Both the position numbers and the translations under genes were made by a program. A model generated the notes under the pieces. The model was not told the DNA's origin and did not search any database. It saw nothing but the letters and a program-made list of their open reading frames with translations. DNA of 64,000 bases. Source: Bacteroidales bacterium (GTDB lineage: Bacteria; Bacteroidota; Bacteroidia; Bacteroidales; F082). The stretch's first letter is position 1. Every line of letters starts with the position of its first letter. Below are positions 1 through 64,000 of the stretch, piece after piece. The DNA lies in assembly GCA_024400305.1 (NCBI GenBank), contig JAKSMX010000008.1, positions 1 to 64,000 of the forward strand, written 5' to 3'.

Positions 1-471
1 GCCGAAATCAATGACGCAATGCAAGAAGTCACGCTTTCAGACGACGAAACAACCGCTGTAAACGGACACATACAGCAGATTCAAGATGCAACAACTTTAG
101 AGGATGTCACAACCGCAAAGAACGCAGCCTTGGCCATCATCAGCCAAGCGATCATCAGGAATGTACGTGAAGACGCCCTTGCCGCCCTTGCCGCAGCATT
201 GCAGAGCGTGACCAGCACTTACATTACAAATTTGGCACAGCAATATATCGACATCATCAACTCCGCAACCGACATTACGGTCATCGACAATGCCAGAAAC
301 ACCGCCGTGGCAGTCCTGAACGCAGCAGTGGGAGCATATCAGGCTGGCAAATCCGAAGCCCTCGGCACGATGGGCACGGAATGCACCGACTGCCCAGCGG
401 TGAAAGTCACCAAAGGCGACAAGACCGTCAAACTTTACAACCCCGAGAAAGTTGAGTTCATCAAGGAGTGA
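1..471 (+). CDS. C-terminal part of a secreted-type protein with a conserved C-terminal tail (5' end cut by window edge)
   Basis: The frame is open from base 1, so the true start lies outside the window; 156 residues are visible. The first ~115 residues are alanine-rich and look helical, in two loosely repeated blocks (TTLEDVTTAKNAALAI and TDITVIDNARNTAVAVL). The last ~30 residues (CTDCPAVKVTKGD, then YNPEKVEFIKE) form a short hydrophobic/charged tail that recurs at the ends of the genes at 2734 and 8819 and in two orphan fragments downstream. The tail is unlike the T9SS type A domain. The gene is followed at once by a strong hairpin. Function is unknown; by analogy with the two other tail-bearing genes, which have signal peptides, I infer an exported protein. 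Confidence 0.75.
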   Translation, partial: AEINDAMQEVTLSDDETTAVNGHIQQIQDATTLEDVTTAKNAALAIISQAIIRNVREDALAALAAALQSVTSTYITNLAQQYIDIINSATDITVIDNARNTAVAVLNAAVGAYQAGKSEALGTMGTECTDCPAVKVTKGDKTVKLYNPEKVEFIKE

Positions 472-485
472 AGTCTTTAGTTTTT

Positions 486-534
486 AGTCGTTAGTCTTTA
501 GTTTTTAGGGTCAACGGACTAAAGACTAACGACT
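486..534 (+). terminator. 17-bp perfect hairpin after the first gene
   Basis: AGTCGTTAGTCTTTAGT (486-502) is the exact inverted complement of 518-534, with a 15-base loop. It lies 15 bases after the stop codon. The arms are built from the repeated word TTAGTCTTTAG. A related hairpin follows the gene that ends at 6102. Confidence 0.6.
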
Positions 535-578
535 AACGACTAAAGGTTCCGCAGGCCACCGAAATCACCGGCGACCTC

Positions 579-641
579 CTGAATCTTTGAAACCCCTGAA
601 ACTATGAAACCTTGAAACTTTGAAACTTTGAAACCCCTGAA
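579..641. repeat. GAAACC-type low-complexity array
   Basis: Degenerate tandem words of 9-10 bases of the form TTGAAACCC/CTGAAACTT between two convergent genes. The same family recurs at 1931-2086, 6236-6301 and 7907-7985. No coding potential seen. Confidence 0.7.
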
Positions 642-642
642 T

Positions 643-1779
643 CTACCCCATCATACCGACTGACAGAAACTCGAAGTAATTGTCGGGTGTTACCGTATGT
701 AACGTTGCGTTAGGGTAGGCGGCGAGGAAGGCGTCCTGCTTGGAGGATTTCTTCCTTGGATTCCACTTGAACTCGTAGGCCGAGATTATTCCGTCACGCT
801 CCTCTATGCAGTCGATCTCCTTTTGGGTTGTGGTGCGCCAGAAATACAGTGAGGTGTTGCCATGCAGTAAGTCCTGTCTTTTCCTCAGTTCGCCGATCAT
901 CCAGTTCTCCCAAAGTGCGCCCGAGTCGGGTCTGACATCTATCGGGGCGAAATTATGTATGACGGCGTTACGGATGCCGTTGTCATAGAAATATACTTTC
1001 TTAGCGAATTTGAGTTCGTTGCGCATGTTTCTGCTGAAGGAGCCGACTCTGAATATCACGAATGCTTTTTCCAATATCGATATGTATCTTTCCACCGTCT
1101 CGGCGTCCAACTGTAGCATGTTGCCCAATTCGTTATACGAGACTTCTGAGCCGATTTGGTAAGCGAGAGCCTGCAGCAATTTGGTCAGCTTGTCGGTTTT
1201 CTTGATGCCGCCCCATTCGAGCACGTCTTTGTATAAGTAGCTGTCGGTCAGTGCGTCAAGCCGCCGTTGCTCGTCGCCCGGGTGCGTCACTATATCGGGG
1301 TACGAGCCGTAAAGCAGGCGCAAGGGAAGGTTCCCTATCTCATCCATCATGTCGGTGTGGCTCGCCAATTCGCCAAACGACAGCGGATAGAGGCGGTACT
1401 CCCATTTCCTGCCTGTGAGAGGCTCGTTTATCTTTTGCGACAAGTCGAAAGAGCTGCTGCCGGTGAGGATGAGCTGCACTTGTGGGAAGTTGTCGGTGAT
1501 GAGTTTCATCTTAAGGCCGACATCCTCAATCCGTTGCGCCTCATCGACGACCACTATCTTGTGGCTGCCGATAATGGATCGCAGGGTGCCCAAGGAAACC
1601 CTAATGAACATCTCCCTGACCTGCGGGAGGTCGGCGTTCAGCCAAAGGGCGTCTTGCCGCGTGGCGAACAGCTGCTTCAGGAGGGTCGTCTTGCCCGTCT
1701 GTCTGGCTCCCATGATGCAGATTGCCTTGCCCGAAAAGAGGTCTTTCTGGATATGTGTCTCTAAAAATCGCTGAATCAT
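643..1779 (-). CDS. AAA ATPase with C-terminal DUF4143 (PD-(D/E)XK-like) domain
   Basis: A 378-residue protein. The Walker A motif GARQTGKTT lies near residue 25, followed by the Walker B region VVVDEAQR near residue 80 and the sensor-like LTGSSSF, which is the AAA_14 layout. The C-terminal half is DUF4143-type and keeps a nuclease-like signature (EIDCIEERDG, then AYEFK), as in PD-(D/E)XK folds. I start it at 1779 (MIQRFLETH) because the promoter-like element at 1826-1833 lies between this ATG and an upstream in-frame one at 1836. Such genes are common and multicopy in Bacteroidales, and their role is not settled. Two other intact relatives (6585, 53898) and two C-terminal fragments (2072, 7987) occur in this window. 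Confidence 0.85.
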   Translation of the reverse strand: MIQRFLETHIQKDLFSGKAICIMGARQTGKTTLLKQLFATRQDALWLNADLPQVREMFIRVSLGTLRSIIGSHKIVVVDEAQRIEDVGLKMKLITDNFPQVQLILTGSSSFDLSQKINEPLTGRKWEYRLYPLSFGELASHTDMMDEIGNLPLRLLYGSYPDIVTHPGDEQRRLDALTDSYLYKDVLEWGGIKKTDKLTKLLQALAYQIGSEVSYNELGNMLQLDAETVERYISILEKAFVIFRVGSFSRNMRNELKFAKKVYFYDNGIRNAVIHNFAPIDVRPDSGALWENWMIGELRKRQDLLHGNTSLYFWRTTTQKEIDCIEERDGIISAYEFKWNPRKKSSKQDAFLAAYPNATLHTVTPDNYFEFLSVGMMG

Positions 1780-1825
1780 AGTCAAAATTCTTGTAACAAA
1801 ACTTATAACGTAAAAAAATCCGCCG

Positions 1826-1833
1826 CAAAAATA
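1826..1833 (-). promoter_or_regulatory. -7 element for the ATPase gene at 643-1779
   Basis: Reads TATTTTTG on the minus strand, matching the Bacteroidota consensus TAnnTTTG, 47 bases upstream of the chosen start. Confidence 0.5.
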
Positions 1834-1930
1834 CAAAAATAAATGATGCCCTTAAACAAAATCGGCAAATTACATCAATTTCTCCGAATGGAATCGTCAA
1901 AATCAATTAAATTTACCGATTTACAATCTT

Positions 1931-2086
1931 TTAACCCCTGAAACCTTGAAACCCTGAAACCCTTGAAACTTTGAAACCCTGAAACCCCTGAAACTTTGAA
2001 ACTCTGAAACCCCTGAAACCTTTGAAACCTTGAAACCCCTGAAACCCTTGAATCCTTAAATCTTTAAATCCTTAAATCCTTAAATC
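1931..2086. repeat. GAAACC-type low-complexity array grading into TTAAATCC words
   Basis: About 155 bases of degenerate words (CCCTGAAAC, CTTGAAACC) that end in four copies of CTTAAATC-like words, running into the 3' end of the ATPase fragment at 2072. The right part is duplicated exactly at 7918 onward. Confidence 0.7.
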
Positions 2087-2624
2087 TCCGATGTTGCGAT
2101 AATTCACGAAGCCGTCCGTCGGCAACGGATTGGATTGGTCGCCATCATAAACGACCATGGAAGATGTCAGCGTGTCGGGGAACAAATTCCTCAAATAGCG
2201 CAGGCCGTCAAAGTATTCCGGGCGGTACGTCTGTCCTGACTTTATTTCATACGCCGAGAAAGTGCCATCATCCGCCACCGACAGCAAATCGACTTCGTGC
2301 TGTTGCTGGTCTCTGTAATAGTACAGATTCGGTGTCTGCAAACGATTATACCGCTCCTTGACAAACTCATTGATGACCATGTTTTCAAACAGATTACCCC
2401 GCAGCGGATGGGTGGCCATCTGTTCCACGGAGTGAATGCCTAACAGCCAGCTCGCCAAGCCTGTGTCATAAAAATACAGCACACAATTGTTACGACAGAA
2501 AAATAATTGAAAATTCTGTCAATGTTCGCACATAAGTCTCTGGTTATAAGTTGATTGTTCATTGTTGTGACAAATTTAAAGTTTAACTTTAAAATTGATT
2601 TCAAGCTGCAAAAATACCACTTTT
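2003..2624. repeat. 620-bp direct duplication, copy 1
   Basis: Bases 2003-2624 align without gaps to 7918-8539 (constant offset 5915) with only scattered substitutions. The unit carries the 3' GAAACC array, the DUF4143 fragment and ~140 bases upstream of it. In both places the right edge is followed by a divergently oriented BspA-like gene. Confidence 0.85.
2072..2482 (-). pseudogene. C-terminal fragment of a DUF4143 ATPase, copy 1
   Basis: 136 residues remain, beginning abruptly at LYFYDTGLASWLLG, the usual middle of DUF4143 ATPases. It keeps the nuclease-like motif HEVDLLSVADDG followed by YEIK. The AAA part (Walker A/B) is missing. The 80 bases upstream encode a short start-like peptide (MNNQLITRDLC) in another frame, consistent with a deletion or frameshift that joined an old 5' end to the C-terminal part. 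A near-identical copy lies at 7987-8397, so the decay probably came before the duplication. Confidence 0.8.
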
Positions 2625-2675
2625 TTTTCAAACAAACGGAGATGAATTTATAAATCCGCAAATCAAAAAAAACCG

Positions 2676-2683
2676 TATCTTTG
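2676..2683 (+). promoter_or_regulatory. -7 element for the BspA-like gene at 2734
   Basis: TATCTTTG matches TAnnTTTG and lies 51 bases before the ATG at 2734. It lies just outside the 620-bp duplication. Confidence 0.55.
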
Positions 2684-2733
2684 CCGCCCGGAATCTATAT
2701 TTAATCTTGAAGAGAATTTATACAAAAATACTC

Positions 2734-5700
2734 ATGAACAGAAACATTCTAAGGCTTTTACTCTCCGCAGCATTTGTGATGTGCTGCACAAGTGCATGGG
2801 CACTTTATGGTGTACGTGGTGGAACCTATTTTGGACAGATTATTGTAAATGACGGAATTTATGGACTGTATCAGGATTACTCGTACAGCTATGAAAGCAC
2901 GACACAATCTGTTAGTGGAAATTGCGCAGTTTTAGTGAATTTCACGTCTGCCCCTGCTCCTATAAACAGGGTAGAGTCAACGGTTACTTACAATGGAAAT
3001 GTTTACACAGTTGTGGCCATTGGAGAACAAGTGTTTAAAAGCCACGTTGATATGATACAGGAATTCACTATTCCAAATACAGTTAGGGTCTTGGAAACGT
3101 TTGCTTTGGAAGACAACACAAGAGCATTGAGCACAGTCGTATTGGAAGATGGCAATGAGGACCTGTTCTGCTATCGTACCACTAAAGGTTATGGAGCATT
3201 CTCATGGAATGGTGGTCTGAAATACGCCTATATAGGCAGAAACCTCAAGTACCAAGAACAGGATAATGATAAGATAGATTATGCTCCGTTCTACAAGGGC
3301 GATTTCAGAGGGTTGACAGTGGAGTTTGGCCCTATGGTAACGGAAATTCCTCAGTATTGCTTCTATTCGAGTGACTTCAGCTACCTTGACTTCAGCAGGG
3401 CTACATCGTTGAGGACAATAGGAAAGAAAGCCTTCTACTGGAACAATTCATGTGGTGAGATTGACCTGAGGAACTGTGCGCCCGATTTGGCCATTGGCGA
3501 GAGTTGTTTCCAAGACTGCGATGCATTGCGGAAAGTTACTATTGGTGGTAGTGCGACTCAGATAGGGCATTACACATTCTACGACTGCAATGTATTAGTC
3601 AGGGTAGATATAATTGGGGATGTCTCGGCTGTCGGAAATACGGCTTTTTTAAGATTACTACATCTCGGAAGTCTGATACCGGATCCAATGAGTGTCTATT
3701 TCCTGTCAAGCCGATCTCCTTTGTTTGGAGAGGATTGCTTCGATATTTTTACTTCTGTCTATGTCAGGGATGCATCCCGTCTCAACGATTTCAAGAATAA
3801 TTATAACTTCGGCGACGCTATCCATGCAATCCCCGAAACACAGAAACTGAAATACACAACTACTGACGGTAGGGTGTCGGGCACGACAGACTGCATACTC
3901 AATGTTTATGAGAATGGTATGGGAACGATGTATTTTGAGCATGAGCTGACAGAAATTGGTGAATCTACATTTTCCGGGTGTCAATCTTTACTTTCCGTTA
4001 CTATTCCAAGTTCTGTGAGGAAAATAGGTAAAAACGCATTTTATCAATGTGTAAATTTACGATCTGTCTTAATATTGGGTACGATAAACGAAATTCATGA
4101 CTATGCTTTTTCGGGCTGTGTAGAATTGCACGAATTGTTTTATTTGGGTGACAATCGCCCACTAATGGGAGAAAATCCTTTTTTTTATTGCCCTGTTACC
4201 ATATACGTCAAGGATGCAACAGGTCATAGCCCCTGGGACGGCCGTCCTGTGCGCTCATGGCGTTCGGGCAAGGGTGACGGAAGCCAAGAAAATCCTTTGG
4301 AGATAGAGAACTACGTCAACCTTTACGGCTTTGCCCTTGAAGTGAGTATGCTTGGCAGTAATGACCTGTGCGGAAAACTGACAGCCGACATTGTGGGCAA
4401 CAGCAATGTGCTGGATGCGAATGGAAACCTGAATCCAGGCACATTCAAGGAATGGCTGCCGATAGGCAGTTCCGACAAGGTATTCTGCGGAGAGTTTAAC
4501 GGCAACGGTCACACCATCAGCGGACTGTACCACAACCATTCTGATTCAAGCGTAGGCCTTTTCGGCAAGACAGGCGAAGGCATCTATATCACAGGCGAAG
4601 GAGGTGCCTATATCCATGACCTCGGATTGGTTGACAGCTACATGAGCGGAGGCGGCTTGAATGGCGGCATCTGCGGCGACATGGCATACGGGCTCATTGA
4701 AAACTGCTACAATGCAGCCACGGTTGCATATGGAGGCGGCGTTGCCGGATGGTGCCGTGAGCATGCACGTATTTCCAATTGCCATAATGTCGGTCACATC
4801 TTCACTAACGGCAGCGGTATTACTGACTTGTTATCTGAAAACGGCATCGTGGAAAACTGCTATGCACTCGAAGGAGTGAGCCATAGTGCTATAAATAACA
4901 TTCACGGCACAATCAACAAGGTGGAAGTGAAGAATGCAGCAGCCTTTGCAAGCGGCGAGGTGTGCTGGATACTGAACGGCAACAAGTACGGCGGGCGTTG
5001 GCGGCAGCAGCTGGGAACAGATGCCTATCCGACAACAAGCGGCACCTATTTTGTAAACTATACGGACGAAAGGCAGTATTACAACAACGAGCCTACGCAG
5101 GAAATCTGGTACACCAGCACGGACGGCAAAATCGTCACGCCAAACAACCCTGATTCTTTCGGAGCCAGCATTAATTACAACACATACGAGGGCGGTCAGG
5201 GTGTCATCACATTCGACAGGGCTGTTACAAGCATTGGAAATGATGCATTCCATAACTGTTCTTCCCTGCTGTCGGCAACCATTCCAAACCGCGTGACGAG
5301 CATCGGTCAACATGCATTTAGTGATTGCAATTCCTTGGCAACTATAACATTTAATTCTTTGCCGGTATTGGGCATTGAGGCTTTTTATCCATGTGCTAAT
5401 TTGAATAATAGGATCCTCGACCTCACCGACAGCGACAAGCCATACATCGGTACTTCAACAGAGAACTATCCAGGCTTCACCGAGGCACGCTACCACGGCA
5501 CGCTTGAGCCCAACCAATGGGGAACGATCATTCTTCCTTTCGTGCCTTCGAACCACTCGGGAATCGTGTTCTTCTCCATCGACAACGTGGATGCGGCCAA
5601 CGGCACACTCACCCTCTCGATAGCCGGGAACATCGTGGCGGGCAAGCCTTACCTGTTCAGGAACCAGACGGGCAACGCCTGCTTCACGCTTACGGCAACG

Positions 5701-6102
5701 CCTGCAGCTCCGGCCACAGAAGTCCCCGTCAACGTCACGACATCAGACCAGATCGTCGGCAGCTTCGCCCTGAAAGGCACTTTCCAAGCCAGCGAACTTA
5801 CGGGAACAGGCTTGTACAAGCAGCAAGGCGGCGAGTTCGTCCGCACCAACAGCCTCAGCATCGACCCGTTCCGTGCCTACCTGAAGGACAACGGCGGCTC
5901 CGCTGCAACGAGCATCGTGATAAACTGCGGCGGTGTGCTTGTCGAAATCACCAATCAGGACGACAGCACCGTCACCCTCTACGGGCTGAAGAAAGTGGAG
6001 TTCATCAAGGAGAACGACACACCGGCCGTGCGCGTGACATACAAAGACGGCAGCACTGTAACGTATGAAAATCCAAAGAAGGTGGAGTTTAAGAAGGAGT
6101 GA
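2734..6102 (+). CDS. Secreted BspA-like leucine-rich-repeat and GLUG-motif protein
   Basis: 1122 residues. I chose ATG 2734 (MNRNILRLLLSAAFVMCC, cleavage after SAWA) over an upstream TTG at 2707 because it gives a clean signal peptide. BspA-type LRR_5 repeats (pattern IGxxAFxxCxxLxxVTIP) occur at about residues 90-480 and again at 830-880. Between them, at ~585-700, are GLUG-like repeats (GNGHTISGLYHNH, VGLFGKTG, GGVAGWC). The last ~55 residues hold two copies of the tail seen in the first gene (VTLYGLKKVEFIKE and VTYENPKKVEFKKE). BspA-like proteins are surface proteins linked to adhesion. Export route is uncertain because no T9SS type A domain is present. Its 3' repeat cassette matches that of the first gene. 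Confidence 0.85.
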   Translation: MNRNILRLLLSAAFVMCCTSAWALYGVRGGTYFGQIIVNDGIYGLYQDYSYSYESTTQSVSGNCAVLVNFTSAPAPINRVESTVTYNGNVYTVVAIGEQVFKSHVDMIQEFTIPNTVRVLETFALEDNTRALSTVVLEDGNEDLFCYRTTKGYGAFSWNGGLKYAYIGRNLKYQEQDNDKIDYAPFYKGDFRGLTVEFGPMVTEIPQYCFYSSDFSYLDFSRATSLRTIGKKAFYWNNSCGEIDLRNCAPDLAIGESCFQDCDALRKVTIGGSATQIGHYTFYDCNVLVRVDIIGDVSAVGNTAFLRLLHLGSLIPDPMSVYFLSSRSPLFGEDCFDIFTSVYVRDASRLNDFKNNYNFGDAIHAIPETQKLKYTTTDGRVSGTTDCILNVYENGMGTMYFEHELTEIGESTFSGCQSLLSVTIPSSVRKIGKNAFYQCVNLRSVLILGTINEIHDYAFSGCVELHELFYLGDNRPLMGENPFFYCPVTIYVKDATGHSPWDGRPVRSWRSGKGDGSQENPLEIENYVNLYGFALEVSMLGSNDLCGKLTADIVGNSNVLDANGNLNPGTFKEWLPIGSSDKVFCGEFNGNGHTISGLYHNHSDSSVGLFGKTGEGIYITGEGGAYIHDLGLVDSYMSGGGLNGGICGDMAYGLIENCYNAATVAYGGGVAGWCREHARISNCHNVGHIFTNGSGITDLLSENGIVENCYALEGVSHSAINNIHGTINKVEVKNAAAFASGEVCWILNGNKYGGRWRQQLGTDAYPTTSGTYFVNYTDERQYYNNEPTQEIWYTSTDGKIVTPNNPDSFGASINYNTYEGGQGVITFDRAVTSIGNDAFHNCSSLLSATIPNRVTSIGQHAFSDCNSLATITFNSLPVLGIEAFYPCANLNNRILDLTDSDKPYIGTSTENYPGFTEARYHGTLEPNQWGTIILPFVPSNHSGIVFFSIDNVDAANGTLTLSIAGNIVAGKPYLFRNQTGNACFTLTATPAAPATEVPVNVTTSDQIVGSFALKGTFQASELTGTGLYKQQGGEFVRTNSLSIDPFRAYLKDNGGSAATSIVINCGGVLVEITNQDDSTVTLYGLKKVEFIKENDTPAVRVTYKDGSTVTYENPKKVEFKKE

Positions 6103-6121
6103 AGTTTTTAGTTTTTAGTCT

Positions 6122-6160
6122 TTAGTCTTTAGTTTTTAGGGTCAACGGACTAAAGACTAA
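6122..6160 (+). terminator. Hairpin after the BspA-like gene, related to 486-534
   Basis: TTAGTCTTTAGT (6122-6133) pairs with 6149-6160 around the loop TTTTAGGGTCAACGG, the same loop as the first hairpin. It is followed by further ACGACTAAAAACTA words to ~6197 and then a segment (GGTTCCGC, CCGAAATCACCGGCGAC) also shared with 541-575. Confidence 0.55.
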
Positions 6161-6235
6161 CGACTAAAAACTAACGACTAAAAACTAACGACTAAAGGTT
6201 CCGCGAGCCGCCGAAATCACCGGCGACCCGCGGAA

Positions 6236-6301
6236 TCTTTAAATTTTTAAATCCTTGAATCCCCTGAAACCCTTGAAACTTTGAAACCCTTGAAACCCCT
6301 T
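6236..6301. repeat. GAAACC-type low-complexity array
   Basis: Degenerate CCTTGAAAC/CCCTGAAAC words directly after the conserved post-hairpin segment, the same order of elements as at 472-641. Confidence 0.65.
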
Positions 6302-6414
6302 CCCACCACGTTAACGGTCAGCAGGGCACATGTGGTGAGCCTATCTCGCATATTATTTGTTTGATGTCGCGTCCAGAGAACGCAACGATTTTGGCAATTT
6401 TCGAAACCTTAAGG

Positions 6415-6506
6415 AATCGTCCAACTTGCCAAATGAAAATCGTCCAACTTGCCAAATGAAAATCGTCCAACTTGCCAAATGAAAACAGTCCAACTTGCCA
6501 AATGAA
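6415..6506. repeat. Four 23-bp tandem repeats with core GCCAAATG upstream of an AAA ATPase gene
   Basis: Three exact copies (6415, 6438, 6461) and one nearly exact copy (6484) of a 23-base unit AATCGTCCAACTTGCC + AAATGAA. The cores GCCAAATG start at 6428, 6451, 6474 and 6497, exactly 23 apart. The array ends 45 bases before the -7 promoter element of the gene at 6585, so it could be an operator array. A parallel array with the same core and the same 23-base pitch precedes the paralogue at 53898. Confidence 0.9.
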
Positions 6507-6551
6507 AAAAATATTTTACTGATTTTATTGCATTTATAAAAAATATTGTTG

Positions 6552-6559
6552 TATCTTTG
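6552..6559 (+). promoter_or_regulatory. -7 element for the ATPase gene at 6585
   Basis: TATCTTTG, 25 bases before the ATG, downstream of the 23-bp array. Confidence 0.55.
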
Positions 6560-6584
6560 CAGCCGTTAAAAAAGTGTAAAAAAC

Positions 6585-7865
6585 ATGAACGAATATCGCC
6601 CTCGAATTGTCGATGAATTACTACAGGAAAAGCTGGATGCAATGGGTGCCGTGCTGGTGGAAGGACCAAAATATTGCGGTAAGACAACCACAGCCGCTCA
6701 ATGTGCAGGCAGTATCTTGTACGTGGCCGATCCCGCCACCAAACAGAACACATTGTATCTGGCACAAACCGATATGAATCAGGTGTTGGCGGGTGTCACT
6801 CCCCGTCTGATAGACGAGTGGCAGTTGATTCCCGAGATTTGGGATGCCGTCCGTTTCACCGTGGATCAACGGGCGGAGGACGGGCAGTTTATCCTCACAG
6901 GTTCAGCAGTCCCTCCGCAAACGGACAAGATTTCCCACACCGGTACCGGCCGTTTCGCGTGGCTGACGATGCGCCCCATGACCCTTTGGGAGTCGGGCGA
7001 TTCCAATGGCTCCGTCAGTCTGCAGCAATTGTTCCGAAACAGTCAGGAATCACTGCAAGGAACAAACAGTTTGGATTTGCCGCGGATAGCCCATCTCATC
7101 TGCCGTGGCGGTTGGCCTCAGACACTGAACAAACGCACCTCAAACGCTCAACTGGTTCCTGTGCAAGAGTACTTCGAGGCGGTTGTGAGGTCGGACATCT
7201 CCCGCGCGGACGGCGTGACGCGCAACGAAGAAAGGGCAAGACGTCTCATGCGTTCATACGCCCGCCATCAAGGGACGCAAGCCACATTGGGCACACTGCT
7301 TGCCGACGTGAAGGTGAATGACACGGATACATTGACAGAAGATACGGTGCAATCCTATCTGAATGCGCTGCGTAAGATATTTGTCATCGAAGATATGACG
7401 GCATGGAATCCGAATTTGAGGAGCAAGACGGCATTGCGGACTTCCGACACGCGGTATTTTGTGGATCCAAGTATAGCAACCGCCGCTTTGGGTGTCGGTC
7501 CGGAAGACTTGCTGGATGACATCAACACATTGGGCCTGCTCTTTGAAACGCTTTGCGTGCGCGACTTGCGCGTCTATGCGGAAGCGATAGGAGGCAGGGT
7601 TTATCATTATCGGGATAAGACCGGTTTGGAATGTGATGCCGTCATTCATTTGAGAAACGGGAGATATGGCTTGGTGGAGATAAAATTAGGCGGCGAGGCG
7701 TTGATAAATGAAGCCGTGGCTTCACTGAACAAATTGGAGAATAGGATAGACACTGACAAATTGGGCCGTGCGTCATTCAAGATGGTGTTGACAGCCGTCG
7801 GTATGTACGCTTATCGCCGTCCGGATGGCGTGTGTGTTGTGCCCGTCGGCTGCCTGAAGCCATAG
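6585..7865 (+). CDS. AAA ATPase with C-terminal DUF4143-like nuclease domain
   Basis: 426 residues. Walker A is GPKYCGKTT (~residues 27-35), Walker B region RLIDEWQ (~69-75), and the sensor-like LTGSAVP follows. The C-terminal part has the conserved block TSDTRYFVDPSIA and a PD-(D/E)XK-like pair, ECDAVIHLRNG then LVEIKLGG. It is a close paralogue of 53898-55193: the two share MSLWESGDS-type and YHYRDK blocks, equal length, and the same kind of upstream tandem repeat. The family is a different branch from the ATPase at 643. The molecular role is unknown; the fold suggests ATP-dependent action on nucleic acid, but that is inference. Confidence 0.85.
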   Translation: MNEYRPRIVDELLQEKLDAMGAVLVEGPKYCGKTTTAAQCAGSILYVADPATKQNTLYLAQTDMNQVLAGVTPRLIDEWQLIPEIWDAVRFTVDQRAEDGQFILTGSAVPPQTDKISHTGTGRFAWLTMRPMTLWESGDSNGSVSLQQLFRNSQESLQGTNSLDLPRIAHLICRGGWPQTLNKRTSNAQLVPVQEYFEAVVRSDISRADGVTRNEERARRLMRSYARHQGTQATLGTLLADVKVNDTDTLTEDTVQSYLNALRKIFVIEDMTAWNPNLRSKTALRTSDTRYFVDPSIATAALGVGPEDLLDDINTLGLLFETLCVRDLRVYAEAIGGRVYHYRDKTGLECDAVIHLRNGRYGLVEIKLGGEALINEAVASLNKLENRIDTDKLGRASFKMVLTAVGMYAYRRPDGVCVVPVGCLKP

Positions 7866-7917
7866 AGATTTAAAAATTCAAAAATTTAAAGATTTAAATT
7901 TTTAAACCCCTGAAACC

Positions 7918-8539
7918 ACTGAAACCCCTGAAACCTTTGAAACCTTGAAACCCCTGAAACCCTTGAATCCTTAAATCTTTAAATCCTTAAATCCTTAAAT
8001 CTCCGATGTTGCGATAATTCACGAGGCCGTCCGTCGGCGACGGATTGGATTGGTCGCCATCATAAACGACCATGGAAGATGTCATCGTGTCGGGAAACAA
8101 TCCCTTCAAATAGCGCAGGCCGTCAAAGTACTCCGGGCGGTACGTCTGTCCTGACTTGATTTCATACGCCGAAAAAGTGCTGTCATCCGCCACCGACAGC
8201 AAATCGACTTCGTGCTGTTGCTGGTCTCTGTAATAGTACAGATTCGGCATCTGCAGGCGATTATGCCGCTCCTTGACAAATTCGTTGATGACCATGTTTT
8301 CAAACAGATTGCCCCGCAGCGGATGGGTGGCCACCTGTTCCACGGAATGAATGCCTAACAGCCAACTCGCCAAGCCGGTGTCATAAAAATACAGCACACA
8401 ATTGTTACGACAGAAAAATAATTGAAAATCCTGTCAATGTTCGCACATAAGTCTCTGTTTATAAGTTGATTGTTCATTGTTGTGACAAATTTAAAGTTCA
8501 ACTTTAAAATTTATTTCAAGTCGCAAAAATACCACTTTA
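7918..8539. repeat. 620-bp direct duplication, copy 2
   Basis: Ungapped match to 2003-2624 with few substitutions, including the left GAAACC/TTAAATCC array and the region upstream of the fragment. The sequences diverge after the ACCACTTT at ~8539. Confidence 0.85.
7987..8397 (-). pseudogene. C-terminal fragment of a DUF4143 ATPase, copy 2
   Basis: 136 residues, almost identical to the fragment at 2072-2482 (for example MATH to VATH and RNLF to KGLF). It keeps LYFYDTGLASWLLG and the EVDLL/YEIK pair but has no ATPase domain. The reading frame has stayed open in both copies, which hints at recent duplication or at some retained function of the C-terminal domain. Confidence 0.75.
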
Positions 8540-8818
8540 TTTTCAAATATGCGCAAATATCTTTAAATCTTTGCCCACCTCATTCCTTCACCTCGACGAG
8601 TTTATCTTACCCTGAAAAAGTTGACTCACAAAAGTGCCAAATATCGTCAGGCGGGGGAGGAACTGTCTTGTTTTTCGGCGGATTATTCGATATTCCAAAG
8701 GTCAACCCACATTATAAACTCTCCAAACAAAAAACCGCACATTTTCTTCACGCAATCAAAAAAAATTTCGTATTTTTGCAGTCCGAATTAAATTAAGGAT
8801 TTGCCTAAATAAATTAAA
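8540..8818. other. Intergenic stretch upstream of the second BspA-like gene
   Basis: About 280 bases with no credible gene. It contains a single GCCAAATA word (8638-8645) and the -7 element TATTTTTG at 8771-8778, 40 bases before the ATG at 8819. Confidence 0.5.
8771..8778 (+). promoter_or_regulatory. -7 element for the BspA-like gene at 8819
   Basis: TATTTTTG followed by GCAG, 40 bases upstream of the start codon. Confidence 0.55.
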
Positions 8819-10297
8819 ATGAAAAAAATACTTTTTACAATTCTTGCAGTTATGTGCTGCACGGTGATGAATGCCCAACAATTTACATTTGGCACATATA
8901 CTTGCTATATTAAAAGTGAAAATACTGTTGGAATTAAGAATAATACTTCTGATCTTTCGGGAGAAGTCGTAATTCCTACTACTGTAACCAATCCCAATGA
9001 CGGCAAGACATACAACGTTACGCGCATAGAAGATAATTGTTTCATATTAAAAGGAATAACTTCAGTAACCATACCAGAAGGAATTACTTCTATCGGACAA
9101 AATGCATTCTACAGGTGTCAGATTACAGATTTGGTCATACCAAGTACCGTGACAAGTATTGAACGTCAGGCATTCTCCAATTGTTCATCTTTGAAATCGG
9201 TGACGATTAAAAGCGGAAGTATTGGAAATGAAGCATTCAGTGGCTGTAGTAATTTAACTTCGCTATCCTTACAGGAAGGTGTAACAAGCATCGGGGAACA
9301 TGCATTCAATGAATGCAAAAAGATAGCAGGGGATTTGGTCATACCAAGTACCGTGACAAATATCGGAGAAATGGCATTCTATAATATTGAATTAACTTCA
9401 GTAAAAGTTTTTGCTCTTGTTCCACCTGAATTGGGCTATGGTGCTTTTAAAGCTACTTGTCCTTGTTATGTTCCTGATGTCAAAAAATATCAAGAATGTG
9501 ACGGATGGAAAGACTTTAAGAATATCAAATTATTGACATATTTTAGATTAGGCGACCAAATGTATGCGCTGAATGAGACAGGCGGCGGCAATTATTTTGA
9601 ACAAGACCTGACATTTAATGACAAGGTCTCCTATATATCATACTACGATTTTACTGCAAACAAACTGACTTACAGCCGCACATTCGAAGCCACCGGCGTA
9701 TGGCAGGCGTGGTTCGTCCCGTTCGATGTGACGGTAGGACAAATGAATGATGCCGGAATGGAGGTGGCACAGATTGCAGATGTGCAGATGGGTGAAAACG
9801 AACAAGTTATTACTGCCGCTGCAAAGATGACGAACACGGATGCCGTCGTAAAGGCAAACACGCCGTATATGGTAATGGCAACACAATCCGAAGTAAACAT
9901 GACACTTGCCGGTCCGGTCATAAAAAAATCCGCTGACGCAGAACTGGAGGAACATCACATAACCATTCAGTCATCATACAACACATCAAAGATTGGCGGC
10001 ATCTACCATGAACAGTCGAACAGCGACTGGTATGCTCTCTCTCCCGATGGGACTTTCATCAAGATAAACGACGCCGTCCTGCAGGCGCAGCGCTTATGGC
10101 TCACCATAAAGCCGCGAACCGACAGCCCGTATGTTGACCCTTCTGCATCAGAGCCATTCATCGACGCGAATGTATTGGACTATTTCACCACGCCCTGCAC
10201 CGACTGCCCCGCCGTAAGGGTGACGAAGGGCGAGCAGGAGGTCATCCTCTATGCCCCGGAAAAGATGGAGATGATTAAGATACCCGCAAATAACTAA
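8819..10297 (+). CDS. Secreted BspA-like leucine-rich-repeat protein
   Basis: 492 residues with a signal peptide (MKKILFTILAVMCCTVMNAQ). LRR_5/BspA repeats occupy about residues 65-210 (ITSIGQNAFYRC, TSIERQAFSNC, TSIGEHAFNEC). A non-repeat domain follows to ~455. The last ~35 residues are the shared tail (CTDCPAVRVTKGE, then LYAPEKMEMIK), closest to that of the first gene in the window. It is smaller than the 2734 gene and lacks GLUG repeats. Likely a surface or secreted adhesin-like protein; the ligand is unknown. Confidence 0.85.
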   Translation: MKKILFTILAVMCCTVMNAQQFTFGTYTCYIKSENTVGIKNNTSDLSGEVVIPTTVTNPNDGKTYNVTRIEDNCFILKGITSVTIPEGITSIGQNAFYRCQITDLVIPSTVTSIERQAFSNCSSLKSVTIKSGSIGNEAFSGCSNLTSLSLQEGVTSIGEHAFNECKKIAGDLVIPSTVTNIGEMAFYNIELTSVKVFALVPPELGYGAFKATCPCYVPDVKKYQECDGWKDFKNIKLLTYFRLGDQMYALNETGGGNYFEQDLTFNDKVSYISYYDFTANKLTYSRTFEATGVWQAWFVPFDVTVGQMNDAGMEVAQIADVQMGENEQVITAAAKMTNTDAVVKANTPYMVMATQSEVNMTLAGPVIKKSADAELEEHHITIQSSYNTSKIGGIYHEQSNSDWYALSPDGTFIKINDAVLQAQRLWLTIKPRTDSPYVDPSASEPFIDANVLDYFTTPCTDCPAVRVTKGEQEVILYAPEKMEMIKIPANN

Positions 10298-10384
10298 CGA
10301 CTGTATTTACTGCCAGTCCTGCTGCTCACACTGTGCGGGCAGACGCGGGCAAGTTATAGACTGATGTACGAAGACGTATGATGA

Positions 10385-10411
10385 CCCCCAAAAGTGGAGT
10401 TCGGGAAATAA
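10385..10411 (+). pseudogene. Orphan remnant of the shared C-terminal tail (PPKVEFGK-stop)
   Basis: Nine codons ending in TAA read PPKVEFGK, matching the end of the tail (NPKKVEF.K). It lies 88 bases after a complete tail-bearing gene and 14 bases before the Fic start. On its own it is too short for certainty, but the second remnant at 11439 ends in the same way (KKVDFGK). Confidence 0.4.
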
Positions 10412-10424
10412 CAAAACAGGAGAA

Positions 10425-11372
10425 ATGACCACTGACCTGCAAAATAAATTAGTTCAATGTGAACAACAGCAACGCGAGCTATGGGCGTATCGTCCCCTTT
10501 CGCAAGATACGCTCCGTTCGTTACAAGAGTATTATCGTGTGGGATTGACTTATACCAGTAATGCCTTAGAGGGCAACAGTCTGACAGAGTCTGAAACGAA
10601 AGTGGTAATAGAAGACGGACTGACCATAGAAGGCAAACCTCTTTGCGATGTGTACGAGGCGGTGGGACATGCCAAGGCATACGATTTCATCTGTGAGATA
10701 AGCCGCGATGCTCCCATTGCCGAGGAAACAATCCTGACGATACATCGTCTGTTTTACCAACAGATTGATGCAGAGCGGGCAGGTGTCTATCGCAAGGTGC
10801 CTGTCTTTATCAGCGGCAGCCAATATGCAGTCGCACCGGTGGCCGAAATCAGCAAGCGCATACAGCAGTTGGTTCGGTGGTATAATAACCAAGAAGGGAA
10901 AATGCACCCTGTTGAGTTAGCCGCTGAATTGCACAAACGTTTTGTGTATATTCATCCTTTTATAGACGGAAACGGTCGTGTATCGCGATTGTTAATGAAC
11001 TTATCGCTCCTGCGTAATGACTACAATATCGCCATTATTCCCGCAGTATGCCGCTCGGAGTACATTGATGCTTTGGAACGAGGACATAAGGACGCAGATA
11101 CGTTCGTCAGCTTTGTGGCCGATAGAGTGATTATGACGCAATTGGACCTACTCCGCCTTTTCCGAGAGACACAAGCGACCCCCGTAACAGAGGATTTTAC
11201 CAAGATATTGTTAGATGCGATCCGTCGTCATCCCGGACTGAACGCCCCTTCATTAGCCCGGCATACGGGACGGAGTTTGCGTACGACACAGCGCTATCTG
11301 TGCGAGTTGAAGAAGAACGGACTCATTCGATTTGAGGGGGTTGCAAAGAAAGGCGGCTATCATGCCAACTGA
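10425..11372 (+). CDS. Fic family protein (class II, C-terminal winged HTH)
   Basis: 315 residues. The Fic motif HPFIDGNGRVSR is at about residues 183-194, with all catalytic positions present (His, acidic residue, GNGR). An N-terminal inhibitory motif of the [S/T]xxxE[G/N] type (SNALEGN, ~residues 45-51) marks a self-restrained class II enzyme. The last ~70 residues form a helix-turn-helix (LNAPSLARHTGRSLRTTQRYL). Fic enzymes usually transfer AMP from ATP to target proteins; the target here is unknown. A tandem repeat array starts two bases after the stop codon. Confidence 0.9.
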   Translation: MTTDLQNKLVQCEQQQRELWAYRPLSQDTLRSLQEYYRVGLTYTSNALEGNSLTESETKVVIEDGLTIEGKPLCDVYEAVGHAKAYDFICEISRDAPIAEETILTIHRLFYQQIDAERAGVYRKVPVFISGSQYAVAPVAEISKRIQQLVRWYNNQEGKMHPVELAAELHKRFVYIHPFIDGNGRVSRLLMNLSLLRNDYNIAIIPAVCRSEYIDALERGHKDADTFVSFVADRVIMTQLDLLRLFRETQATPVTEDFTKILLDAIRRHPGLNAPSLARHTGRSLRTTQRYLCELKKNGLIRFEGVAKKGGYHAN

Positions 11373-11373
11373 T

Positions 11374-11431
11374 TTTGGCGGTGTAAACAAGCCATTTGGC
11401 GGTGTAAAACAAGCCATTTGGCGGTGTAAAC
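11374..11431. repeat. Three 21-22 bp tandem repeats carrying CATTTGGC (inverse of GCCAAATG) after the Fic gene
   Basis: Units TTTGGCGGTGTAAACAAGCCA start at 11374, 11395 and 11417 (the last partial). CATTTGGC, the complement of the core found in the arrays at 6415 and 53743, occurs at 11393 and 11415; the first unit has ATTTTGGC. Confidence 0.8.
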
Positions 11432-11438
11432 GATGTAG

Positions 11439-11528
11439 GCAAACGGCGCTCCTGCCGTGCTCGTGACATACGCCGACGACAGCACGGTGACTTATACTAA
11501 TCCAAAGAAGGTTGACTTCGGGAAATAA
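11439..11528 (+). pseudogene. Orphan remnant of the shared C-terminal tail
   Basis: Thirty codons read ANGAPAVLVTYADDSTV, then TYTNPKKVDFGK and a stop, a clear match to the tail at the end of the 2734 gene (PAVRVTYKDGSTV, TYENPKKVEF). The rest of the parent gene is absent; upstream is the Fic-associated repeat array. It looks like the 3' end of a tail-bearing gene replaced by the Fic unit. Confidence 0.7.
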
Positions 11529-11854
11529 CGTGGGTGAACCCACAGCTGCCGCCCGGAATTTTAAAATAACGAACGAACAAAACGAAAATGCACTCCATCA
11601 ACCGGGTGGGCATTTGCAACGACAAGTGCGTCAGGAATTTTTAAAAAATATCGCTAAATTATTGGAAACAAGGAGGTGGTTTGTAACTTTGCAGCGTCGT
11701 TTTCGTTTTGGATTTCGTTCAACGGACTCCGCGAAATTCAGGATGGCGGCGTGGAAAGAGTAAAAATAGAAGTCCCCATATAATGCAGCACCGTGACGAA
11801 TGAAATTATTTCAAAAATTTATGGATTAAAAGATTAAACAATTAAAAAATTCCG
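11529..11854. other. Intergenic stretch without a credible gene
   Basis: No supported coding region. It starts with a small hairpin (GTGGGT GAA CCCAC, 11530-11542) and contains a promoter-like TAACTTTG at 11694-11701 with no convincing gene after it, possibly left over from a lost gene. Confidence 0.4.
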
Positions 11855-11862
11855 TATCTTTG
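11855..11862 (+). promoter_or_regulatory. -7 element for the T9SS cargo gene at 11898
   Basis: TATCTTTG followed by GCAG, 35 bases before the ATG. Confidence 0.55.
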
Positions 11863-11897
11863 CAGCCAATTTAAAAATAATCTATTTATACAAAACA

Positions 11898-13487
11898 ATG
11901 AAAAAATCACTGACAGCCGTCATCGGAATGTTATTCTGCATAACGGCTAACTCACAGCAAATCAATGCTATTGTCACACGGCAAGGCAGCAGCAGCAACA
12001 AGAGCCATTACCAGCTCAGCGAAACACCGAAATTCGTCCTTGACGGAGATAACATCAATGTCATGGTCGGAGAGACACAAAAGGAGCAATTCGGCATCTC
12101 CACCGATGCACTAAACATCATTTTCGGCTCGGTCATCAATGACAATGTAAACGAGAACGACCTCACTGTCAAACATCCAGTCATTATTGAGAACAACGGC
12201 ATCCTCACCGTCACAGGGACGATGATCAACACAAGAGCCGAAGACCTCGTCATCGAGGACGGCGGCCAGCTCATCACCGGCAGCAGCGTACACGCCACAA
12301 TGAAAAAGAAAATCACTGGCAACGCAAGCAACGTGAGCAAGGCAAGCAACGTGAACTGGTACACCATCAGCTCGCCGCTCGCTGCAAACACCGCATTCGC
12401 AAATGTCACCAACCTCATCCCGACGGAAGTGACAGAAATCAACTACGACCTCTACCGCCTCGATGAAAAAAACGCAGAGTGGATCAATTCAAGAATCTAT
12501 GACACCGATGGCAACACAATCATCGTAAACGATAATTTCAAGTCAATCGACAAAGGCCTCGGCTACATCTATCATAATGATGCCAACACCAAACTCGAAT
12601 TCAAAGGCGAAATCAATGTTGAAAACGTTGAATGCGCACTCACAAACAGTGCCGCTCACGGCTTCAACCTCATCGGCAACCCGTTCACGCAGAATATCAA
12701 ATTGGCAAACGTCAAAGGCGTAACTCTGGCAGACGGCTTCTATATCCTTACCAACGAGAACACTTGGGGTGCAAACATTGAATCAGGAACAATCGCTCCT
12801 CTCCAGGGTTTCCTCGTTCAGGCAACGGAGGCCGGCGACGTGACAATCAGCAGACCGGCTTCGGGAAGCAAAGGCGAGCGTTCAGAAGAACAGGACACCA
12901 ACATCGAGATTGTGGTGTCAAACGACAACTATAAAGACAACGCATACGCAATACTCGGCGGAGGCGCCGGCCTCAACAAGATCAGCCACCGTAACGCCGA
13001 AGCCCCGATGCTTTACATCCCGCAGGACAATGAAGACTTCGCAATCGCATACATGGACAAGAACACCACATTGTTCCCGGTCAACTTCAAGGCGATGACG
13101 ACAGGCAACTACCGCATCAGCCTCAACGCCACCGACGACATCAGAAGCCTCGTGCTCATCGACAACATGACAGGCGAAAAAACCAACATGCTGCTCGAAG
13201 AAAGCTACTCATTCATCGGCTCACCCGCCGACAGAGAAAACCGTTTCATGGTAAGACTCGAAGTCAGAGACAGCGACGACGAAGACGAACAGTTCGTCTA
13301 TCAGTACGGCAACGAGCTGATTATCGACGGCGAAGGCACACTCCAGATGTTCGACGTCCTCGGAAGAGTGGTCATCAGCGAGGAAGTCCACGGTCAGAGA
13401 GTTGATGTCAGCAACCTAACCACAGGCGCATACATCGTCAGACTGACAGGCGAGAATGTCATGACACAAAAGATAGTTGTCAGATAG
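11898..13487 (+). CDS. Secreted protein with T9SS type A sorting domain
   Basis: 529 residues with a signal peptide (MKKSLTAVIGMLFCITANSQ). A central region has YTISSPLAANTAF and GFNLIGNPFTQNI blocks typical of large Bacteroidota surface proteins of unknown role. The last ~70 residues (LQMFDVLGRVVIS, TTGAYIVRLTGEN, TQKIVVR) form a type IX secretion type A sorting domain, which is cleaved as the protein crosses the outer membrane. Probably in an operon with the 80-residue protein 23 bases downstream. No catalytic signature seen. Confidence 0.85.
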   Translation: MKKSLTAVIGMLFCITANSQQINAIVTRQGSSSNKSHYQLSETPKFVLDGDNINVMVGETQKEQFGISTDALNIIFGSVINDNVNENDLTVKHPVIIENNGILTVTGTMINTRAEDLVIEDGGQLITGSSVHATMKKKITGNASNVSKASNVNWYTISSPLAANTAFANVTNLIPTEVTEINYDLYRLDEKNAEWINSRIYDTDGNTIIVNDNFKSIDKGLGYIYHNDANTKLEFKGEINVENVECALTNSAAHGFNLIGNPFTQNIKLANVKGVTLADGFYILTNENTWGANIESGTIAPLQGFLVQATEAGDVTISRPASGSKGERSEEQDTNIEIVVSNDNYKDNAYAILGGGAGLNKISHRNAEAPMLYIPQDNEDFAIAYMDKNTTLFPVNFKAMTTGNYRISLNATDDIRSLVLIDNMTGEKTNMLLEESYSFIGSPADRENRFMVRLEVRDSDDEDEQFVYQYGNELIIDGEGTLQMFDVLGRVVISEEVHGQRVDVSNLTTGAYIVRLTGENVMTQKIVVR

Positions 13488-13510
13488 TTTAACTAAAAAA
13501 ATCAGGAAAA

Positions 13511-13753
13511 ATGAAAAAGATATTATTAACTATAGCGATAACAATAGGCCTCATAACGAGTGCGATGGCGCAGTCAGACGGATTCTTCAACGACTGGAAG
13601 GACTTTGACAACAGGGATAACGGGTCTGACCTTCCGGAGCTTCCGAATGGCGGTCTGACAGGCGATCAACCGACACCGCTCGGCGGCGGCCTGCTCATCC
13701 TCACGGCACTCGGCGCAGGATACGCCGTATCCAAGAGAAGAACCAAGAATTAA
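13511..13753 (+). CDS. Small exported protein with C-terminal membrane-anchor/sorting tail
   Basis: 80 residues. There is an N-terminal signal peptide (MKKILLTIAITIGLITSAMAQ), a short acidic, Asp/Asn-rich middle, and a C-terminal tail PLGGGLLILTALGAGYAVSKRR. That tail has the tripartite layout of a protein-sorting signal: a P/G motif, a hydrophobic helix and basic residues. It resembles the short PID-CTERM-like tails of Bacteroidota, but I cannot confirm the family. It starts 23 bases after a T9SS cargo gene and ends before a strong terminator, so the two are probably co-transcribed. Confidence 0.75.
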   Translation: MKKILLTIAITIGLITSAMAQSDGFFNDWKDFDNRDNGSDLPELPNGGLTGDQPTPLGGGLLILTALGAGYAVSKRRTKN

Positions 13754-13774
13754 GAATTTAGTGTTAAGAGTTGG

Positions 13775-13812
13775 GAGTTAAGAGTGGAGTTTTCACTCTT
13801 AACTCTTTTTTT
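13775..13812 (+). terminator. Rho-independent-type terminator after the small exported protein
   Basis: GAGTTAAGAGTG (13775-13786) pairs with CACTCTTAACTC (13794-13805), followed by seven T. The stem is made of the same GTTAAGAGTGGAG words that form the array at 18239-18392. Confidence 0.8.
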
Positions 13813-13870
13813 AACTTGAAACACTCCACTCTCCACTCCTAAAACTCCAAACTCCTCAAACTCCTCTCCC

Positions 13871-14386
13871 ATGTACATCAAATCCAACGACCTTTTCAAA
13901 GACACGAAACCGGAGACGGTTTACGATTCCGTGCCGCGTCCTATTGTCATCGCCGACAACCTGCTCACCCCCGAAAACATGGGTTCGATGATACGCCTCG
14001 CTTGTAACATCGGGGCATCAGACATGATTTTCCTCGGCGTGAAGCCGACACACAACATCAACAAAGTCCACAAAAACGCCGCTTCGAGCAAGAACTCGAA
14101 GATATGGTATTTCACTGAAGAGACGGATTTGAGGAAACTCGTCCCGACCAACAAGAAGATTGTCGCCATTGAGACCTCAACTGACGCGACGAACATCTAC
14201 GAGACAAAGCTGCCGGAAGACGTGGCGTTTGTGGTCGGCAACGAAGCCAACGGAATGCGGCAGGAGATTCTTGACCAATGCGACATGGTCGTCTATATTC
14301 CGGTTCCGGGTGAGAACTGCTCGCTGAACGTCAGCCATGCCGCGAGCGTGGCGTTGTTTGAATGGTTAAGGCAGGCGATTATTTAA
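13871..14386 (+). CDS. TrmH/SpoU-family RNA 2'-O-methyltransferase
   Basis: 171 residues. The three SpoU motifs are present: DNLLTPENMGSMIRLA (motif 1, Asn and Arg), VVGNEANGM (motif 2) and IPVPGENCSLNVSHAASV (motif 3, with the SLNVS core of the trefoil-knot SAM site). The length fits a stand-alone catalytic SPOUT domain without an RNA-binding extension. It methylates a tRNA or rRNA ribose; the exact target cannot be told from sequence. The 3' end overlaps the convergent hicA stop by four bases. Confidence 0.85.
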   Translation: MYIKSNDLFKDTKPETVYDSVPRPIVIADNLLTPENMGSMIRLACNIGASDMIFLGVKPTHNINKVHKNAASSKNSKIWYFTEETDLRKLVPTNKKIVAIETSTDATNIYETKLPEDVAFVVGNEANGMRQEILDQCDMVVYIPVPGENCSLNVSHAASVALFEWLRQAII

Positions 14387-14580
14387 TTGATTTTTGGTTT
14401 CGGAATATCAAGCTGGGAACAAATCTTATAAATTGTAAACTCCTTTATATCAGAATGTAATGGAACTGTCGAACACTTTCCATTTGAATTGTTGATGGAC
14501 ATTGCATGACTTCCTTTAGCCTGTCTATACATCACACAATTGTTGTCATTTAGATATTTCAAGAATTTGTTCTTTTTCAT
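14383..14580 (-). CDS. hicA: HicA-type mRNA interferase toxin
   Basis: 65 residues in the HicA fold, with the conserved Gly-Ser-His (KGSHAM) that provides the catalytic histidine, and the C-terminal IYKICSQLDIP block. Its start overlaps the 3' end of hicB by four bases, so the antitoxin is translated first (order hicB-hicA). HicA cleaves mRNA when free of HicB. The gene ends convergently on the methyltransferase gene. Confidence 0.85.
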   Translation of the reverse strand: MKKNKFLKYLNDNNCVMYRQAKGSHAMSINNSNGKCSTVPLHSDIKEFTIYKICSQLDIPKPKIN

Positions 14581-14795
14581 ACTGGAATCTGTATGGTTTC
14601 CCGAATATAATTTTTATGAATATGAGATTTCAGAACTTCTTCTTCGTTTTTATCAATTACAAGTTCAATTGCCTCTCTCATATTGTCAATCAGTTCCTCC
14701 ACTGTTTCGCCTTCTGAAATGGCTTCAGGATATTCAAGACATTGTCCAACATACCATCCGGATGGGTCTTTTTCAATAATGATTTTGTATTCCAT
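14577..14795 (-). CDS. hicB: HicB-type antitoxin
   Basis: 72 residues. The N-terminal partial RNase H-like fold typical of HicB is clear (IIIEKDPSGWYVGQCLEYP, then EGETVEELIDNMREAIEL). The usual C-terminal DNA-binding domain is very short or absent: the protein ends soon after IRETIQIPV. A promoter-like TATTTTTG lies at 14815-14822 on this strand. It neutralises HicA and probably represses the pair. Confidence 0.85.
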   Translation of the reverse strand: MEYKIIIEKDPSGWYVGQCLEYPEAISEGETVEELIDNMREAIELVIDKNEEEVLKSHIHKNYIRETIQIPV

Positions 14796-14814
14796 TGCTA
14801 TAAATTTTTGAATG

Positions 14815-14822
14815 CAAAAATA
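14815..14822 (-). promoter_or_regulatory. -7 element of the hicBA operon
   Basis: TATTTTTG on the minus strand, 20 bases upstream of hicB. Confidence 0.5.
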
Positions 14823-14873
14823 AGTATAATTTTTATTTTGAAATGACTTTTATCATGATTTTTTTTACACAAG

Positions 14874-14899
14874 AAAGAGCCGCATTGCTGCGGCTCTTT
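14874..14899 (-). terminator. Hairpin after the T9SS cargo gene 14929-17433
   Basis: AAAGAGCCGC (14874-14883) pairs perfectly with GCGGCTCTTT (14890-14899) around a 6-base loop, 29 bases beyond the stop codon. The T-rich flank is on the plus-strand side, so direction is not certain. Confidence 0.6.
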
Positions 14900-14928
14900 C
14901 CTTTTCTGCTCGAATTAGTTTTCAATTG

Positions 14929-17433
14929 TTACTTTACGACAACGCGCTGGACTGTTGTGTTGTTTGCATTGTCAATGATGTTGAGGAAATAGACTCCAGC
15001 ACCATAGACGCTCATGTCGATGGTTGTCTTTTCGCTTGCGCGGACGACATTGACGAGCTGGCCTGCTGCGTTGTAGATGCTGATTGCGCTGATGTTCTCG
15101 CCTTCAACTGCGACAACGCCTGTTGTCGGGTTCGGATAGACGTTGTATGCGCCTTCTGCGTTCTCGATGACTGCGTCTGTGTCAACATGGAGTGTCAGAG
15201 GGATGATGACTTCATCATTCTCAGGATCGTTTGTCTTGAAGATGATGTCAGCTGTCATGACGTCACCGGCTGAAAGGCCGATTGTGTTGAGGTTGACTGT
15301 GACTTCGTCTGTGGCGCCGATTGCCATTGAGCCTTCCGGCTTGCTGAGCATGGCCCATGTTGCAGGAACTGGGGTGCCGGCGAAGTTTGCACGGAGGTGG
15401 AGGCAGCCGTAGTCTGAACTCATGTTGTCAGGTCCGAGTGAGTTGAAAGCACCGCCGCCGTTGGCGCGGTAGTAGCCTGAATTTGCCTGATATGCTGTTC
15501 CGTCGAATACGATTGCATATCCGTCAACAGCCTGTGTGAACTCTGCTGAAATCCACACGTTGTAACCTGTCAAATCGACTGGTGTGTCGAATGTGGCGAC
15601 TGTCCAGTCCATTGTGTTGATCTGGTTATAAGGGACGACCTTTTCTGCGAGGACTTCACCCGGCTGGCCGTTGAGACCCTGACCATAGACGCGGAATGTC
15701 ACAGGTGTACCTGCTTCAACGCCGAGACCTGATGTTGATTCGACGAGATAGTACTGGACACTGGTGATCTTGGTGCCCATTGCTGCGCCTGCGTATGCCG
15801 AGCCAGGAATCATGGCTGCGATTTCATAGAGTGTAGGTTCATCGATGGAGAAGCCGACGAGTGACGAGTTTTCTGATGGTTCTGCATCGTAATGCAGCTG
15901 GCCAGAACCTGATGTGCTTGTGCTGTTGCCGAAGTCAATCCATGCTGTCCAGTCAGCGATTGATGTACCCTGTTCGTTGCTGATGTTGATTTCAACTGAT
16001 TCAGCTTCGTCTTCTGCGACCCATTCGTTGATTGCGTCTGTATCGAATTCAATCACAGGAGCTGTCGCTTCACCGATCTGTGTGAGTTTGAAGTTGTCGA
16101 GGTAGTACTCTGATGTTGCTGCGTTCTCAGGTGGGAAGAAGTCCATTGCATCGAGCTTGCGGCCGACCTGTGATTCGCCGAAGCTGTCGAGTGACCACTG
16201 CCATGTGCAGAGGCTCTGTTCTGTAGGATTCGACTCTGTTGAGTAGAAGAATTCAGCGACATCGTTGTCTGAATCGACATGGAGTCTGAAGTGCATCCAT
16301 TCGTCATAGACGCACGGGATGTCGGCTGTGCCGTTGCTGCCGGCGTGGATTGTGCCGTGGCCCGGAGCTGCTGTTGAGGTCTGGCCGTCGTTTGTCAGAT
16401 GGAGGTAAGCCTGCATCGCCCATGTTGAAGCTGCGCCGTTGAAGTTGTGAAGGATGTTGAAGTAACCGTTCTTTCCATTAGGAACTAAGATGTCGAATTC
16501 GAGGTCGTATGTACCTGATTCGATACCGCCGCAGAGGAGAACCTGGTCGTTGTTGTATGTGAGGTGACCGCATTTTGAACCGTCTTCTGTAGCGATGACA
16601 CCGTCTTCTGCTGAACCCGGATTGTTGCTCCATGTTGTCCACCAGTCGTTGCCGGCTGCCTGAGCCTCAACAGCAATCTTGTTGCCGACTGTGTAGTCTT
16701 CGAAATCGTCGTCAATCAACACTTGGTCGTCCGAGCTGCTGATGACACCGATGTTGTCGATGTAGAATTCTGATGTTGCTGCGTTCTCTGGAGGGAAGAA
16801 GTCCATGGCGCCGAGCTGACGTCCGACTGTTGACTCGCCGAAGCTGTCAAGTGACCACTGCCATGTGCACATTTCCTGTTCCGGCTGTCCGGCGATGTTC
16901 CAGTAAAGTGTGGCGACGTCTGTGTCCATGTTGATGTGCACTCTGTACTGCATCCATTCGTCCCATACGCACGGGATGTCAACTGTGCCGTTGCTGCCTG
17001 CGTGGACTGTGCCGTGACCTACTCCCGGTGTTGATGTCTGGCCGTCGTTTGTGGCGCAGAGATACACCTGCATCGCCCATGTTGAACCTGCACCGTTGAA
17101 AACGTGAAGGACGTTGAAATAACCGTTTTTGCCGTTCGGAACGTAAGCGTCGAAGACGAGGTCATATTCACCTGTTGATGTGCCGCCGAGGTCGAGGACC
17201 TGGTCGTTGCCGTAGGTGAAGTGTGCCGCCATTGAGCCGTCAGCTTCGCCGAAGACGCCGTCTTCAGCTCCGCCGGGAGCGTTTGACCATGTTGTCCAAG
17301 GTGCGCCTAATGTCTGGGCGATCTTGTTGCCAGCTGTCTGTCCTTCGAAATCAAAGAACATCGTCTGTGCGAATGCGTTGCTGCAGAATAACATAACCGC
17401 AACAAACATTGTAAGTAAAGATACTTTTTTCAT
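14929..17433 (-). CDS. Large secreted protein with duplicated N-terminal domains and T9SS type A sorting domain
   Basis: 834 residues from MKKVSLLTMFVAVMLFCSN, chosen because it opens a signal peptide; an in-frame ATG lies eight codons upstream. Two ~215-residue domains in tandem (about residues 22-230 and 236-455) are strongly similar. Both contain NGKNGYFN, STWAMQ, CTWQWSLDSFGES and MDFFPPENAATSE, a jelly-roll-like pattern. A third region (~460-760) ends in an abnormal-spindle-like beta domain (DVMTADIIFKTNDPEN). The C terminus is a T9SS type A domain (VYPNPTTGVVAVEG, then VQRVVVK). Probably a surface-exposed or secreted binding protein; no catalytic motif recognised. Confidence 0.88.
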   Translation of the reverse strand: MKKVSLLTMFVAVMLFCSNAFAQTMFFDFEGQTAGNKIAQTLGAPWTTWSNAPGGAEDGVFGEADGSMAAHFTYGNDQVLDLGGTSTGEYDLVFDAYVPNGKNGYFNVLHVFNGAGSTWAMQVYLCATNDGQTSTPGVGHGTVHAGSNGTVDIPCVWDEWMQYRVHINMDTDVATLYWNIAGQPEQEMCTWQWSLDSFGESTVGRQLGAMDFFPPENAATSEFYIDNIGVISSSDDQVLIDDDFEDYTVGNKIAVEAQAAGNDWWTTWSNNPGSAEDGVIATEDGSKCGHLTYNNDQVLLCGGIESGTYDLEFDILVPNGKNGYFNILHNFNGAASTWAMQAYLHLTNDGQTSTAAPGHGTIHAGSNGTADIPCVYDEWMHFRLHVDSDNDVAEFFYSTESNPTEQSLCTWQWSLDSFGESQVGRKLDAMDFFPPENAATSEYYLDNFKLTQIGEATAPVIEFDTDAINEWVAEDEAESVEINISNEQGTSIADWTAWIDFGNSTSTSGSGQLHYDAEPSENSSLVGFSIDEPTLYEIAAMIPGSAYAGAAMGTKITSVQYYLVESTSGLGVEAGTPVTFRVYGQGLNGQPGEVLAEKVVPYNQINTMDWTVATFDTPVDLTGYNVWISAEFTQAVDGYAIVFDGTAYQANSGYYRANGGGAFNSLGPDNMSSDYGCLHLRANFAGTPVPATWAMLSKPEGSMAIGATDEVTVNLNTIGLSAGDVMTADIIFKTNDPENDEVIIPLTLHVDTDAVIENAEGAYNVYPNPTTGVVAVEGENISAISIYNAAGQLVNVVRASEKTTIDMSVYGAGVYFLNIIDNANNTTVQRVVVK

Positions 17434-17481
17434 TTGTGTGTAATTTAAATTAAACATTTAGTTCATTTTATTTTCAAGCCG

Positions 17482-17489
17482 CAAATTTA
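17482..17489 (-). promoter_or_regulatory. -7 element for the T9SS cargo gene
   Basis: TAAATTTG on the minus strand, 49 bases upstream of the chosen start at 17433. Confidence 0.5.
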
Positions 17490-17541
17490 ATATGTTTTTT
17501 TGATTATCCGAACTTTTTTTTAATATTTTTTTATTTTTTTC

Positions 17542-17549
17542 TATTTTTG
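17542..17549 (+). promoter_or_regulatory. -7 element only four bases before the HAD phosphatase start
   Basis: TATTTTTG ends at 17549 and the ATG is at 17554. Since transcription in Bacteroidota normally begins several bases after this element, the transcript would be leaderless or nearly so. Confidence 0.5.
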
Positions 17550-17553
17550 CAGA

Positions 17554-18243
17554 ATGAAAAAGCATGTATTCTTCGATTTGGACAACACATTATGGGATTT
17601 CGACGCAAGTTCGATGCTTGCTTTCGAGAAACTTTTTGAGGATTTTCACCTTATTAATTATAATATAGCCTCCGCGGAGCAGTTTCACGGCGTTTACATG
17701 GGCTACAACGAACATCTTTGGGAACTTTACCGGCAAGGGAAGGTTGACAAGGCTTTCCTGAAAAAGGAGAGATTCCGCCTTCCGCTGCACGACTTCGGCG
17801 TTGACGACGATAGCCTCGCTTACGAAATCGGCGAGCATTACACATATTGGTCGCCGCGCCTCGTCGCGCTTGTGCCTCACGCCATCGAACTCCTCGAACA
17901 TCTGCGTCCCGACAACGGCATCCACCTGATAACCAACGGATTCGCTGAAGTGCAGAACGTAAAAATCAAGGAGGCGGGCATCGACAGGTACATCGACACG
18001 ATGACGGTATCAGAGGAAATCGGCATAAAGAAACCCGACCCGCGCATCTTCCTCCACGCCATGGAGAAAGCCGGCGCCAGAGCGGAAGACAGCCTCATGG
18101 TAGGCGACGACCTCGCGGTTGACATACTCCCCGCCAAGGCCGTTGGGATGCGGCAGTGCTTCTTCAACCGCAAAGGCGTAGCCCACAACGAAACCATAGA
18201 CATGGAAATCAAGGATCTGGCGGAGCTTTTTTTTGAGAGTTAA
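17554..18243 (+). CDS. HAD hydrolase, YjjG-type nucleotidase
   Basis: 229 residues. HAD motif I is DLDNTLWD (residues 8-15, two catalytic Asp), motif II is LITNG, motif III is the Lys in IGIKKPDP, and motif IV is GDDLAVDI. A helical cap follows motif I, as in subfamily I enzymes. The family includes YjjG pyrimidine 5'-nucleotidase, which removes phosphate from non-canonical nucleotides; that assignment is likely but not proven. DLDNT at residue 8 fixes the start at 17554 despite the very short distance to the promoter. Confidence 0.85.
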   Translation: MKKHVFFDLDNTLWDFDASSMLAFEKLFEDFHLINYNIASAEQFHGVYMGYNEHLWELYRQGKVDKAFLKKERFRLPLHDFGVDDDSLAYEIGEHYTYWSPRLVALVPHAIELLEHLRPDNGIHLITNGFAEVQNVKIKEAGIDRYIDTMTVSEEIGIKKPDPRIFLHAMEKAGARAEDSLMVGDDLAVDILPAKAVGMRQCFFNRKGVAHNETIDMEIKDLAELFFES

Positions 18244-18392
18244 GAGTGGAGTGTTGAGAGTTAAGAGTGGAGAGTGGAGAGTGGAGTGTTAAGAGTTAAG
18301 AGTGGAGAGTGGAGTGTTAAGAGTTAAGAGTGGAGAGTGGAGAGTGGAGTGTTAAGAGTTAAGGGATTAGGGATTAGGAGTTAGGGATGAGG
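18239..18392. repeat. GTTAAGAGTGGAG low-complexity array
   Basis: About 150 bases of alternating words GTTAAGAG, TGGAGAG and TGGAGTG, passing into GGGATTAGGGATGAGG words. Higher-order copies of ~45-60 bases can be seen (a GAGAGTTAAGAGTGGAG-like block repeated four times). Related words form the terminator at 13775. Confidence 0.8.
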
Positions 18393-18494
18393 GATGAGGG
18401 ATGAAAGGGAAATGGTAAAAAGAGGAAAGTGACTGACGTACATAAACCATCGTGCGCCAGCCACTTAATAATTTTACAACTTTATAACTTTCAA

Positions 18495-19163
18495 CTACTT
18501 GAGGTACGCCAGCACCGACACCTGACCGGTGATGTCGTCGCCCATCTCGACTTGGATGTCAGAATCGACAGGAAGGAAGAAATCCACTCTGGAACCGAAC
18601 TTTATCATTCCGAACTCCTTGCCGACTTCGGCTTTGTCGCCGACCTTGGTGTTGCACACGATACGGCGCGCCATGATGCCGGCGATCTGGCGGAACAGCA
18701 CTTCCCTGCCCTTCCCGTCCCTCACGACCAAGGAGTTGCGCTCGTTGAGTTCAGACGACTTCGGGTTTATCGCGAACATCTTTCTGCCCGGGTGATATTT
18801 CACGTAAGTGACCACGCCATTAATCGGAAACCAGTTCACATGCACGTCGTAAGCCGACATGAACACCGAAATCTGGATTCGCTTGTCGTGAAAATACTCC
18901 TTCTCCTCCACTTCCTCTATCGCGACAATCTCGCCGTCGGCGGATGAGACCACGGCATTCTCCTCAATTGTTATCTTGCGGTTTGTCGGCACCCTGAAGA
19001 AAGTGACTGACCATATTAATATAATCAAGGCAATGACACTCAACCCGATATGAATCGTTATCCCCGGAGTGAGGTCGAAGACGAAATTGATAAGAACAGC
19101 AAGCAGCACTATTATTGTCGCTATCGTCGCTATTACACTATATCCTTTTTTATGTATATACAT
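18495..19163 (-). CDS. psd: Phosphatidylserine decarboxylase
   Basis: 222 residues from the ATG at 19163, eight bases after the cdsA stop. Two N-terminal membrane segments (VIATIATIIVLLAVLINFVF and an IGLSVIALIILIW segment) are followed by the catalytic domain. The self-cleavage site is FGS (GMIKFGSRVDFF, ~residue 193), where the Ser becomes the pyruvoyl cofactor. SADGEIV and SAYDVHVNWFP blocks match short bacterial PSDs. It converts phosphatidylserine to phosphatidylethanolamine at the inner membrane. With cdsA directly upstream, the pair covers two steps of phospholipid synthesis. Confidence 0.92.
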   Translation of the reverse strand: MYIHKKGYSVIATIATIIVLLAVLINFVFDLTPGITIHIGLSVIALIILIWSVTFFRVPTNRKITIEENAVVSSADGEIVAIEEVEEKEYFHDKRIQISVFMSAYDVHVNWFPINGVVTYVKYHPGRKMFAINPKSSELNERNSLVVRDGKGREVLFRQIAGIMARRIVCNTKVGDKAEVGKEFGMIKFGSRVDFFLPVDSDIQVEMGDDITGQVSVLAYLK

Positions 19164-19171
19164 GATATTAA

Positions 19172-20035
19172 CTATGAAATGATTATCAAATAACAAAATA
19201 CAAACGGCACTGCGAGAAACATCGCATCGAACCTGTCGAGGACACCGCCGTGTCCGGGGATGACATTGCCAGAGTCCTTCACCCCCGCCTGACGTTTGAG
19301 CATCGACTCGCAGAGGTCGCCGAGGCTGCCGAAAACGACGACCACAGCCGCAAGACCCATCATCTCCAGATTCCCCATTGCGTGAAGCCAGAAATGATTC
19401 GCGAGATACGCCGTGAGAACCGTCATGGCACAGCCGCCGAGACTGCCTTCAACCGTCTTCTTCGGGGAAATGCGTTTGAAAAGCGGATGCCGTCCGAAAG
19501 CCATCCCGCTCAGATATGCGAAAATATCGTTTATCCAGATGAGAACGAACAGCAAGATTGTCAGCAACTTACCGTTTATCGCAGGCAACGGGCATGAGTT
19601 GTATAAAGACAAGATGAGGAAGCACGGCAACGCCACGAAAAGCAGCGATGTCCAGCAACTCCCCGCCATCTCGGTGAATGAATGTCTTTTTGAGAAAAGA
19701 GCCAACAGGAACGGCACGAGCATGAAAACGACCGGCAATGCGAACAGCAAACCAATCATGCTGAACGGAATGCCTGTTTTCAAAAGAATAACAGACACCA
19801 TGAAAACAAGCATCACAAACGTAAGCACTTCGCATTCAAGACAGTTCATGCAACAGTTTCCCGTTTCGTTTCCCGTTTCAGTTTTTGCAGACAGGAGCTT
19901 GCAGACCTCACGTGTGCCGATGAAAACCACAGCCGCCATGACAGTAGCGAAAGCATAGAAATTCAACAAGATGCTGCCAACAACTATGACGACAAACAAT
20001 CCGCCGAAGATGGTTCTTTTAACTATTTCTTTCAT
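19172..20035 (-). CDS. cdsA: Phosphatidate cytidylyltransferase
   Basis: 287 residues from MKEIVKRTIFGG, just downstream of a promoter at 20060. It is a polytopic membrane protein with about seven or eight hydrophobic helices. The C-terminal CDP-alcohol signature is complete: SMLKRQAGVKDSG, then IPGHGGVLDRFD. It makes CDP-diacylglycerol from phosphatidic acid and CTP, the precursor of all phospholipids. Eight bases separate it from psd. Confidence 0.93.
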   Translation of the reverse strand: MKEIVKRTIFGGLFVVIVVGSILLNFYAFATVMAAVVFIGTREVCKLLSAKTETGNETGNCCMNCLECEVLTFVMLVFMVSVILLKTGIPFSMIGLLFALPVVFMLVPFLLALFSKRHSFTEMAGSCWTSLLFVALPCFLILSLYNSCPLPAINGKLLTILLFVLIWINDIFAYLSGMAFGRHPLFKRISPKKTVEGSLGGCAMTVLTAYLANHFWLHAMGNLEMMGLAAVVVVFGSLGDLCESMLKRQAGVKDSGNVIPGHGGVLDRFDAMFLAVPFVFCYLIIIS

Positions 20036-20059
20036 TATAGAATTAATCAAAATAATCGG

Positions 20060-20067
20060 CAAAAATA
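20060..20067 (-). promoter_or_regulatory. -7 element of the cdsA-psd operon
   Basis: TATTTTTG on the minus strand, 25 bases upstream of the cdsA ATG. Confidence 0.55.
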
Positions 20068-20247
20068 CAAAAATTTATCACTGAAACAAATTTCACAGAA
20101 AATTTTTTACCGACCAAACATCATTCTCTAAAATGATGAGATTGCTCCACCCGACGTCTTCTAATCAAGGAAGCAAATCCCGACAAATCACCGCACTGCA
20201 ACAAACGTCATAATGCAGACGAAAACTCTTTTCCCCAAAAAATCACG

Positions 20248-20763
20248 TCATTTCTCAATGACCTCATACAACTTCGCGAATGCTATCTTAAACCACGCCG
20301 TGTAGTTTTCAGGGTGTTTTCCGATGTCGGACCTGATATTTTCAATGGTCTCGTACTTGTATGAATCAACTTCTTCTTTATTAATTAAAGGTGTATTGTC
20401 TGAAGTCCCGACGAAGACATGGTCAAACTCATGTTCGGTGAGGCCTTGCATCACGTCGGCTTTATAGATGAAGCTGAAAATCTCCTTCAGTTCGCATTCC
20501 ATGCCCATCTCCTCCATGAGGCGGCGTTTCGTCGCGGCTTCGAGACTCTCGCCGTCGCGCGGATGACTACAGCAGGTGTTCGTCCACAGCCCGGGCGTGT
20601 GGTATTTCGTCAGGGCGCGACGTTGAAGCAGCATCTCCTTTTTCGAATTGAAAATGAATATCGAGAAAGCACGGTGCAAAGTCGGGTTGACATGAGCTTC
20701 CATCTTCTCCATCAGCCCGACCTGATTGTCTTGATTGTCAACGAGTACTACGTATTCTTTCAT
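20248..20763 (-). CDS. idi: Isopentenyl-diphosphate delta-isomerase, type I (Nudix)
   Basis: 171 residues from MKEYVVLVDN. The IPP isomerase Nudix domain has the catalytic cysteine in TNTCCSHP (~residue 66), the Nudix-like helix EAATKRRLMEEMG, and the catalytic glutamate in EHEFDHVF. RRALTKYHTPGLW is the family hallmark. It interconverts IPP and DMAPP for isoprenoid (quinone, undecaprenol) synthesis. No clear promoter lies directly upstream, so it may be read through from the ychF-like gene 142 bases away. Two 29-bp direct repeats lie in that gap. Confidence 0.92.
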   Translation of the reverse strand: MKEYVVLVDNQDNQVGLMEKMEAHVNPTLHRAFSIFIFNSKKEMLLQRRALTKYHTPGLWTNTCCSHPRDGESLEAATKRRLMEEMGMECELKEIFSFIYKADVMQGLTEHEFDHVFVGTSDNTPLINKEEVDSYKYETIENIRSDIGKHPENYTAWFKIAFAKLYEVIEK

Positions 20764-20780
20764 TGTCCTTTTTTTTCGTT

Positions 20781-20848
20781 TGCCGGGCACATGTCAGCTC
20801 CGCTTCCATTCACTCAGTCTGCCGGGCACATGTCAGCTCCGCTTCCAT
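20781..20848. repeat. Two 29-bp direct repeats upstream of idi
   Basis: TGCCGGGCACATGTCAGCTC plus CGCTTCCAT occurs at 20781-20809 and again at 20820-20848, start to start 39 bases. A small hairpin (GTGCCT/AGGCAC, 20868-20882) lies beyond. Confidence 0.8.
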
Positions 20849-20905
20849 GTACTCGGTTATTCAAATAGTGCCTTACAGGCACATTTTTTATGTTATCGTT
20901 TATTA

Positions 20906-21973
20906 CTATACGTTAAACCTTATGTTAATGATGTCGCCGTCCTTCACGACGTATGTCTTGCCTTCGACGCCGAACTTTCCGGCTTCCTTGACGGCCTGTT
21001 CCGAGCCGTAATGCAGGAAGTCTTCGGTGCTCATCACCTCGGCGCGGATGAAACCGCGTTGCAGGTCGCTGTGTATGACGCCCGCCGCCATCGGGGCCGT
21101 GTCGCCGACGTGTATCGTCCAGGCACGAGTCTCGTCGGGGCCTGTGGTGAAGAACGACTGCAGCTTCAAGGTGCTGTATGCCAGACGCACGAGACGGTTC
21201 ACGCCTGGTTCTGTCAGGCCGGCGTCCTCCATGAAGAGCTGACGGTCGTCCTCGTCGAGTTCAGCTATCTCCGACTCAAGTTTGCCAGCCAAAATCACCA
21301 TGTCCTCACCGTGAAGAGCCGCCTTCACCGCTTCCGTGTATTTGTTGCCGGTTATTGCCGAGGCATCGTCAACGTTGCAAACGTACATGATCGGCTTCAC
21401 TGTAAGCAACTGAATGTCTTGAATATATTTCTTGTCATCTTCGGAGACGTTGGCGGTGCGGGCGTTCTGCATGTTTTCGAGCACCTCCTTATATATTGAA
21501 AGCACCTCGAAAGCGCGTTTGTTTTCCTTGTCGCCGTTTTTGAGGAGTTTCTCGACGCGTTGCAGCTTGCGTGTCACGAGGTCGAGGTCGCGCACTTGGA
21601 GTTCAAGGTCAACGAGTTCCATGTCACGCACGGGGTCGATGCTGCCTTCGCTGTGCGGGACGTTGGGGTCGTCGAAGCAACGCAGCACGTGGATAAGCGC
21701 ATCGACGGTCTGCACTTCGGCGAGAAGTTTGTTGCCCACGCCCTGTCCGCCCTTGCTGAGGCCTGGTAGGTCAACGATCTCGACTGTCGCCGGGATGACT
21801 TTCTTGGAATGTGAGATGTTGTCGATGAGTTTGAGGCGTTCGTCCTTAACCTCGCACATCCCGATATTTGATTTTGTAGCGAAGCCTATTTCGGCTTTAG
21901 TGTTTGATATACAATTAAATATAGTCGTCTTTCCAGTGTTTGAAAGACCAATGATTCCGCAATTGAGTGCCAT
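20906..21973 (-). CDS. Divergent YchF/Obg-type ATPase-GTPase
   Basis: 355 residues from MALNCGIIG. The protein has the YchF order: P-loop domain, coiled-coil insertion (DLDLVTRKLQRVEKLL), and C-terminal TGS/DUF933 domain (AGVIHSDLQRGFIRAEV; YVVKDGDIINIRF). The nucleotide site is unusual. The P-loop is GLSNTGKTT where canonical YchF has G(L/F)PNVGKST. The switch I motif NFPF(C/A)TIEPN is absent and shortened, and the segment after DLPGL lacks the usual ASKGEGLGN. It therefore looks like a paralogue or a diverged lineage rather than standard YchF. Function is probably ribosome-linked; nucleotide preference is unknown. Confidence 0.8.
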   Translation of the reverse strand: MALNCGIIGLSNTGKTTIFNCISNTKAEIGFATKSNIGMCEVKDERLKLIDNISHSKKVIPATVEIVDLPGLSKGGQGVGNKLLAEVQTVDALIHVLRCFDDPNVPHSEGSIDPVRDMELVDLELQVRDLDLVTRKLQRVEKLLKNGDKENKRAFEVLSIYKEVLENMQNARTANVSEDDKKYIQDIQLLTVKPIMYVCNVDDASAITGNKYTEAVKAALHGEDMVILAGKLESEIAELDEDDRQLFMEDAGLTEPGVNRLVRLAYSTLKLQSFFTTGPDETRAWTIHVGDTAPMAAGVIHSDLQRGFIRAEVMSTEDFLHYGSEQAVKEAGKFGVEGKTYVVKDGDIINIRFNV

Positions 21974-21988
21974 TATTTTAAATTTTTG

Positions 21989-21996
21989 CAAATATA
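21989..21996 (-). promoter_or_regulatory. -7 element for the YchF-like gene
   Basis: TATATTTG on the minus strand, 16 bases upstream of the ATG at 21973, which supports that start over an in-frame ATG at 22015. Confidence 0.5.
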
Positions 21997-22080
21997 TGAA
22001 AAAGACTTCAGCCATCAGCCATCAGCCATTAGTTTTTTATTAAAAAAATCAAAACATGTCAAACGTATCGTATTTAGATA

Positions 22081-22088
22081 TATTTTTG
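22081..22088 (+). promoter_or_regulatory. -7 element for the DMT transporter gene
   Basis: TATTTTTG, 27 bases before the ATG at 22115. Confidence 0.55.
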
Positions 22089-22114
22089 CGCAAAATTTTT
22101 CAAAGAAAAACAGA

Positions 22115-23095
22115 ATGTTTGTCGGGGAATTAATTTCGTTAGGCGTTGCACTTTCGTGGACCGCCACCGCGCTTTTCGCCGAGGTCGGCTCGAAACGGAT
22201 GGGGTCGTTGCCGTTCAACACGATACGGATGACGATGTCGCTCGCGTTCCTTGTCATCACCCTTTGGTTGGTGATGGGAGTCCCCTACCCGCGTTACGCC
22301 GACGGCGGCACATGGACGTGGCTGCTGCTTTCGGGCGTGGTCGGCTACGTCATCGGCGACTACTGCCTGATGCAGGGTTACATCCACATCGGATCGCGTT
22401 TCGGGCAGCTTTTCATGACTTTGTCGGCGCCGACGGCGGCCATCACCGGACGAGTCTTTCTCGGTGAGCAGATGCGCCCGGCGGCCATCATCGGAATGAT
22501 CGTCACATTAAGCGGCATCGCGCTTTCCATCTTGTCGAAAAGCGATGACTCGCAGCAACATGGCATCCGTTTCAAACTTCCGGCGAGAGGCATTTTCTAC
22601 GCTGCGATGGCCGGCATCTGCCAAGGTTTCGGGTTGGTGATGAGCAAGGTCGGCCTCACCCATTACGACACGGCATTTGCTGCCGCCGGCATCGCGCAGG
22701 ACACGGTGTTTGAAGGCGCGTTGTTACAGTTGCCCGTCAGCGTCAGCATGTCGTTTGCCGCCACCACCATCCGCGCCTACATCGGGCTTGCCGGTTTCTT
22801 CTTAACTCTGATGATCTTCGACAGAGACGGCTTGGGGAAGCTCCGTCACGCCGTCAGCGACCGCAAGGCGATGTGGTGCGTTTTCGCCTCCACCATCTTC
22901 GGCCCGTTCATCGGTGTCAGCGCGTCGCTGCTTGCCACACAGTTCACATCCGCCGGCATCGCGCAGACGCTCTTCGCACTCACGCCGATACTCATCATCG
23001 CGCCGGCGGCGGTGTTTTTCCACCAGAAGGTGACAACGCGTGAGGTCATCGGGGCCGTGGTCAGCGTGTCGGGAGTCTGCTTGTTTTTCGTGTGA
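22115..23095 (+). CDS. EamA/DMT-family membrane transporter
   Basis: 326 residues, ten predicted membrane helices in two EamA-like halves, each opening with a helix-rich GV(A/V)-type segment (ELISLGVALSWTATALFAE; GIFYAAMAGICQGFGLVM). There is no signal peptide. The start at 22115 is chosen because the promoter-like element lies 27 bases upstream and the first helix begins right after it. Members export or import small metabolites across the inner membrane; the substrate cannot be deduced. It stands alone between divergent and unrelated genes. Confidence 0.85.
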   Translation: MFVGELISLGVALSWTATALFAEVGSKRMGSLPFNTIRMTMSLAFLVITLWLVMGVPYPRYADGGTWTWLLLSGVVGYVIGDYCLMQGYIHIGSRFGQLFMTLSAPTAAITGRVFLGEQMRPAAIIGMIVTLSGIALSILSKSDDSQQHGIRFKLPARGIFYAAMAGICQGFGLVMSKVGLTHYDTAFAAAGIAQDTVFEGALLQLPVSVSMSFAATTIRAYIGLAGFFLTLMIFDRDGLGKLRHAVSDRKAMWCVFASTIFGPFIGVSASLLATQFTSAGIAQTLFALTPILIIAPAAVFFHQKVTTREVIGAVVSVSGVCLFFV

Positions 23096-23232
23096 TGAGT
23101 GCCGGGAACAATCAAATTGATTGAATCGTGGACAAGTCCCAAAAAAGTTCATGGAGTCATCATTAACTTCAATTATGGAATAAAAAGTCTTTGATTTCTC
23201 CACTATTTTTTTCATTCAAACCATTTTATGCT

Positions 23233-23240
23233 TATTTTTG
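23233..23240 (+). promoter_or_regulatory. -7 element for the GIY-YIG gene
   Basis: TATTTTTG followed by GCAG, 21 bases before the ATG. Confidence 0.55.
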
Positions 23241-23260
23241 CAGCTTAAAACCACGAAATC

Positions 23261-23944
23261 ATGTCAAATAACGAAATTGGTTATGTCTATATCCTGACCA
23301 ATCCAAGTTTCAGGGAAGATTGGGTTAAGATTGGGAAAAGTTCGCGTCCTGTTGACGTGAGGTCGAAAGAACTCGACAACACCGCTGTACCTCTTCCTTT
23401 TGAGATTTATGCCACCTTGAAAACCTCAAAATACGCCATAGTTGAAAAACAGATACACAAACAGATTGACAGACTTACCGACCTGAGGATCAGGCAGAAC
23501 CGTGAGTTTTTCAACATCGCGCCAGATGTCGCCCTCGATATTATGCGCGACATCGCCGACTCGCTCGATGACGCTGAAATCGCAGTGTACGTAGATGGCA
23601 AACCCATGATATCCAAAGACAAAGACGAGGATAAAAAGATAAAAGACGAGGTAGAAACAAAGAAACACTCGGTTTCAAAGCCATCATTCAAATTCCCAAT
23701 GACCGGATTGAAAATCGGTGATGTCGTGACATTCTCACCAACCGGCGTTGAAGTGAGAGTCGCAACTGACAACAAGGTCGAATATGAAGGAAGGTTGTGG
23801 TCACTGTCAGCATTCACTGCGACATTTATGCCAATCGAAAAGCAAAACACTTCTGGTGCCTATCAGGGGCCGAAGTATTTCACATACAAAGGTAAGACGC
23901 TGAATGATTTGAGAAATGAGAACGAAGACAAGACAGCTGGATGA
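23261..23944 (+). CDS. GIY-YIG (T5orf172-like) nuclease-domain protein with a C-terminal RAMA/DUF4357-like domain
   Basis: 227 residues. The N-terminal ~100 residues match the GIY-YIG/T5orf172 pattern (GYVYILTNPSF, then WVKIGKSSRPVDVRSKEL, then EKQIHKQI and a final REFF). After a charged linker rich in Lys/Asp (~residues 118-142), the last 80 residues (LKIGDVVTF, EYEGRLWSLSAFT, GPKYFTYKGKTL) resemble the small domains often fused to restriction or modification enzymes. That C-terminal assignment is from pattern only. Possibly a DNA-acting protein; role unknown. It has its own promoter. Confidence 0.75.
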   Translation: MSNNEIGYVYILTNPSFREDWVKIGKSSRPVDVRSKELDNTAVPLPFEIYATLKTSKYAIVEKQIHKQIDRLTDLRIRQNREFFNIAPDVALDIMRDIADSLDDAEIAVYVDGKPMISKDKDEDKKIKDEVETKKHSVSKPSFKFPMTGLKIGDVVTFSPTGVEVRVATDNKVEYEGRLWSLSAFTATFMPIEKQNTSGAYQGPKYFTYKGKTLNDLRNENEDKTAG

Positions 23945-23965
23945 TGTGGTGACAGGTCACGCGTA

Positions 23966-24424
23966 TCATGGTTGATAACCCAGCAGAAACCCCTCACAGC
24001 CTTCAACTATGTCGTTGTACGTTTTCTCAAAATCGCCGGTGTACCAAGGGTCGGCGACATCGCGGCGTTTGCCAGCATACGACATCATCAGCGAAACCTT
24101 GTTGTCGGTGTCTTCGCCAAGGAGCCTGCGTAAATTCCGCAGGTTGTTTTCATCCATCGCGATGATGAAATCGTAATATTCATAGTCGCGGCGTGTGATC
24201 TGGCGGGACTTGTGACTGCCGTATTTCACGCCTTTCCGTGACAGGATCCGTCGCACGGGAGGATAAAGGTCGTTACCAATTTCCTCGGTCGAAGTCGCCG
24301 CCGACGCAATCTCAAACTTGTCAGCCATACCCGACTTTTCAACCATGTCCTTCAAAATATATTCCGCCATCGGACTGCGACAGATATTCCCGTGGCAGAC
24401 GAAAAGCACCTTATGTTTCTCCAT
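23966..24424 (-). CDS. Low-molecular-weight protein-tyrosine phosphatase
   Basis: 152 residues from MEKHKVLFVCHGN. The active-site P-loop CHGNICRSP (C(X)5R-S) is at residues 10-18, and the general-acid loop is DVADPWYTG with the catalytic Asp. YGSHKSRQIT is the usual middle motif. It removes phosphate from tyrosine in proteins, in bacteria often acting on envelope-polysaccharide kinases. The first ~43 codons and the upstream region are duplicated at 25572-25745 on the far side of a Fic gene. Confidence 0.92.
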   Translation of the reverse strand: MEKHKVLFVCHGNICRSPMAEYILKDMVEKSGMADKFEIASAATSTEEIGNDLYPPVRRILSRKGVKYGSHKSRQITRRDYEYYDFIIAMDENNLRNLRRLLGEDTDNKVSLMMSYAGKRRDVADPWYTGDFEKTYNDIVEGCEGFLLGYQP

Positions 24425-24439
24425 TTTTATTTTTTCCGG

Positions 24440-24447
24440 CAAAATTA
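24440..24447 (-). promoter_or_regulatory. -7 element for the tyrosine phosphatase gene
   Basis: TAATTTTG on the minus strand, 16 bases upstream of the ATG. The same element is preserved in the duplicated 5' fragment at 25714-25721. Confidence 0.5.
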
Positions 24448-24589
24448 CAAAAAAGTCGTGAAACCGGATTAATTTTCACGCAAATGTCTTACCCTCAAAA
24501 AAAATTTTATCGGACAGATAGAAAAATAATTTATGTTTTATCGAGACAACAGCTTTTAAAAATGCAGAAGTCGGCAAAAATGCGAAACT

Positions 24590-25480
24590 CTATTTCTCTT
24601 GCTCGTAGTAATAAGAATAATCAATGCCTTTCATGAAGATTTCACGGTCATTGATGCGGTCGGTAAGTGCCTGTCTCAACAGAGATTTGATGCGAGTTGA
24701 ATCAGTGACACTTCTACGCATGGCATTCAGATATTTCTTTTTGTCAATCTTGCTCCAATCAACGCACACCTTCAGCTGCTTCTTGAAAATCAAGTCAAGC
24801 CAAATGCGTGTTGAGCGACCATTGCCTTCCATGAATGGATGAGCAACATTCATCTCCACGTATTTGTCAACTATCTCGTCAAATGTCGTTTCGGGCATCT
24901 GTTCAATGATCTCCAGATTTTGCATCAGATATTCTGCTCTGCAAAACACCGTGCCACCTTTTGATATTGTCTTTGTACGAATCTTGCCGGCAAAATTATA
25001 AAGTCCTCCAAAAAGGTATGCGTGAATTTGCTGAAGACACCCAACAGTTCCAGGATTCATGCTGTCAAGGATGCCACTCTCAAACAACAAATAGGCCTTC
25101 TTTTTGCTCCGTCCGTCAATGGAGTTATCATTATAGACAAACCAATCGAGGAAAGCATTTGCACGGTTGTTGGGATAATGTCTTGCTATGATTTGCACAC
25201 ATTCGGCATCCAAGGCATCGGCAGCACGCTGTTTGCCATCTGGAGCCAAAAATTTGAACTCGTGAGTGACACTCACGAGTTGGACTCCTTCAGCTGTCAG
25301 TTTTTTCTTCAGCCAACGCCAATAATTACCAGCTTTTACGTAGTCATCTTCATTATTAACAGCCCTAACTATGTCGGTAGCCGAAAACCACCATTTGGAG
25401 TTTTCATCGTCCCAAACAGCACGCACTTCATAGTCGTTATAGAACCTAATTGACTTTTTTCTAATATTTTCTTTTGACAT
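24590..25480 (-). CDS. BRO-N-like domain fused to a class III Fic enzyme
   Basis: 296 residues. The start at 25480 (MSKENIRKK) fits a promoter-like TACATTTG at 25500-25507. Residues ~10-110 resemble a BRO-N antirepressor-type domain (YEVRAVWDDENSKWWFSATDI, split here as VRAVWDDENSKW and FSATDIV). The Fic domain follows with HPFMEGNGRSTR (~residues 207-218), where Glu stands for the usual Asp, as in NmFic-like enzymes. The C terminus SYYYEQE matches the class III inhibitory helix (SxxxE[G/N/Q]), so the enzyme is probably self-inhibited. The target is unknown. The gene sits between two copies of the phosphatase 5' end, suggesting insertion. Confidence 0.85.
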   Translation of the reverse strand: MSKENIRKKSIRFYNDYEVRAVWDDENSKWWFSATDIVRAVNNEDDYVKAGNYWRWLKKKLTAEGVQLVSVTHEFKFLAPDGKQRAADALDAECVQIIARHYPNNRANAFLDWFVYNDNSIDGRSKKKAYLLFESGILDSMNPGTVGCLQQIHAYLFGGLYNFAGKIRTKTISKGGTVFCRAEYLMQNLEIIEQMPETTFDEIVDKYVEMNVAHPFMEGNGRSTRIWLDLIFKKQLKVCVDWSKIDKKKYLNAMRRSVTDSTRIKSLLRQALTDRINDREIFMKGIDYSYYYEQEK

Positions 25481-25499
25481 AAGCATGTTAAGCGAATTG

Positions 25500-25507
25500 C
25501 AAATGTA
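25500..25507 (-). promoter_or_regulatory. -7 element for the BRO-N/Fic gene
   Basis: TACATTTG on the minus strand, 20 bases upstream of the ATG at 25480. Confidence 0.45.
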
Positions 25508-25571
25508 CAAGTTTATTGGATATGTTTAAACCAAAACTGCAATAATTCATTAAGTTTTCACTGTTTTTCCT

Positions 25572-25700
25572 CCCCGCCGACGCAATCTCAAACCCGTCAG
25601 CCTTGCCAGCCTTTTCCACCATGTCTTTCAAAATATATTCCGCCATCGGACTGCGACAGATATTTCCGTGGCAGACGAAAAGCACCTTATGTTTCTTCAT
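25572..25700 (-). pseudogene. Truncated 5' copy of the tyrosine phosphatase gene
   Basis: 43 codons (MKKHKVLFVCHGNIC to EIASAG) nearly identical to the start of the gene at 24424, including the active-site loop, then the similarity stops. The upstream region with its promoter is also duplicated to about 25745. The frame runs on into unrelated sequence (KNSENLMNYCSF) and stops at 25488. Confidence 0.8.
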
Positions 25701-25820
25701 TTTAATTTTTCGGCAAAATTACAAAAAAGCCGCAAAACAGGATTCATTTTTCCGCAGGTCACGCAGATATATTCGCAGAATATTTTTCAAGAAAAAGTAA
25801 TTGTATATCAAAACTTTTTG

Positions 25821-25828
25821 TATTTTTG
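25821..25828 (+). promoter_or_regulatory. -7 element for rpsA
   Basis: TATTTTTG followed by GCGC. It leaves an unusually long leader (~128 bases) before the rpsA ATG at 25964, which could carry translational control, since S1 is known to regulate its own synthesis in other bacteria. Confidence 0.55.
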
Positions 25829-25963
25829 CGCTTCATTCAAATCTTTTCTCAAAATTGATTTTTATAATTGAAAATCAATGATTTGAAAATTATGAATTAA
25901 AGTCAAACAATCCTCGGTGTTTCAATTTGGGAGGAATATCGGGTACAATTTTACAAAAATAAA

Positions 25964-27823
25964 ATGAACGAAAACGAAAACATCGTCAACGAAGAAGTCA
26001 AGAACGTTGAGGAAAAAGAAACAAAAAGAGTGAAACCGGTTCCGGCAGAAGATTTCGACTGGAGCAGCAGTTCAAAGAAGCACGACAGCTACAGCGACGC
26101 TGACCGCGAGAGAATGGCTGCAATGTACGAGAAGACAATGAGTCAGATCGGCGACCACGAGGTCATCGACGGCACAGTTGTCGCAAAGACCGCACGTGAA
26201 GTCGTCGTCAACATCGGCTTCAAGTCAGACGGTGTTATTCCGATTTCAGAGTTCCGTCACAACCCGGATCTCAAGGTCGGTGACGTCATCGAGGTTTACG
26301 TTGAAAATCAGGAAGGTGTCAATGGCCAGCTCGTCCTTTCACACAAGAAGGCGCGCCTGCTGAAGTCATGGGACCGCGTCAATGCAGCATTCGACAGTCA
26401 GGAGATCGTCCGCGGCTTCGTGAAGAGCCGTACAAAAGGCGGCTTGATCGTCGATGTGTTCGGCATCGAGGCATTCCTGCCAGGTTCACAGATTGACGTC
26501 AAACCTATCCGCGACTACGATGTGTATGTCAACAGCACAATGGAGTTCAAGGTCGTGAAGATCAACCAGGAGTACAAGAACGTCGTTGTCTCTCACAAGG
26601 CACTCATCGAAGACGAGATCGAGCAGCAGAAGAGCGAGATCATCAGCAAGCTTGAAAAAGGCCAGATTCTCGAAGGCGTTGTCAAGAACATCACCAACTA
26701 CGGCGTGTTCATCGACCTCGGCGGTGTTGACGGTCTCATCCACATCACAGACCTTTCATGGGGCCGCATCAACGATCCTAAGGAAATCGTCCAGCTCGAC
26801 CAGCAGATCAAGGTCGTCATCCTCGACTTCGACGACAGCAAGAAGCGCATTGCTCTCGGTCTGAAGCAGCTCACGCCACATCCGTGGGATGCCCTCGACC
26901 CGAACATCAAGGTCGGTGACACAGTGAAAGGTAAAGTCGTCGTCATCGCCGACTACGGTGCGTTCATCGAGATCGCCCCTGGCGTTGAAGGCCTCATCCA
27001 CGTCTCGGAAATGTCATGGTCACAGCATCTCCGCACAGCACAGGACTTCCTGCACCTCGGCGACGAAGTCGAAGCGAAGATCCTCACACTCGACCGCGAA
27101 GAGCGCAAGATGAGCCTCGGCATGAAGCAGCTCATCCCGGATCCGTGGGCAAACATCTCGGAACGTTACCCGAAGGGTTCAAAGCACACTGCAACAGTCC
27201 GCAACTTCACCAACTTCGGTATCTTCGTGGAGCTTGAAGAAGGCGTTGACGGTCTCATCCACATCTCAGACCTCAGCTGGTCGAAGAAAATCAAACACCC
27301 TGCAGAGTTCACGAAGATCGGCGACAAGATTGAAGTCATCGTCCTCGACGTTGATGAAGAGAACCGCCGTTTGAGCCTCGGCCACAAGCAGCTTGAAGAG
27401 AACCCGTGGGATGTCTTCGAAAGCATCTTCACAGTCGGTTCAATCCAGCACGGTACAATCATCAGCACGAATGACAAAGGCGTTGTCGTTTCATTGCCTT
27501 ACGGCGTCGAAGGCTTCTGCCCGAACCGTCACCTCAAGAAAGAAGACGGCACGACAGCCAAGAACGACGAGACCCTTGACTTCAAGGTGATTGAGTTCTC
27601 AAAGGAAAACAAGAAGATCATCCTCTCACACTCACGCATCTGGGAAGAGACAAAGGCAGCCGCAGAAGAAGCCGAAACAGCTGAAAAAGAGAAGGCACAA
27701 AAGAACACAAAACGTGCCGTGAAACAGATCAACGACAGCGTCGAACGCACAACATTGGGTGACCTCGACGTCCTCGCAACTCTGAAACAGAACCTCGAGA
27801 AAGAGGAAAAAAGCAAAAAATAA
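25964..27823 (+). CDS. rpsA: 30S ribosomal protein S1
   Basis: 619 residues with six S1 (OB-fold) repeats from about residue 60 to 560, each showing the V..GVFI(D/E)(L/I)..GV(D/E)GLIH(I/V)S(D/E)(L/M)SW pattern, most exact in repeats 3-5. An acidic N-terminal ~55-residue extension (EEVKNVEEKETKR, DFDWSSSSKK) and a Lys/Glu-rich coiled C-terminal tail are usual for Bacteroidota S1. It binds mRNA on the 30S subunit and helps translation start, which matters in a phylum with few Shine-Dalgarno sites. It is followed by a strong terminator. Confidence 0.97.
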   Translation: MNENENIVNEEVKNVEEKETKRVKPVPAEDFDWSSSSKKHDSYSDADRERMAAMYEKTMSQIGDHEVIDGTVVAKTAREVVVNIGFKSDGVIPISEFRHNPDLKVGDVIEVYVENQEGVNGQLVLSHKKARLLKSWDRVNAAFDSQEIVRGFVKSRTKGGLIVDVFGIEAFLPGSQIDVKPIRDYDVYVNSTMEFKVVKINQEYKNVVVSHKALIEDEIEQQKSEIISKLEKGQILEGVVKNITNYGVFIDLGGVDGLIHITDLSWGRINDPKEIVQLDQQIKVVILDFDDSKKRIALGLKQLTPHPWDALDPNIKVGDTVKGKVVVIADYGAFIEIAPGVEGLIHVSEMSWSQHLRTAQDFLHLGDEVEAKILTLDREERKMSLGMKQLIPDPWANISERYPKGSKHTATVRNFTNFGIFVELEEGVDGLIHISDLSWSKKIKHPAEFTKIGDKIEVIVLDVDEENRRLSLGHKQLEENPWDVFESIFTVGSIQHGTIISTNDKGVVVSLPYGVEGFCPNRHLKKEDGTTAKNDETLDFKVIEFSKENKKIILSHSRIWEETKAAAEEAETAEKEKAQKNTKRAVKQINDSVERTTLGDLDVLATLKQNLEKEEKSKK

Positions 27824-27858
27824 GGCATAACCACCAGAATTTTTGGTTCTGAACGCTG

Positions 27859-27908
27859 AAACAGCAGAAATAGCGGAAAACAAATCCACTTTTCTGCTGT
27901 TTTTTTGT
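27859..27908 (+). terminator. Terminator of rpsA
   Basis: AAACAGCAGAAA (27859-27870) pairs with TTTCTGCTGTTT (27891-27902), followed by a T run. Confidence 0.85.
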
Positions 27909-27948
27909 TTCAGAGACTTCAGGATGAAACCTTTGAAACAATTTTTTG

Positions 27949-27956
27949 TATCTTTG
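27949..27956 (+). promoter_or_regulatory. -7 element of the hydroxyacid dehydrogenase-fucosidase operon
   Basis: TATCTTTG followed by GCAAG, 17 bases before the ATG at 27973. Confidence 0.55.
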
Positions 27957-27972
27957 CAAGCAAATTTTTGAA

Positions 27973-28911
27973 ATGAAAATAGTCTTCCTCGAACCACTCG
28001 GATTCTCCGTTGAATCCATCGAAAAAGCCTGCATGGACTTGGAAAAGTACGGCCATGACATCATCGTCTTTCCAGACAAACGCCCGGAGTTGAACATAGA
28101 GCGCGCTGAAGGAGCCGACATCGTCGTGCAGACCGACATGCCGATGGGAAAAGATTTCTTCAACTCCTGCCCCACACTCAAAATGTTGGCAATAGCAATC
28201 GTCGGCCTTGACCACGTCGATTTGGATTATTGCGAAAAGCAAGGGATTGTGGTCAAGAACGCAGCAGGCTATTCCACCGAAGCCGTAGCCGAGCTGACCA
28301 TCGGGATGATGATCGGGCTTTACAGGCATATTGTTGAAAACGATGACGTTACACGCGAATGCCACGGAAGCGCAATACTTCCAGGAAGAGAGATTTCAGG
28401 CAAGAACATCGGCATCATCGGCACGGGCGCAATAGGCCGCCGCACCGCCGAATTAGCAAGAGCTTTCGGTTGCAACATTCTCGCATGGAACAGGAAACCA
28501 ATTGACATTGAAGGCGTTACTTTCGTTGACAAAGAAACATTACTCAGAGAATCGGACATCGTCTCACTGCATATCGCATTGAACGAAGAGACACGCGGTT
28601 TCATCTCCGCCAAAGAACTTGGAATGATGAAAAAAACGGCTGTCCTCATCAACACCGCCCGCGGCGGCTTGGTGAACACCGACGACCTCGCCGAAGCATT
28701 GAAAACCAAGAAGATCGCAGGCGCAGCACTCGATGTTTACGACGGCGAACCGCCACTTTACTACGGACTGCCGCCGATGACAAATGAGAATCCGCTGCTG
28801 TCGGTACCAAACACCATGCTGCTTCCGCACATCGGTTTCGGCACCGTCGAAGCCAAAGAATTAAGGCTGAAACTCGTTATCGAAAACATCGAGAATTTTG
28901 TAAATAAATAA
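27973..28911 (+). CDS. D-2-hydroxyacid dehydrogenase family protein
   Basis: 312 residues. The NAD(P)-binding fingerprint GIIGTGAIGRRTAELA is at about residues 146-161. The catalytic triad can be placed: Arg in NTARGGLV, Glu in DVYDGEPP and His in LPHIGFG. It matches the phosphoglycerate dehydrogenase/hydroxypyruvate reductase superfamily but has no C-terminal ACT domain, so it is not a typical SerA. The substrate is not clear. It is only seven bases upstream of the fucosidase gene and likely co-transcribed; whether it acts on a fucose-derived acid is speculation. Confidence 0.85.
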   Translation: MKIVFLEPLGFSVESIEKACMDLEKYGHDIIVFPDKRPELNIERAEGADIVVQTDMPMGKDFFNSCPTLKMLAIAIVGLDHVDLDYCEKQGIVVKNAAGYSTEAVAELTIGMMIGLYRHIVENDDVTRECHGSAILPGREISGKNIGIIGTGAIGRRTAELARAFGCNILAWNRKPIDIEGVTFVDKETLLRESDIVSLHIALNEETRGFISAKELGMMKKTAVLINTARGGLVNTDDLAEALKTKKIAGAALDVYDGEPPLYYGLPPMTNENPLLSVPNTMLLPHIGFGTVEAKELRLKLVIENIENFVNK

Positions 28912-28918
28912 ACCTCAA

Positions 28919-30445
28919 ATGAAAAGAATTATCGTTTTCACATTGGCATTGGCTTTTGCCATTTCTTCCTGCAATTCAAACAAGAATTCGGAAACAACTG
29001 AAAACAAGCGAGTTACCGACACCATCACCGCAAAAGCACTTCAAGAATGGAGAAGTGACCACTTCGGCATGTTCATACATTTCGGCGTTTACTCCAAACT
29101 CGGAGGAATATGGAAAGGCGAAAAAGTTCCATATTACGGCGAGCAAATCATGAACCACGCCCGCATCACCGTACCTGAATATGAAGCCGTCGCAAGAGAA
29201 TTCAACCCGACCGGCTTCAACGCCGACGAAATCGTCGAGCTCGCCGAAAACGCCGGAATGAAATATATCGTCATAACCACGAAACACCATGACGGGTTCT
29301 GTATGTTCGACACGCAAACCACTGATTATGACATCGTTGACTTCACGCCTTACGGCAAAGACATTGTCGGTCAGCTCGCCGATGCCTGTCACCGGCACGG
29401 AATGAAACTCGGCTTTTATTACTCCCTCCCCGACTGGCATTATCCAAACAGCATCCCGCATCTCGATCCAGATTCAACGACAAAGTGTTGGGAACATGTG
29501 AATCAGGTTTATTCGCCGCTGGAAACAATCACTCCTGAACTTGAAGAATATATCATGAAGCAAATCAGCGAGTTACTGACAAATTACGGCGAAGTGACGA
29601 CTTTGTGGTTCGACATGGGACTTGTGACGCCGGAGCAGAGCAGACGCTTCCGCGAAGTCGTCAAAAGCATTCAGCCTCAATGCCTTATCAACGGCAGGAT
29701 TATGAACAACCAAGGCGATTACATGACATTGCCCGACAACGGCGATGTGGCGTCATACGGCGACATTTACTGGGACAACCCCGCATCGCTTTATGGAACA
29801 TGGGGTTACAAGTCGTGGATTGAGCGGCCCGAATTGTCGGAGCAAATCAAAACACAAATCGGGAGATTGAGAAGCACCGTAAGTCACGGCGGAGTGTTTC
29901 TGCTCAACATCGGCCCTGACGGAAGCGGCGAAGTCATTGATTACGAAAAAGATGTGCTTAACGGAATTGGAGGGTACCTGCGCGACAACCCGAATTTTTA
30001 TGAAACAGAATGTGCAATATCTTCAAACTCAGAAAAGATCATAACCGCCGGCAATTCAGCCGACGAAATCGTGCTTACAGGTGATGACGCGCTTCGTCAT
30101 GCGATGATTGACGGCACGGGTTACATGAGCGTCCAGCCGGATTCGTGGCTTTCATGGAAAGTTGAAGCCGCCGAATCTGCGGAATACGACGTTTTCGCCG
30201 TCTATCTCCCTGAAAATGACGCAAAAGAATATGTCTTGAAATGCAACGGAGTCAGCCTGAATCATGTCTTGCCCGGCGTTGATCGGATGGTTCAGACCTC
30301 ATATTTCGGAAGCGTATTAATCAATAAAGGTGTCAATGAAATTGTTCTTGACCAGACGAGCCGGTGCAATCCGCTTGAGCCGATTGGGGTCGAGGTTGAA
30401 AAGATAATCCTGAAAAAGAAAATGATTTTTTCAGCTGACATTTAA
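28919..30445 (+). CDS. Alpha-L-fucosidase, GH29 (lipoprotein)
   Basis: 508 residues. The N terminus is a lipoprotein signal (ALAFAISSCNSN, lipid-modified Cys at residue 18). GH29 features include HFGMFIHFGVYS, YIVITTKHHDGFCMFD, LGFYYSLPDWH and TTLWFDMG; the Asp in WFD (residue 232) fits the GH29 nucleophile. A C-terminal beta domain of ~120 residues follows. It releases alpha-L-fucose from glycans such as mucin or milk oligosaccharides, probably at the outer membrane or in the periplasm. It starts seven bases after the dehydrogenase gene. Confidence 0.92.
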   Translation: MKRIIVFTLALAFAISSCNSNKNSETTENKRVTDTITAKALQEWRSDHFGMFIHFGVYSKLGGIWKGEKVPYYGEQIMNHARITVPEYEAVAREFNPTGFNADEIVELAENAGMKYIVITTKHHDGFCMFDTQTTDYDIVDFTPYGKDIVGQLADACHRHGMKLGFYYSLPDWHYPNSIPHLDPDSTTKCWEHVNQVYSPLETITPELEEYIMKQISELLTNYGEVTTLWFDMGLVTPEQSRRFREVVKSIQPQCLINGRIMNNQGDYMTLPDNGDVASYGDIYWDNPASLYGTWGYKSWIERPELSEQIKTQIGRLRSTVSHGGVFLLNIGPDGSGEVIDYEKDVLNGIGGYLRDNPNFYETECAISSNSEKIITAGNSADEIVLTGDDALRHAMIDGTGYMSVQPDSWLSWKVEAAESAEYDVFAVYLPENDAKEYVLKCNGVSLNHVLPGVDRMVQTSYFGSVLINKGVNEIVLDQTSRCNPLEPIGVEVEKIILKKKMIFSADI

Positions 30446-30455
30446 AAATTCATAT

Positions 30456-30463
30456 TATATTTG
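30456..30463 (+). promoter_or_regulatory. -7 element for the small gene at 30487
   Basis: TATATTTG followed by GCAAA, 23 bases before the ATG. Confidence 0.5.
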
Positions 30464-30486
30464 CAAAAATTTTAAGAATCAAAAAT

Positions 30487-30672
30487 ATGTTTGAGCATAG
30501 CAGTATTTTTTTTAAAGAAACATCAACAACAAAAGCAAGGATGGGAAAAAATGAAGGTGTGAAAAAAGCAAGGATAGCAAAAATGCTTGAAGAGACATAT
30601 TCTACAGACGAGTTTGAAAAAAAACTCAAAAACGCCTTGATAGGAATTCGTATAGTTTCAGTAGAAAACTAA
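30487..30672 (+). CDS. Small basic protein of unknown function
   Basis: 61 residues, Lys-rich (TKARMGKNEGVKKARIAKML), no signal peptide or membrane segment, predicted mostly helical. It is supported as a gene by its own -7 element upstream (30456) and by a hairpin directly at its stop codon (30673-30707). I do not recognise the family. The charge and length would fit a nucleic-acid-binding or ribosome-associated peptide, but nothing proves that. Confidence 0.55.
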   Translation: MFEHSSIFFKETSTTKARMGKNEGVKKARIAKMLEETYSTDEFEKKLKNALIGIRIVSVEN

Positions 30673-30707
30673 AAAACGGAGACCTTGTATCACAAAATCT
30701 CCGTTTT
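30673..30707. terminator. Bidirectional-type hairpin between the small gene and ferritin
   Basis: AAAACGGAGA (30673-30682) pairs with TCTCCGTTTT (30698-30707). A/T runs on both sides let it serve both convergent genes. Confidence 0.75.
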
Positions 30708-30725
30708 ACTTTAATAATCAATCAA

Positions 30726-31232
30726 TTAAAGAGCTGAAGCCTTGTGGTATTCCCTCTTGCCGAGTTCCTTGTCGAGCATGTACAAACCGAGATTGTTGCC
30801 TTCGATGAGCTTGAATGAATCGACCATTTTCTGCGCTTCCTCTTCTTCCTCAACCTGTTCGTCGATGAACCAAGTCATGCGGTTCTGTGTCGCATAGTCG
30901 GCATCTTCAATCGCGAGCTTGTTGATGTTGTGAATCATAGCCGTGACTTTCTTCTCATGTTCCAGAGTGTCTTCAAACGCTGCGAGCGGTGTAGCCCATT
31001 CTGTTTCAACGGCTTCAATCGGTTTCAACACGACGCGCGCGTTGCGTGACTGCATGTATTTGTAAAGAATCATCGCATGATCCTGTTCTTCCTTGAACTG
31101 AACCTCGAACCAGTTTGCGATACCATCAAAACCTTTTTCACGGAAGTTGGTTCCCATTGATAAATAAAGATAAGCTGACCATAACTCAGCATTGATTTGA
31201 GCATTGATTGCTTCTTCGATTTTTTTTGTCAT
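30726..31232 (-). CDS. ftnA: Ferritin (iron-storage protein)
   Basis: 168 residues, the normal length of a non-haem bacterial ferritin. The four-helix bundle carries the ferroxidase ligands: Glu in INAELWSAYLY, Glu-Glu and His in FKEEQDHAMILYKYM, and Glu/Gln in FIDEQVEEEEEAQ. It oxidises and stores iron as a 24-mer shell in the cytoplasm and protects against oxidative damage. Single gene with a promoter at 31273-31280 on the minus strand. Confidence 0.95.
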   Translation of the reverse strand: MTKKIEEAINAQINAELWSAYLYLSMGTNFREKGFDGIANWFEVQFKEEQDHAMILYKYMQSRNARVVLKPIEAVETEWATPLAAFEDTLEHEKKVTAMIHNINKLAIEDADYATQNRMTWFIDEQVEEEEEAQKMVDSFKLIEGNNLGLYMLDKELGKREYHKASAL

Positions 31233-31272
31233 ATCATTTATTTTTTAATGTTGTTAGTCATTTTTCAAAACG

Positions 31273-31280
31273 CAAAATTA
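31273..31280 (-). promoter_or_regulatory. -7 element for ferritin
   Basis: TAATTTTG on the minus strand, 41 bases upstream of the ATG. Confidence 0.5.
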
Positions 31281-31343
31281 CATCAATTTGTTTAATGTCG
31301 AACTATATTTTTGTTTTTTTTGCATTAATTAAAAAAATAATTC

Positions 31344-31351
31344 TAATTTTG
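31344..31351 (+). promoter_or_regulatory. -7 element for the DUF4301 gene
   Basis: TAATTTTG, 20 bases before the ATG at 31372. Confidence 0.5.
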
Positions 31352-31371
31352 CTGAAATAAAAATTTGTATC

Positions 31372-32940
31372 ATGACTATGTTTACATCTGCCGACAAGCA
31401 ACAATTGGAATCATCAGGAATACCAATTCAACAGGTTGAAAATCAAATAAATCAATTCAAAAACGGATTTGCATTCAGCGACCTGACAGCACCTGCAAAA
31501 ATAGGTGATGGCATCGTGAAATTCAACGAAAATGAAATCAAAGAACTCGTAAATCAGTTTGATGAAGACAAGCAATATTACGACATCATCAAATTCGTTC
31601 CGGCATCGGGAGCAGCAAGCCGCATGTTCAAGAATATTTATTCTTTTGCCGAAGAATATAAAAACAAGGAAATTCCAGCCAATTTCCTGAAAAAAGAAAA
31701 GATAAAACCCGATTCGGCAGAGAATTTCTTCATCGGCATCCATGATTTCGCTTTTTACAACGACTTGAAAAACAGACTTCAGGAAAAAGGCAAAGACATC
31801 GAAACGATGTTGAAAAACAACGAATTAGTGGAAATTGCAGAGACCTTGCTCAATGCCGACGGTCTGAATTACGGCAATCTGCCCAAGGCATTGCTCAAAT
31901 TCCATAAATATGGCGACACCGCACGCCTTGCGATGGAGGAGCACCTCGTCGAGGCGGCGGAATACAGCACCTGCGACGACGAGAAAGGCAAAGTCGCTCA
32001 GCTTCATTTCACTGTTTCCCAGGAGCATCTGAACATTTTCATGAAAATAGTTGAATATGTCCTGCCGAAATACGAGAAGAAATTCGGTATCAGATACAAG
32101 GTTTCATTCTCCGTGCAGAAACCGTCAACCGACACTATCGCCGTTGACATGAACAACGAACCGTTCCGCGACAAAGACGGTAAATTGTTCTTCCGTCCCG
32201 GCGGTCACGGTGCTTTAATCCAGAACCTCAACGACTTACACAAAGAAATCATTTTCATCAAGAATATCGACAACGTCGTTCCCGACAAGTTGAAGCCAAC
32301 GACTTTTGAATATAAAAAGGTATTGGGCGGTTATCTCTTCCGTTTGCAGCAGCAGCAGTTTGAATATTTGGAAATGCTTGATTCCGGTGATGTCACAAAC
32401 GAGGAAATCGATGAAATAACAGCTTTTGCGAAAGAGAAGTTGATGATTGACATCCCCGATTTCTTCAGCACGTACAACGAGATCGAGAAAATCGACTTCC
32501 TGTACAACAAGCTGAACCGTCCGATGCGTGTCTGCGGAATGGTTAAAAACGAAGGCGAGCCAGGAGGCGGGCCGTATTACACACGCAACAGCAACGACGA
32601 GATCTCATTGCAAATCGTCGAGTCGTCGCAAATCAACCACAAAGACGAGAAGCAGGAGGCGATGTTCCGTTCGTCAACGCATTTCAACCCGGTTGACTTG
32701 GTCTGCGCCACACGTGATTTCAAAGGCAATTCATTTGACTTAAACGACTTCGTTGACCCGGAAACCGGATTCATCTCATACAAATCAAAAGACGGCAAAG
32801 AGCTGAAAGCCATGGAATTACCTGGTTTGTGGAACGGCGCGATGGCAGATTGGATTACAGTTTTCGTCGAAGTCCCGATTGCGACATTCAATCCTGTTAA
32901 AACCGTCAACGACCTGTTGAGAGAGACGCACCAGAGTTGA
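31372..32940 (+). CDS. DUF4301 family protein
   Basis: 522 residues of a Bacteroidota family known only as DUF4301. Visible features are a nucleotidyltransferase-like opening (FVPASGAASRMF, ~residues 76-87) and a Gly-rich RPGGHGALI (~residues 281-289), both reminiscent of sugar-nucleotide pyrophosphorylases. An N-terminal helical region and a C-terminal block RSSTHFNPVDLVCA follow the family pattern. No signal peptide. Function is unproven; a nucleotide-sugar role is a guess from the motifs. A CoA-ester enzyme follows 36 bases later. Confidence 0.8.
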   Translation: MTMFTSADKQQLESSGIPIQQVENQINQFKNGFAFSDLTAPAKIGDGIVKFNENEIKELVNQFDEDKQYYDIIKFVPASGAASRMFKNIYSFAEEYKNKEIPANFLKKEKIKPDSAENFFIGIHDFAFYNDLKNRLQEKGKDIETMLKNNELVEIAETLLNADGLNYGNLPKALLKFHKYGDTARLAMEEHLVEAAEYSTCDDEKGKVAQLHFTVSQEHLNIFMKIVEYVLPKYEKKFGIRYKVSFSVQKPSTDTIAVDMNNEPFRDKDGKLFFRPGGHGALIQNLNDLHKEIIFIKNIDNVVPDKLKPTTFEYKKVLGGYLFRLQQQQFEYLEMLDSGDVTNEEIDEITAFAKEKLMIDIPDFFSTYNEIEKIDFLYNKLNRPMRVCGMVKNEGEPGGGPYYTRNSNDEISLQIVESSQINHKDEKQEAMFRSSTHFNPVDLVCATRDFKGNSFDLNDFVDPETGFISYKSKDGKELKAMELPGLWNGAMADWITVFVEVPIATFNPVKTVNDLLRETHQS

Positions 32941-32976
32941 AAGTTTGAAAGTTCTTAAAGTTTGAAAGTATAAAAT

Positions 32977-33771
32977 ATGGTATCAGTAAAGATTGAAGAC
33001 AGAATCTGTTTCATTGAGATGCAGAATTCAGCACATTTCAACACATTGAGCGAGCAGATGTGCAATGAGATTTCAGATGCTTTGACAGAGGCGTACGAGA
33101 AAGAATGTGTCGGCATCGTCATCAAGGCCGAATGCAGCCGTGGTGTCTGGAGCGCAGGGCACGACATCCGCGAACTGCCCCTTGACGGCAACGACCCGTT
33201 GGACTATGACGTCCCGATGGAGCGGCTTCTGCGCAACGTCCAAGAGGTGCCGATTCCGGTCATCGCATGTGCCAACGGAACCGTCTGGGGCGGCGCCTGC
33301 GACCTGTGCGTCAGCTGCGACATGATTGTAGCCTCCGACACGGCGACATTCGCCATCACTCCGGCGAAAATCGGAATACCCTACAACGCATCAGGCATCA
33401 TGCACTTCATCAACCAATTAGGAATTAACAAAGCCCGCGAGATGTTCTTCACCGCCAATCCAATCACAGCCAAGGACGCTTTGAACGTCGGATTTGTGAA
33501 CCAGATTGCGCCGGCCGAAGAACTCGACAAGATGCTGGAAGAGAGATTCCTCGCTCCTTTACGCAGGAATTCCGTCGTCAGCATGTCGGCGATCAAGAGG
33601 CAATTCAGGATATTGAGCCGTGCGGCGACCGTCATTTCCTCCGAGAGCTTTGAGAAAATCAACTCCTACAGGAAGAAGGTGTATCAAGGCGCCGACTACA
33701 GGGAAGGCATCACGTCGTTCTTGGAGAAACGCAGCCCTGAATACAAAGGCAAGGCCTCCGACCTGGATTGA
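32977..33771 (+). CDS. scpB: Methylmalonyl-CoA decarboxylase (crotonase family)
   Basis: 264 residues. It follows E. coli YgfG/ScpB closely: WSAGHDIRELPLDGNDPL (oxyanion-hole region with the active His, ~residue 60), NGTVWGGA, and TPAKIGIPYN with the active Tyr. It lacks the Glu pair of enoyl-CoA hydratases. It converts methylmalonyl-CoA to propionyl-CoA and CO2, consistent with propionate formation from succinate in Bacteroidales. Thirty-six bases downstream of DUF4301 and probably co-transcribed. Confidence 0.88.
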   Translation: MVSVKIEDRICFIEMQNSAHFNTLSEQMCNEISDALTEAYEKECVGIVIKAECSRGVWSAGHDIRELPLDGNDPLDYDVPMERLLRNVQEVPIPVIACANGTVWGGACDLCVSCDMIVASDTATFAITPAKIGIPYNASGIMHFINQLGINKAREMFFTANPITAKDALNVGFVNQIAPAEELDKMLEERFLAPLRRNSVVSMSAIKRQFRILSRAATVISSESFEKINSYRKKVYQGADYREGITSFLEKRSPEYKGKASDLD

Positions 33772-33812
33772 ACATTTCAGTACTTTCGCAAAATAGCACA
33801 TAAATATATCAC

Positions 33813-34188
33813 ATGACATATTTTGAACGCATACAACAACTCACGAAGAATGTTCCTGTTGAATTAGTTGATTTTTCGCAACCTCGTGATGTGGCACGCA
33901 CACCTACGCAAGCATCTTCAAACTTTATCACCAACAAAGAACAGGGCGATTGGGCTGAAAACCTGATATTTCGAGCCATAAACGAAACATCAAAAAATCA
34001 TGTGGCTGTAAAGTATGGAACGCAGACGATTATTATTTTATGTAACATTTGATGGTGGTGTCGCATATCTTGATATTGAGAAACTTTACCAACAAAATGC
34101 ACCAAACAACAGTTGGGATTTTGTGAAAAAAGTGGATGCCATCCTAAGAGAAGAACTTGTACAACAAAATGAATGCCATTTAATCTGA
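33813..34188 (+). pseudogene. Decayed gene, probably a type II restriction endonuclease
   Basis: An N-terminal frame (33813-34052) encodes [37 protein letters not shown] and HVAVKYG, then runs into nonsense. A second frame shifted by one base (34015-34188) continues with [30 protein letters not shown] and a stop. The [10 protein letters not shown] block resembles the start of some type II restriction enzymes. Together ~115 residues remain of what should be a protein of over 300, so an internal deletion and frameshift are likely. No methyltransferase gene is nearby. Confidence 0.5.
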
Positions 34189-34310
34189 AAAAAATTCCAT
34201 ATATAGAGTTCATCTATTCAAAAGGCATACGCCATGTTCATAACAAATATTGACAATTTTCCGCCTCTTCTTTTTTTGTGAATTTTGCTCGGAAATAAAA
34301 AAAGATTACT

Positions 34311-34318
34311 TATCTTTG
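34311..34318 (+). promoter_or_regulatory. -7 element for rpe
   Basis: TATCTTTG followed by GCAAA, 24 bases before the ATG. Confidence 0.55.
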
Positions 34319-34341
34319 CAAATCGTTTTACAAAATAAGAT

Positions 34342-34989
34342 ATGCAGAAACTTATAGCTCCATCGCTGCTCTCGGCGGATTTCCTTCACCTCGCTGACGA
34401 CATCGATATGGTCAATAAAAGCCAGGCCGACTGGTTCCATTGCGACATCATGGACGGCGTGTTCGTGCCTAACATCTCATACGGCATCCCCGTGGTGCAA
34501 GCCATTAAGAAACAAGCTCTCAAGCCTCTCGACGTGCATCTGATGATTGTCGAGCCTGACCGTTATTTTGAGAAGTTCCATGAGGCCGGCGCCGACATCA
34601 TCACGTTTCATTACGAGGCGAGTACTCACATTCACCGCTCGGTGCAGAAGCTGAAATCGCTCGGCGTGAAAGCCGGCGTCGTACTCAACCCGCACACGCC
34701 CGTGTCACTGCTCGAAGACATCATCGGCGACCTCGACCTCGTGCTGCTGATGTCGGTCAACCCCGGATTCGGCGGACAGAAATTCATCGAGCGCACGTAT
34801 TCAAAAATCGAGAAGCTGCGCAATATGATTGAGGTTCAAGGTCTTGAGACGATGATCGAGGTAGATGGCGGCGTCTCGACATCCAACGCAAAGAAACTTT
34901 TCGACACCGGCGCCGACATTCTGGTGGCCGGCAACGCCGTCTTCAAATCAGAGAATCCAATCAAAACAATAGAATTACTAAAGATGTGA
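34342..34989 (+). CDS. rpe: Ribulose-phosphate 3-epimerase
   Basis: 215 residues, a complete TIM-barrel epimerase. Metal and catalytic residues are in LSADFLHL, HCDIMDGVFVPN, DVHLMIVEP, NPGFGGQKF and EVDGGVS. It interconverts ribulose-5-phosphate and xylulose-5-phosphate in the pentose phosphate pathway. It has its own promoter; pepD follows after 66 bases with no clear promoter between them. Confidence 0.96.
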   Translation: MQKLIAPSLLSADFLHLADDIDMVNKSQADWFHCDIMDGVFVPNISYGIPVVQAIKKQALKPLDVHLMIVEPDRYFEKFHEAGADIITFHYEASTHIHRSVQKLKSLGVKAGVVLNPHTPVSLLEDIIGDLDLVLLMSVNPGFGGQKFIERTYSKIEKLRNMIEVQGLETMIEVDGGVSTSNAKKLFDTGADILVAGNAVFKSENPIKTIELLKM

Positions 34990-35055
34990 TTGCCTGCGGC
35001 AAATGTGTTCGAAGCGAAAGGAATCAACTAAAATATAAAACTAAATCATATTAAC

Positions 35056-36519
35056 ATGAACGAAATTGTTGCAACATTGAAACCTGCGAACGTCTGGAAA
35101 GAGTTCCAGGGCATCATGGGCGTACCGCGCCCGTCGAAGAAAGAAGAGAAAATGGTCGCTTATCTTGAGAACTGGGCCATTGAACACAAAGTGAAATACG
35201 TTAAAGAGCCGTGCGGCAACATCATCATGACGGCGCCGGCGACACCGGGCATGGAAGACCGTCAGACGATCATCCTCCAGGCGCACATGGACATGGTCTG
35301 CGAGAAGAACGGCGACTGCGCCCACGACTTCCTCAACGACCCCATCGAGGCCGTCATGAAGGGCGAATGGCTTCACGCCAACGGCACCACCCTCGGCGCT
35401 GACGACGGCATCGGCGTGGCGGCGGCATTAGCTGTCATCGCCGACACGACGGTGAAACACGGCCCGTTGGAGTGCATCTTCACCGTTGACGAAGAGACAG
35501 GCCTCACCGGCGCCGAGAAACTCGACCCGAAAGACTTCACGGGCCGCATCCTCCTCAACTTAGACTCGGAAGACGAAGGCCAGATCTTCATCGGCTGCGC
35601 CGGCGGCATGGACACCATCGTCAAGATTTTCTACAAACTCGAGAGCGTGCCGGCAGGCTACATCCCTTACGACGTGAAAGTCAGCGGACTCAAAGGCGGT
35701 CACTCCGGCGACGACATCAACAAAAACCTCGCCAACGCCAACAAACTCCTCACCAGAATACTCTGGCAGGCAGCTAACGAATACGACCTCAGGATATACG
35801 ACATTCAGGGCGGCAACCTGCGCAACGCCATCGCGCGCGAGGCTAACGCCGTGGTCTTCATCCCGAAAGAAAACGCCGGACAATTTGAGGCTTTCGTGGC
35901 AGAGATGGAAAAAAATTTCAAGAACGAATACCATGTGGCAGAACCTAACATCAGCGTGAAGACCTGCAAGTCGGACACGACAGCCGACGTCGTCATCGAC
36001 GAGATGACACAGTTCGACCTTCTGAACGGACTCCTCACCTGCCCTCACGGCGTCATCGAGATGTCGCAGACAATCCCGAACTTCGTGGAGACATCCACAA
36101 ACCTCGCGTCGGTGAAGAGGAAAGAAGGTTATTTCTTCATCCAGACATCACAGCGCAGCTCCATCGAGTCGGCAAAAGAATACGTCGGAGCGATGGTCGA
36201 AGCCTGCTTCAACCTCGCCAACGCCGAGGTCGAGCACACCGACGGCTACCCAGGCTGGACACCGAACCCTGATTCCGTCATCTGCGAGATAGCCAAGAAA
36301 TGCTATGTAAAACGTTTCAACAAAGATCCGAAAGTCCTGGCAATCCACGCCGGTCTCGAATGCGGTCTCGTCGGCGACAAGATCTCCGGCATGGACATGA
36401 TTTCGTTCGGCCCGACGCTCCGCGGCGTCCACTCACCCGACGAGAGAATCGAGATCGCGACAGTGCAGATGTTCTGGGACTTCCTCTGCGACATACTGCT
36501 TGAAGCACCGAGGAAGTAA
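35056..36519 (+). CDS. pepD: Aminoacyl-histidine dipeptidase (PepD, M20 family)
   Basis: 487 residues. M20 metal-binding motifs are QAHMDMVCEK (His-x-Asp), GADDGIG and VDEETGLTGA (catalytic Glu-Glu), with metal ligands in NLDSEDEG and near the C terminus in GPTLRGVHSPDER. The dimerisation lid is present (VSGLKGGHSGDDI). It cleaves a broad range of dipeptides including carnosine in the cytoplasm, using two zinc ions. AAAGGAA 15 to 20 bases upstream could act as a weak ribosome site. A 17-bp imperfect inverted repeat follows the gene. Confidence 0.95.
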   Translation: MNEIVATLKPANVWKEFQGIMGVPRPSKKEEKMVAYLENWAIEHKVKYVKEPCGNIIMTAPATPGMEDRQTIILQAHMDMVCEKNGDCAHDFLNDPIEAVMKGEWLHANGTTLGADDGIGVAAALAVIADTTVKHGPLECIFTVDEETGLTGAEKLDPKDFTGRILLNLDSEDEGQIFIGCAGGMDTIVKIFYKLESVPAGYIPYDVKVSGLKGGHSGDDINKNLANANKLLTRILWQAANEYDLRIYDIQGGNLRNAIAREANAVVFIPKENAGQFEAFVAEMEKNFKNEYHVAEPNISVKTCKSDTTADVVIDEMTQFDLLNGLLTCPHGVIEMSQTIPNFVETSTNLASVKRKEGYFFIQTSQRSSIESAKEYVGAMVEACFNLANAEVEHTDGYPGWTPNPDSVICEIAKKCYVKRFNKDPKVLAIHAGLECGLVGDKISGMDMISFGPTLRGVHSPDERIEIATVQMFWDFLCDILLEAPRK

Positions 36520-36547
36520 GATTCCGACAGGAACATAAATTCAGAAA

Positions 36548-36586
36548 AGAGGGCGTATCAGAACTCAATGTTTTGGTACACCCTCT
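36548..36586. terminator. 17-bp imperfect inverted repeat after pepD
   Basis: AGAGGGCGTATCAGAAC (36548-36564) faces GTTTTGGTACACCCTCT (36570-36586); three positions differ from perfect pairing. It is probably the pepD terminator. Confidence 0.6.
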
Positions 36587-36689
36587 CTTCGGCACACGAC
36601 GTGTCGGCATATTGGGGTAAGAATAAAACAATTGAAAGCGTTGGCATTTGTACGTTTCTGGAAATTTTAAATAAAAAGATGATAAGAAA

Positions 36690-37412
36690 ATGAACAATAT
36701 TACCCTCATCGACAAAGACTACAAACAATGGATTAGTGAACTCAGCAGCCGTTTCCGCCAGAGTCAGGTTAAGGCAGCGGTGAGGGTGAACAGTACCATG
36801 CTCGAATTTTATTGGAGCATTGGCAGAGATTTGAGCCAAAAGCAATTTCTGAACACATACGGAAGTGGATTTTTCAAACAAGTCAGTGCCGATTTACAAA
36901 ATGAACTTCCTGATGTAAAAGGACTTTCGCCTACAAACATAAAATACTGCAAGTATTTTTACGAGTTGTATTCCCCTTTACTTGAAAATTCTCTTGGTAC
37001 AACCAATGATAATATCTTTACTGATTCTCAAGATGTTGAAATTCGTCTACAACATATAGACGATTCTGCAATTAGCAAAAATCGTCAACAGACTGTTGAC
37101 GATTTTGAAATGTTGTTTCGTATTCCATGGGGACATCATGTCCAAATCATCGACAAATGCAAATACAATATGCCCAAAGCCTTGTTTTTTGTGCAAAAGG
37201 CCATTGAGAACAATTGGAGCAGAGCTGTGTTGCTCAATTTCCTTGATACGGACCTCTTCGAACGCGAAGGAAAGGCAATAACAAACTTTAAAACATCATT
37301 GCCGGCACCCGATGGCGACTTGGCTCAACAAATGACCAAGTTACCTGAGAACTTCAAGTCGTCGCTTCCCGCAATTGAAGAACTTGAAAGTGCTCTTGGA
37401 GATTTTGAATAA
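36690..37412 (+). CDS. DUF1016 N-terminal protein lacking the nuclease domain
   Basis: 240 residues. Residues 1-200 match the DUF1016_N (YhcG-type) domain: WISELSSRFRQSQVKAA, LEFYWSIGRDL, FRIPWGHHVQIID and NWSRAVLLNF. Family members are normally ~340-380 residues with a C-terminal PDDEXK nuclease domain. Here DLAQQMTK, which normally leads into that domain, is followed directly by LPENFKSSLPAIEELESAL, which looks like the usual last helix. I infer an in-frame internal deletion of the nuclease. It stands just upstream of the BREX-like operon, a common setting for this family. Confidence 0.75.
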   Translation: MNNITLIDKDYKQWISELSSRFRQSQVKAAVRVNSTMLEFYWSIGRDLSQKQFLNTYGSGFFKQVSADLQNELPDVKGLSPTNIKYCKYFYELYSPLLENSLGTTNDNIFTDSQDVEIRLQHIDDSAISKNRQQTVDDFEMLFRIPWGHHVQIIDKCKYNMPKALFFVQKAIENNWSRAVLLNFLDTDLFEREGKAITNFKTSLPAPDGDLAQQMTKLPENFKSSLPAIEELESALGDFE

Positions 37413-37764
37413 AAAGATGAAAGAAGACAAAATATAGAGATAATGGATGTGGCATTGTTTATGTTTCAAAGATTTGGAGATTTGGCACACGCGTGTACCA
37501 AATTTTACATGGTCGCATTATCGGACTTTATTGTCGGTGACATGTGATGATGCCCGCTATTGGTAAGTTCAGGAGGCATCGCGTGAAATGTGGAGCGTAC
37601 ACACATTGGCACGCAATGTCAAGCATCATTGATTCCTAATAGTTTAATTTTTTAAAATACCACAATTAATATGCAAATTTTTGTTACCTTTGCAACTTTA
37701 TTTTAAAGTCATCATAGGTGACCACAAAACAACTATTTGATAAGTTGACTAATTAATCAACAAA
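37413..37764. other. Promoter-containing gap upstream of the BREX-like operon
   Basis: About 350 bases without a credible gene. There is a short ACACGCGTGT palindrome (37487-37496), and the promoter is at its right end. Confidence 0.45.
37685..37692 (+). promoter_or_regulatory. -7 element of the BREX-like operon
   Basis: TACCTTTG followed by GCAAC matches TAnnTTTG, 72 bases before the first ATG (37765). No other -7 element of this quality was noticed between the six genes. Confidence 0.5.
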
Positions 37765-38541
37765 ATGAATGAACAAATAAAAAACATACTTCGTGATTTG
37801 CAAAATGCCACTTCAGAACTGAATGTGATTCGTGATTTGTTTCAAGCAAAACTAGATTATTTCAACGAAGAAGACAGGCGTAAAATCAATGAATTCAACG
37901 AAACTTTTGAGCAAAAACGCGAACAAATTGATGGGAAAATAAATTCTTTTGTGCGTTTTATTGAGAAAAGCTTTGCTCCTTCTGCTGAAGAAATTGTAAA
38001 AGAAAAAGCTTTGCAAAAGCTTCATACAGATTTTCCCGAATTTGACAAATGGGATGCTTCCGTGCAAAATGCTATACTTGAAAGAGAAATGAAGTCTTTC
38101 GTGATAGACTCAAAAGATAATAAATCCAAAGAAAAGTCACCCACTATTGGCGCTACAGTATGTTACGACAACCCGGAACCTGATAAAGCTTTCCCGATTA
38201 CATATAATTTTGAATATTGCCGGCCTTATGCAATTGAGGTTTGTGGTGAACGGCATAACATTAAATCATGGCGCGATGCTTTGTGTGCCGTTGCAGAGGT
38301 TTTGTGTGAGCATAACGTAAAGCCATTGGAGTCTTTTATGTCCATGGATGTAAAAGAAAAGCCGTGGTTTTCTAAGACTCCTGACTTGTATAGAAGCCCT
38401 TTGGAAATTGCTGAAGGAGTGTTTGCCGAAGCCAATTTGAATGCAAAATCAATGTTGGCTTCATGCTGTAAGTTGCTGGATATTTATTCGGTAAGCTACA
38501 ACGAAGTATGTGTATATTTGAGTAAAATTGCCATTAACTAA
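37765..38541 (+). CDS. First gene of the BREX-like operon; coiled-coil protein of unknown function
   Basis: 258 residues, no signal peptide. Residues 1-75 are a charged coiled coil (LRDLQNATSELNVIRDLFQAK split by EEDRRKINEF). Residues 75-130 are helical. The last ~110 residues form a compact domain (ITYNFEYCRPYAIEVCGE, IKSWRDALCAVAEVLCEHN, FSKTPDLYRSPLEIAEG, VFAEANLNAKSMLASC). That C-terminal module pattern seems familiar from other defence-island proteins, but I cannot name the family. Its stop is two bases before the brxP start, so translation is probably coupled. It may be an accessory subunit or sensor; this is inference. Confidence 0.75.
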   Translation: MNEQIKNILRDLQNATSELNVIRDLFQAKLDYFNEEDRRKINEFNETFEQKREQIDGKINSFVRFIEKSFAPSAEEIVKEKALQKLHTDFPEFDKWDASVQNAILEREMKSFVIDSKDNKSKEKSPTIGATVCYDNPEPDKAFPITYNFEYCRPYAIEVCGERHNIKSWRDALCAVAEVLCEHNVKPLESFMSMDVKEKPWFSKTPDLYRSPLEIAEGVFAEANLNAKSMLASCCKLLDIYSVSYNEVCVYLSKIAIN

Positions 38542-38543
38542 CA

Positions 38544-41045
38544 ATGTTTAAGATAAGTTGGGATAAAGAAACCGGAGGTGTGCGCTTGTCGAGCAAAATT
38601 GAGCCCGACACGCTTGGAGTGTCTCCACGCCCTGTTTTCTTTGAAGAATTGGATTTGTTGAAACTTGACAAACTCGGCTGGAAATACCCACATTGTCAGG
38701 AACCATTATTGTGGGCATGCAACAAACAATATTTTTATCGTGGCGAATTGATGTTTGAAGCCAAGGGTGCAAACGTTTATGATCCTGCAACGGTAGTTTT
38801 TCAGGATGGAAAAGAGACAGCAGAACTTGTGCCTGTTGATGTAAAGGAAATGCTTGAACGCTGCAAAAACGAAATGTTCTTGCTTGAGACGGAAGCCATA
38901 GAATTTATTCGTGATACGTATTTGCAATATGTCGATGCCAGCAAAAAAGTAGATACGATAAAGGCAAATCAAGTGGATTTTGAAACACTCGTTAGTCGAG
39001 TTTCAAAAGATCAGAAAAAGCAGATGGCCATTGTCAAGCAGGATTGCGACAGTTTTGACATCATGCCTCTTGAAGAAGCAAAAAACGCTGGTAAACGTAC
39101 ATACGTCACAACAAAGATTGATAAGTTTTTGGCCTCTTTTTCCGGTGGAAAAGACAGCCAGGTCGTGCTTGACCTATGCACGAGAGCCATCCCGCCACAA
39201 GCGTTTGAAGTAATTTATAGTGATACAGGCTACGAACTGCCGCCTTCGTTGGAACTTTATGAAGAAATAAAGAAACATTATCAGACTCTTTATCCAGAGC
39301 TTTCTTTCCGAATTGCCCGCAACCACGAAAGTGTGCTGAACTATTGGGATAAAATCGGCACACCGTCCGACACGCACCGTTGGTGTTGCTCTGTAATGAA
39401 AACAGCTCCTCTTTACAGGATGCTCAAAGTTGATGGGACAAACAAACAGGCAAAAGTACTGGCGTTTGAGGGTACGCGAGGAGAAGAGAGTTCACGCCGT
39501 TCCAACTATGAACGAATAGGAAAGGGAGTGAAACACAATAGCGTTATAAATGCAAGACCACTGATTTATTGGAATACAACAGAGGTTTTTCTCTATCTTT
39601 TGAAATATGATATTCCAATAAATAATGCTTATAGGGTGGGGAAACCACGTGTTGGCTGTTTGATTTGCCCTTTCTCGTCAGAATGGGATGATATGATTGT
39701 CAACACATGCTACCACGAGAATTTGAAGCCTTTTCTAACAAGGATAGAAAAGATAGCAAAAGACAGAGAGATTCCTAATCTAAATGAATATGTACAAAAT
39801 CATAGTTGGAAATTAAGAGCAAGCGGTAAGTTTATGAATTCCAACAAGAAAGTGGTTTTCACGCAAGATAAGGGTCATTTGGTTGGATATACAGAGAACT
39901 CAGCGACAAATATTGAGCTGTGGCTTCCTATACTAGGTCATTGTTATTTCGGAAAACAAGACAAAGTATTGAAAGGTGAGATCAAAACAAAGAAAAAAAC
40001 ATACACATTTGAAATTATTCAAAACGAAAAGAATGGTTTTGATTTTTCGTTTCAAAACATCAATGACATTCTAATCATTGGCGATATAAAAAGGATTATT
40101 TATAAATCAACATATTGCATACAGTGTGAAGCTTGTGAAGTTGAATGTCCTACTGGTGCGTTATATATTTATCCTAATATAAATATTGATTCATCCAAGT
40201 GCATTCATTGTAACAAATGTATTGATTTTCACGCTAAAGGATGTATTACAGCAGATTCATTAAATATGGCACAAACAGAGAAAACAAAACTAACTGGTAT
40301 TAGCGGTTATGGAACATTTGGATTAAGAGAAGAATGGCTTTCTGAGTATTTCATTGCACAAGATGCTTATTGGGAAAACAACTCATTAGGCAAAAAGCAA
40401 GTTCCATCATTCAAAACTTGGCTCAAAGATGCCGACATTGTTGATGCAAAAGGGGATATCACACACTTAGGCAAATTATTGACTGATACGTATATAGATA
40501 ATCCATTATTAGTGTGGGAAATTATATGGATAAACCTTGCTACGAACTCCGCACTCATAAAATGGTTCATTGAAAAAGTTGAAATCAATACAGTGTATTC
40601 AAAACAAGTTTTGCAAGAATTTTATGCAAACGAATATACCGAAGGTCAAACAACATTTGAATATGCCGTAGGAGCATTGTTCAATTTTTTATCATCAACG
40701 CCAATAGGTAATGTTATTAATCAAAAACTTGATTTCAATAAAAACGAATATAAACGAGACACATATTCAGACCTTTCCAGAGAAGCGATAGCCTATTCCT
40801 TGTATAAATTTGCAGAGAATCAAGGAATAAAATCATTCCGTGTCAGCGATTTGTATAATGATGAATGTAATGGCGGCCCTTATCGTGAATTTGGAATTAG
40901 CAAGGCCGATTTGGAAAAAGCCTTGCGTTCGCTCAATTCCGAGAACAATCGCGTGCTTACCGCCGAACTTAACATGGGCTTGGACCACATATCATTACGT
41001 GAAGATTTGAATGCCATTTCAGCATTGGAAATATTGACCAAATAA
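38544..41045 (+). CDS. brxP: BrxP-like PAPS-reductase/ATP-pyrophosphatase with ferredoxin motif
   Basis: 833 residues. The adenylating PP-loop SFSGGKDS is at residues 198-205. Conserved cysteines occur in HRWCCSV (281-282) and GCLICPF. A [4Fe-4S] ferredoxin motif CIQCEACEVECP starts at residue 525, followed by a second, irregular cluster (CIHCNKCIDF...C). The C-terminal ~240 residues start with GYGTFGLREEWL, resembling DUF4007. Related DndC proteins put sulphur into DNA, and type 4 BREX loci carry this gene (brxP) in place of a methyltransferase. I infer a role in DNA modification or sulphur chemistry for self-recognition. The next gene starts at the following base. Confidence 0.88.
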   Translation: MFKISWDKETGGVRLSSKIEPDTLGVSPRPVFFEELDLLKLDKLGWKYPHCQEPLLWACNKQYFYRGELMFEAKGANVYDPATVVFQDGKETAELVPVDVKEMLERCKNEMFLLETEAIEFIRDTYLQYVDASKKVDTIKANQVDFETLVSRVSKDQKKQMAIVKQDCDSFDIMPLEEAKNAGKRTYVTTKIDKFLASFSGGKDSQVVLDLCTRAIPPQAFEVIYSDTGYELPPSLELYEEIKKHYQTLYPELSFRIARNHESVLNYWDKIGTPSDTHRWCCSVMKTAPLYRMLKVDGTNKQAKVLAFEGTRGEESSRRSNYERIGKGVKHNSVINARPLIYWNTTEVFLYLLKYDIPINNAYRVGKPRVGCLICPFSSEWDDMIVNTCYHENLKPFLTRIEKIAKDREIPNLNEYVQNHSWKLRASGKFMNSNKKVVFTQDKGHLVGYTENSATNIELWLPILGHCYFGKQDKVLKGEIKTKKKTYTFEIIQNEKNGFDFSFQNINDILIIGDIKRIIYKSTYCIQCEACEVECPTGALYIYPNINIDSSKCIHCNKCIDFHAKGCITADSLNMAQTEKTKLTGISGYGTFGLREEWLSEYFIAQDAYWENNSLGKKQVPSFKTWLKDADIVDAKGDITHLGKLLTDTYIDNPLLVWEIIWINLATNSALIKWFIEKVEINTVYSKQVLQEFYANEYTEGQTTFEYAVGALFNFLSSTPIGNVINQKLDFNKNEYKRDTYSDLSREAIAYSLYKFAENQGIKSFRVSDLYNDECNGGPYREFGISKADLEKALRSLNSENNRVLTAELNMGLDHISLREDLNAISALEILTK

Positions 41046-42443
41046 ATGATTACACCTATGCAGATTGACATGAAAGAGAACCAGCAAACAGAATTCAAAC
41101 AGACGTGGCACGATGAGTACCTCAAATGGATTTGCGGTTTTGCCAACGCCGAAGGTGGAAAAATCCTTATCGGTGTGAACGACGATGGCACTATCTGCGG
41201 CGTTAACGATGCCAAACGCCTTATGGAGGACATCCCAAATAAGGTAAAGAACGCACTCGCCATTGTGCCACATGTCAGTCTGCTGGAAAAAGACAGACTG
41301 GAGTACATTGAGATATCCATTTCTCCATATCCATTCCCTGTAAGCTATGGTGGCAGGTATTATATGCGTTCGGGGGCGACAAACCAGCTGCTGAACGGGC
41401 AGGCTCTTGATGCCTTTATCCTTAGGAAACAGGGCATCACATGGGACAGTATTCCCGTAACACAACTGCAATTTTCCGATATTGACGGACTTGCTGTAAG
41501 ATACTTCGTGCGTCTGGCCACTAAGAAAGGCAGGATTGACAGCGACATTGCCTCCGAAGAAACCGAACAACTGCTCAAAAAGCTAAATCTGTACAAAAAC
41601 GGCTTCTGGACAACTGCGGCAGCCCTTCTCTTCACCGAGAATCCCGAACGGTATATTGGCGGTTCGTATGTAAAAATCGCCTTTTTCGAAAACGATGCCG
41701 ACATTCTTTATATGGACGAAGTGCATGGTCCTCTGTTGCAACAAGCCGACGAAACCATAGATGTCATCATGAAGAAATATCTGAAAGCCCGTATTTCCTA
41801 CGATGGCATCCACCGAGTCGAGCGTTATCCTTTCCCCGAAGATGCCCTGCGCGAAGCGGTGCTCAATGCCATTGTACACAAGGACTATGCCCGCCAAATC
41901 CCCATACAGATTCGCGTGTATGTCGACAAAATCATGATTTTCAACGATTGTCAACTTTCTGCTTACTGGACGGACAAAACATTGAAACAAAGCCACAAAA
42001 GTGAACCATACAACCCAAACATTGCCCATGTGTTTTATCTTTCGGGACATGTGGAAAGCTGGGGCCGTGGCATCGACAAGATATGTAAGTCATGCTCTAT
42101 ACACGGCATCCCATTGCCGGAATACAATGTGCAAACCGAAGAAATATGTGTTACTTTCAGGACATCCGACGAGTACTTGAATGGCGCTAAGGGAACAACC
42201 GACTTCCCAAAGGATTCCCAAAGGATTCCCAAAGAAGTTCCCAAAGAAATTTCCGAATCAGTCCGCAGAACGTATGATGCGATTGCTGAAAATCCCCGAC
42301 TCACAATCAAGGAACTATCTGAAAAACTTGGAATTTCGGACAGAACAATCAAAAAACACATTGCGTACTTAAAAGAAGAAGGTCTTATAGAAAGGGTCGG
42401 AGGCAAGACGCACGGACACTGGCGAGTAAAGCCTATAAAGTAA
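41046..42443 (+). CDS. AlbA_2 (Schlafen-like) ATP-binding protein with C-terminal HTH
   Basis: 465 residues. The AlbA_2 domain is at ~12-125 (QTEFKQTW, ICGFANAEGGKILIGV, RYYMRSGATNQ). A GHKL-type ATPase region follows at ~260-370 (REAVLNAIVHKDYA, SWGRGIDKIC). A Pro/Lys linker with the repeated word (R)IPKEVPKE precedes a winged HTH (~410-460: NPRLTIKELSEKLGISDRTI, KHIAYLKEEGLIERVG). This architecture is common in putative transcription regulators. Its place between brxP and brxC, with no gap on the left and 34 bases on the right, suggests a role in controlling or assisting the BREX-like system. An alternative start is at MKENQQ (residue 9). Confidence 0.85.
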   Translation: MITPMQIDMKENQQTEFKQTWHDEYLKWICGFANAEGGKILIGVNDDGTICGVNDAKRLMEDIPNKVKNALAIVPHVSLLEKDRLEYIEISISPYPFPVSYGGRYYMRSGATNQLLNGQALDAFILRKQGITWDSIPVTQLQFSDIDGLAVRYFVRLATKKGRIDSDIASEETEQLLKKLNLYKNGFWTTAAALLFTENPERYIGGSYVKIAFFENDADILYMDEVHGPLLQQADETIDVIMKKYLKARISYDGIHRVERYPFPEDALREAVLNAIVHKDYARQIPIQIRVYVDKIMIFNDCQLSAYWTDKTLKQSHKSEPYNPNIAHVFYLSGHVESWGRGIDKICKSCSIHGIPLPEYNVQTEEICVTFRTSDEYLNGAKGTTDFPKDSQRIPKEVPKEISESVRRTYDAIAENPRLTIKELSEKLGISDRTIKKHIAYLKEEGLIERVGGKTHGHWRVKPIK

Positions 42444-42477
42444 ACGAAAAACAAAAGGAATTAGAAATAAAGAAGAT

Positions 42478-45400
42478 ATGGCAACAAAATATTCCGATAT
42501 AATCACAATTCGTGAAGGTAAACCTGCCTATAACATTACAAATGAAGAAGACGGCCAGTGGACAAGTTTCATTGCAAACAAACAGTTCAATGACATTCTG
42601 AAAACTGTTATTAAATCGGTAAGAAACACTGATATTGACGCACACCGTTCTTTCTGGATTTCGGGCACATACGGAACTGGCAAAAGCCACGCAGGAGCTG
42701 TCATCAAACATTTGCTTTGTGATGAAGTGGAGCAAATCAGAGAATATGTGGATAATGAATACAAGGAAAAGGAATATGATTTGCTTCGCCAAGATATATA
42801 TTCTTTACGTCAAAGCAAACGATTGTTCCCGGTAATGCTTTATGGACAAAGCAATATATCACACAAGGAAGATCTGTCGCTCCAATTGCAGCGGGCCATA
42901 AGTGAAGCGCTGCAAAAGGCTTGCATTTCAATTACCGTAAAAACCGATTTCGATAATCTTGTTGAACACATTGAAAAGCAACCTGATTTGTGGAATCTGC
43001 TAATTGAAAAAAGCCCTCAATTAGCATCTGTTGCTCCGACAATCGAAAAACTGAAAAACAAACTGCAAAACAAAGACAATTCAACTTTTGCAAAAGTGGT
43101 TGAGGCGCAACGTAGCACAGGAATCGATATTCGTCTTGCAAACACTAAACTTGCAGAATGGTTTTTTGAAGTGCAAAACGAATTGGCAAGCCAAAAAGAC
43201 AAGTATGGTTACGACGGGCTGCTCGTTATTTGGGATGAATTTACAGATATTGCGGCTTCAGATATAGGACCAAGCCTATTAGTTGCCTTGCAGGAAATAG
43301 ATGAAAAAGTGATGAACAAAGAGAACAATTCATACTTTTTCTATATTTCACATCCTTCGGCATTGAATGGATTGGACAATCAGGAACGAGAAAAGACAAA
43401 GGGACGTTATCATTTTATGGAATATAAAATGGAAACGGTTTCGGCATTCAAGATTATGAGTCGCAAATTCCGTTTGGCAGATAATGCAACGGCAGAAGAA
43501 CAAGAGACAATCGCAAATAGGTTTTTTGCCAAACCCGGTTGCAATTCTTTGATTTCTTTGTTTGCCCCAGATTCAGCAAAACAGGAAGAAACCCAAAAGG
43601 ATTTGTTTAATCTTTTCCCTTTACATCCGAGTACGGCAAATCTTGCCACCTACTATGCCCGTGAAGTAGGTTCATCCAGCCGAAGCGTTTTTGAATTCAT
43701 CGGAAACAATGATGCAGTAAAAGTGTTTTTGAACGATGAAAATCATTTTCTCAATGGCGATGTAATTACGGCAGACTACCTTTGGGACTTTGTCCAGGAA
43801 GTGTTTAATGCCGATGTCTTGAAATATGGTGTGGTGACCGAACGCTATAATGCACGACATTTGGAAGTTGAAGCCAAAGGATATGAGTATTCGGCCGTCT
43901 TTAAAGGCATTTTGTTGCTCAATGCTTTGAACAACATTGCGGCAAGTGATACAGTTACTCCCACTGGCGGAAACATATTGAATTTGTTTACTGGAACTTT
44001 TATCGAGCCAATTCTTGATGAAATTCTTGTATACTTTGATGAACACAGTATCATCCAGCGTTTGCCAGGAGATGACAACGGATTGTATTCCATTCAGTTT
44101 TCTGCGTTACCGACAAAAGAAATCCAAGATGAAAAAGATAATCTGAAAAACAGCGAATTTAAATATACAGAAAAACTGTTGAATTTCAATGATGTTCAAG
44201 TCCGCAAAATCATAGATGGTTGGTTGTCAAATGTTATTCGCCAATATCAATACAATATTTTCTCACAAAACACCAACGAGTCATTGCTTCTGAACCAGAT
44301 TGAAAACAGTCACAAACAAGCAAAACCATACGAGCTGTTTTTAGCAATGCTTTTCGGGAAAAATCTTAACGAAGTGAATGCTCTTAGAGAAATTGCAAAT
44401 AACAATTCTTCTGACGAGCGATTTGCGAACGTAGTGTTTGTGGTGTTTGAAGAACCTTTTAGTGATAAAAACTACGAAAGATTCATCGAGTTTATGGCAA
44501 ATTCCAAATGTGCAGGGAAATACAATCAGACGGAGCAGCAGAAAACGCATCGGGAAAATGCTTTTTCTCTTGTGAAGGATTGGCTATTTTCCGTCAGACG
44601 CAACAATTTCACATATTATTTGAGGGGAGAAAAAGGATTCGGTTCCACACAGAAAATCACCAGTACAATAAATGAGGATATAACAACAAAGATATTTTCC
44701 AAGGGTCCGGAAACGATTACGTTTTTGCGCAGAGTTCCCAATACGTTCTGGAAGAAACAGTCAAGCAAGACTATGGCTGACAACTTCTTGTCTTTTTCAA
44801 CAAAGCAGGAAATTCTTGACAAATGTACTGGTCCCATGCAGCCGATACGTTTCGTTTTGCAAGACATGGTAAACGAAAATCTGGAATGGGTTGATGGTGC
44901 AGATACGAATCACCCATTATATGTCATTTCAAATTTTATTGACAACAAGTTCAAGCATACTTCCAAAAGCGAGCAATTTAATATGGGCGAAAGGTTGAAG
45001 GAACTTTCGTATCCGCCATACGGTTTGTATCAATCCTACGCTTCCATGGGTATGGTCGCATTTGCCATGCGGAAATGGATAAAGCAAATTTTTGATTTGA
45101 ATGGCAAACCACGTGATGTCAAAAATATGGTGGATGATGTTGTTGAGCTGTTTAATGCTTGGGAAAAAGACAAAGAAAGTAACAAACTGGATTTCCGTTT
45201 TGAGACTAAAGAAAGCCGTAACGTTTGTGATACCATAGTCAAAACATTCAAACTCAATAATCTAAAAGGCTATTCAGACATTAGTAGTTTGACAGATGCC
45301 CGCAACGCCTTTAAGTATGGTTACTTGGCTGAAAAGGGATTCCCACTGTGGTCGCTGAAATACGCTGATGAAAACATCAAAGATGGAATAAAAACACTTT

Positions 45401-46032
45401 TAGACAACCTGCTGCGTATCATAGCCACCGACAACACCCGTGACCCGAAGTTGTTAGACGACACATTGAATGGTTTCCACAACTATAAATTTGAATTGTC
45501 GAATTATCTGAATGAGGCGGACTCTTTCAAAAAAGGATTTGAAAACTATTTGTTGCAATTGCCTAATATCAAATTCCAAGTCAGTGAGTTTGACGAAGCG
45601 TTTGACTATTTGGAACATCATCTGCAAAACTCGAAAGGACTATGGAGTGAAGAGGAAGTGTCAAAAGAAATCAGCAATTGGAGGGCGTACAAATCACGCG
45701 AAGAAACAGTCAAAATCACTCTGGAGTTAATTGCCAAAATTGACGACATTGAAGAATGTAGCAAATATTTAGTTCATGGTGACGAAAGGATTGTTGAAGC
45801 GGCAAAGAAACGCATTGAATATTTGAAACTGCTTGCACCTCAGCCGCAGCCCAAATCTCAACCTCAGCCGCCTACTCCAACGAATCAATTTCACCAAAAG
45901 CGGTCAAATGCCATCAGCAAGGTTCAACGCATTTCTGATGTCAGCAAGGCTCGTGAACTTTTGAAGAAGATTTGCGAAGATGACAGTGTGGCAGAAAGAA
46001 TTATTGACATAATAAACAACTACGATGCGTAA
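42478..46032 (+). CDS. brxC: BrxC/PglY-like large P-loop ATPase
   Basis: 1184 residues. Walker A is GTYGTGKSH (63-71) and Walker B LLVIWDEF (248-255), in an N-terminal ATPase domain. The remaining ~800 residues are helical and contain no enzyme signature I recognise; a Pro/Gln-rich stretch (QPQPKSQPQPPTPT) lies near residue 1130 before a final helical hairpin. Size, motif spacing and the position directly before pglZ fit BrxC/PglY, the core ATPase of BREX defence. The 3' end overlaps pglZ by eight bases, so they are translationally coupled. Base composition is AT-rich compared with the flanking chromosome. Confidence 0.85.
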   Translation: MATKYSDIITIREGKPAYNITNEEDGQWTSFIANKQFNDILKTVIKSVRNTDIDAHRSFWISGTYGTGKSHAGAVIKHLLCDEVEQIREYVDNEYKEKEYDLLRQDIYSLRQSKRLFPVMLYGQSNISHKEDLSLQLQRAISEALQKACISITVKTDFDNLVEHIEKQPDLWNLLIEKSPQLASVAPTIEKLKNKLQNKDNSTFAKVVEAQRSTGIDIRLANTKLAEWFFEVQNELASQKDKYGYDGLLVIWDEFTDIAASDIGPSLLVALQEIDEKVMNKENNSYFFYISHPSALNGLDNQEREKTKGRYHFMEYKMETVSAFKIMSRKFRLADNATAEEQETIANRFFAKPGCNSLISLFAPDSAKQEETQKDLFNLFPLHPSTANLATYYAREVGSSSRSVFEFIGNNDAVKVFLNDENHFLNGDVITADYLWDFVQEVFNADVLKYGVVTERYNARHLEVEAKGYEYSAVFKGILLLNALNNIAASDTVTPTGGNILNLFTGTFIEPILDEILVYFDEHSIIQRLPGDDNGLYSIQFSALPTKEIQDEKDNLKNSEFKYTEKLLNFNDVQVRKIIDGWLSNVIRQYQYNIFSQNTNESLLLNQIENSHKQAKPYELFLAMLFGKNLNEVNALREIANNNSSDERFANVVFVVFEEPFSDKNYERFIEFMANSKCAGKYNQTEQQKTHRENAFSLVKDWLFSVRRNNFTYYLRGEKGFGSTQKITSTINEDITTKIFSKGPETITFLRRVPNTFWKKQSSKTMADNFLSFSTKQEILDKCTGPMQPIRFVLQDMVNENLEWVDGADTNHPLYVISNFIDNKFKHTSKSEQFNMGERLKELSYPPYGLYQSYASMGMVAFAMRKWIKQIFDLNGKPRDVKNMVDDVVELFNAWEKDKESNKLDFRFETKESRNVCDTIVKTFKLNNLKGYSDISSLTDARNAFKYGYLAEKGFPLWSLKYADENIKDGIKTLLDNLLRIIATDNTRDPKLLDDTLNGFHNYKFELSNYLNEADSFKKGFENYLLQLPNIKFQVSEFDEAFDYLEHHLQNSKGLWSEEEVSKEISNWRAYKSREETVKITLELIAKIDDIEECSKYLVHGDERIVEAAKKRIEYLKLLAPQPQPKSQPQPPTPTNQFHQKRSNAISKVQRISDVSKARELLKKICEDDSVAERIIDIINNYDA

Positions 46033-48424
46033 CGATTTTTCTAATTTTGAGGACTTAATAAACCACGTCAGATTAGACAAAGAATTGTCCGGAGTTGCAT
46101 CAGGGACCGCCAACCGTTTTCCTGTGCGTTTCGTGCTGTTTGATAATTTTCAGGATTCATATCGCTTCGTTTCTTATGTTCAGGAGCAGGGCTGCCATTT
46201 CAAAAATGTAAATGATTGGATGGATAGTGATTATCCTGATACGATTCTAACCTATAGTGAATTGTCAAACAGCATTTTGGATTATGCAGTTTCATACAAC
46301 GACGACTGCATAATCACTCCGTTTTCTGAATTGGCAAGATTTTATAATAATGAAAGGTCAGCGAAAGAGTTTGATGCGCTTGTTAAAACAATCAAAGGAA
46401 TTGAAAACAACAGCCAGGCGGTCGCGAAAAACCGTCGTATTTACATTCCCATTGTCGGTCTTGAAGGAAAGATGTCTTTGTTTGAAAATGACTCCCAATG
46501 TACCGTGTGGTATTTGAAAAATGCTGACAAGAGCTTTACATACGACCTTATATTAACAAATGGCACAACATACGGTATTTGTGATTTGTCGATGTTCAAC
46601 GTTGCGCATTCCGTAAATGAATGGCTCAATGTGTGGAAGGCTCAACCTGCTGTAAAACCATTGATAATTTGTACTTCTCCAGCTATATTTGCCAATGCTC
46701 AATATGCAAAGCCAGACAATGCGTTTTATTTCATCACGTGTCCATCCGCTTATGAATTTTTGACAAAAGGATTAAAACTGGATTTTGGAAAAATTGAATA
46801 CAAACCTACAGATGAGCAACATTGGCAAAGATTAGCTCAAGAAATTACCGATATTAAATCTTTTTCATTTGAGAAGTTTTTCAATTCATATTTCCATATC
46901 GACAATCTTTCCGATTACAATGTTTTCCTCAAAACGTGGTTTGAATGCAATGATGATTTTGAAAAATGGCTGCTTACGACCTATTACAATGAAAAGTTCT
47001 GCCAGGAAGGTTATATTTGCCGAGTAATTAACAAAATACAATGTTATACCAATAACGAATTCTTCTCAGCAATTGCATTAGAGATCTTCTCTCTTGACAA
47101 ATCTGATAATTATATAGAAGAAAGGTTGACTTGCTTGCAATCTGCCAAAGAACACAATGTTTTGTTGAGCCAAGAGACAGAAGTTATGCTTAAAGACGAA
47201 CTAAACAAGTTGGCTGAAGTGAATGGATATCCAACTGCAATTCGTTATTTTTCTCCTTTAACCAAGACAGAAAAACTTTTGGCAACAGAATGGTTCGCTC
47301 AAGGGAACATCTCAAAGAATAGTCTTCAATCATTCTTTCCAGATCTGTATAATTATCTTGAACCAAATTCGGGTGCTTCTCTATCTTGGATTAATAGTTA
47401 TTTCAATGCTTACAAGCAGGCAAAACTTGCCGACAGATATACTTCGGAAATAGCTGGTTATATCAAAGAAAAGAATGGTTCTGTATCAGCTTGTAATGAA
47501 TGGTATCAGCAATTGAAAACGACCAAGACAATTTTAAGCGGACGCTCGGATATAGATGTTTATTATTGGATTGACGGTCTTGGCGTTGATTGGATTCCGT
47601 ATATTCAAAAGTGTCTTGAGAAGAAGCAAAAAGACGGCATCTTTCTTAATGAAATTCATATAGCACGAGCTGCATATCCATCAACAACAGAAGTCAACAA
47701 AAAAGCTTTATTCGAGCTTTCAAACGGAACATTAAAGAAGTGTGGTGACCTGGATGCTCATGCCCACAAAAGCAACAAGTTCCCAAATTATATTCTTGAA
47801 GAGCTTGAGATAGTAAATAAGGCCATTGAAACAATAGTTTCAGAATATAATGGAAAGAAAATTGCCATTGTGTCAGACCATGGTCTTACGTCGCTTTCTC
47901 AACATTGTGATGGTTTGAATTTAGCCAGAGTAGAATCTGATCATCATGGTCGTTTGGCGTTTCGTAAAGATGGAAAGTGCGTTTCTTGCGAAGATTACAT
48001 TGTATGTGATGATGAGAAAACCATGTGCGCCCTAAATCATCAATCACTATGTGGGAAAGTACCCAACGGACAAAGTGCTCATGGCGGTTGTACGCCAGAG
48101 GAAATACTTGTCCCAATATTTGTTATTTCCTCCAAGAAAGATGCGGTTCAGTGGACGGCGACACTTTTAACAAAAACGCTGTCTGAATCTGCTCCAATCG
48201 TCAAGTATCAAATCAAAGGCATTAGTTCTATTGATATTCCTTATGTCAATTATAATGAAAAGCAATATATGCTATCTTCAAAAGGTGATAATGTTTATCA
48301 AAGCGAGAAACTATCATTAAGTCAGTCTGTAAAAACAATTGAACTTGTTATTTCAGGAACAAAGCAAACCGATACCATTGACATAAAACTTGGTGCCGAA
48401 GAAGACGATTTGTTTAACTTTTAA
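46025..48424 (+). CDS. pglZ: PglZ-domain protein (BREX)
   Basis: 799 residues. The alkaline-phosphatase-fold PglZ domain is in the C-terminal half: YYWIDGLGVDW (Asp 517), IAIVSDHGL (Asp 618-His 619) and AHGGCTPEEILVP (His 686) fit its metal ligands. The N-terminal ~500 residues are a helical region specific to the subgroup. PglZ is the hallmark of BREX/Pgl phage-defence systems and is required for their activity, probably acting on nucleic acid or a protein-linked phosphate. It overlaps brxC and is followed 11 bases later by brxL. Confidence 0.9.
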   Translation: MRNDFSNFEDLINHVRLDKELSGVASGTANRFPVRFVLFDNFQDSYRFVSYVQEQGCHFKNVNDWMDSDYPDTILTYSELSNSILDYAVSYNDDCIITPFSELARFYNNERSAKEFDALVKTIKGIENNSQAVAKNRRIYIPIVGLEGKMSLFENDSQCTVWYLKNADKSFTYDLILTNGTTYGICDLSMFNVAHSVNEWLNVWKAQPAVKPLIICTSPAIFANAQYAKPDNAFYFITCPSAYEFLTKGLKLDFGKIEYKPTDEQHWQRLAQEITDIKSFSFEKFFNSYFHIDNLSDYNVFLKTWFECNDDFEKWLLTTYYNEKFCQEGYICRVINKIQCYTNNEFFSAIALEIFSLDKSDNYIEERLTCLQSAKEHNVLLSQETEVMLKDELNKLAEVNGYPTAIRYFSPLTKTEKLLATEWFAQGNISKNSLQSFFPDLYNYLEPNSGASLSWINSYFNAYKQAKLADRYTSEIAGYIKEKNGSVSACNEWYQQLKTTKTILSGRSDIDVYYWIDGLGVDWIPYIQKCLEKKQKDGIFLNEIHIARAAYPSTTEVNKKALFELSNGTLKKCGDLDAHAHKSNKFPNYILEELEIVNKAIETIVSEYNGKKIAIVSDHGLTSLSQHCDGLNLARVESDHHGRLAFRKDGKCVSCEDYIVCDDEKTMCALNHQSLCGKVPNGQSAHGGCTPEEILVPIFVISSKKDAVQWTATLLTKTLSESAPIVKYQIKGISSIDIPYVNYNEKQYMLSSKGDNVYQSEKLSLSQSVKTIELVISGTKQTDTIDIKLGAEEDDLFNF

Positions 48425-48435
48425 TCAATGAAACA

Positions 48436-49872
48436 ATGGATAATTCATTAAGCGAAAAAATAAGAACTCAATTTGCTTCAATGGCAATATACAAAGACTC
48501 TGCTTCAACGAATAGCTTATTTGCGGGAAGAAACCTGCCGTCGTTTGTCAAAGATTTTGTACTAAAGAAGTATATCAATGAATTAGGGCAAGTTGATAAA
48601 AATGGCCTTACTAACTTTCTTGATACAGTTATTCCTCAAAAAGCGGAGGAGGTAAAGGACCGTTTAGGTAATGGAGAGGAAATCACATTGCTCACTCGTT
48701 TTATTATCTATATTGATTTGGTTAAGGGAGTCCGGCGTTTTGGCATTCCGGATTTAGGTATAAAAATAAATGAAGGGCAAATTCCTGAATATGTTTATTC
48801 AAAACATAAAGGCTCATTGGTCGATGGTGAGAAATGGGGAATAATAAAACTTTGCGTCTTACCTGATGCTGATGGAAAGAAGCAACATGTTGAAATGATC
48901 GATTATAAACCATTTAAACCATATAAATCCGTTGATGTCGATTTCTTTCGTGAAGTCCGCAAAAACTTCTCCACATCTGAATGGATTGACTTTCTGCTTT
49001 CGGCAATGGAGTACGATCCTGATGGTTTTGAAAGTATTGCATGTAAATTGGAGTTCCTGACACGTTTGCTTATTTTTGTTGAGCCAAGGCTGAATTGTAT
49101 TGAACTTGCGCCAAAAGGTACAGGAAAATCATATGTTTTTGGCAATCTTTCTAAATATGGCTGGTTGGTAAGTGGTGGTAAAGTTACCCGTGCTAAGTTG
49201 TTCTACGATAAGCAGAAACAACAAAACGGTATTATAAAAAATCATGATTTTACAGCATTTGATGAAATACAAACCATTGTTTTTCAAGAACCATCTGAGA
49301 TACAAGCGGCCTTAAAATCATATCTTGAAAGTGGCAAAACCACTATTGATAATAACGAGTTTTCATCGGAATGCGGTTTGATTTTGATGGGAAATATCCC
49401 GTTAACAAAAGACAGGCATCCTGTGTCGGTGAGATATTTTGATTCATTACCAGCAAACTTCCGAGAATCGGCATTATTAGACCGTTTCCATTGTTTTATT
49501 GAAGGTTGGTATTTGCCGAGGATTAACAAAAGTATGATTTTTAAAGGTTGGACTGTCAATGTAGAGTATTTTTCCGAGATACTTCATTCGATGCGTACAC
49601 AAAACCAATATGGGCTTTTGTTTGATGAATTAGTGTCTTTCCAAAAAGACTCAGATATGCGTGATTTCACTGCCGTAAAACGTATCACAACTGCGTATAT
49701 GAAATTAATTTTTCCACATTGGATAACAATAGAAGATGTAAATCTGGAAGAATTTGACTTGTATTGTTTACAGCCTGCTATTCATCGTAGGGGTATAGTT
49801 AAAGAGCAGTGCCATAATATTGATGCAGAGTTTAAAACTCAAATGCCGATAATAGAAGTAAAAGAGTTTTAA
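48436..49872 (+). CDS. brxL: BrxL-like AAA+ protein (BREX), without a visible Lon protease domain
   Basis: 478 residues. The N-terminal ~190 residues match the BrxL-specific region (LPSFVKDFVLKKYI, EEITLLTRFIIYIDL). The AAA+ core has Walker A PKGTGKSYVFG (226-236), Walker B FDEIQTI (275-281) and an arginine-finger-like FRESALLDRFHCFIEGW. Type 1 BrxL proteins are longer (~680 residues) and carry a C-terminal Lon-like domain; here the protein ends about 90 residues after the AAA+ lid with no serine-lysine protease motif. Members form ring-shaped DNA-binding ATPases needed for defence. Last gene of the operon. Confidence 0.88.
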   Translation: MDNSLSEKIRTQFASMAIYKDSASTNSLFAGRNLPSFVKDFVLKKYINELGQVDKNGLTNFLDTVIPQKAEEVKDRLGNGEEITLLTRFIIYIDLVKGVRRFGIPDLGIKINEGQIPEYVYSKHKGSLVDGEKWGIIKLCVLPDADGKKQHVEMIDYKPFKPYKSVDVDFFREVRKNFSTSEWIDFLLSAMEYDPDGFESIACKLEFLTRLLIFVEPRLNCIELAPKGTGKSYVFGNLSKYGWLVSGGKVTRAKLFYDKQKQQNGIIKNHDFTAFDEIQTIVFQEPSEIQAALKSYLESGKTTIDNNEFSSECGLILMGNIPLTKDRHPVSVRYFDSLPANFRESALLDRFHCFIEGWYLPRINKSMIFKGWTVNVEYFSEILHSMRTQNQYGLLFDELVSFQKDSDMRDFTAVKRITTAYMKLIFPHWITIEDVNLEEFDLYCLQPAIHRRGIVKEQCHNIDAEFKTQMPIIEVKEF

Positions 49873-49875
49873 ACA

Positions 49876-49998
49876 AAACAGCTCATCGACGACCCCAACC
49901 ACTTCTTCCGCGAAACGGCATTCTTGGAAGTCTTTCTGGCCTTCGATGCCTCGGTTGGTGAGAACACTGACGAAGATGAACCCGAACCATTAGATTGA
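49876..49998 (+). pseudogene. Short C-terminal gene fragment at the island edge
   Basis: Forty codons read KQLIDDPNHFFRETAFLEV, then FLAFDASVGENTDEDEPEP and a stop, with no start codon, directly after brxL. The base composition is GC-richer than the BREX genes, more like the core chromosome. It looks like the tail of a gene cut by insertion or deletion at the right end of the island. Family not recognised. Confidence 0.45.
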
Positions 49999-50034
49999 AC
50001 CTCTTCATCAAAACAAAAAGCTGAAATCACAAAC

Positions 50035-50069
50035 AAGCCCCGAAGGTTTCTCTTTGACCTTCGGGGCTT
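50035..50069 (-). terminator. Strong terminator after the C25 peptidase gene
   Basis: AAGCCCCGAAGGT (50035-50047) pairs perfectly with ACCTTCGGGGCTT (50057-50069). On the minus strand it is followed by T-rich sequence. Confidence 0.85.
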
Positions 50070-50104
50070 AATCCGTTGATTTACACAATATAAACGTCAG
50101 ATAA

Positions 50105-53100
50105 TCACCTCACGACAATCCTCCTTGCCGCCACATTTCCGCTTTCACAAATCTTGATGACATACAGACCTTCAGCCAAACCGCTGACATCAATCCGCTG
50201 CGGGCCGTCTGCCGTCCCGCCAATGACCTGCTGACCTAAATTGTTGTAAATGAAATAGTCGTACTTCACATCGCCGGCATTGATGTAAACAACATCGTCG
50301 GCGGGGTTCGGATAGATGCTGAAATGAATTTCATTTTCATCCACAGCGGTTATGACCTCGACCAGCACGTTCACAGGCATCGACTCGCCGCCCGAATAGA
50401 TGGCCGTGACACTGTAAGTATATGTCATCTCGTCCTGAACCTGATCGTTGTAACTCGTGGCTGTCGTCTCACCCAAAGTGACGCCGTTGCGTGCGACGCG
50501 GTAGCGGTTTGCGCCCGAAGGAGCCGCCCACGACAGCGCGACATTGTTGCCATTGACGGTGGCGTTGAGATCCCAGACAGGGGCGAAATACTCGCCTGAC
50601 CCGCAGCTCACGTCGAAGCTGCCGCCTTGCGGCCCGTTGCTGAGGATGACTGTGCCGTCTTCATAATGAACGACATACGAGCATTCACTATCCCAGTTGC
50701 CGCCGCTGTGCCACGTAAGTGTGACGTGCGTGCCGTTATGAAGCCAGCGCTCGTAGGTGGCAAAGGCACCCTGCTCGTGAGAGACATACATGTCGTCGGC
50801 TGGCGTGCCGTCGCTGTATTCGACATGAAGCCTCGAGTTATCCCAACCGTCGTTCCATTTGTCGGAGAGGTCGAAGATGACAAGGCATGTGTTTTGCAAA
50901 GTCGCCGTCCCTTCTGCAACGACATTGTCATCAGCCAAGATGTTGAATGTGAGCGGGATCTGTTCTGATTCAGGGCAACCTGAAGCAATGGTGATGTCGA
51001 AAACAGCAGTGGCGATACCGCTTGGCGCGATGCTGCCGACAGCGACACTTGCTTCACCGAAACTGACATATTGGCTTGTTGATGAAACGCTCATATTGGC
51101 ATTTGTCGCAATATAATGACCGACATTCTCGAAAGAGGCTGCGACCTGTAGCGTCTCGCCCGCGGTAAATCCGCCCGGACACTGTGCGCCGGCAAACTCC
51201 ACGATGGCCTTGTTCGCCACGATGTTGACCACGCCTTCCCACGTCTCGGATCCGCAGGTCGCCGTCGTCCTGATGTGAAAACGGCTGCCGTCGGCGACAT
51301 TTTCGCTGATGCTGTAGCTGAAGCCTGTCAGCTCGACTGTTGCGTTTTGCGCCAAGGCGTTGAAACTCGCCGAGCCGTTGATGATAGTGACATCCTGGTC
51401 ATCGCAGGTCAATGAGACTGAGGTCGTTCCGTTTGTCGATGCAGTGCCGGTGTTCTTAAAAGTGATTGCCAAGGCGTTTTCCGCGCCGATGTGGGCATCG
51501 TCTGGTATGTAGCCGTCAACGATGACGAATGCGCCGTTGATGTTCGCCGCCGGAATCTCCTCAAGATAAGGCACGCGCTGCGGATGTGTCACGCAAAGTG
51601 TGACGTTGCCGCTCGTGGTGACAGGCTCGATGTCGAAGACGACAGTGCCGGTCTCGTCAACCAAGCCGGTGCCCAAGATGACTCCGTTTCTTGTAAGTGC
51701 CACGTATGAACCAGGGTCGGCACTGACCTCGTATGTATTTGCTCCAATCGGGACTATAGCAGCGTGGAAGACATGATTTTCAGCAGGTTGCACATGATAA
51801 GGCATGATGGAGCCGTCGCCGAGAGTGTGATAGCACTGCCAATAATACAACGGCGATGAGTCGGAAGAGACCGTGTAGCCGCTGTTGACATGCGCGTATG
51901 TGACCGACAGATTGCCCAAGAACACCATCGACTGAATGGTATTGTAGCTGTCGTCCATCCATACGCCGTCATAAACGCCGGTTGTCGTTTCGTTCCGGCT
52001 TGGCATCCTGTAGAAGACATTCGTCGCGCCGACGCCGAAGTAATAGTCTTCATACCAATACGTTGAAGGACAGCTTCCGATGTATGCGAATGCGCCTTTC
52101 CTTGGCGCGCGCACCATGGCCTCGCCGAAGCACGTTCCCGAAATGCCCCAGTCGGCGGCAAGGCAGCAGTTGCCCATAGCGAGGAAATACTTGTTTGTAT
52201 TTGTCAGATTGTTGACATCGTTGACCTCAAATTGCGGGTCTTCCCAATGGATGTTGGATCCGTGGGCAGTGTAGTTGACAAATCCGACGCCGGTGTTCAG
52301 ATTGTCGTAGCAGCCGGCATAACCGCCGAGTGTATAATAATCATATACATTTTCAAAGCCGTGTTCCTCATTGTAATAATTATGAACGGCATATTGGATT
52401 GTAGGCACGCCGGCCTTCGGGTTCCACGCCTCGTCCCAGCCCGCGATGAGAAGCACGTTGTTCAGGTAACTCGGATCGGGCATGGTGTATTGCTCGTACT
52501 GAAGGCTCTTCTCCAACAGGTTGTTGAGCTGTTCGACGGTCTCGACCGGCATACGGCTGTGAAGCATTTCCGGATAATAGTCGTTATCGACAGTCTGATA
52601 GTAAAGGTCTGTGACACAGTGTGTTGCGCTGCCGGTGGCACTCGCTGGAACCTGATTCTTGTCGCCGATGATAATGACGAAAGTCGGTGCCGTCTGCGAA
52701 TATTTTGTCTGGATGAACGATTGTATCGCCGATGCCGACGTGCCAATCTGGTCGGTGTAGTTCACATCCATGTAAAAGCCTTTCTTGACCTTCCAGTCAA
52801 CCCACTCCTGAATTGCGTTTTCAAACATGCGGTCGGTGATGACCAGCATCTTGACAGGAGCCTGCCAGAGGTCGGGGTGCTGCGCGTAAACGTCGTTGCG
52901 CCAGTTGAACATCTGACGGTAAAGCGGCGCGAAATACACGCTCGCCGTCCTCGCGAACTCCTCGTAGGCAGCCGCCTTGTCGTATTCGCCGTAACTGACT
53001 TCCACCTCGATGTCGTTGAAGACCTTCAATGTGTTGCTGGCAGCATCGTACTGAACAGGGTTTATCACCAACGAGCCGACCTGAATGCCGCGCATCGTGC

Positions 53101-53587
53101 CTTGCAGTTCGATTTCGGCCAGCGGACGCTCCGCGAAGCCGCGTCTTGCGTATGCCTCGGCATTATAATGGAAAGCGACTTCCGTCTGGTCTTTCCTCAC
53201 CGAAGGCTGCTGCGGCGCGATGGCGTTGATGCCGTAATCAGAAAGATTATAAACCGTTGTGCTGTAATTCTTTACCTCGACGCTGACATCCTTCGCGCCA
53301 AAAGGAACGGCGACGAGCTGGTGTGCTGCGGGCAGCGACGGCTCACCCGCATTGCCGCTGTTGAAGGTGTTGCTCATTGCGATTTCCGAGAAAACGCCTT
53401 TTTCGGTGTTGACGGCGCGGGCTTCGATGCTGCCGAAAGAGAACGTGGCGGTGAAGCCGTTTTCGGTCACGTTTTCACATTGCTGCGCTGATTTCGCGCC
53501 GTTTAAATTGATGCTGTTTTGCGCCTTTGCGCTGAAAAACATTCCTAATGAGAGCATTAGGGTGAGGACGAACAGATGTCTTTTCAT
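50105..53587 (-). CDS. Gingipain-like cysteine peptidase (C25) with T9SS type A sorting domain
   Basis: 1160 residues. It has a signal peptide (MKRHLFVLTLMLSLGMFFSA), then a pro-region of ~200 residues. The C25 catalytic domain spans ~250-600, with the catalytic His in NYTAHGS (His 442) and the Cys in AMGNCCLAADW (474-475). Immunoglobulin-like and CARDB-like domains follow (ALAITFKNTGTAS; LQVAASFENVGHY), then a fibronectin III domain (VALSWAAPSGANRYRVARN), and finally a type A T9SS signal (IYPNPADDVVYIN, AARRIVVR). It is predicted to be an extracellular or cell-surface protease. It stands alone with its own promoter and terminator. Confidence 0.92.
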   Translation of the reverse strand: MKRHLFVLTLMLSLGMFFSAKAQNSINLNGAKSAQQCENVTENGFTATFSFGSIEARAVNTEKGVFSEIAMSNTFNSGNAGEPSLPAAHQLVAVPFGAKDVSVEVKNYSTTVYNLSDYGINAIAPQQPSVRKDQTEVAFHYNAEAYARRGFAERPLAEIELQGTMRGIQVGSLVINPVQYDAASNTLKVFNDIEVEVSYGEYDKAAAYEEFARTASVYFAPLYRQMFNWRNDVYAQHPDLWQAPVKMLVITDRMFENAIQEWVDWKVKKGFYMDVNYTDQIGTSASAIQSFIQTKYSQTAPTFVIIIGDKNQVPASATGSATHCVTDLYYQTVDNDYYPEMLHSRMPVETVEQLNNLLEKSLQYEQYTMPDPSYLNNVLLIAGWDEAWNPKAGVPTIQYAVHNYYNEEHGFENVYDYYTLGGYAGCYDNLNTGVGFVNYTAHGSNIHWEDPQFEVNDVNNLTNTNKYFLAMGNCCLAADWGISGTCFGEAMVRAPRKGAFAYIGSCPSTYWYEDYYFGVGATNVFYRMPSRNETTTGVYDGVWMDDSYNTIQSMVFLGNLSVTYAHVNSGYTVSSDSSPLYYWQCYHTLGDGSIMPYHVQPAENHVFHAAIVPIGANTYEVSADPGSYVALTRNGVILGTGLVDETGTVVFDIEPVTTSGNVTLCVTHPQRVPYLEEIPAANINGAFVIVDGYIPDDAHIGAENALAITFKNTGTASTNGTTSVSLTCDDQDVTIINGSASFNALAQNATVELTGFSYSISENVADGSRFHIRTTATCGSETWEGVVNIVANKAIVEFAGAQCPGGFTAGETLQVAASFENVGHYIATNANMSVSSTSQYVSFGEASVAVGSIAPSGIATAVFDITIASGCPESEQIPLTFNILADDNVVAEGTATLQNTCLVIFDLSDKWNDGWDNSRLHVEYSDGTPADDMYVSHEQGAFATYERWLHNGTHVTLTWHSGGNWDSECSYVVHYEDGTVILSNGPQGGSFDVSCGSGEYFAPVWDLNATVNGNNVALSWAAPSGANRYRVARNGVTLGETTATSYNDQVQDEMTYTYSVTAIYSGGESMPVNVLVEVITAVDENEIHFSIYPNPADDVVYINAGDVKYDYFIYNNLGQQVIGGTADGPQRIDVSGLAEGLYVIKICESGNVAARRIVVR

Positions 53588-53630
53588 ACTTTATTCTGGT
53601 TGTTACTTATTTTAAAATAAAATTTTGCCG

Positions 53631-53638
53631 CAAAGATA
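53631..53638 (-). promoter_or_regulatory. -7 element for the C25 peptidase gene
   Basis: TATCTTTG on the minus strand, 44 bases upstream of the ATG. Confidence 0.55.
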
Positions 53639-53742
53639 CAAAAAATTCATTAATATTTCACCCATTTTCCGCTTCCGCCGGAAATCATTTTCTAAAAGTA
53701 AATGCCAGAAGACATACATCAGAATTTTTTGTGAAAATAAAA

Positions 53743-53825
53743 GCCAAATGCCGGAACGAATTACGGCCAAATGCCGGAACGAATTACAGCCAAACGCCGG
53801 AACGAATTACAGCCAAATGCCGGAA
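53743..53825. repeat. Tandem 23-bp repeats with core GCCAAATG upstream of the second ATPase paralogue
   Basis: Units GCCAAATGCCGGAACGAATT + ACA start at 53743, 53766, 53789 (core GCCAAACG) and 53812 (partial), exactly 23 bases apart. The array ends ~40 bases before the -7 element of the gene at 53898. The core and pitch equal those of the array at 6415-6506, but the rest of the unit differs. Confidence 0.9.
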
Positions 53826-53864
53826 AAGTTTCAAATAATTTATTGTAATTCAAGAAAAAAGATG

Positions 53865-53872
53865 TATTTTTG
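53865..53872 (+). promoter_or_regulatory. -7 element for the ATPase gene at 53898
   Basis: TATTTTTG followed by GCAG, 25 bases before the ATG, exactly the same distance as at the 6585 paralogue. Confidence 0.55.
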
Positions 53873-53897
53873 CAGCGTTAAAAAAAGGATACAAAAT

Positions 53898-55193
53898 ATG
53901 GAAGAATACAGACTGCGAATTGCCGACAAATTATTAGCGGAATTACTTGAAGCCTGCGGTTGCGTTTTGCTTGAAGGCAGCAAATGGTGCGGAAAGACAA
54001 CCACAGCCGAACATTCGGCTGGAAGCGTCGTTTACATGGCCGATCCTATTGAAGGAGAACGCAACAGGCAGTTGGCGAAATCCACCCCGCATTTTCTACT
54101 TCAGGGAGCGACACCGCGTCTGATTGATGAGTGGCAGGTCGTCCCGACGCTCTGGGACGCAATCCGCGGAGAAGTGGACCATCGCCGGGCATTGGGGCAG
54201 TTCATAATCACAGGCTCCGCCGTACCCGCCGACAGGAAGGAAATAATTCACACCGGCACCGGACGAATCGCGCCGTTGCTGATGCGTCCGATGTCGCTGT
54301 GGGAGTCGGGCGACAGCACCGGAGAAGTCAGCCTTGAAACATTGTTTTCAGAACCCGAACAGCTCATGGCTGAAAACAGAATCGACATTGAGGAGTTGGC
54401 TTATTTGGTTTGCCGCGGCGGCTGGCCCATGGCGACTGTGACGAACAACCGCAAGGCCGCCTTGAAACAGGCGACCATCTATTACAACGGCATTATCGGC
54501 ACTGGCGACGGCTCCGATTCCGACGTATCGCGGGCTGACAACGTCCGCCGTAACCCTGAAAGAGTGAAACGCCTCATGCGCAGCCTCAGCCGCCATCAAG
54601 GGACACAAGCATCGTTGGGAACGATATATAACGACATGATTGCCAACGACGATTCAACATTAAACGAAGAAACCATCTCATCGTACATTTCGGCTTTGAA
54701 GAAAATCTTCACCGTCGAAGACATGCCGGCATGGAATCCGGCTCTTCGCAGCAAAACGGCGGTGCGCACGTCCGACACCCGCTATTTCGTTGACCCGAGC
54801 ATCGCCGTGGCGGCATTGAGAATCAGCCCCAAGGACCTCATCAACGACCTTGAGACTTTCGGACTGTTATTCGAATGCATGGCGATCCGCGACCTCCGCG
54901 TGTTCACCGACGCCTTGGACGGGACAGTCTATCACTACCGCGACAAAAACAATCTGGAATGCGACGCCGTTGTCCATCTTGAAAACGGCAGATATGGTCT
55001 GGTCGAGATAAAATTGGGAGGAAACGACAACATCGAGGCCGCCGCTTCCACACTAAAAACGTTATCCGGCAAAATCGACACTTCCCGGATGCCGAAGCCT
55101 TCATTCCTAATGGTTTTAATCGGTGTCGGCAAGTATGCCTACCGCAGGGAAGATGGTGTGTACGTAGTTCCAATCGGGTGTCTGAAACAATAA
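53898..55193 (+). CDS. AAA ATPase with C-terminal DUF4143-like nuclease domain (paralogue of 6585)
   Basis: 431 residues from MEEYRLRIADKLL. An in-frame extension upstream to 53625 crosses the promoter and repeats and is rejected. Walker A is GSKWCGKTT, Walker B region RLIDEWQ, and the sensor block is ITGSAVP. The C-terminal domain shares TSDTRYFVDPSIAVAAL, YHYRDKNNLECDAVVH and LVEIKLGG with the 6585 protein, including the PD-(D/E)XK-like Asp and ExK. Same promoter spacing and same kind of upstream array. Role unknown. Ends convergent with a T9SS cargo gene across a hairpin. Confidence 0.85.
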   Translation: MEEYRLRIADKLLAELLEACGCVLLEGSKWCGKTTTAEHSAGSVVYMADPIEGERNRQLAKSTPHFLLQGATPRLIDEWQVVPTLWDAIRGEVDHRRALGQFIITGSAVPADRKEIIHTGTGRIAPLLMRPMSLWESGDSTGEVSLETLFSEPEQLMAENRIDIEELAYLVCRGGWPMATVTNNRKAALKQATIYYNGIIGTGDGSDSDVSRADNVRRNPERVKRLMRSLSRHQGTQASLGTIYNDMIANDDSTLNEETISSYISALKKIFTVEDMPAWNPALRSKTAVRTSDTRYFVDPSIAVAALRISPKDLINDLETFGLLFECMAIRDLRVFTDALDGTVYHYRDKNNLECDAVVHLENGRYGLVEIKLGGNDNIEAAASTLKTLSGKIDTSRMPKPSFLMVLIGVGKYAYRREDGVYVVPIGCLKQ

Positions 55194-55248
55194 TGCAATC
55201 TCATTCCCTCACCCATTTCCCCGATTCGATTTCACATGTGGTTTGCGC

Positions 55249-55272
55249 AGAGACGTTTCGGAAAACGTCTCT
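55249..55272. terminator. Hairpin between convergent genes
   Basis: AGAGACGTTT (55249-55258) pairs with AAACGTCTCT (55263-55272), loop CGGA. It touches the stop codon of the gene at 55271-56146 and can serve both neighbours. Confidence 0.65.
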
Positions 55273-56146
55273 ACCGGCCTGCCACCACGCGGCAAATACG
55301 GTTTGTGCCATCGGCTTCCGTCACCTTCAGCAGGTAAACGCCTTCAGGCAGACCCGCCACGCTGATTTCGTTTTTGTCTTCCGCTTGATTCACTAACTGG
55401 CCAAGCGCGTTATAGACTTGCACACTGCAGGCCTCAAGGCCTTCGATAACAACCTTGTCTTTTGCCGGATTCGGATAAACGGATATTCGAGAATCTTTGG
55501 TTTCCTCAACAGCCGTATAGGTACAAAAACCATATTCTGGATTCTCCCAAACGAGTTCTCCATTTTGATGGAAGCATAACAGGCAATGCCAGCCGTCAGG
55601 TATGGAAAGGTATCCGCTCCAAAGCAGCCCATAATCGCTGCCAATGCCTTCGACCCATGTTTCGGTGAATTGATATCCTCCAGGGTTGTTGGATTGCAAC
55701 CTTAACCAAAACTTTTTCCTGTCGGCGTTTCCAATCTGAACCGTGCCAATGGAATCAATAATCAGCCTTTGGCCGAAATCGCCAATAGTTAAAGTGTCGC
55801 CAACGTTGGCCGTGAAGTCATAAAGAAGTATTTCATCTGGATTATTCAATTGCCGTTTCCAGACTTTTTCATTCTCTTCTCTAAGCAAGAACCACAGACC
55901 AGAGAAATGATAATTATTATCCAAAGTCTTTGCTTCGGCCATGAGTTTAGTATATTTGAGACCATCTACAACAGTGTCTTCCGTAAACCAAATGTCGTAG
56001 TTCCCAATAGAATTATGTGCCCCCACATTGAATGCATGCCACTCGTTTCCTCCCTGAACCACAGGAATGTAATCTTGCGCTTGCATTGTCATCCCTCCTG
56101 CCAGCAACAAAAGCAGAATGACTTTTGTTTTTGTAATTGCTTTCAT
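55271..56146 (-). CDS. Secreted protein with T9SS type A sorting domain
   Basis: 291 residues from MKAITKTKVILLLLLAGGM, a signal peptide ending at MQAQ; an upstream in-frame ATG at 56173 would add nine residues. The mature part (WHAFNVGAHNSIGNYDIWF, GLLWSGYLSIPDGW) resembles short Bacteroidota secreted proteins of unknown role; no catalytic motif seen. The C-terminal ~75 residues are a type A sorting domain (ISVYPNPAKDKVVIEG, LPEGVYLLKVTEA). No clear -7 element was found upstream, so it may be read from the GLUG gene. Confidence 0.82.
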   Translation of the reverse strand: MKAITKTKVILLLLLAGGMTMQAQDYIPVVQGGNEWHAFNVGAHNSIGNYDIWFTEDTVVDGLKYTKLMAEAKTLDNNYHFSGLWFLLREENEKVWKRQLNNPDEILLYDFTANVGDTLTIGDFGQRLIIDSIGTVQIGNADRKKFWLRLQSNNPGGYQFTETWVEGIGSDYGLLWSGYLSIPDGWHCLLCFHQNGELVWENPEYGFCTYTAVEETKDSRISVYPNPAKDKVVIEGLEACSVQVYNALGQLVNQAEDKNEISVAGLPEGVYLLKVTEADGTNRICRVVAGR

Positions 56147-56224
56147 TTTTTTGTTTGTATTTTTATTAAACATTTGATTGTCATTATTTTATTAAATCAT
56201 CTCTCGCCGGACAAACGGGAATCT

Positions 56225-58036
56225 TCATTCCTTCACCCACTTCCCGCTCCCAGCCTCATTTCCGCCGGAAATCACTTTCCATAAGTAAATCCCGGAAGAC
56301 AGACATTCAGTATCGATTGTTGTGACAGCACCAGAAATTTCACGTTTGCAGACGAGTCTTCCCGTCATGTCGTAAAGCTCCACGTGCGAGTCAGTGAGTG
56401 CGGTGCGGATGTTAAAAGCATTGTTTCCAGGGTTCGGATAGACATCGACTTGAACTGGATCCGAGACAATTTCCGCGACCGCGTCATACGGTCTCGGCTG
56501 CGGGAGCGGGAAGCCGCCGTTGATGCCTTCCACGTCCTCAACCCAGACGCATTCGCCCATGGCACCGGCGTTCAAGGCCTCAAGAAGGTCGGTGGTGCCG
56601 TACTGCGCCTCGTCAAGAACCCATGAAGTCGCCGAACCGCCTTCATCAAACGCGCTCGATTCAGGCAGATAAGTATAACTCGAACTTCCGATATTATAGA
56701 CATAAGCAGGAATGTCTTCGTTGCCGTAATAATAGCAGTTACGTATGTCATTTTCATTATGAAAAGCCGGAATGATACGACCGTAAATCTGGTTTGTCAG
56801 ATTCGGGTTGACAGGTTTTATGATTTGTCCAGCGTTATACACATTATACACGAAGCCGCTTGTCGGAGAGCCGGTGATGCCGCCCATCTGTGCGGTTGAA
56901 GGATCGGGGATATCCATAATTCCGATAAGGTTTCCCGTGTTGAAACAGTTGGAGATGGAGCCGTCGCTGCCCGCAATGCCGCCCACTAAAATCATGTCGC
57001 AAAATGCGTCACCAGTGACTGTGGCCATGTTGCCACTCATGCGGATAGTGGTGAAAATAGGCGTCCCGATGATACCTCCTGCGTTGCTGCCGCCTGTCAC
57101 CTCACCGGTCGGGTAGTTGAAGCAGTACTCAATCAAGCCGAAGGAACCGCCCTGCCCCACCATGCCGCCGGCGGTAATTGTTCCGGAGACCTTGCCGTAG
57201 TTGTCGCAATGGCGGATGATGAACGAGCCTTGGCCGACGATGCCGCCCGCCGCGTTGGTGTTCCACATGTCGCCGACCTCGCCGTTGTTCACGCAATGCT
57301 CGATCGCGAAGACACCGTTGTTCATTTCCGTATATCCCGCGATGCCGCCAAGAAACATTACGCCATCGGTGACGTATGCGTTGTTGACACAGTTTCTTAT
57401 GAAAACGGTGTCGTTGTCATTGTCATCTGCAATATAATGTCCGGCTATGCCACCGACCTTGCTTCCGTAAGCCCTCACCTCGCCGCTCACGGTGCAGCCT
57501 TCGATGTCGGTGTTGAACGCCTCGCCGACGACAATGCCCGTACTCGCCCCCTGCGTCACGCTGGCGTTTTCGATTATGAGGTTTCTCACCTCGGCGGAAT
57601 ATGTGCATCCGAACAGGCCAATGACATCGGCGTTGTCAACATGCATGTCGCTTATCACGTGGCCGTCGCCGTCGAAGACACCCATGAAAGGATAGGCCGG
57701 CTCCACGACATAGCTTATCTGGTTAAGCCATGTCACCTTCACAGTCCCGGCAGCCGTCCACATCTGCCCGCCAGCGCCGTTCAGGTTGATGTCGCCGGTG
57801 AGGATAAAATGCGCCTCGCTGTTCACACCATTATTAATATCGTATGCGAACAACGCCAGCTGTTCCGCCGTTGCGATCTGATAAGGGTTTTCAGGGGTGC
57901 CGTCGCCGCCGTCGTACGAACCGGCAACGGTGCCGTCCCAAGGAGTCTGCGCCCCGCACTCCATGAAAATGAATGCGAATGCCAACAGCGCACAGACCTT
58001 TTTCATTTGATTTGAATTTGTCAATTTTTTCTTCAT
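56225..58036 (-). CDS. Secreted GLUG-repeat protein with T9SS type A sorting domain
   Basis: 603 residues if started at 58036; a start at 58006 (MKKVCALLAFAFIFMECG) gives a tighter signal peptide and is possible. GLUG-type repeats cover ~140-430 (VIGLFGCTYSAEV, GGIAGHYIADD, GGIVGQGSFIIRHC, AGGIIGTPIF). Similar repeats occur in the 2734 gene and in surface adhesins. The C terminus is a T9SS signal (VYPNPGNNAFNIR, SGIYLWKVISGG). Probably an outer surface binding or adhesion protein. It runs divergently from the TPR/HTH gene. Confidence 0.83.
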   Translation of the reverse strand: MKKKLTNSNQMKKVCALLAFAFIFMECGAQTPWDGTVAGSYDGGDGTPENPYQIATAEQLALFAYDINNGVNSEAHFILTGDINLNGAGGQMWTAAGTVKVTWLNQISYVVEPAYPFMGVFDGDGHVISDMHVDNADVIGLFGCTYSAEVRNLIIENASVTQGASTGIVVGEAFNTDIEGCTVSGEVRAYGSKVGGIAGHYIADDNDNDTVFIRNCVNNAYVTDGVMFLGGIAGYTEMNNGVFAIEHCVNNGEVGDMWNTNAAGGIVGQGSFIIRHCDNYGKVSGTITAGGMVGQGGSFGLIEYCFNYPTGEVTGGSNAGGIIGTPIFTTIRMSGNMATVTGDAFCDMILVGGIAGSDGSISNCFNTGNLIGIMDIPDPSTAQMGGITGSPTSGFVYNVYNAGQIIKPVNPNLTNQIYGRIIPAFHNENDIRNCYYYGNEDIPAYVYNIGSSSYTYLPESSAFDEGGSATSWVLDEAQYGTTDLLEALNAGAMGECVWVEDVEGINGGFPLPQPRPYDAVAEIVSDPVQVDVYPNPGNNAFNIRTALTDSHVELYDMTGRLVCKREISGAVTTIDTECLSSGIYLWKVISGGNEAGSGKWVKE

Positions 58037-58077
58037 GATTTTGAAATTTTGTTGTTCAACCATTTTTGTATTTCTCG

Positions 58078-58085
58078 CAAAATTA
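58078..58085 (-). promoter_or_regulatory. -7 element for the GLUG gene
   Basis: TAATTTTG on the minus strand, 42 bases upstream of the 58036 start. Confidence 0.5.
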
Positions 58086-58225
58086 TACAAAATTTCCTCA
58101 AAAGAAGCAAAGTCAGCCCACGTAATGGCATTTGTCCCACCTATCGCATTTCATCATTCTGATTTTCAATATTTTAATTTTGAATGAAAATAAAATTGTC
58201 GCACCTTGTTCTTAAAAATTTTCTT

Positions 58226-58233
58226 TATTTTTG
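58226..58233 (+). promoter_or_regulatory. -7 element for the TPR/HTH lipoprotein gene
   Basis: TATTTTTG followed by GCAT, 22 bases before the ATG at 58255; it supports that start rather than the in-frame ATG at 58231. Confidence 0.55.
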
Positions 58234-58254
58234 CATTCTAAAATCAAAATTCAA

Positions 58255-59892
58255 ATGAGAAAAATCCTGAATATTTTCACCATCATCATTTTTGCTTCGA
58301 CAGCATTTTTTTCTTGCAAAAATGAAAACAGCGAGCAGATTGACGACCTTCTTTTCAAGATTCAAAGTCATGCAAAAGCCGACGAAAACGATCTGGCAAC
58401 GCTCGATTCCATCGGCCAACTTAAACTGACGGAAGAACAGAAAGCGCATCGCAGCCTTCTGAAAATCCGCGCTTACTGGCTCATGGGCAGGCTTGACGAG
58501 CCGGACTCCGACACTTTAATTAAGGTTGTATCAGACTATTACGAAAACAGCAGGGATTATTACATGAAAGCCAAGGCTTATTACATATTGTTCCGCATTG
58601 ATTACGATGTCAATAATGGTGTTGACCCTGACAACACGAATATGCTTCTGAAGGGCTTGAATGCCATCAACAAAGCCAAGAAAGTTGACAGCCGCATCGT
58701 CAAATACAGCGGAATCCCCAACGCTGACGATAAAGTCATCATTGAGAACCAGAAACATTGGATTTTGCTTGGACTTTCCAACTCATATCGAGGGATCGGG
58801 CGTTACGACGATGTGTTGAGCGTGACTACCGAGGCGGTGAATTTTTTCGAGAAACACGACATCGCCGTACCGGCATTTTGCTACAGTCAGATTGGCATCT
58901 GCCATTTCATCAACGGCAACGACAGCTGCGCCTATTATTGCAAAAAAGCACTTGACCTCAACATGCAGACAGACGATTACGCGATGATTTCCAATTCAAT
59001 GTTCTTTTACGGGGTGTGTTTCAGGAAAAGCAACCCGAAAAAAACTCTTGAAATCTATAAAGAGGCAAACCGCATCGCATACGAAAACAATGTCAGACAA
59101 AAGTACGATGCCGAAATCGGACAACTATATTATGAGTTAAACGATTATGATTCAGCACTTTATTACACAAACCGCGCCTTGGAAGCACACGACGGCAAAG
59201 AGCCGTTAGACCCCAATTTGCGAAACATTTACAGGACATTGTTCAAAACCCATTTGATGAAAGGCGATTACGAGGAAGCCACCATATACGCAAACAAATG
59301 TATTTCAATATTTTATAACGACAGGGAACGAGAAGAAACCGGGGTCGCATTAGAAGATTACAGGAAGAAAGTTGAGAATGAAAACAAAATTTACGCGAAA
59401 AAAATCAAAGTCACAACATACTTGATATTTGCAATCACCTTCGTTGTCATCATATTGATTATCATAATTATATCTCAAAAGATCATGCGAAGGAAAGAGT
59501 CGGAACGCATGTCGGCATTGCAGCTTTCGATGCGGCAGAGGCAAAACGTGCAGGACAATTGGCTCGTAAACAACAAGGTTTACAAGAAAGCGGTTTCGTT
59601 GGAGAAAGGGATTTTCGACAAATCGCTTGTCTTGTCGGACGGCGACTGGAAGGAATTCGTCAACATCACAAACATTGTTCACAATGGTTTCGTCATGAAT
59701 CTAAAGGAGTTACATCCATCGTTGACTGAAAACGACATTGAAGCATGTTGTTGCAGCCGGTATGGTTTCAACGACAAGACCATCGCGGCTTTGTGCGGGA
59801 TTGAGACCCGCTCGTTCAAGCGGCACCGCCAGCGTATCATGGAGAAACTCGGTGGCGAGAAAGGATTTCATGAGATGATGAAAGAGTTTTAA
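58255..59892 (+). CDS. TPR lipoprotein with membrane helix and cytoplasmic LuxR-like HTH (putative regulator)
   Basis: 545 residues. A lipobox-like N terminus (IIFASTAFFSCKN) is followed by TPR-like helical repeats (~90-375: YYMKAKAYYILFRID, GICHFINGNDSCAYYCKKAL, YDSALYYTNRALEA). A strong membrane helix (~395-420, YLIFAITFVVIILIIIIIS) precedes a coiled linker and a C-terminal LuxR-like helix-turn-helix (~505-540: FNDKTIAALCGIETRSFKRH). This layout, with periplasmic TPR sensor and cytoplasmic DNA-binding domain on one chain, is typical of Bacteroidota. It may regulate the divergent GLUG gene or other surface genes. The stop overlaps the convergent rimO stop by four bases. Confidence 0.85.
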   Translation: MRKILNIFTIIIFASTAFFSCKNENSEQIDDLLFKIQSHAKADENDLATLDSIGQLKLTEEQKAHRSLLKIRAYWLMGRLDEPDSDTLIKVVSDYYENSRDYYMKAKAYYILFRIDYDVNNGVDPDNTNMLLKGLNAINKAKKVDSRIVKYSGIPNADDKVIIENQKHWILLGLSNSYRGIGRYDDVLSVTTEAVNFFEKHDIAVPAFCYSQIGICHFINGNDSCAYYCKKALDLNMQTDDYAMISNSMFFYGVCFRKSNPKKTLEIYKEANRIAYENNVRQKYDAEIGQLYYELNDYDSALYYTNRALEAHDGKEPLDPNLRNIYRTLFKTHLMKGDYEEATIYANKCISIFYNDREREETGVALEDYRKKVENENKIYAKKIKVTTYLIFAITFVVIILIIIIISQKIMRRKESERMSALQLSMRQRQNVQDNWLVNNKVYKKAVSLEKGIFDKSLVLSDGDWKEFVNITNIVHNGFVMNLKELHPSLTENDIEACCCSRYGFNDKTIAALCGIETRSFKRHRQRIMEKLGGEKGFHEMMKEF

Positions 59893-61187
59893 TCCTTAAT
59901 CACCTCGCCGTAGCAGTCGAAATAGTCGGCCTGAACAATCTTCACGGTAACGAAAGTGCCGAGTTCCAACTTATTGTCTTTCTTTGAGATAAGGACCTCG
60001 TCGTCAACTTCAGGCGAGTCGTACTGGGTGCGGCCGACGTAATAATCGCCTTCGGTGCGGTCGATGAGAACCTTTTCGGTTCTGCCCAAGCGTTTTGAAT
60101 TGATTTCCAACGAAATATCCTGCTGGACATCCATGAATTTGCTCACGCGAGCCTGTTTCACGTCTTCCGGCACGTCGTCCTCAAGTTCGTAAGCCGGAGT
60201 GCCTTCCTCGGCGGAATAGGCGAAAACGCCGGCGCGCTCGAACCGCATCTCTTTTATGAAATCGATGAGTTCATTAAACTGCTCCTCCGTTTCGCCCGGA
60301 AAACCGACGATAAACGTGCTTCTGAAGGCAATGTCAGGAACGTAGCTTCTCACTTTCTTCACGAAACTGATGGTCTGCTCGCGGTCAACGCCACGGCGCA
60401 TAGCCTTGAGAATCTGTGTATTAACGTGTTGCAACGGCAGGTCGATATAATGACACACTTTCGGATTGTCGCGCATGAGTTCGAGAAGCTCGTCCTGAAA
60501 TCCGAGCGGGTAGCCGTAATGAAGCCTCACCCACTCTATCCCTTCAATCTCGGTGATTTTCCGCACAAGCTCGACGATATGCGATTTCCCGTCGAGGTCG
60601 TAGCCGTAATAAGTGAGATCTTGCGCTATGAGAATCAGTTCCTTGACGCCTTTCCTGGCGAGAAGCCGCGCTTCTTCAAGAAGGTTCTCCATCGGCACCG
60701 ACTTATGCTCGCCGCGGATCAGCGGGATGGCGCAGAAGGCGCAGCGACGGTTGCAGCCCTCGGAAATCTTCAGATACGCATAATGCGACGGTGTCGAAAG
60801 TACGCGCCCGCAGCAATAATCCGGGTTGCAGTCCGACTTAAGTATCTCGGCCGCAACATGTTGAACCGGCTCGACGCCAAAGAACGCATCGACTTCATGA
60901 ATCTCGTTCTTCAGTTCTTTCCTGTAACGTTGCGAGAGGCAGCCCATCACATACAACCTCTTGATTTTGTTTTCTTTACGCAATTCCGCATATTCAAGAA
61001 TCGTGTCGATTGACTCCTCCTTCGCGTCGCCGATGAAGCCGCATGTGTTGATAATCACGACATCGCACTTGCCGTCGCTGTCGTGGACGATTTTATATTT
61101 CTCACTTAAAAGAGCCGCGAGATGCTCGGAATCGACTTTGTTTTTCGAGCAGCCGAGCGTCACGATATTCAAAACTTCTTTCCGCAT
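59889..61187 (-). CDS. rimO: Ribosomal protein S12 methylthiotransferase RimO
   Basis: 432 residues. The N-terminal MTTase domain has the three auxiliary-cluster cysteines (TLGCSKNKVDS, NTCGFI, GCLSQRY). The radical SAM motif CNRRCAFC (CxxxCxxC) is near residue 146, and a C-terminal TRAM domain covers the last ~70 residues (RTEGDYYVGRTQYDSPEVD). It adds a methylthio group to Asp in ribosomal protein S12 (RpsL) using two [4Fe-4S] clusters. It starts 37 bases after ftsY, with no promoter between, so the two are probably one transcript. Confidence 0.96.
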   Translation of the reverse strand: MRKEVLNIVTLGCSKNKVDSEHLAALLSEKYKIVHDSDGKCDVVIINTCGFIGDAKEESIDTILEYAELRKENKIKRLYVMGCLSQRYRKELKNEIHEVDAFFGVEPVQHVAAEILKSDCNPDYCCGRVLSTPSHYAYLKISEGCNRRCAFCAIPLIRGEHKSVPMENLLEEARLLARKGVKELILIAQDLTYYGYDLDGKSHIVELVRKITEIEGIEWVRLHYGYPLGFQDELLELMRDNPKVCHYIDLPLQHVNTQILKAMRRGVDREQTISFVKKVRSYVPDIAFRSTFIVGFPGETEEQFNELIDFIKEMRFERAGVFAYSAEEGTPAYELEDDVPEDVKQARVSKFMDVQQDISLEINSKRLGRTEKVLIDRTEGDYYVGRTQYDSPEVDDEVLISKKDNKLELGTFVTVKIVQADYFDCYGEVIKD

Positions 61188-61224
61188 TCCTAAAACTCCT
61201 CAAACTTCTGACAACCTCAAGCAC

Positions 61225-62346
61225 CTAATTAAACAAACTGTTCACAAACTCCTGTCTATCAAATATTTGCAGGTTTTCCATCTTCTCTCCCACTCCGATG
61301 TATTTCACCGGAATCTTGAACTGGTCGGAGATACCGATGACGACGCCGCCCTTGGCTGTTCCGTCGAGTTTGGTGAGAGCCATGGCCGTGATGTCGGTCG
61401 CCGCCATGAACTGTTTGGCCTGTTCGATGGCGTTCTGGCCTGTCGAGGCATCGAGCACGAGAAGTACCTCATGCGGTGCGTCGGGGACGACTTTCTGGCA
61501 GACTTTCTTGATTTTCGAAAGCTCGTTCATCAGATTGACTTTATTGTGAAGACGTCCTGCGGTGTCGATGAGCACAACGTCAACGTCTTGAGCCACAGCC
61601 GATTTCACCGTATCGAAGGCGACTGACGCCGGGTCTGCGCCCATGCCTTGAGTGACGACAGGAACGCCGACGCGGTCGGCCCAGATCTTAAGCTGGTCAA
61701 CGGCAGCGGCGCGGAATGTGTCGGATGCGCCGAGCATCACCTTGAAGCCGGCGCGTTTGAAGTTATATGCAAGTTTCCCGATTGTAGTAGTCTTTCCCAC
61801 ACCATTGACACCGACGACCATGATGACGTACGGCTTCTTGTCTTCAGGAATGCGGAAAGTGCTTCCGTCGCCGGAGTTGTTCTCCTGCAGCAAAGCCATG
61901 ATTTCCTCACGAAGGATTCTGTTCAACTCGTTGGTTCCGAGATACTTGTCACGAGCGACTCTGTCCTGGACACGTTTTATGATCTTCAATGTCGTGTCAA
62001 CGCCGACATCAGAAGTAATGAGGATTTCCTCAAGATTGTCGAGGACATCATCATCGACGGTTGACTTTCCGACGATGGCTTTCGCGACACGGTCAAAAAA
62101 GCTGACACGTGTTTTCTTCAGGCTCTGGTCAAGGTCTTCTTTGGCCTGTTCGACTTCCTCCTTAGTGATTTCCTTCACTTCAGGCTCCTTCACGACGACA
62201 TCGTTCACCGGCTGCCCGACATTGGGAGTTTCAGCCTTCTCTTCTTTTTGAATTTCTTCAACTTTTGTTGTAACATTTTGATTTTCAGGAGTTACAACAG
62301 ATTCCTGATTTTCTTTCTTTCTCTTGAAAAACGAAAAAAGACCCAT
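61225..62346 (-). CDS. ftsY: Signal recognition particle receptor FtsY
   Basis: 373 residues. An acidic N-terminal A domain (~75 residues, Glu/Lys-rich) is followed by the NG domain: GVNGVGKTTTIGKLA (G1), DTFRAAAVDQL, DTAGRLHNK (G3) and TKLDGTAKGG (G4). It is the membrane-docked GTPase that receives SRP-bound ribosomes. It has its own promoter at 62369-62376 although it follows the rpmG-DUF4295 pair in the conserved phylum order. Confidence 0.97.
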   Translation of the reverse strand: MGLFSFFKRKKENQESVVTPENQNVTTKVEEIQKEEKAETPNVGQPVNDVVVKEPEVKEITKEEVEQAKEDLDQSLKKTRVSFFDRVAKAIVGKSTVDDDVLDNLEEILITSDVGVDTTLKIIKRVQDRVARDKYLGTNELNRILREEIMALLQENNSGDGSTFRIPEDKKPYVIMVVGVNGVGKTTTIGKLAYNFKRAGFKVMLGASDTFRAAAVDQLKIWADRVGVPVVTQGMGADPASVAFDTVKSAVAQDVDVVLIDTAGRLHNKVNLMNELSKIKKVCQKVVPDAPHEVLLVLDASTGQNAIEQAKQFMAATDITAMALTKLDGTAKGGVVIGISDQFKIPVKYIGVGEKMENLQIFDRQEFVNSLFN

Positions 62347-62368
62347 ATTTAATAATTTAAAATTTCCG

Positions 62369-62376
62369 CAAAGATA
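62369..62376 (-). promoter_or_regulatory. -7 element of the ftsY-rimO operon
   Basis: TATCTTTG on the minus strand, 23 bases upstream of ftsY. Confidence 0.55.
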
Positions 62377-62479
62377 GTAAAAATATCAAAGCGATTTCAT
62401 AAAATTTCGTCACGCCGATTATGCATACTTCATGCGATATTCAACAAAAATCAGCAAGAAAACACACTAAACCACAAAA

Positions 62480-62505
62480 AGCTCTCCCGCCGAAACGGGA
62501 AAGCT
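62480..62505 (-). terminator. Terminator after rpmG-DUF4295
   Basis: AGCTCTCCCG (62480-62489) pairs with CGGGAAAGCT (62496-62505) with one mismatch; on the minus strand it is followed by T5. Confidence 0.75.
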
Positions 62506-62533
62506 ATTCTGAATCAATTCAAAGAATAATCAA

Positions 62534-62686
62534 TTATTTCTTTGCAATGTATTCCTGAACCATGTCATTCGGGACAACTGCTTCATCGAAGTAGTATGCG
62601 CCTGTCTTTTCAGACTTCTTCATCTTAATGACCTTGGTATATTCTCTACCTGTCAAGTGCAATGATGCAACTGCTTTCTTTGCCAT
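62534..62686 (-). CDS. DUF4295 small basic protein
   Basis: 50 residues, starting MAKKAVASLHLTGREYTKVI and ending MVQEYIAKK. It is a Bacteroidota-specific family placed between rpmG and ftsY. The Lys content and the neighbours suggest a ribosome-associated protein, though its role is not established. Nine bases separate it from rpmG, and a terminator follows it. Confidence 0.88.
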   Translation of the reverse strand: MAKKAVASLHLTGREYTKVIKMKKSEKTGAYYFDEAVVPNDMVQEYIAKK

Positions 62687-62695
62687 ATCTAATAA

Positions 62696-62884
62696 CTATT
62701 TAATTTCTTTATGAACTGTGACTCTCTTAAGGATTGGGTTGTACTTTCTGAGTTCCAATCTCTCTGGGGTATTCTTCTTATTCTTCGTTGTTACGTAACG
62801 AGAAGTTCCCGGAATGCCGGTGGCTTTTTGCTCTGTGCACTCAAGGATGACCTGAACGCGCGCGTCTTTAACTTTCTTTGACAT
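62696..62884 (-). CDS. rpmG: 50S ribosomal protein L33
   Basis: 62 residues, highly basic, with the L33 pattern [29 protein letters not shown] and a final VTVHKE (the usual zinc-type CxxC pairs are absent, so it is the C-minus form). AAAGGAA lies ~10 bases before the ATG. In most relatives rpmB (L28) precedes this gene; here the upstream gene is ftcD, in the same orientation. Confidence 0.95.
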
Positions 62885-62912
62885 ATCTCTATTCCTTTCA
62901 AAATTCGGAGTG

Positions 62913-62920
62913 CAAAATTA
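62913..62920 (-). promoter_or_regulatory. -7 element of the rpmG-DUF4295 operon
   Basis: TAATTTTG on the minus strand, 29 bases upstream of rpmG. Confidence 0.5.
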
Positions 62921-63010
62921 CAAATATTTTCATAATATTCACAACAATTGACTCAAAAATTTTTCAACTTTTTATTATTACGTTAATTATTTAATTATCA
63001 AATTATTATC

Positions 63011-64000
63011 TTATTCTTTGTTGATAATTTTATTGACCAACGCAAGGATTTCAGCTTCTTTTGCAATCGCGGCGGCCTCTATTTTCGCACCTTCAGCAAC
63101 GATATTGTCAGCAAATGCTCTGTCTTTAAGACCAGCGGCGTTGATTTTGACATTGAGATAAGCTCCCATGACAGCGCTTCTGCAACACAATGCGCCGACG
63201 CCAGCGTCTGACACCGAAGCCGGGTTTCCTTCCTTCGCCATCGCCTCGACGACATCGAACGCCTTGAACGCCACATTCATGGTCTTGAAAGGCACCTGTG
63301 TCGCATACTGTGACGCAAGTTCGAGGGCTTCCATCCTCGCGGCCTTGTCGGCGTCGGTCTTCTTAGGCATCTGCAACGCCGCCATGATCTTGTTGAAGGC
63401 GTTGGTGTCCTCGTCAACCAAAGCAAGCAGTTCGTCCTTGATGACCTGACCTTTCTCGGCCCACTGCGAGAACTCCTCCCAGCGGTCGTCCCAGCCCGGC
63501 TTGTGTGACGACAGGTTGGCAACCATCGTGCCGAGAGCCGCACCGAGGGCACCCATGTAAGCGGAGATCGAGCCGCCGCCCGGAGCCGGGCTTTCGCTCG
63601 CCGTCTCGTTCGCGAAACCGGTGCATGTCATGTCAACGAGCTTCTTCTCGCTGCTGTCTTCGATAAGATATTCGATGACTTTCTCCTTCGGGTTGAACGG
63701 TTTCAAATCGTCAAGGCCCATCGACTTGACGGCGATCTTCATGATCTCATCCTCGCTGATGCCGAGTGAACGCTGCTGTTTCGCGAGATAATATTTACCT
63801 GCGTCGATGAGGACTCTCTTCGGAATCAGGCCGACGATTTCGGCACCAGTGACGCGGACACCTCTCGCCGCGGCCTTGGCGCATACCTCGTCGAAGCACA
63901 CGTGAACCGGCGACACGTTGATGTTGGTGATGTTCATCGAGACCTGCGCGATGCCGTAAGCGTCGATGAACCAACCGATTGCCTTCGTACCTTTAAGAGT
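63011..64000 (-). CDS. ftcD: Glutamate formimidoyltransferase / cyclodeaminase (C-terminal part; 5' end outside window)
   Basis: 330 codons visible; the frame is open to the right edge, so the start lies beyond it. The left 110 residues are the end of the formiminotransferase domain (GWFIDAYGIAQVSMNITN, VTGAEIVGLIPKRVL). The rest is a complete cyclodeaminase domain (CTGFANETASESPAPGGGS, GALGAALGTMVANL, DAGVGALCCRSAVMGAYLN). The fused enzyme moves the formimino group of formiminoglutamate to tetrahydrofolate and releases ammonia, in histidine breakdown. Other hut genes may lie to the right. Confidence 0.93.
   Translation of the reverse strand, partial: TLKGTKAIGWFIDAYGIAQVSMNITNINVSPVHVCFDEVCAKAAARGVRVTGAEIVGLIPKRVLIDAGKYYLAKQQRSLGISEDEIMKIAVKSMGLDDLKPFNPKEKVIEYLIEDSSEKKLVDMTCTGFANETASESPAPGGGSISAYMGALGAALGTMVANLSSHKPGWDDRWEEFSQWAEKGQVIKDELLALVDEDTNAFNKIMAALQMPKKTDADKAARMEALELASQYATQVPFKTMNVAFKAFDVVEAMAKEGNPASVSDAGVGALCCRSAVMGAYLNVKINAAGLKDRAFADNIVAEGAKIEAAAIAKEAEILALVNKIINKE

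Follow-up and report, generated by a model that had tools for sequence, protein, structure and literature searches.

How does a BREX type 4 system choose the DNA sites that it marks with sulfur, and what do additional genes inside such an operon contribute? Both questions are raised by an operon in a 64,000-nucleotide stretch of Bacteroidales DNA (the window; positions 1 to 64,000 of contig JAKSMX010000008.1), in which six co-directional open reading frames lie on the + strand between 37765 and 49872 with spacings of 2, 0, 34, −8 and 11 bases, exactly as the original prediction had laid them out. In the literature searched, as far as its available text goes, how BREX type 4 picks phosphorothioate (PT) sites is not stated. 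Our main reading, to which we give a probability of about 0.6, is a BREX type 4 operon in which the middle of BrxP has been exchanged as a putative target-specificity module, with putative accessory roles for the first and third genes (gene 1 and gene 3).

Core proteins and genomic setting

The brxP-brxC-pglZ-brxL set lacking PglX had been taken to define BREX type 4, and profile searches placed all four core proteins there. With PADLOC profiles, BrxP (38544 to 41045, +) matched at 4e-284, the AAA+ ATPase BrxC (42478 to 46032, +) at E = 0, PglZ (46025 to 48424, +) at 3e-229, and BrxL (48436 to 49872, +; a short form with BrxL_N and BrxL_ATPase in Pfam) at 2e-216, every match covering 90% or more of the protein. 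PglZ scored 714 bits against NCBIfam BREX_PglZ_4 (NF033445; cut-off, 140), and BrxL exceeded the cut-off of TIGR02688. The profile search originally proposed for the ATPase, PglZ, and BrxL thus placed all three inside BREX families and none outside. The four core genes are full-length open frames. The description of BrxP as PAPS-reductase-like stands but is incomplete. Its PAPS-reductase domain (SGGKDS at residues 200 to 205) is followed by a variable region, ferredoxin-type cysteines (525 to 567) that were conserved in the BrxP sequence comparison, and a DUF4007/SspB-like C-terminal part (PAPS_reduct, Fer4, and DUF4007 in Pfam). No match to PglX at E ≤ 0.01 was found in the six proteins with PADLOC (for gene 3, among the matches listed, 24 families), and no GmrSD domain was found in them with Pfam (for gene 3, among the best 25 of 36 matches); GmrSD genes are present elsewhere in the host genome. 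A cysteine desulfurase was likewise not found among the six genes with Pfam. A strong Aminotran_5 gene lies elsewhere in the host genome (G000:C30:10267-11376, 1e-142), and since Aminotran_5 is the cysteine-desulfurase superfamily, this assignment holds at the superfamily level only. Judged by its sequence, the operon core is an ordinary member of the known BREX type 4 system.

The available text of PMC11931770 and PMC12839542 reports that PT is installed in DNA by BREX type 4 brxPCZL, and the latter presents type 4 BREX as a PT-based system that has PAPS-reductase/DUF4007 fusions and, in 457 of 457 taxa, PglZ. As far as these texts go, BrxP, with sulfur from a cysteine desulfurase, and the BrxC ring ATPase place PT at specific host DNA sites, and phage is excluded. 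The present BrxP, sulfur-fed by a cysteine desulfurase, and BrxC would put PT on host DNA in the same manner and phage would be excluded; by analogy with other BREX types, PglZ and BrxL would act on unmarked DNA.

BrxP at E ≤ 1e-60 was detected in 1 of 375 genomes of the class draw, namely, the host's own. PglZ was found in 8 of 393 genomes of the order draw, own included and two of them only at E values of 3e-4 and 8e-4. PglZ-4 above the family cut-off occurred in 3 of 395 genomes of the phylum draw (own included), and any PglZ-4 match at E ≤ 0.001 in 93 of the 395.

The closest named relative found was Candidatus Limimorpha caballi (a Bacteroidales genus), placed with the window genome by synteny and identity; it carries the sister operon (L002). 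The promoter-like element proposed at the front of the operon corresponds to a single TAnnTTTG, a Bacteroidota-like promoter motif, at 37685, which is kept in the sister. As a promoter call it is weak, because the window has 30 copies of the motif on its + strand, and a search at 37685 revealed no −33 partner. The operon had also been described as an AT-rich island, suggestive of transfer. The first half of this description was borne out: in 2-kb windows, operon G+C was 0.36 to 0.43 versus 0.49 to 0.54 (windows 50001 to 55000) and 0.50 to 0.51 (windows 34001 to 37000) in the flanks; values of 0.40 to 0.41 were also reached in other parts of the window. A recent horizontal arrival of the operon as such an island, with which the low G+C, the absence of gene 1 from 99 relatives of the host, and the presence of related operons on IMG/VR and phage-labelled contigs would agree, nevertheless seems unlikely. 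In the sister species, the operon is already in place with the same C25 peptidase gene to its right, and the brxL-peptidase block is 92.7% identical in nucleotides, within the range of the other blocks common to the window and the sister contig (87.5 to 93.5%, with one 1,860-base stretch at 95%). The operon as a whole is therefore at background identity, and a recent arrival is not shown. On the left the two genomes differ: the sister has ~34 kb in place of the window's ~7 kb. Searching via the C25 peptidase gene, we found no uninterrupted site and no orthologous junction among the relatives examined. The contig of the nearest relative ends inside that gene, and three other C25 peptidase loci were only 66 to 72% identical to the window in nucleotides, with none of the five window flank proteins found there. 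Because related operons occur on IMG/VR and phage-labelled contigs, mobility of this kind of operon is likely from the sequences at hand.

A recombinant middle part of BrxP

The sister operon has the same gene order as the window, genes 1 and 3 included, and is ~94% identical to it; the exceptions lie mainly at BrxP residues ~309 to ~781. Per 200 bases, nucleotide identity from gene 1 on was mostly 88 to 100%, but 80% at one place in gene 1 (38001 to 38200); it dropped with sharp edges to 53 to 62% at 39601 to 40800 inside brxP and fell again at the 3′ end of pglZ. In amino acids, BrxC, PglZ, and BrxL were 97%, 94%, and 98% identical, respectively. Change-point fits bounded the divergent BrxP segment by residues 309 and 781 (39468 to 40886, +), with log-likelihoods of −1487 for one rate and −1251 for three segments. 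Nucleotide identity was 93% up to residue ~308, 55% for 309 to 781, and 91% thereafter, and dS was 0.38 before, about 2.5 (saturated) inside, and 0.45 after the segment. Saturated dS inside and ordinary dS outside fit recombinational replacement and not faster protein change alone.

A second operon pair, L044 and L042, unrelated to the first, was 97.6% (BrxC), 98.0% (PglZ), and 99.2% (BrxL) identical in amino acids, and its BrxP proteins were only 62.9% identical. The nucleotide identity of brxP in this pair was 95% up to residue 306, 70% up to 386, and 52% from there to the stop; the break fell at residue 306, with dS rising from 0.22 before to 1.3 to 2.2 after. The 5′ breakpoint in BrxP is thus at the same place in two unrelated operon pairs. 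No third close pair was found in viral contigs, phages, and plasmids, giving two pairs in all. Three of the four operons in them come from unnamed or metagenome-derived sequence; L044 presumably comes from an isolate genome, to judge by its IMG number.

Trees of 12 BrxP proteins gave different groupings for the two parts. In the N-terminal part, the window grouped with L002 (support, 100/99) and L044 with L042 (100/100). In the middle part, L002 grouped with L045 and L042 (100/99), and the window grouped with L044, the support for this last grouping being moderate only (87/88). The AU test was applied to groups prompted by an identity table drawn from the same sequences; it rejected window plus L002 (3e-43) and L044 plus L042 (5e-6) in the middle part, and rejected the groups of the middle part in the N-terminal part (6e-51 and 8e-95). 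Among eight close BrxP proteins, mean pair identity was 0.71 for residues 1 to 305, 0.29 for 385 to 515, 0.65 for the Fe-S stretch 516 to 575, 0.40 for 576 to 780, and 0.55 for the end.

An assembly chimera of metagenome bins is a very improbable source of this pattern. The window genome is in 76 contigs and L002 is a metagenome-assembled genome, but the open reading frames were intact in all 12 BrxP proteins, the unrelated pair has the same 5′ breakpoint, and the exchanged segment in the window is flanked on both sides by sister-like sequence. BrxP is a mosaic in which residues ~307 to ~780 have been exchanged between lineages by recombination. Because the breaks of the two pairs coincide and the two BrxP parts give conflicting trees (AU, p < 1e-5), BrxP carries an exchangeable module.

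The segment takes in the last part of the PAPS-reductase domain, then an alpha/beta region, the ferredoxin region, and the greater part of DUF4007; the ATP-binding N-terminal part stays in place. According to the available text of PMC12839542, the DUF4007 part was modelled as a BrxA-like DNA-binding fold, and in that of the review PMC12707154, SspB, the counterpart in SSP systems, is the DNA-recognising component. Because of these two likenesses, and from its position and pattern of exchange, the module most likely carries a putative DNA target specificity. A swap of the BrxP middle would then re-target the PT mark and the defence at one stroke, by analogy with HsdS and its target-recognition domains. 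The exchanged segment also holds catalytic and redox parts (the end of PAPS_reduct and the Fe-S cysteines) and is not a pure DNA-reading domain.

The operon has been touched by more than one exchange, because three further stretches depart from the background between the window and the sister. In pglZ, nucleotide identity fell from 97.8% before residue 703 to 65 to 67% after it, and dS rose from 0.09 to 2.66 (replaced 3′ end, residues ~703 to ~799; 48131 to 48421, +). The gene 1 linker (residues 104 to 136) was 63.5% identical in nucleotides, below background. BrxC residues 582 to 912 were unusually alike, at 99.3% in nucleotides and a dS of 0.03 versus 0.26 to 0.32 on either side. In the second pair, PglZ was 97 to 98% alike to its end while BrxP differed, so the swap in BrxP is not coupled to that in PglZ. 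An extra gene of 197 amino acids lies between pglZ and brxL in the sister and is lacking in the window.

The replaced PglZ end would also fit another explanation, in which the BrxP module has been exchanged to escape anti-BREX proteins of phages while the modified motif stayed the same. Phage-encoded BREX inhibitors are described in the available text of PMC7261183, and that of PMC12839542 suggests the binding of foreign proteins as a possible role of an Ig-like C-terminal domain that only some PglZ proteins retain. We regard this explanation as quite unlikely, as no comparable drop was observed in BrxC or BrxL of either pair, the module extends over the SspB/BrxA-like DNA-binding part, and its 5′ breakpoint is at the same place in the two unrelated pairs. 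We therefore return to target specificity as the preferred reading of the module; its sharper form, in which residues ~307 to ~780 are a self-contained PT-site cassette traded among Bacteroidales lineages and the C-terminal end of PglZ is traded separately, has slightly better than even odds in our view.

Exchange of a BrxP segment is not mentioned in the literature searched, which included the available text of PMC12839542; the main gut-bacterial paper (Yuan et al.) lay outside the search and may contain one. If the reading is true, one recombination event re-targets both the sulfur mark and the defence. Confirmation would mean that PT-based defence has the trick of type I restriction, a change of specificity by one swapped cassette, and would make BrxP a natural supply of sulfur-marking specificities. 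Naturally occurring allele pairs, nearly alike outside one BrxP module, open PT site choice to direct test.

The two additional genes

The original prediction regarded both additional genes as part of the system. This can be upheld for the present lineage only: gene 1 before brxP and gene 3 in the brxP-brxC junction occupy the same places in the sister, but these two were the only such cases among the 11 loci of BREX-4 or BREX-4-like type in which the brxP-brxC junction was visible, and the other nine lack both genes there. A small ORF of 67 to 92 amino acids precedes brxP in four other BREX-4 loci tested, encoding HTH proteins in L041 and L045 and proteins without a Pfam family in L046 and L047.

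Gene 1 (37765 to 38541, +) encodes a protein of 258 amino acids without a Pfam or PADLOC family. It had been described as an unknown coiled-coil protein, and by eye the N-terminal part indeed looks helical or coiled-coil; the C-terminal domain (residues 141 to 258; 38185 to 38538, +) can now be tied to GmrSD-type enzymes. The only close copy found was the first gene of the sister operon (88% identical). No relative was detected in plasmids and viral contigs; among phages there was a single weak match, from which the GmrSD connection emerged. Gene 1, its domain profile, and the BrxP profile were also searched against the PDB, with one ferredoxin match as the sole outcome and none for the gene 1 domain profile.

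The gene 1 profile had 10 matches outside the host's own genome in 316 genomes, and contexts were taken from nine of them (G615 was left out). Profile searches detected three full-length stand-alone relatives beyond the BREX pair, all in restriction loci: one adjoins mcrBC-like and Eco57I-type genes (L096), one a GmrSD_N protein and what by eye is an HsdR-like fragment (L097), and one an Eco57I/type IIG-like methylase and a PLD-helicase (L111). In five Pfam-scanned proteins (L054, L098, L113, L114, and L116), the C-terminal domain follows a GmrSD_C nuclease part; the L098 fusion was called by profile A2 alone and not by A3, and in L116 DUF4268 follows the gene 1-type domain. In L118, the domain follows an HSDR_N part. 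By profile match it also lies inside longer proteins in L117 (497 amino acids) and L119 (842 amino acids). By eye, SusC/SusD-like and LysR-like genes are among the neighbours of L117, which is no clear defence context. L119 appears, by profile match, to resemble the GmrSD/HSDR_N fusions. L115 holds only a 38-column remnant of the domain near an HsdS gene, and L112 yielded no ORF that passed the profile. An alignment of ten members, the BREX pair included, revealed a common stretch around E-x-N-L-S-A that is at its most degenerate in L118; none of the ten had a Pfam or NCBIfam family for the domain. The C-terminal domain is thus an uncatalogued module common to several restriction systems, and the gene 1 product is most likely a small accessory, a putative sensor or docking protein, of a kind common to other restriction systems.

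Gene 3 (41046 to 42443, +) had been called an AlbA_2/HTH ATPase and is more exactly a combination of SLFN_AlbA_2 (PF04326, 6e-17 in Pfam), HATPase_c_4, and a winged helix. In an alignment of 24 rows, with the window's row included and one row incomplete at these residues, E11 and E16 were each kept in 23 rows and D46 in 22. The SLFN13 catalytic triad is given as E205/E210/D248 in the available text of PMC5862951. Gene 3 thus appears to have the Schlafen acidic triad, in line with SLFN13, with D46 as the third residue by our reading of the alignment. An 11-nt tandem repeat (3.8 copies; 42204 to 42246, +) lies within the gene; phase variation by this repeat was considered and is unsupported, its length being the same in L002. 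Substitution rates of gene 3 for the first pair were left out as an artefact of a premature stop in L002, an in-frame stop at residue 244.

Relatives of gene 3 at E ≤ 1e-60 were found in 28 of 100 genomes, own included. Contexts were read at 15 loci (L077, L078, and L079 left out) from 21 neighbouring proteins, one to four per locus and some encoded on the opposite strand. Four loci had a defence context, two a possible one, and seven a non-defence context; at the remaining two the neighbours had no family. The defence contexts were NACHT, TOTE, DUF2357/PDDEXK_7, and the host's own type I HsdM-DUF1016-HsdS-AlbA-HsdR locus; the possible ones were AAA_15 and AAA with WYL; and the non-defence neighbours included prismane, MFS, FKBP, and DUF1848. 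In L041 and L046, AlbA-family proteins are also encoded a short distance downstream of brxL. In at least 1,017 taxa, Schlafen-kinase-wHTH proteins stand in close linkage to BREX and related core loci according to the available text of PMC12839542, in which the class of gene 3 beside BREX is already catalogued.

Were the two genes scattered at random over unrelated loci, they would hardly belong to the system. Such scatter was found in part for gene 3, which has relatives in both defence and non-defence loci, and not for gene 1, given its three full-length relatives in restriction loci. That gene 3 is a mere regulator inserted by chance and gene 1 a neutral passenger, neither having a part in defence, is consistent with these non-defence neighbours, with the in-frame stop in the sister, and with the nine loci that lack both genes. 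We consider it doubtful in view of the conserved acidic triad, the published association of such proteins with BREX, and the restriction contexts of the three other full-length gene 1 relatives found. A role in defence remains our preferred reading, and gene 3 most likely encodes a putative backup RNase of the Schlafen type or a regulator.

Comparison with known systems

The operon agrees with BREX type 4 in its four core proteins and their order, in the BrxP-DUF4007 fusion, and in the lack of a PglX match. The absence of a cysteine desulfurase from the six genes is also in keeping with that type, in which 56% of the 457 taxa have one according to the available text of PMC12839542. It differs in having two extra genes and in carrying, at the BrxP middle and the PglZ end, another allele than the sister's. 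The same text describes Schlafen RNase, minimal kinase, and wHTH combinations, and gene 3 has these three domains and the acidic triad; unlike them, it lies between brxP and brxC, and its sister copy is prematurely stopped. With SspABCD-SspE, the operon has in common that BrxP matches the SspD and SspB models and BrxC the SspC model (1e-19) in PADLOC. It differs from that system in having PglZ and BrxL, and the six proteins gave no match to SspA or SspE with PADLOC. Gene 1 resembles GmrSD type IV restriction enzymes in the domain that follows their GmrSD_C nuclease part in five proteins, whereas gene 1 itself has no GmrSD_N or GmrSD_C part.

In type I restriction, the target-recognition domains of HsdS are exchanged. 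The BrxP module differs from them in that it sits in a sulfur-transfer protein, holds Fe-S cysteines, and has a specificity that is putative; furthermore, no silent BrxP cassette was found in the window and a further 16 kb of its contig (80 kb together) or in ~64 kb of the sister contig. What BrxP and HsdS have in common is a conserved framework with an exchangeable part, and the BrxP breakpoint is alike in two independent pairs.

Possible sequence exchange and gene content relative to the sister operon

The brxC gene was compared with its counterpart in the sister species, Candidatus Limimorpha caballi. The stretch encoding BrxC residues 582-912 (44221-45213) was 99.3% identical to the sister at the nucleotide level, with a dS of 0.03, and identity on either side of these residues was 93-94%. 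The high identity of 44221-45213 looks as if the two lineages had recently exchanged this segment. The sister operon also carries an additional gene of 197 aa separating pglZ from brxL (L072:1305-1898, in a stretch of that operon), which has no counterpart in the window and matched no family in Pfam or PADLOC.

Gene 3, its slot and tandem repeats

Gene 3 contains an 11-nt tandem repeat of 3.8 copies (42204-42246), at which slippage could shift the reading frame; the length of this repeat is identical in the sister. Five further short tandem repeat arrays were found in the window (472-545, 1933-2087, 6103-6508, 7868-8002, and 18235-18402), with units mostly of 7-9 nt or multiples thereof. At L045, another BREX-4 or BREX-4-like locus, the position of gene 3 between brxP and brxC is occupied by a 144-aa gene (L045:6892-7326) with no Pfam or PADLOC family. 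Elsewhere in the window's own genome, a paralogue of gene 3 lies among the hsdM, hsdS, and hsdR genes of a type I restriction locus (L084, G000:C13:28000-42000), as does a DUF1016 gene.

Flanking genes

Immediately upstream of the operon lies a DUF1016_N protein gene (36690-37412) missing the YhcG nuclease part; the corresponding region in the sister encodes a complete DUF1016 protein of 408 aa. On the right, the operon is adjoined by a gingipain-type peptidase of the C25 family that bears a Por secretion tail (50105-53587). At least two matches at E ≤ 1e-100 were present in 11 of the 13 examined genomes of the genus (own genome included).

BrxP in phage-labelled records

BrxP genes were also present in two human-gut records labelled Bacteriophage sp., L130 (MT835963.1) and L131 (MT839469.1). 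In L130, the BrxP gene is accompanied by brxC, whose match is split into two pieces, and by pglZ and brxL.
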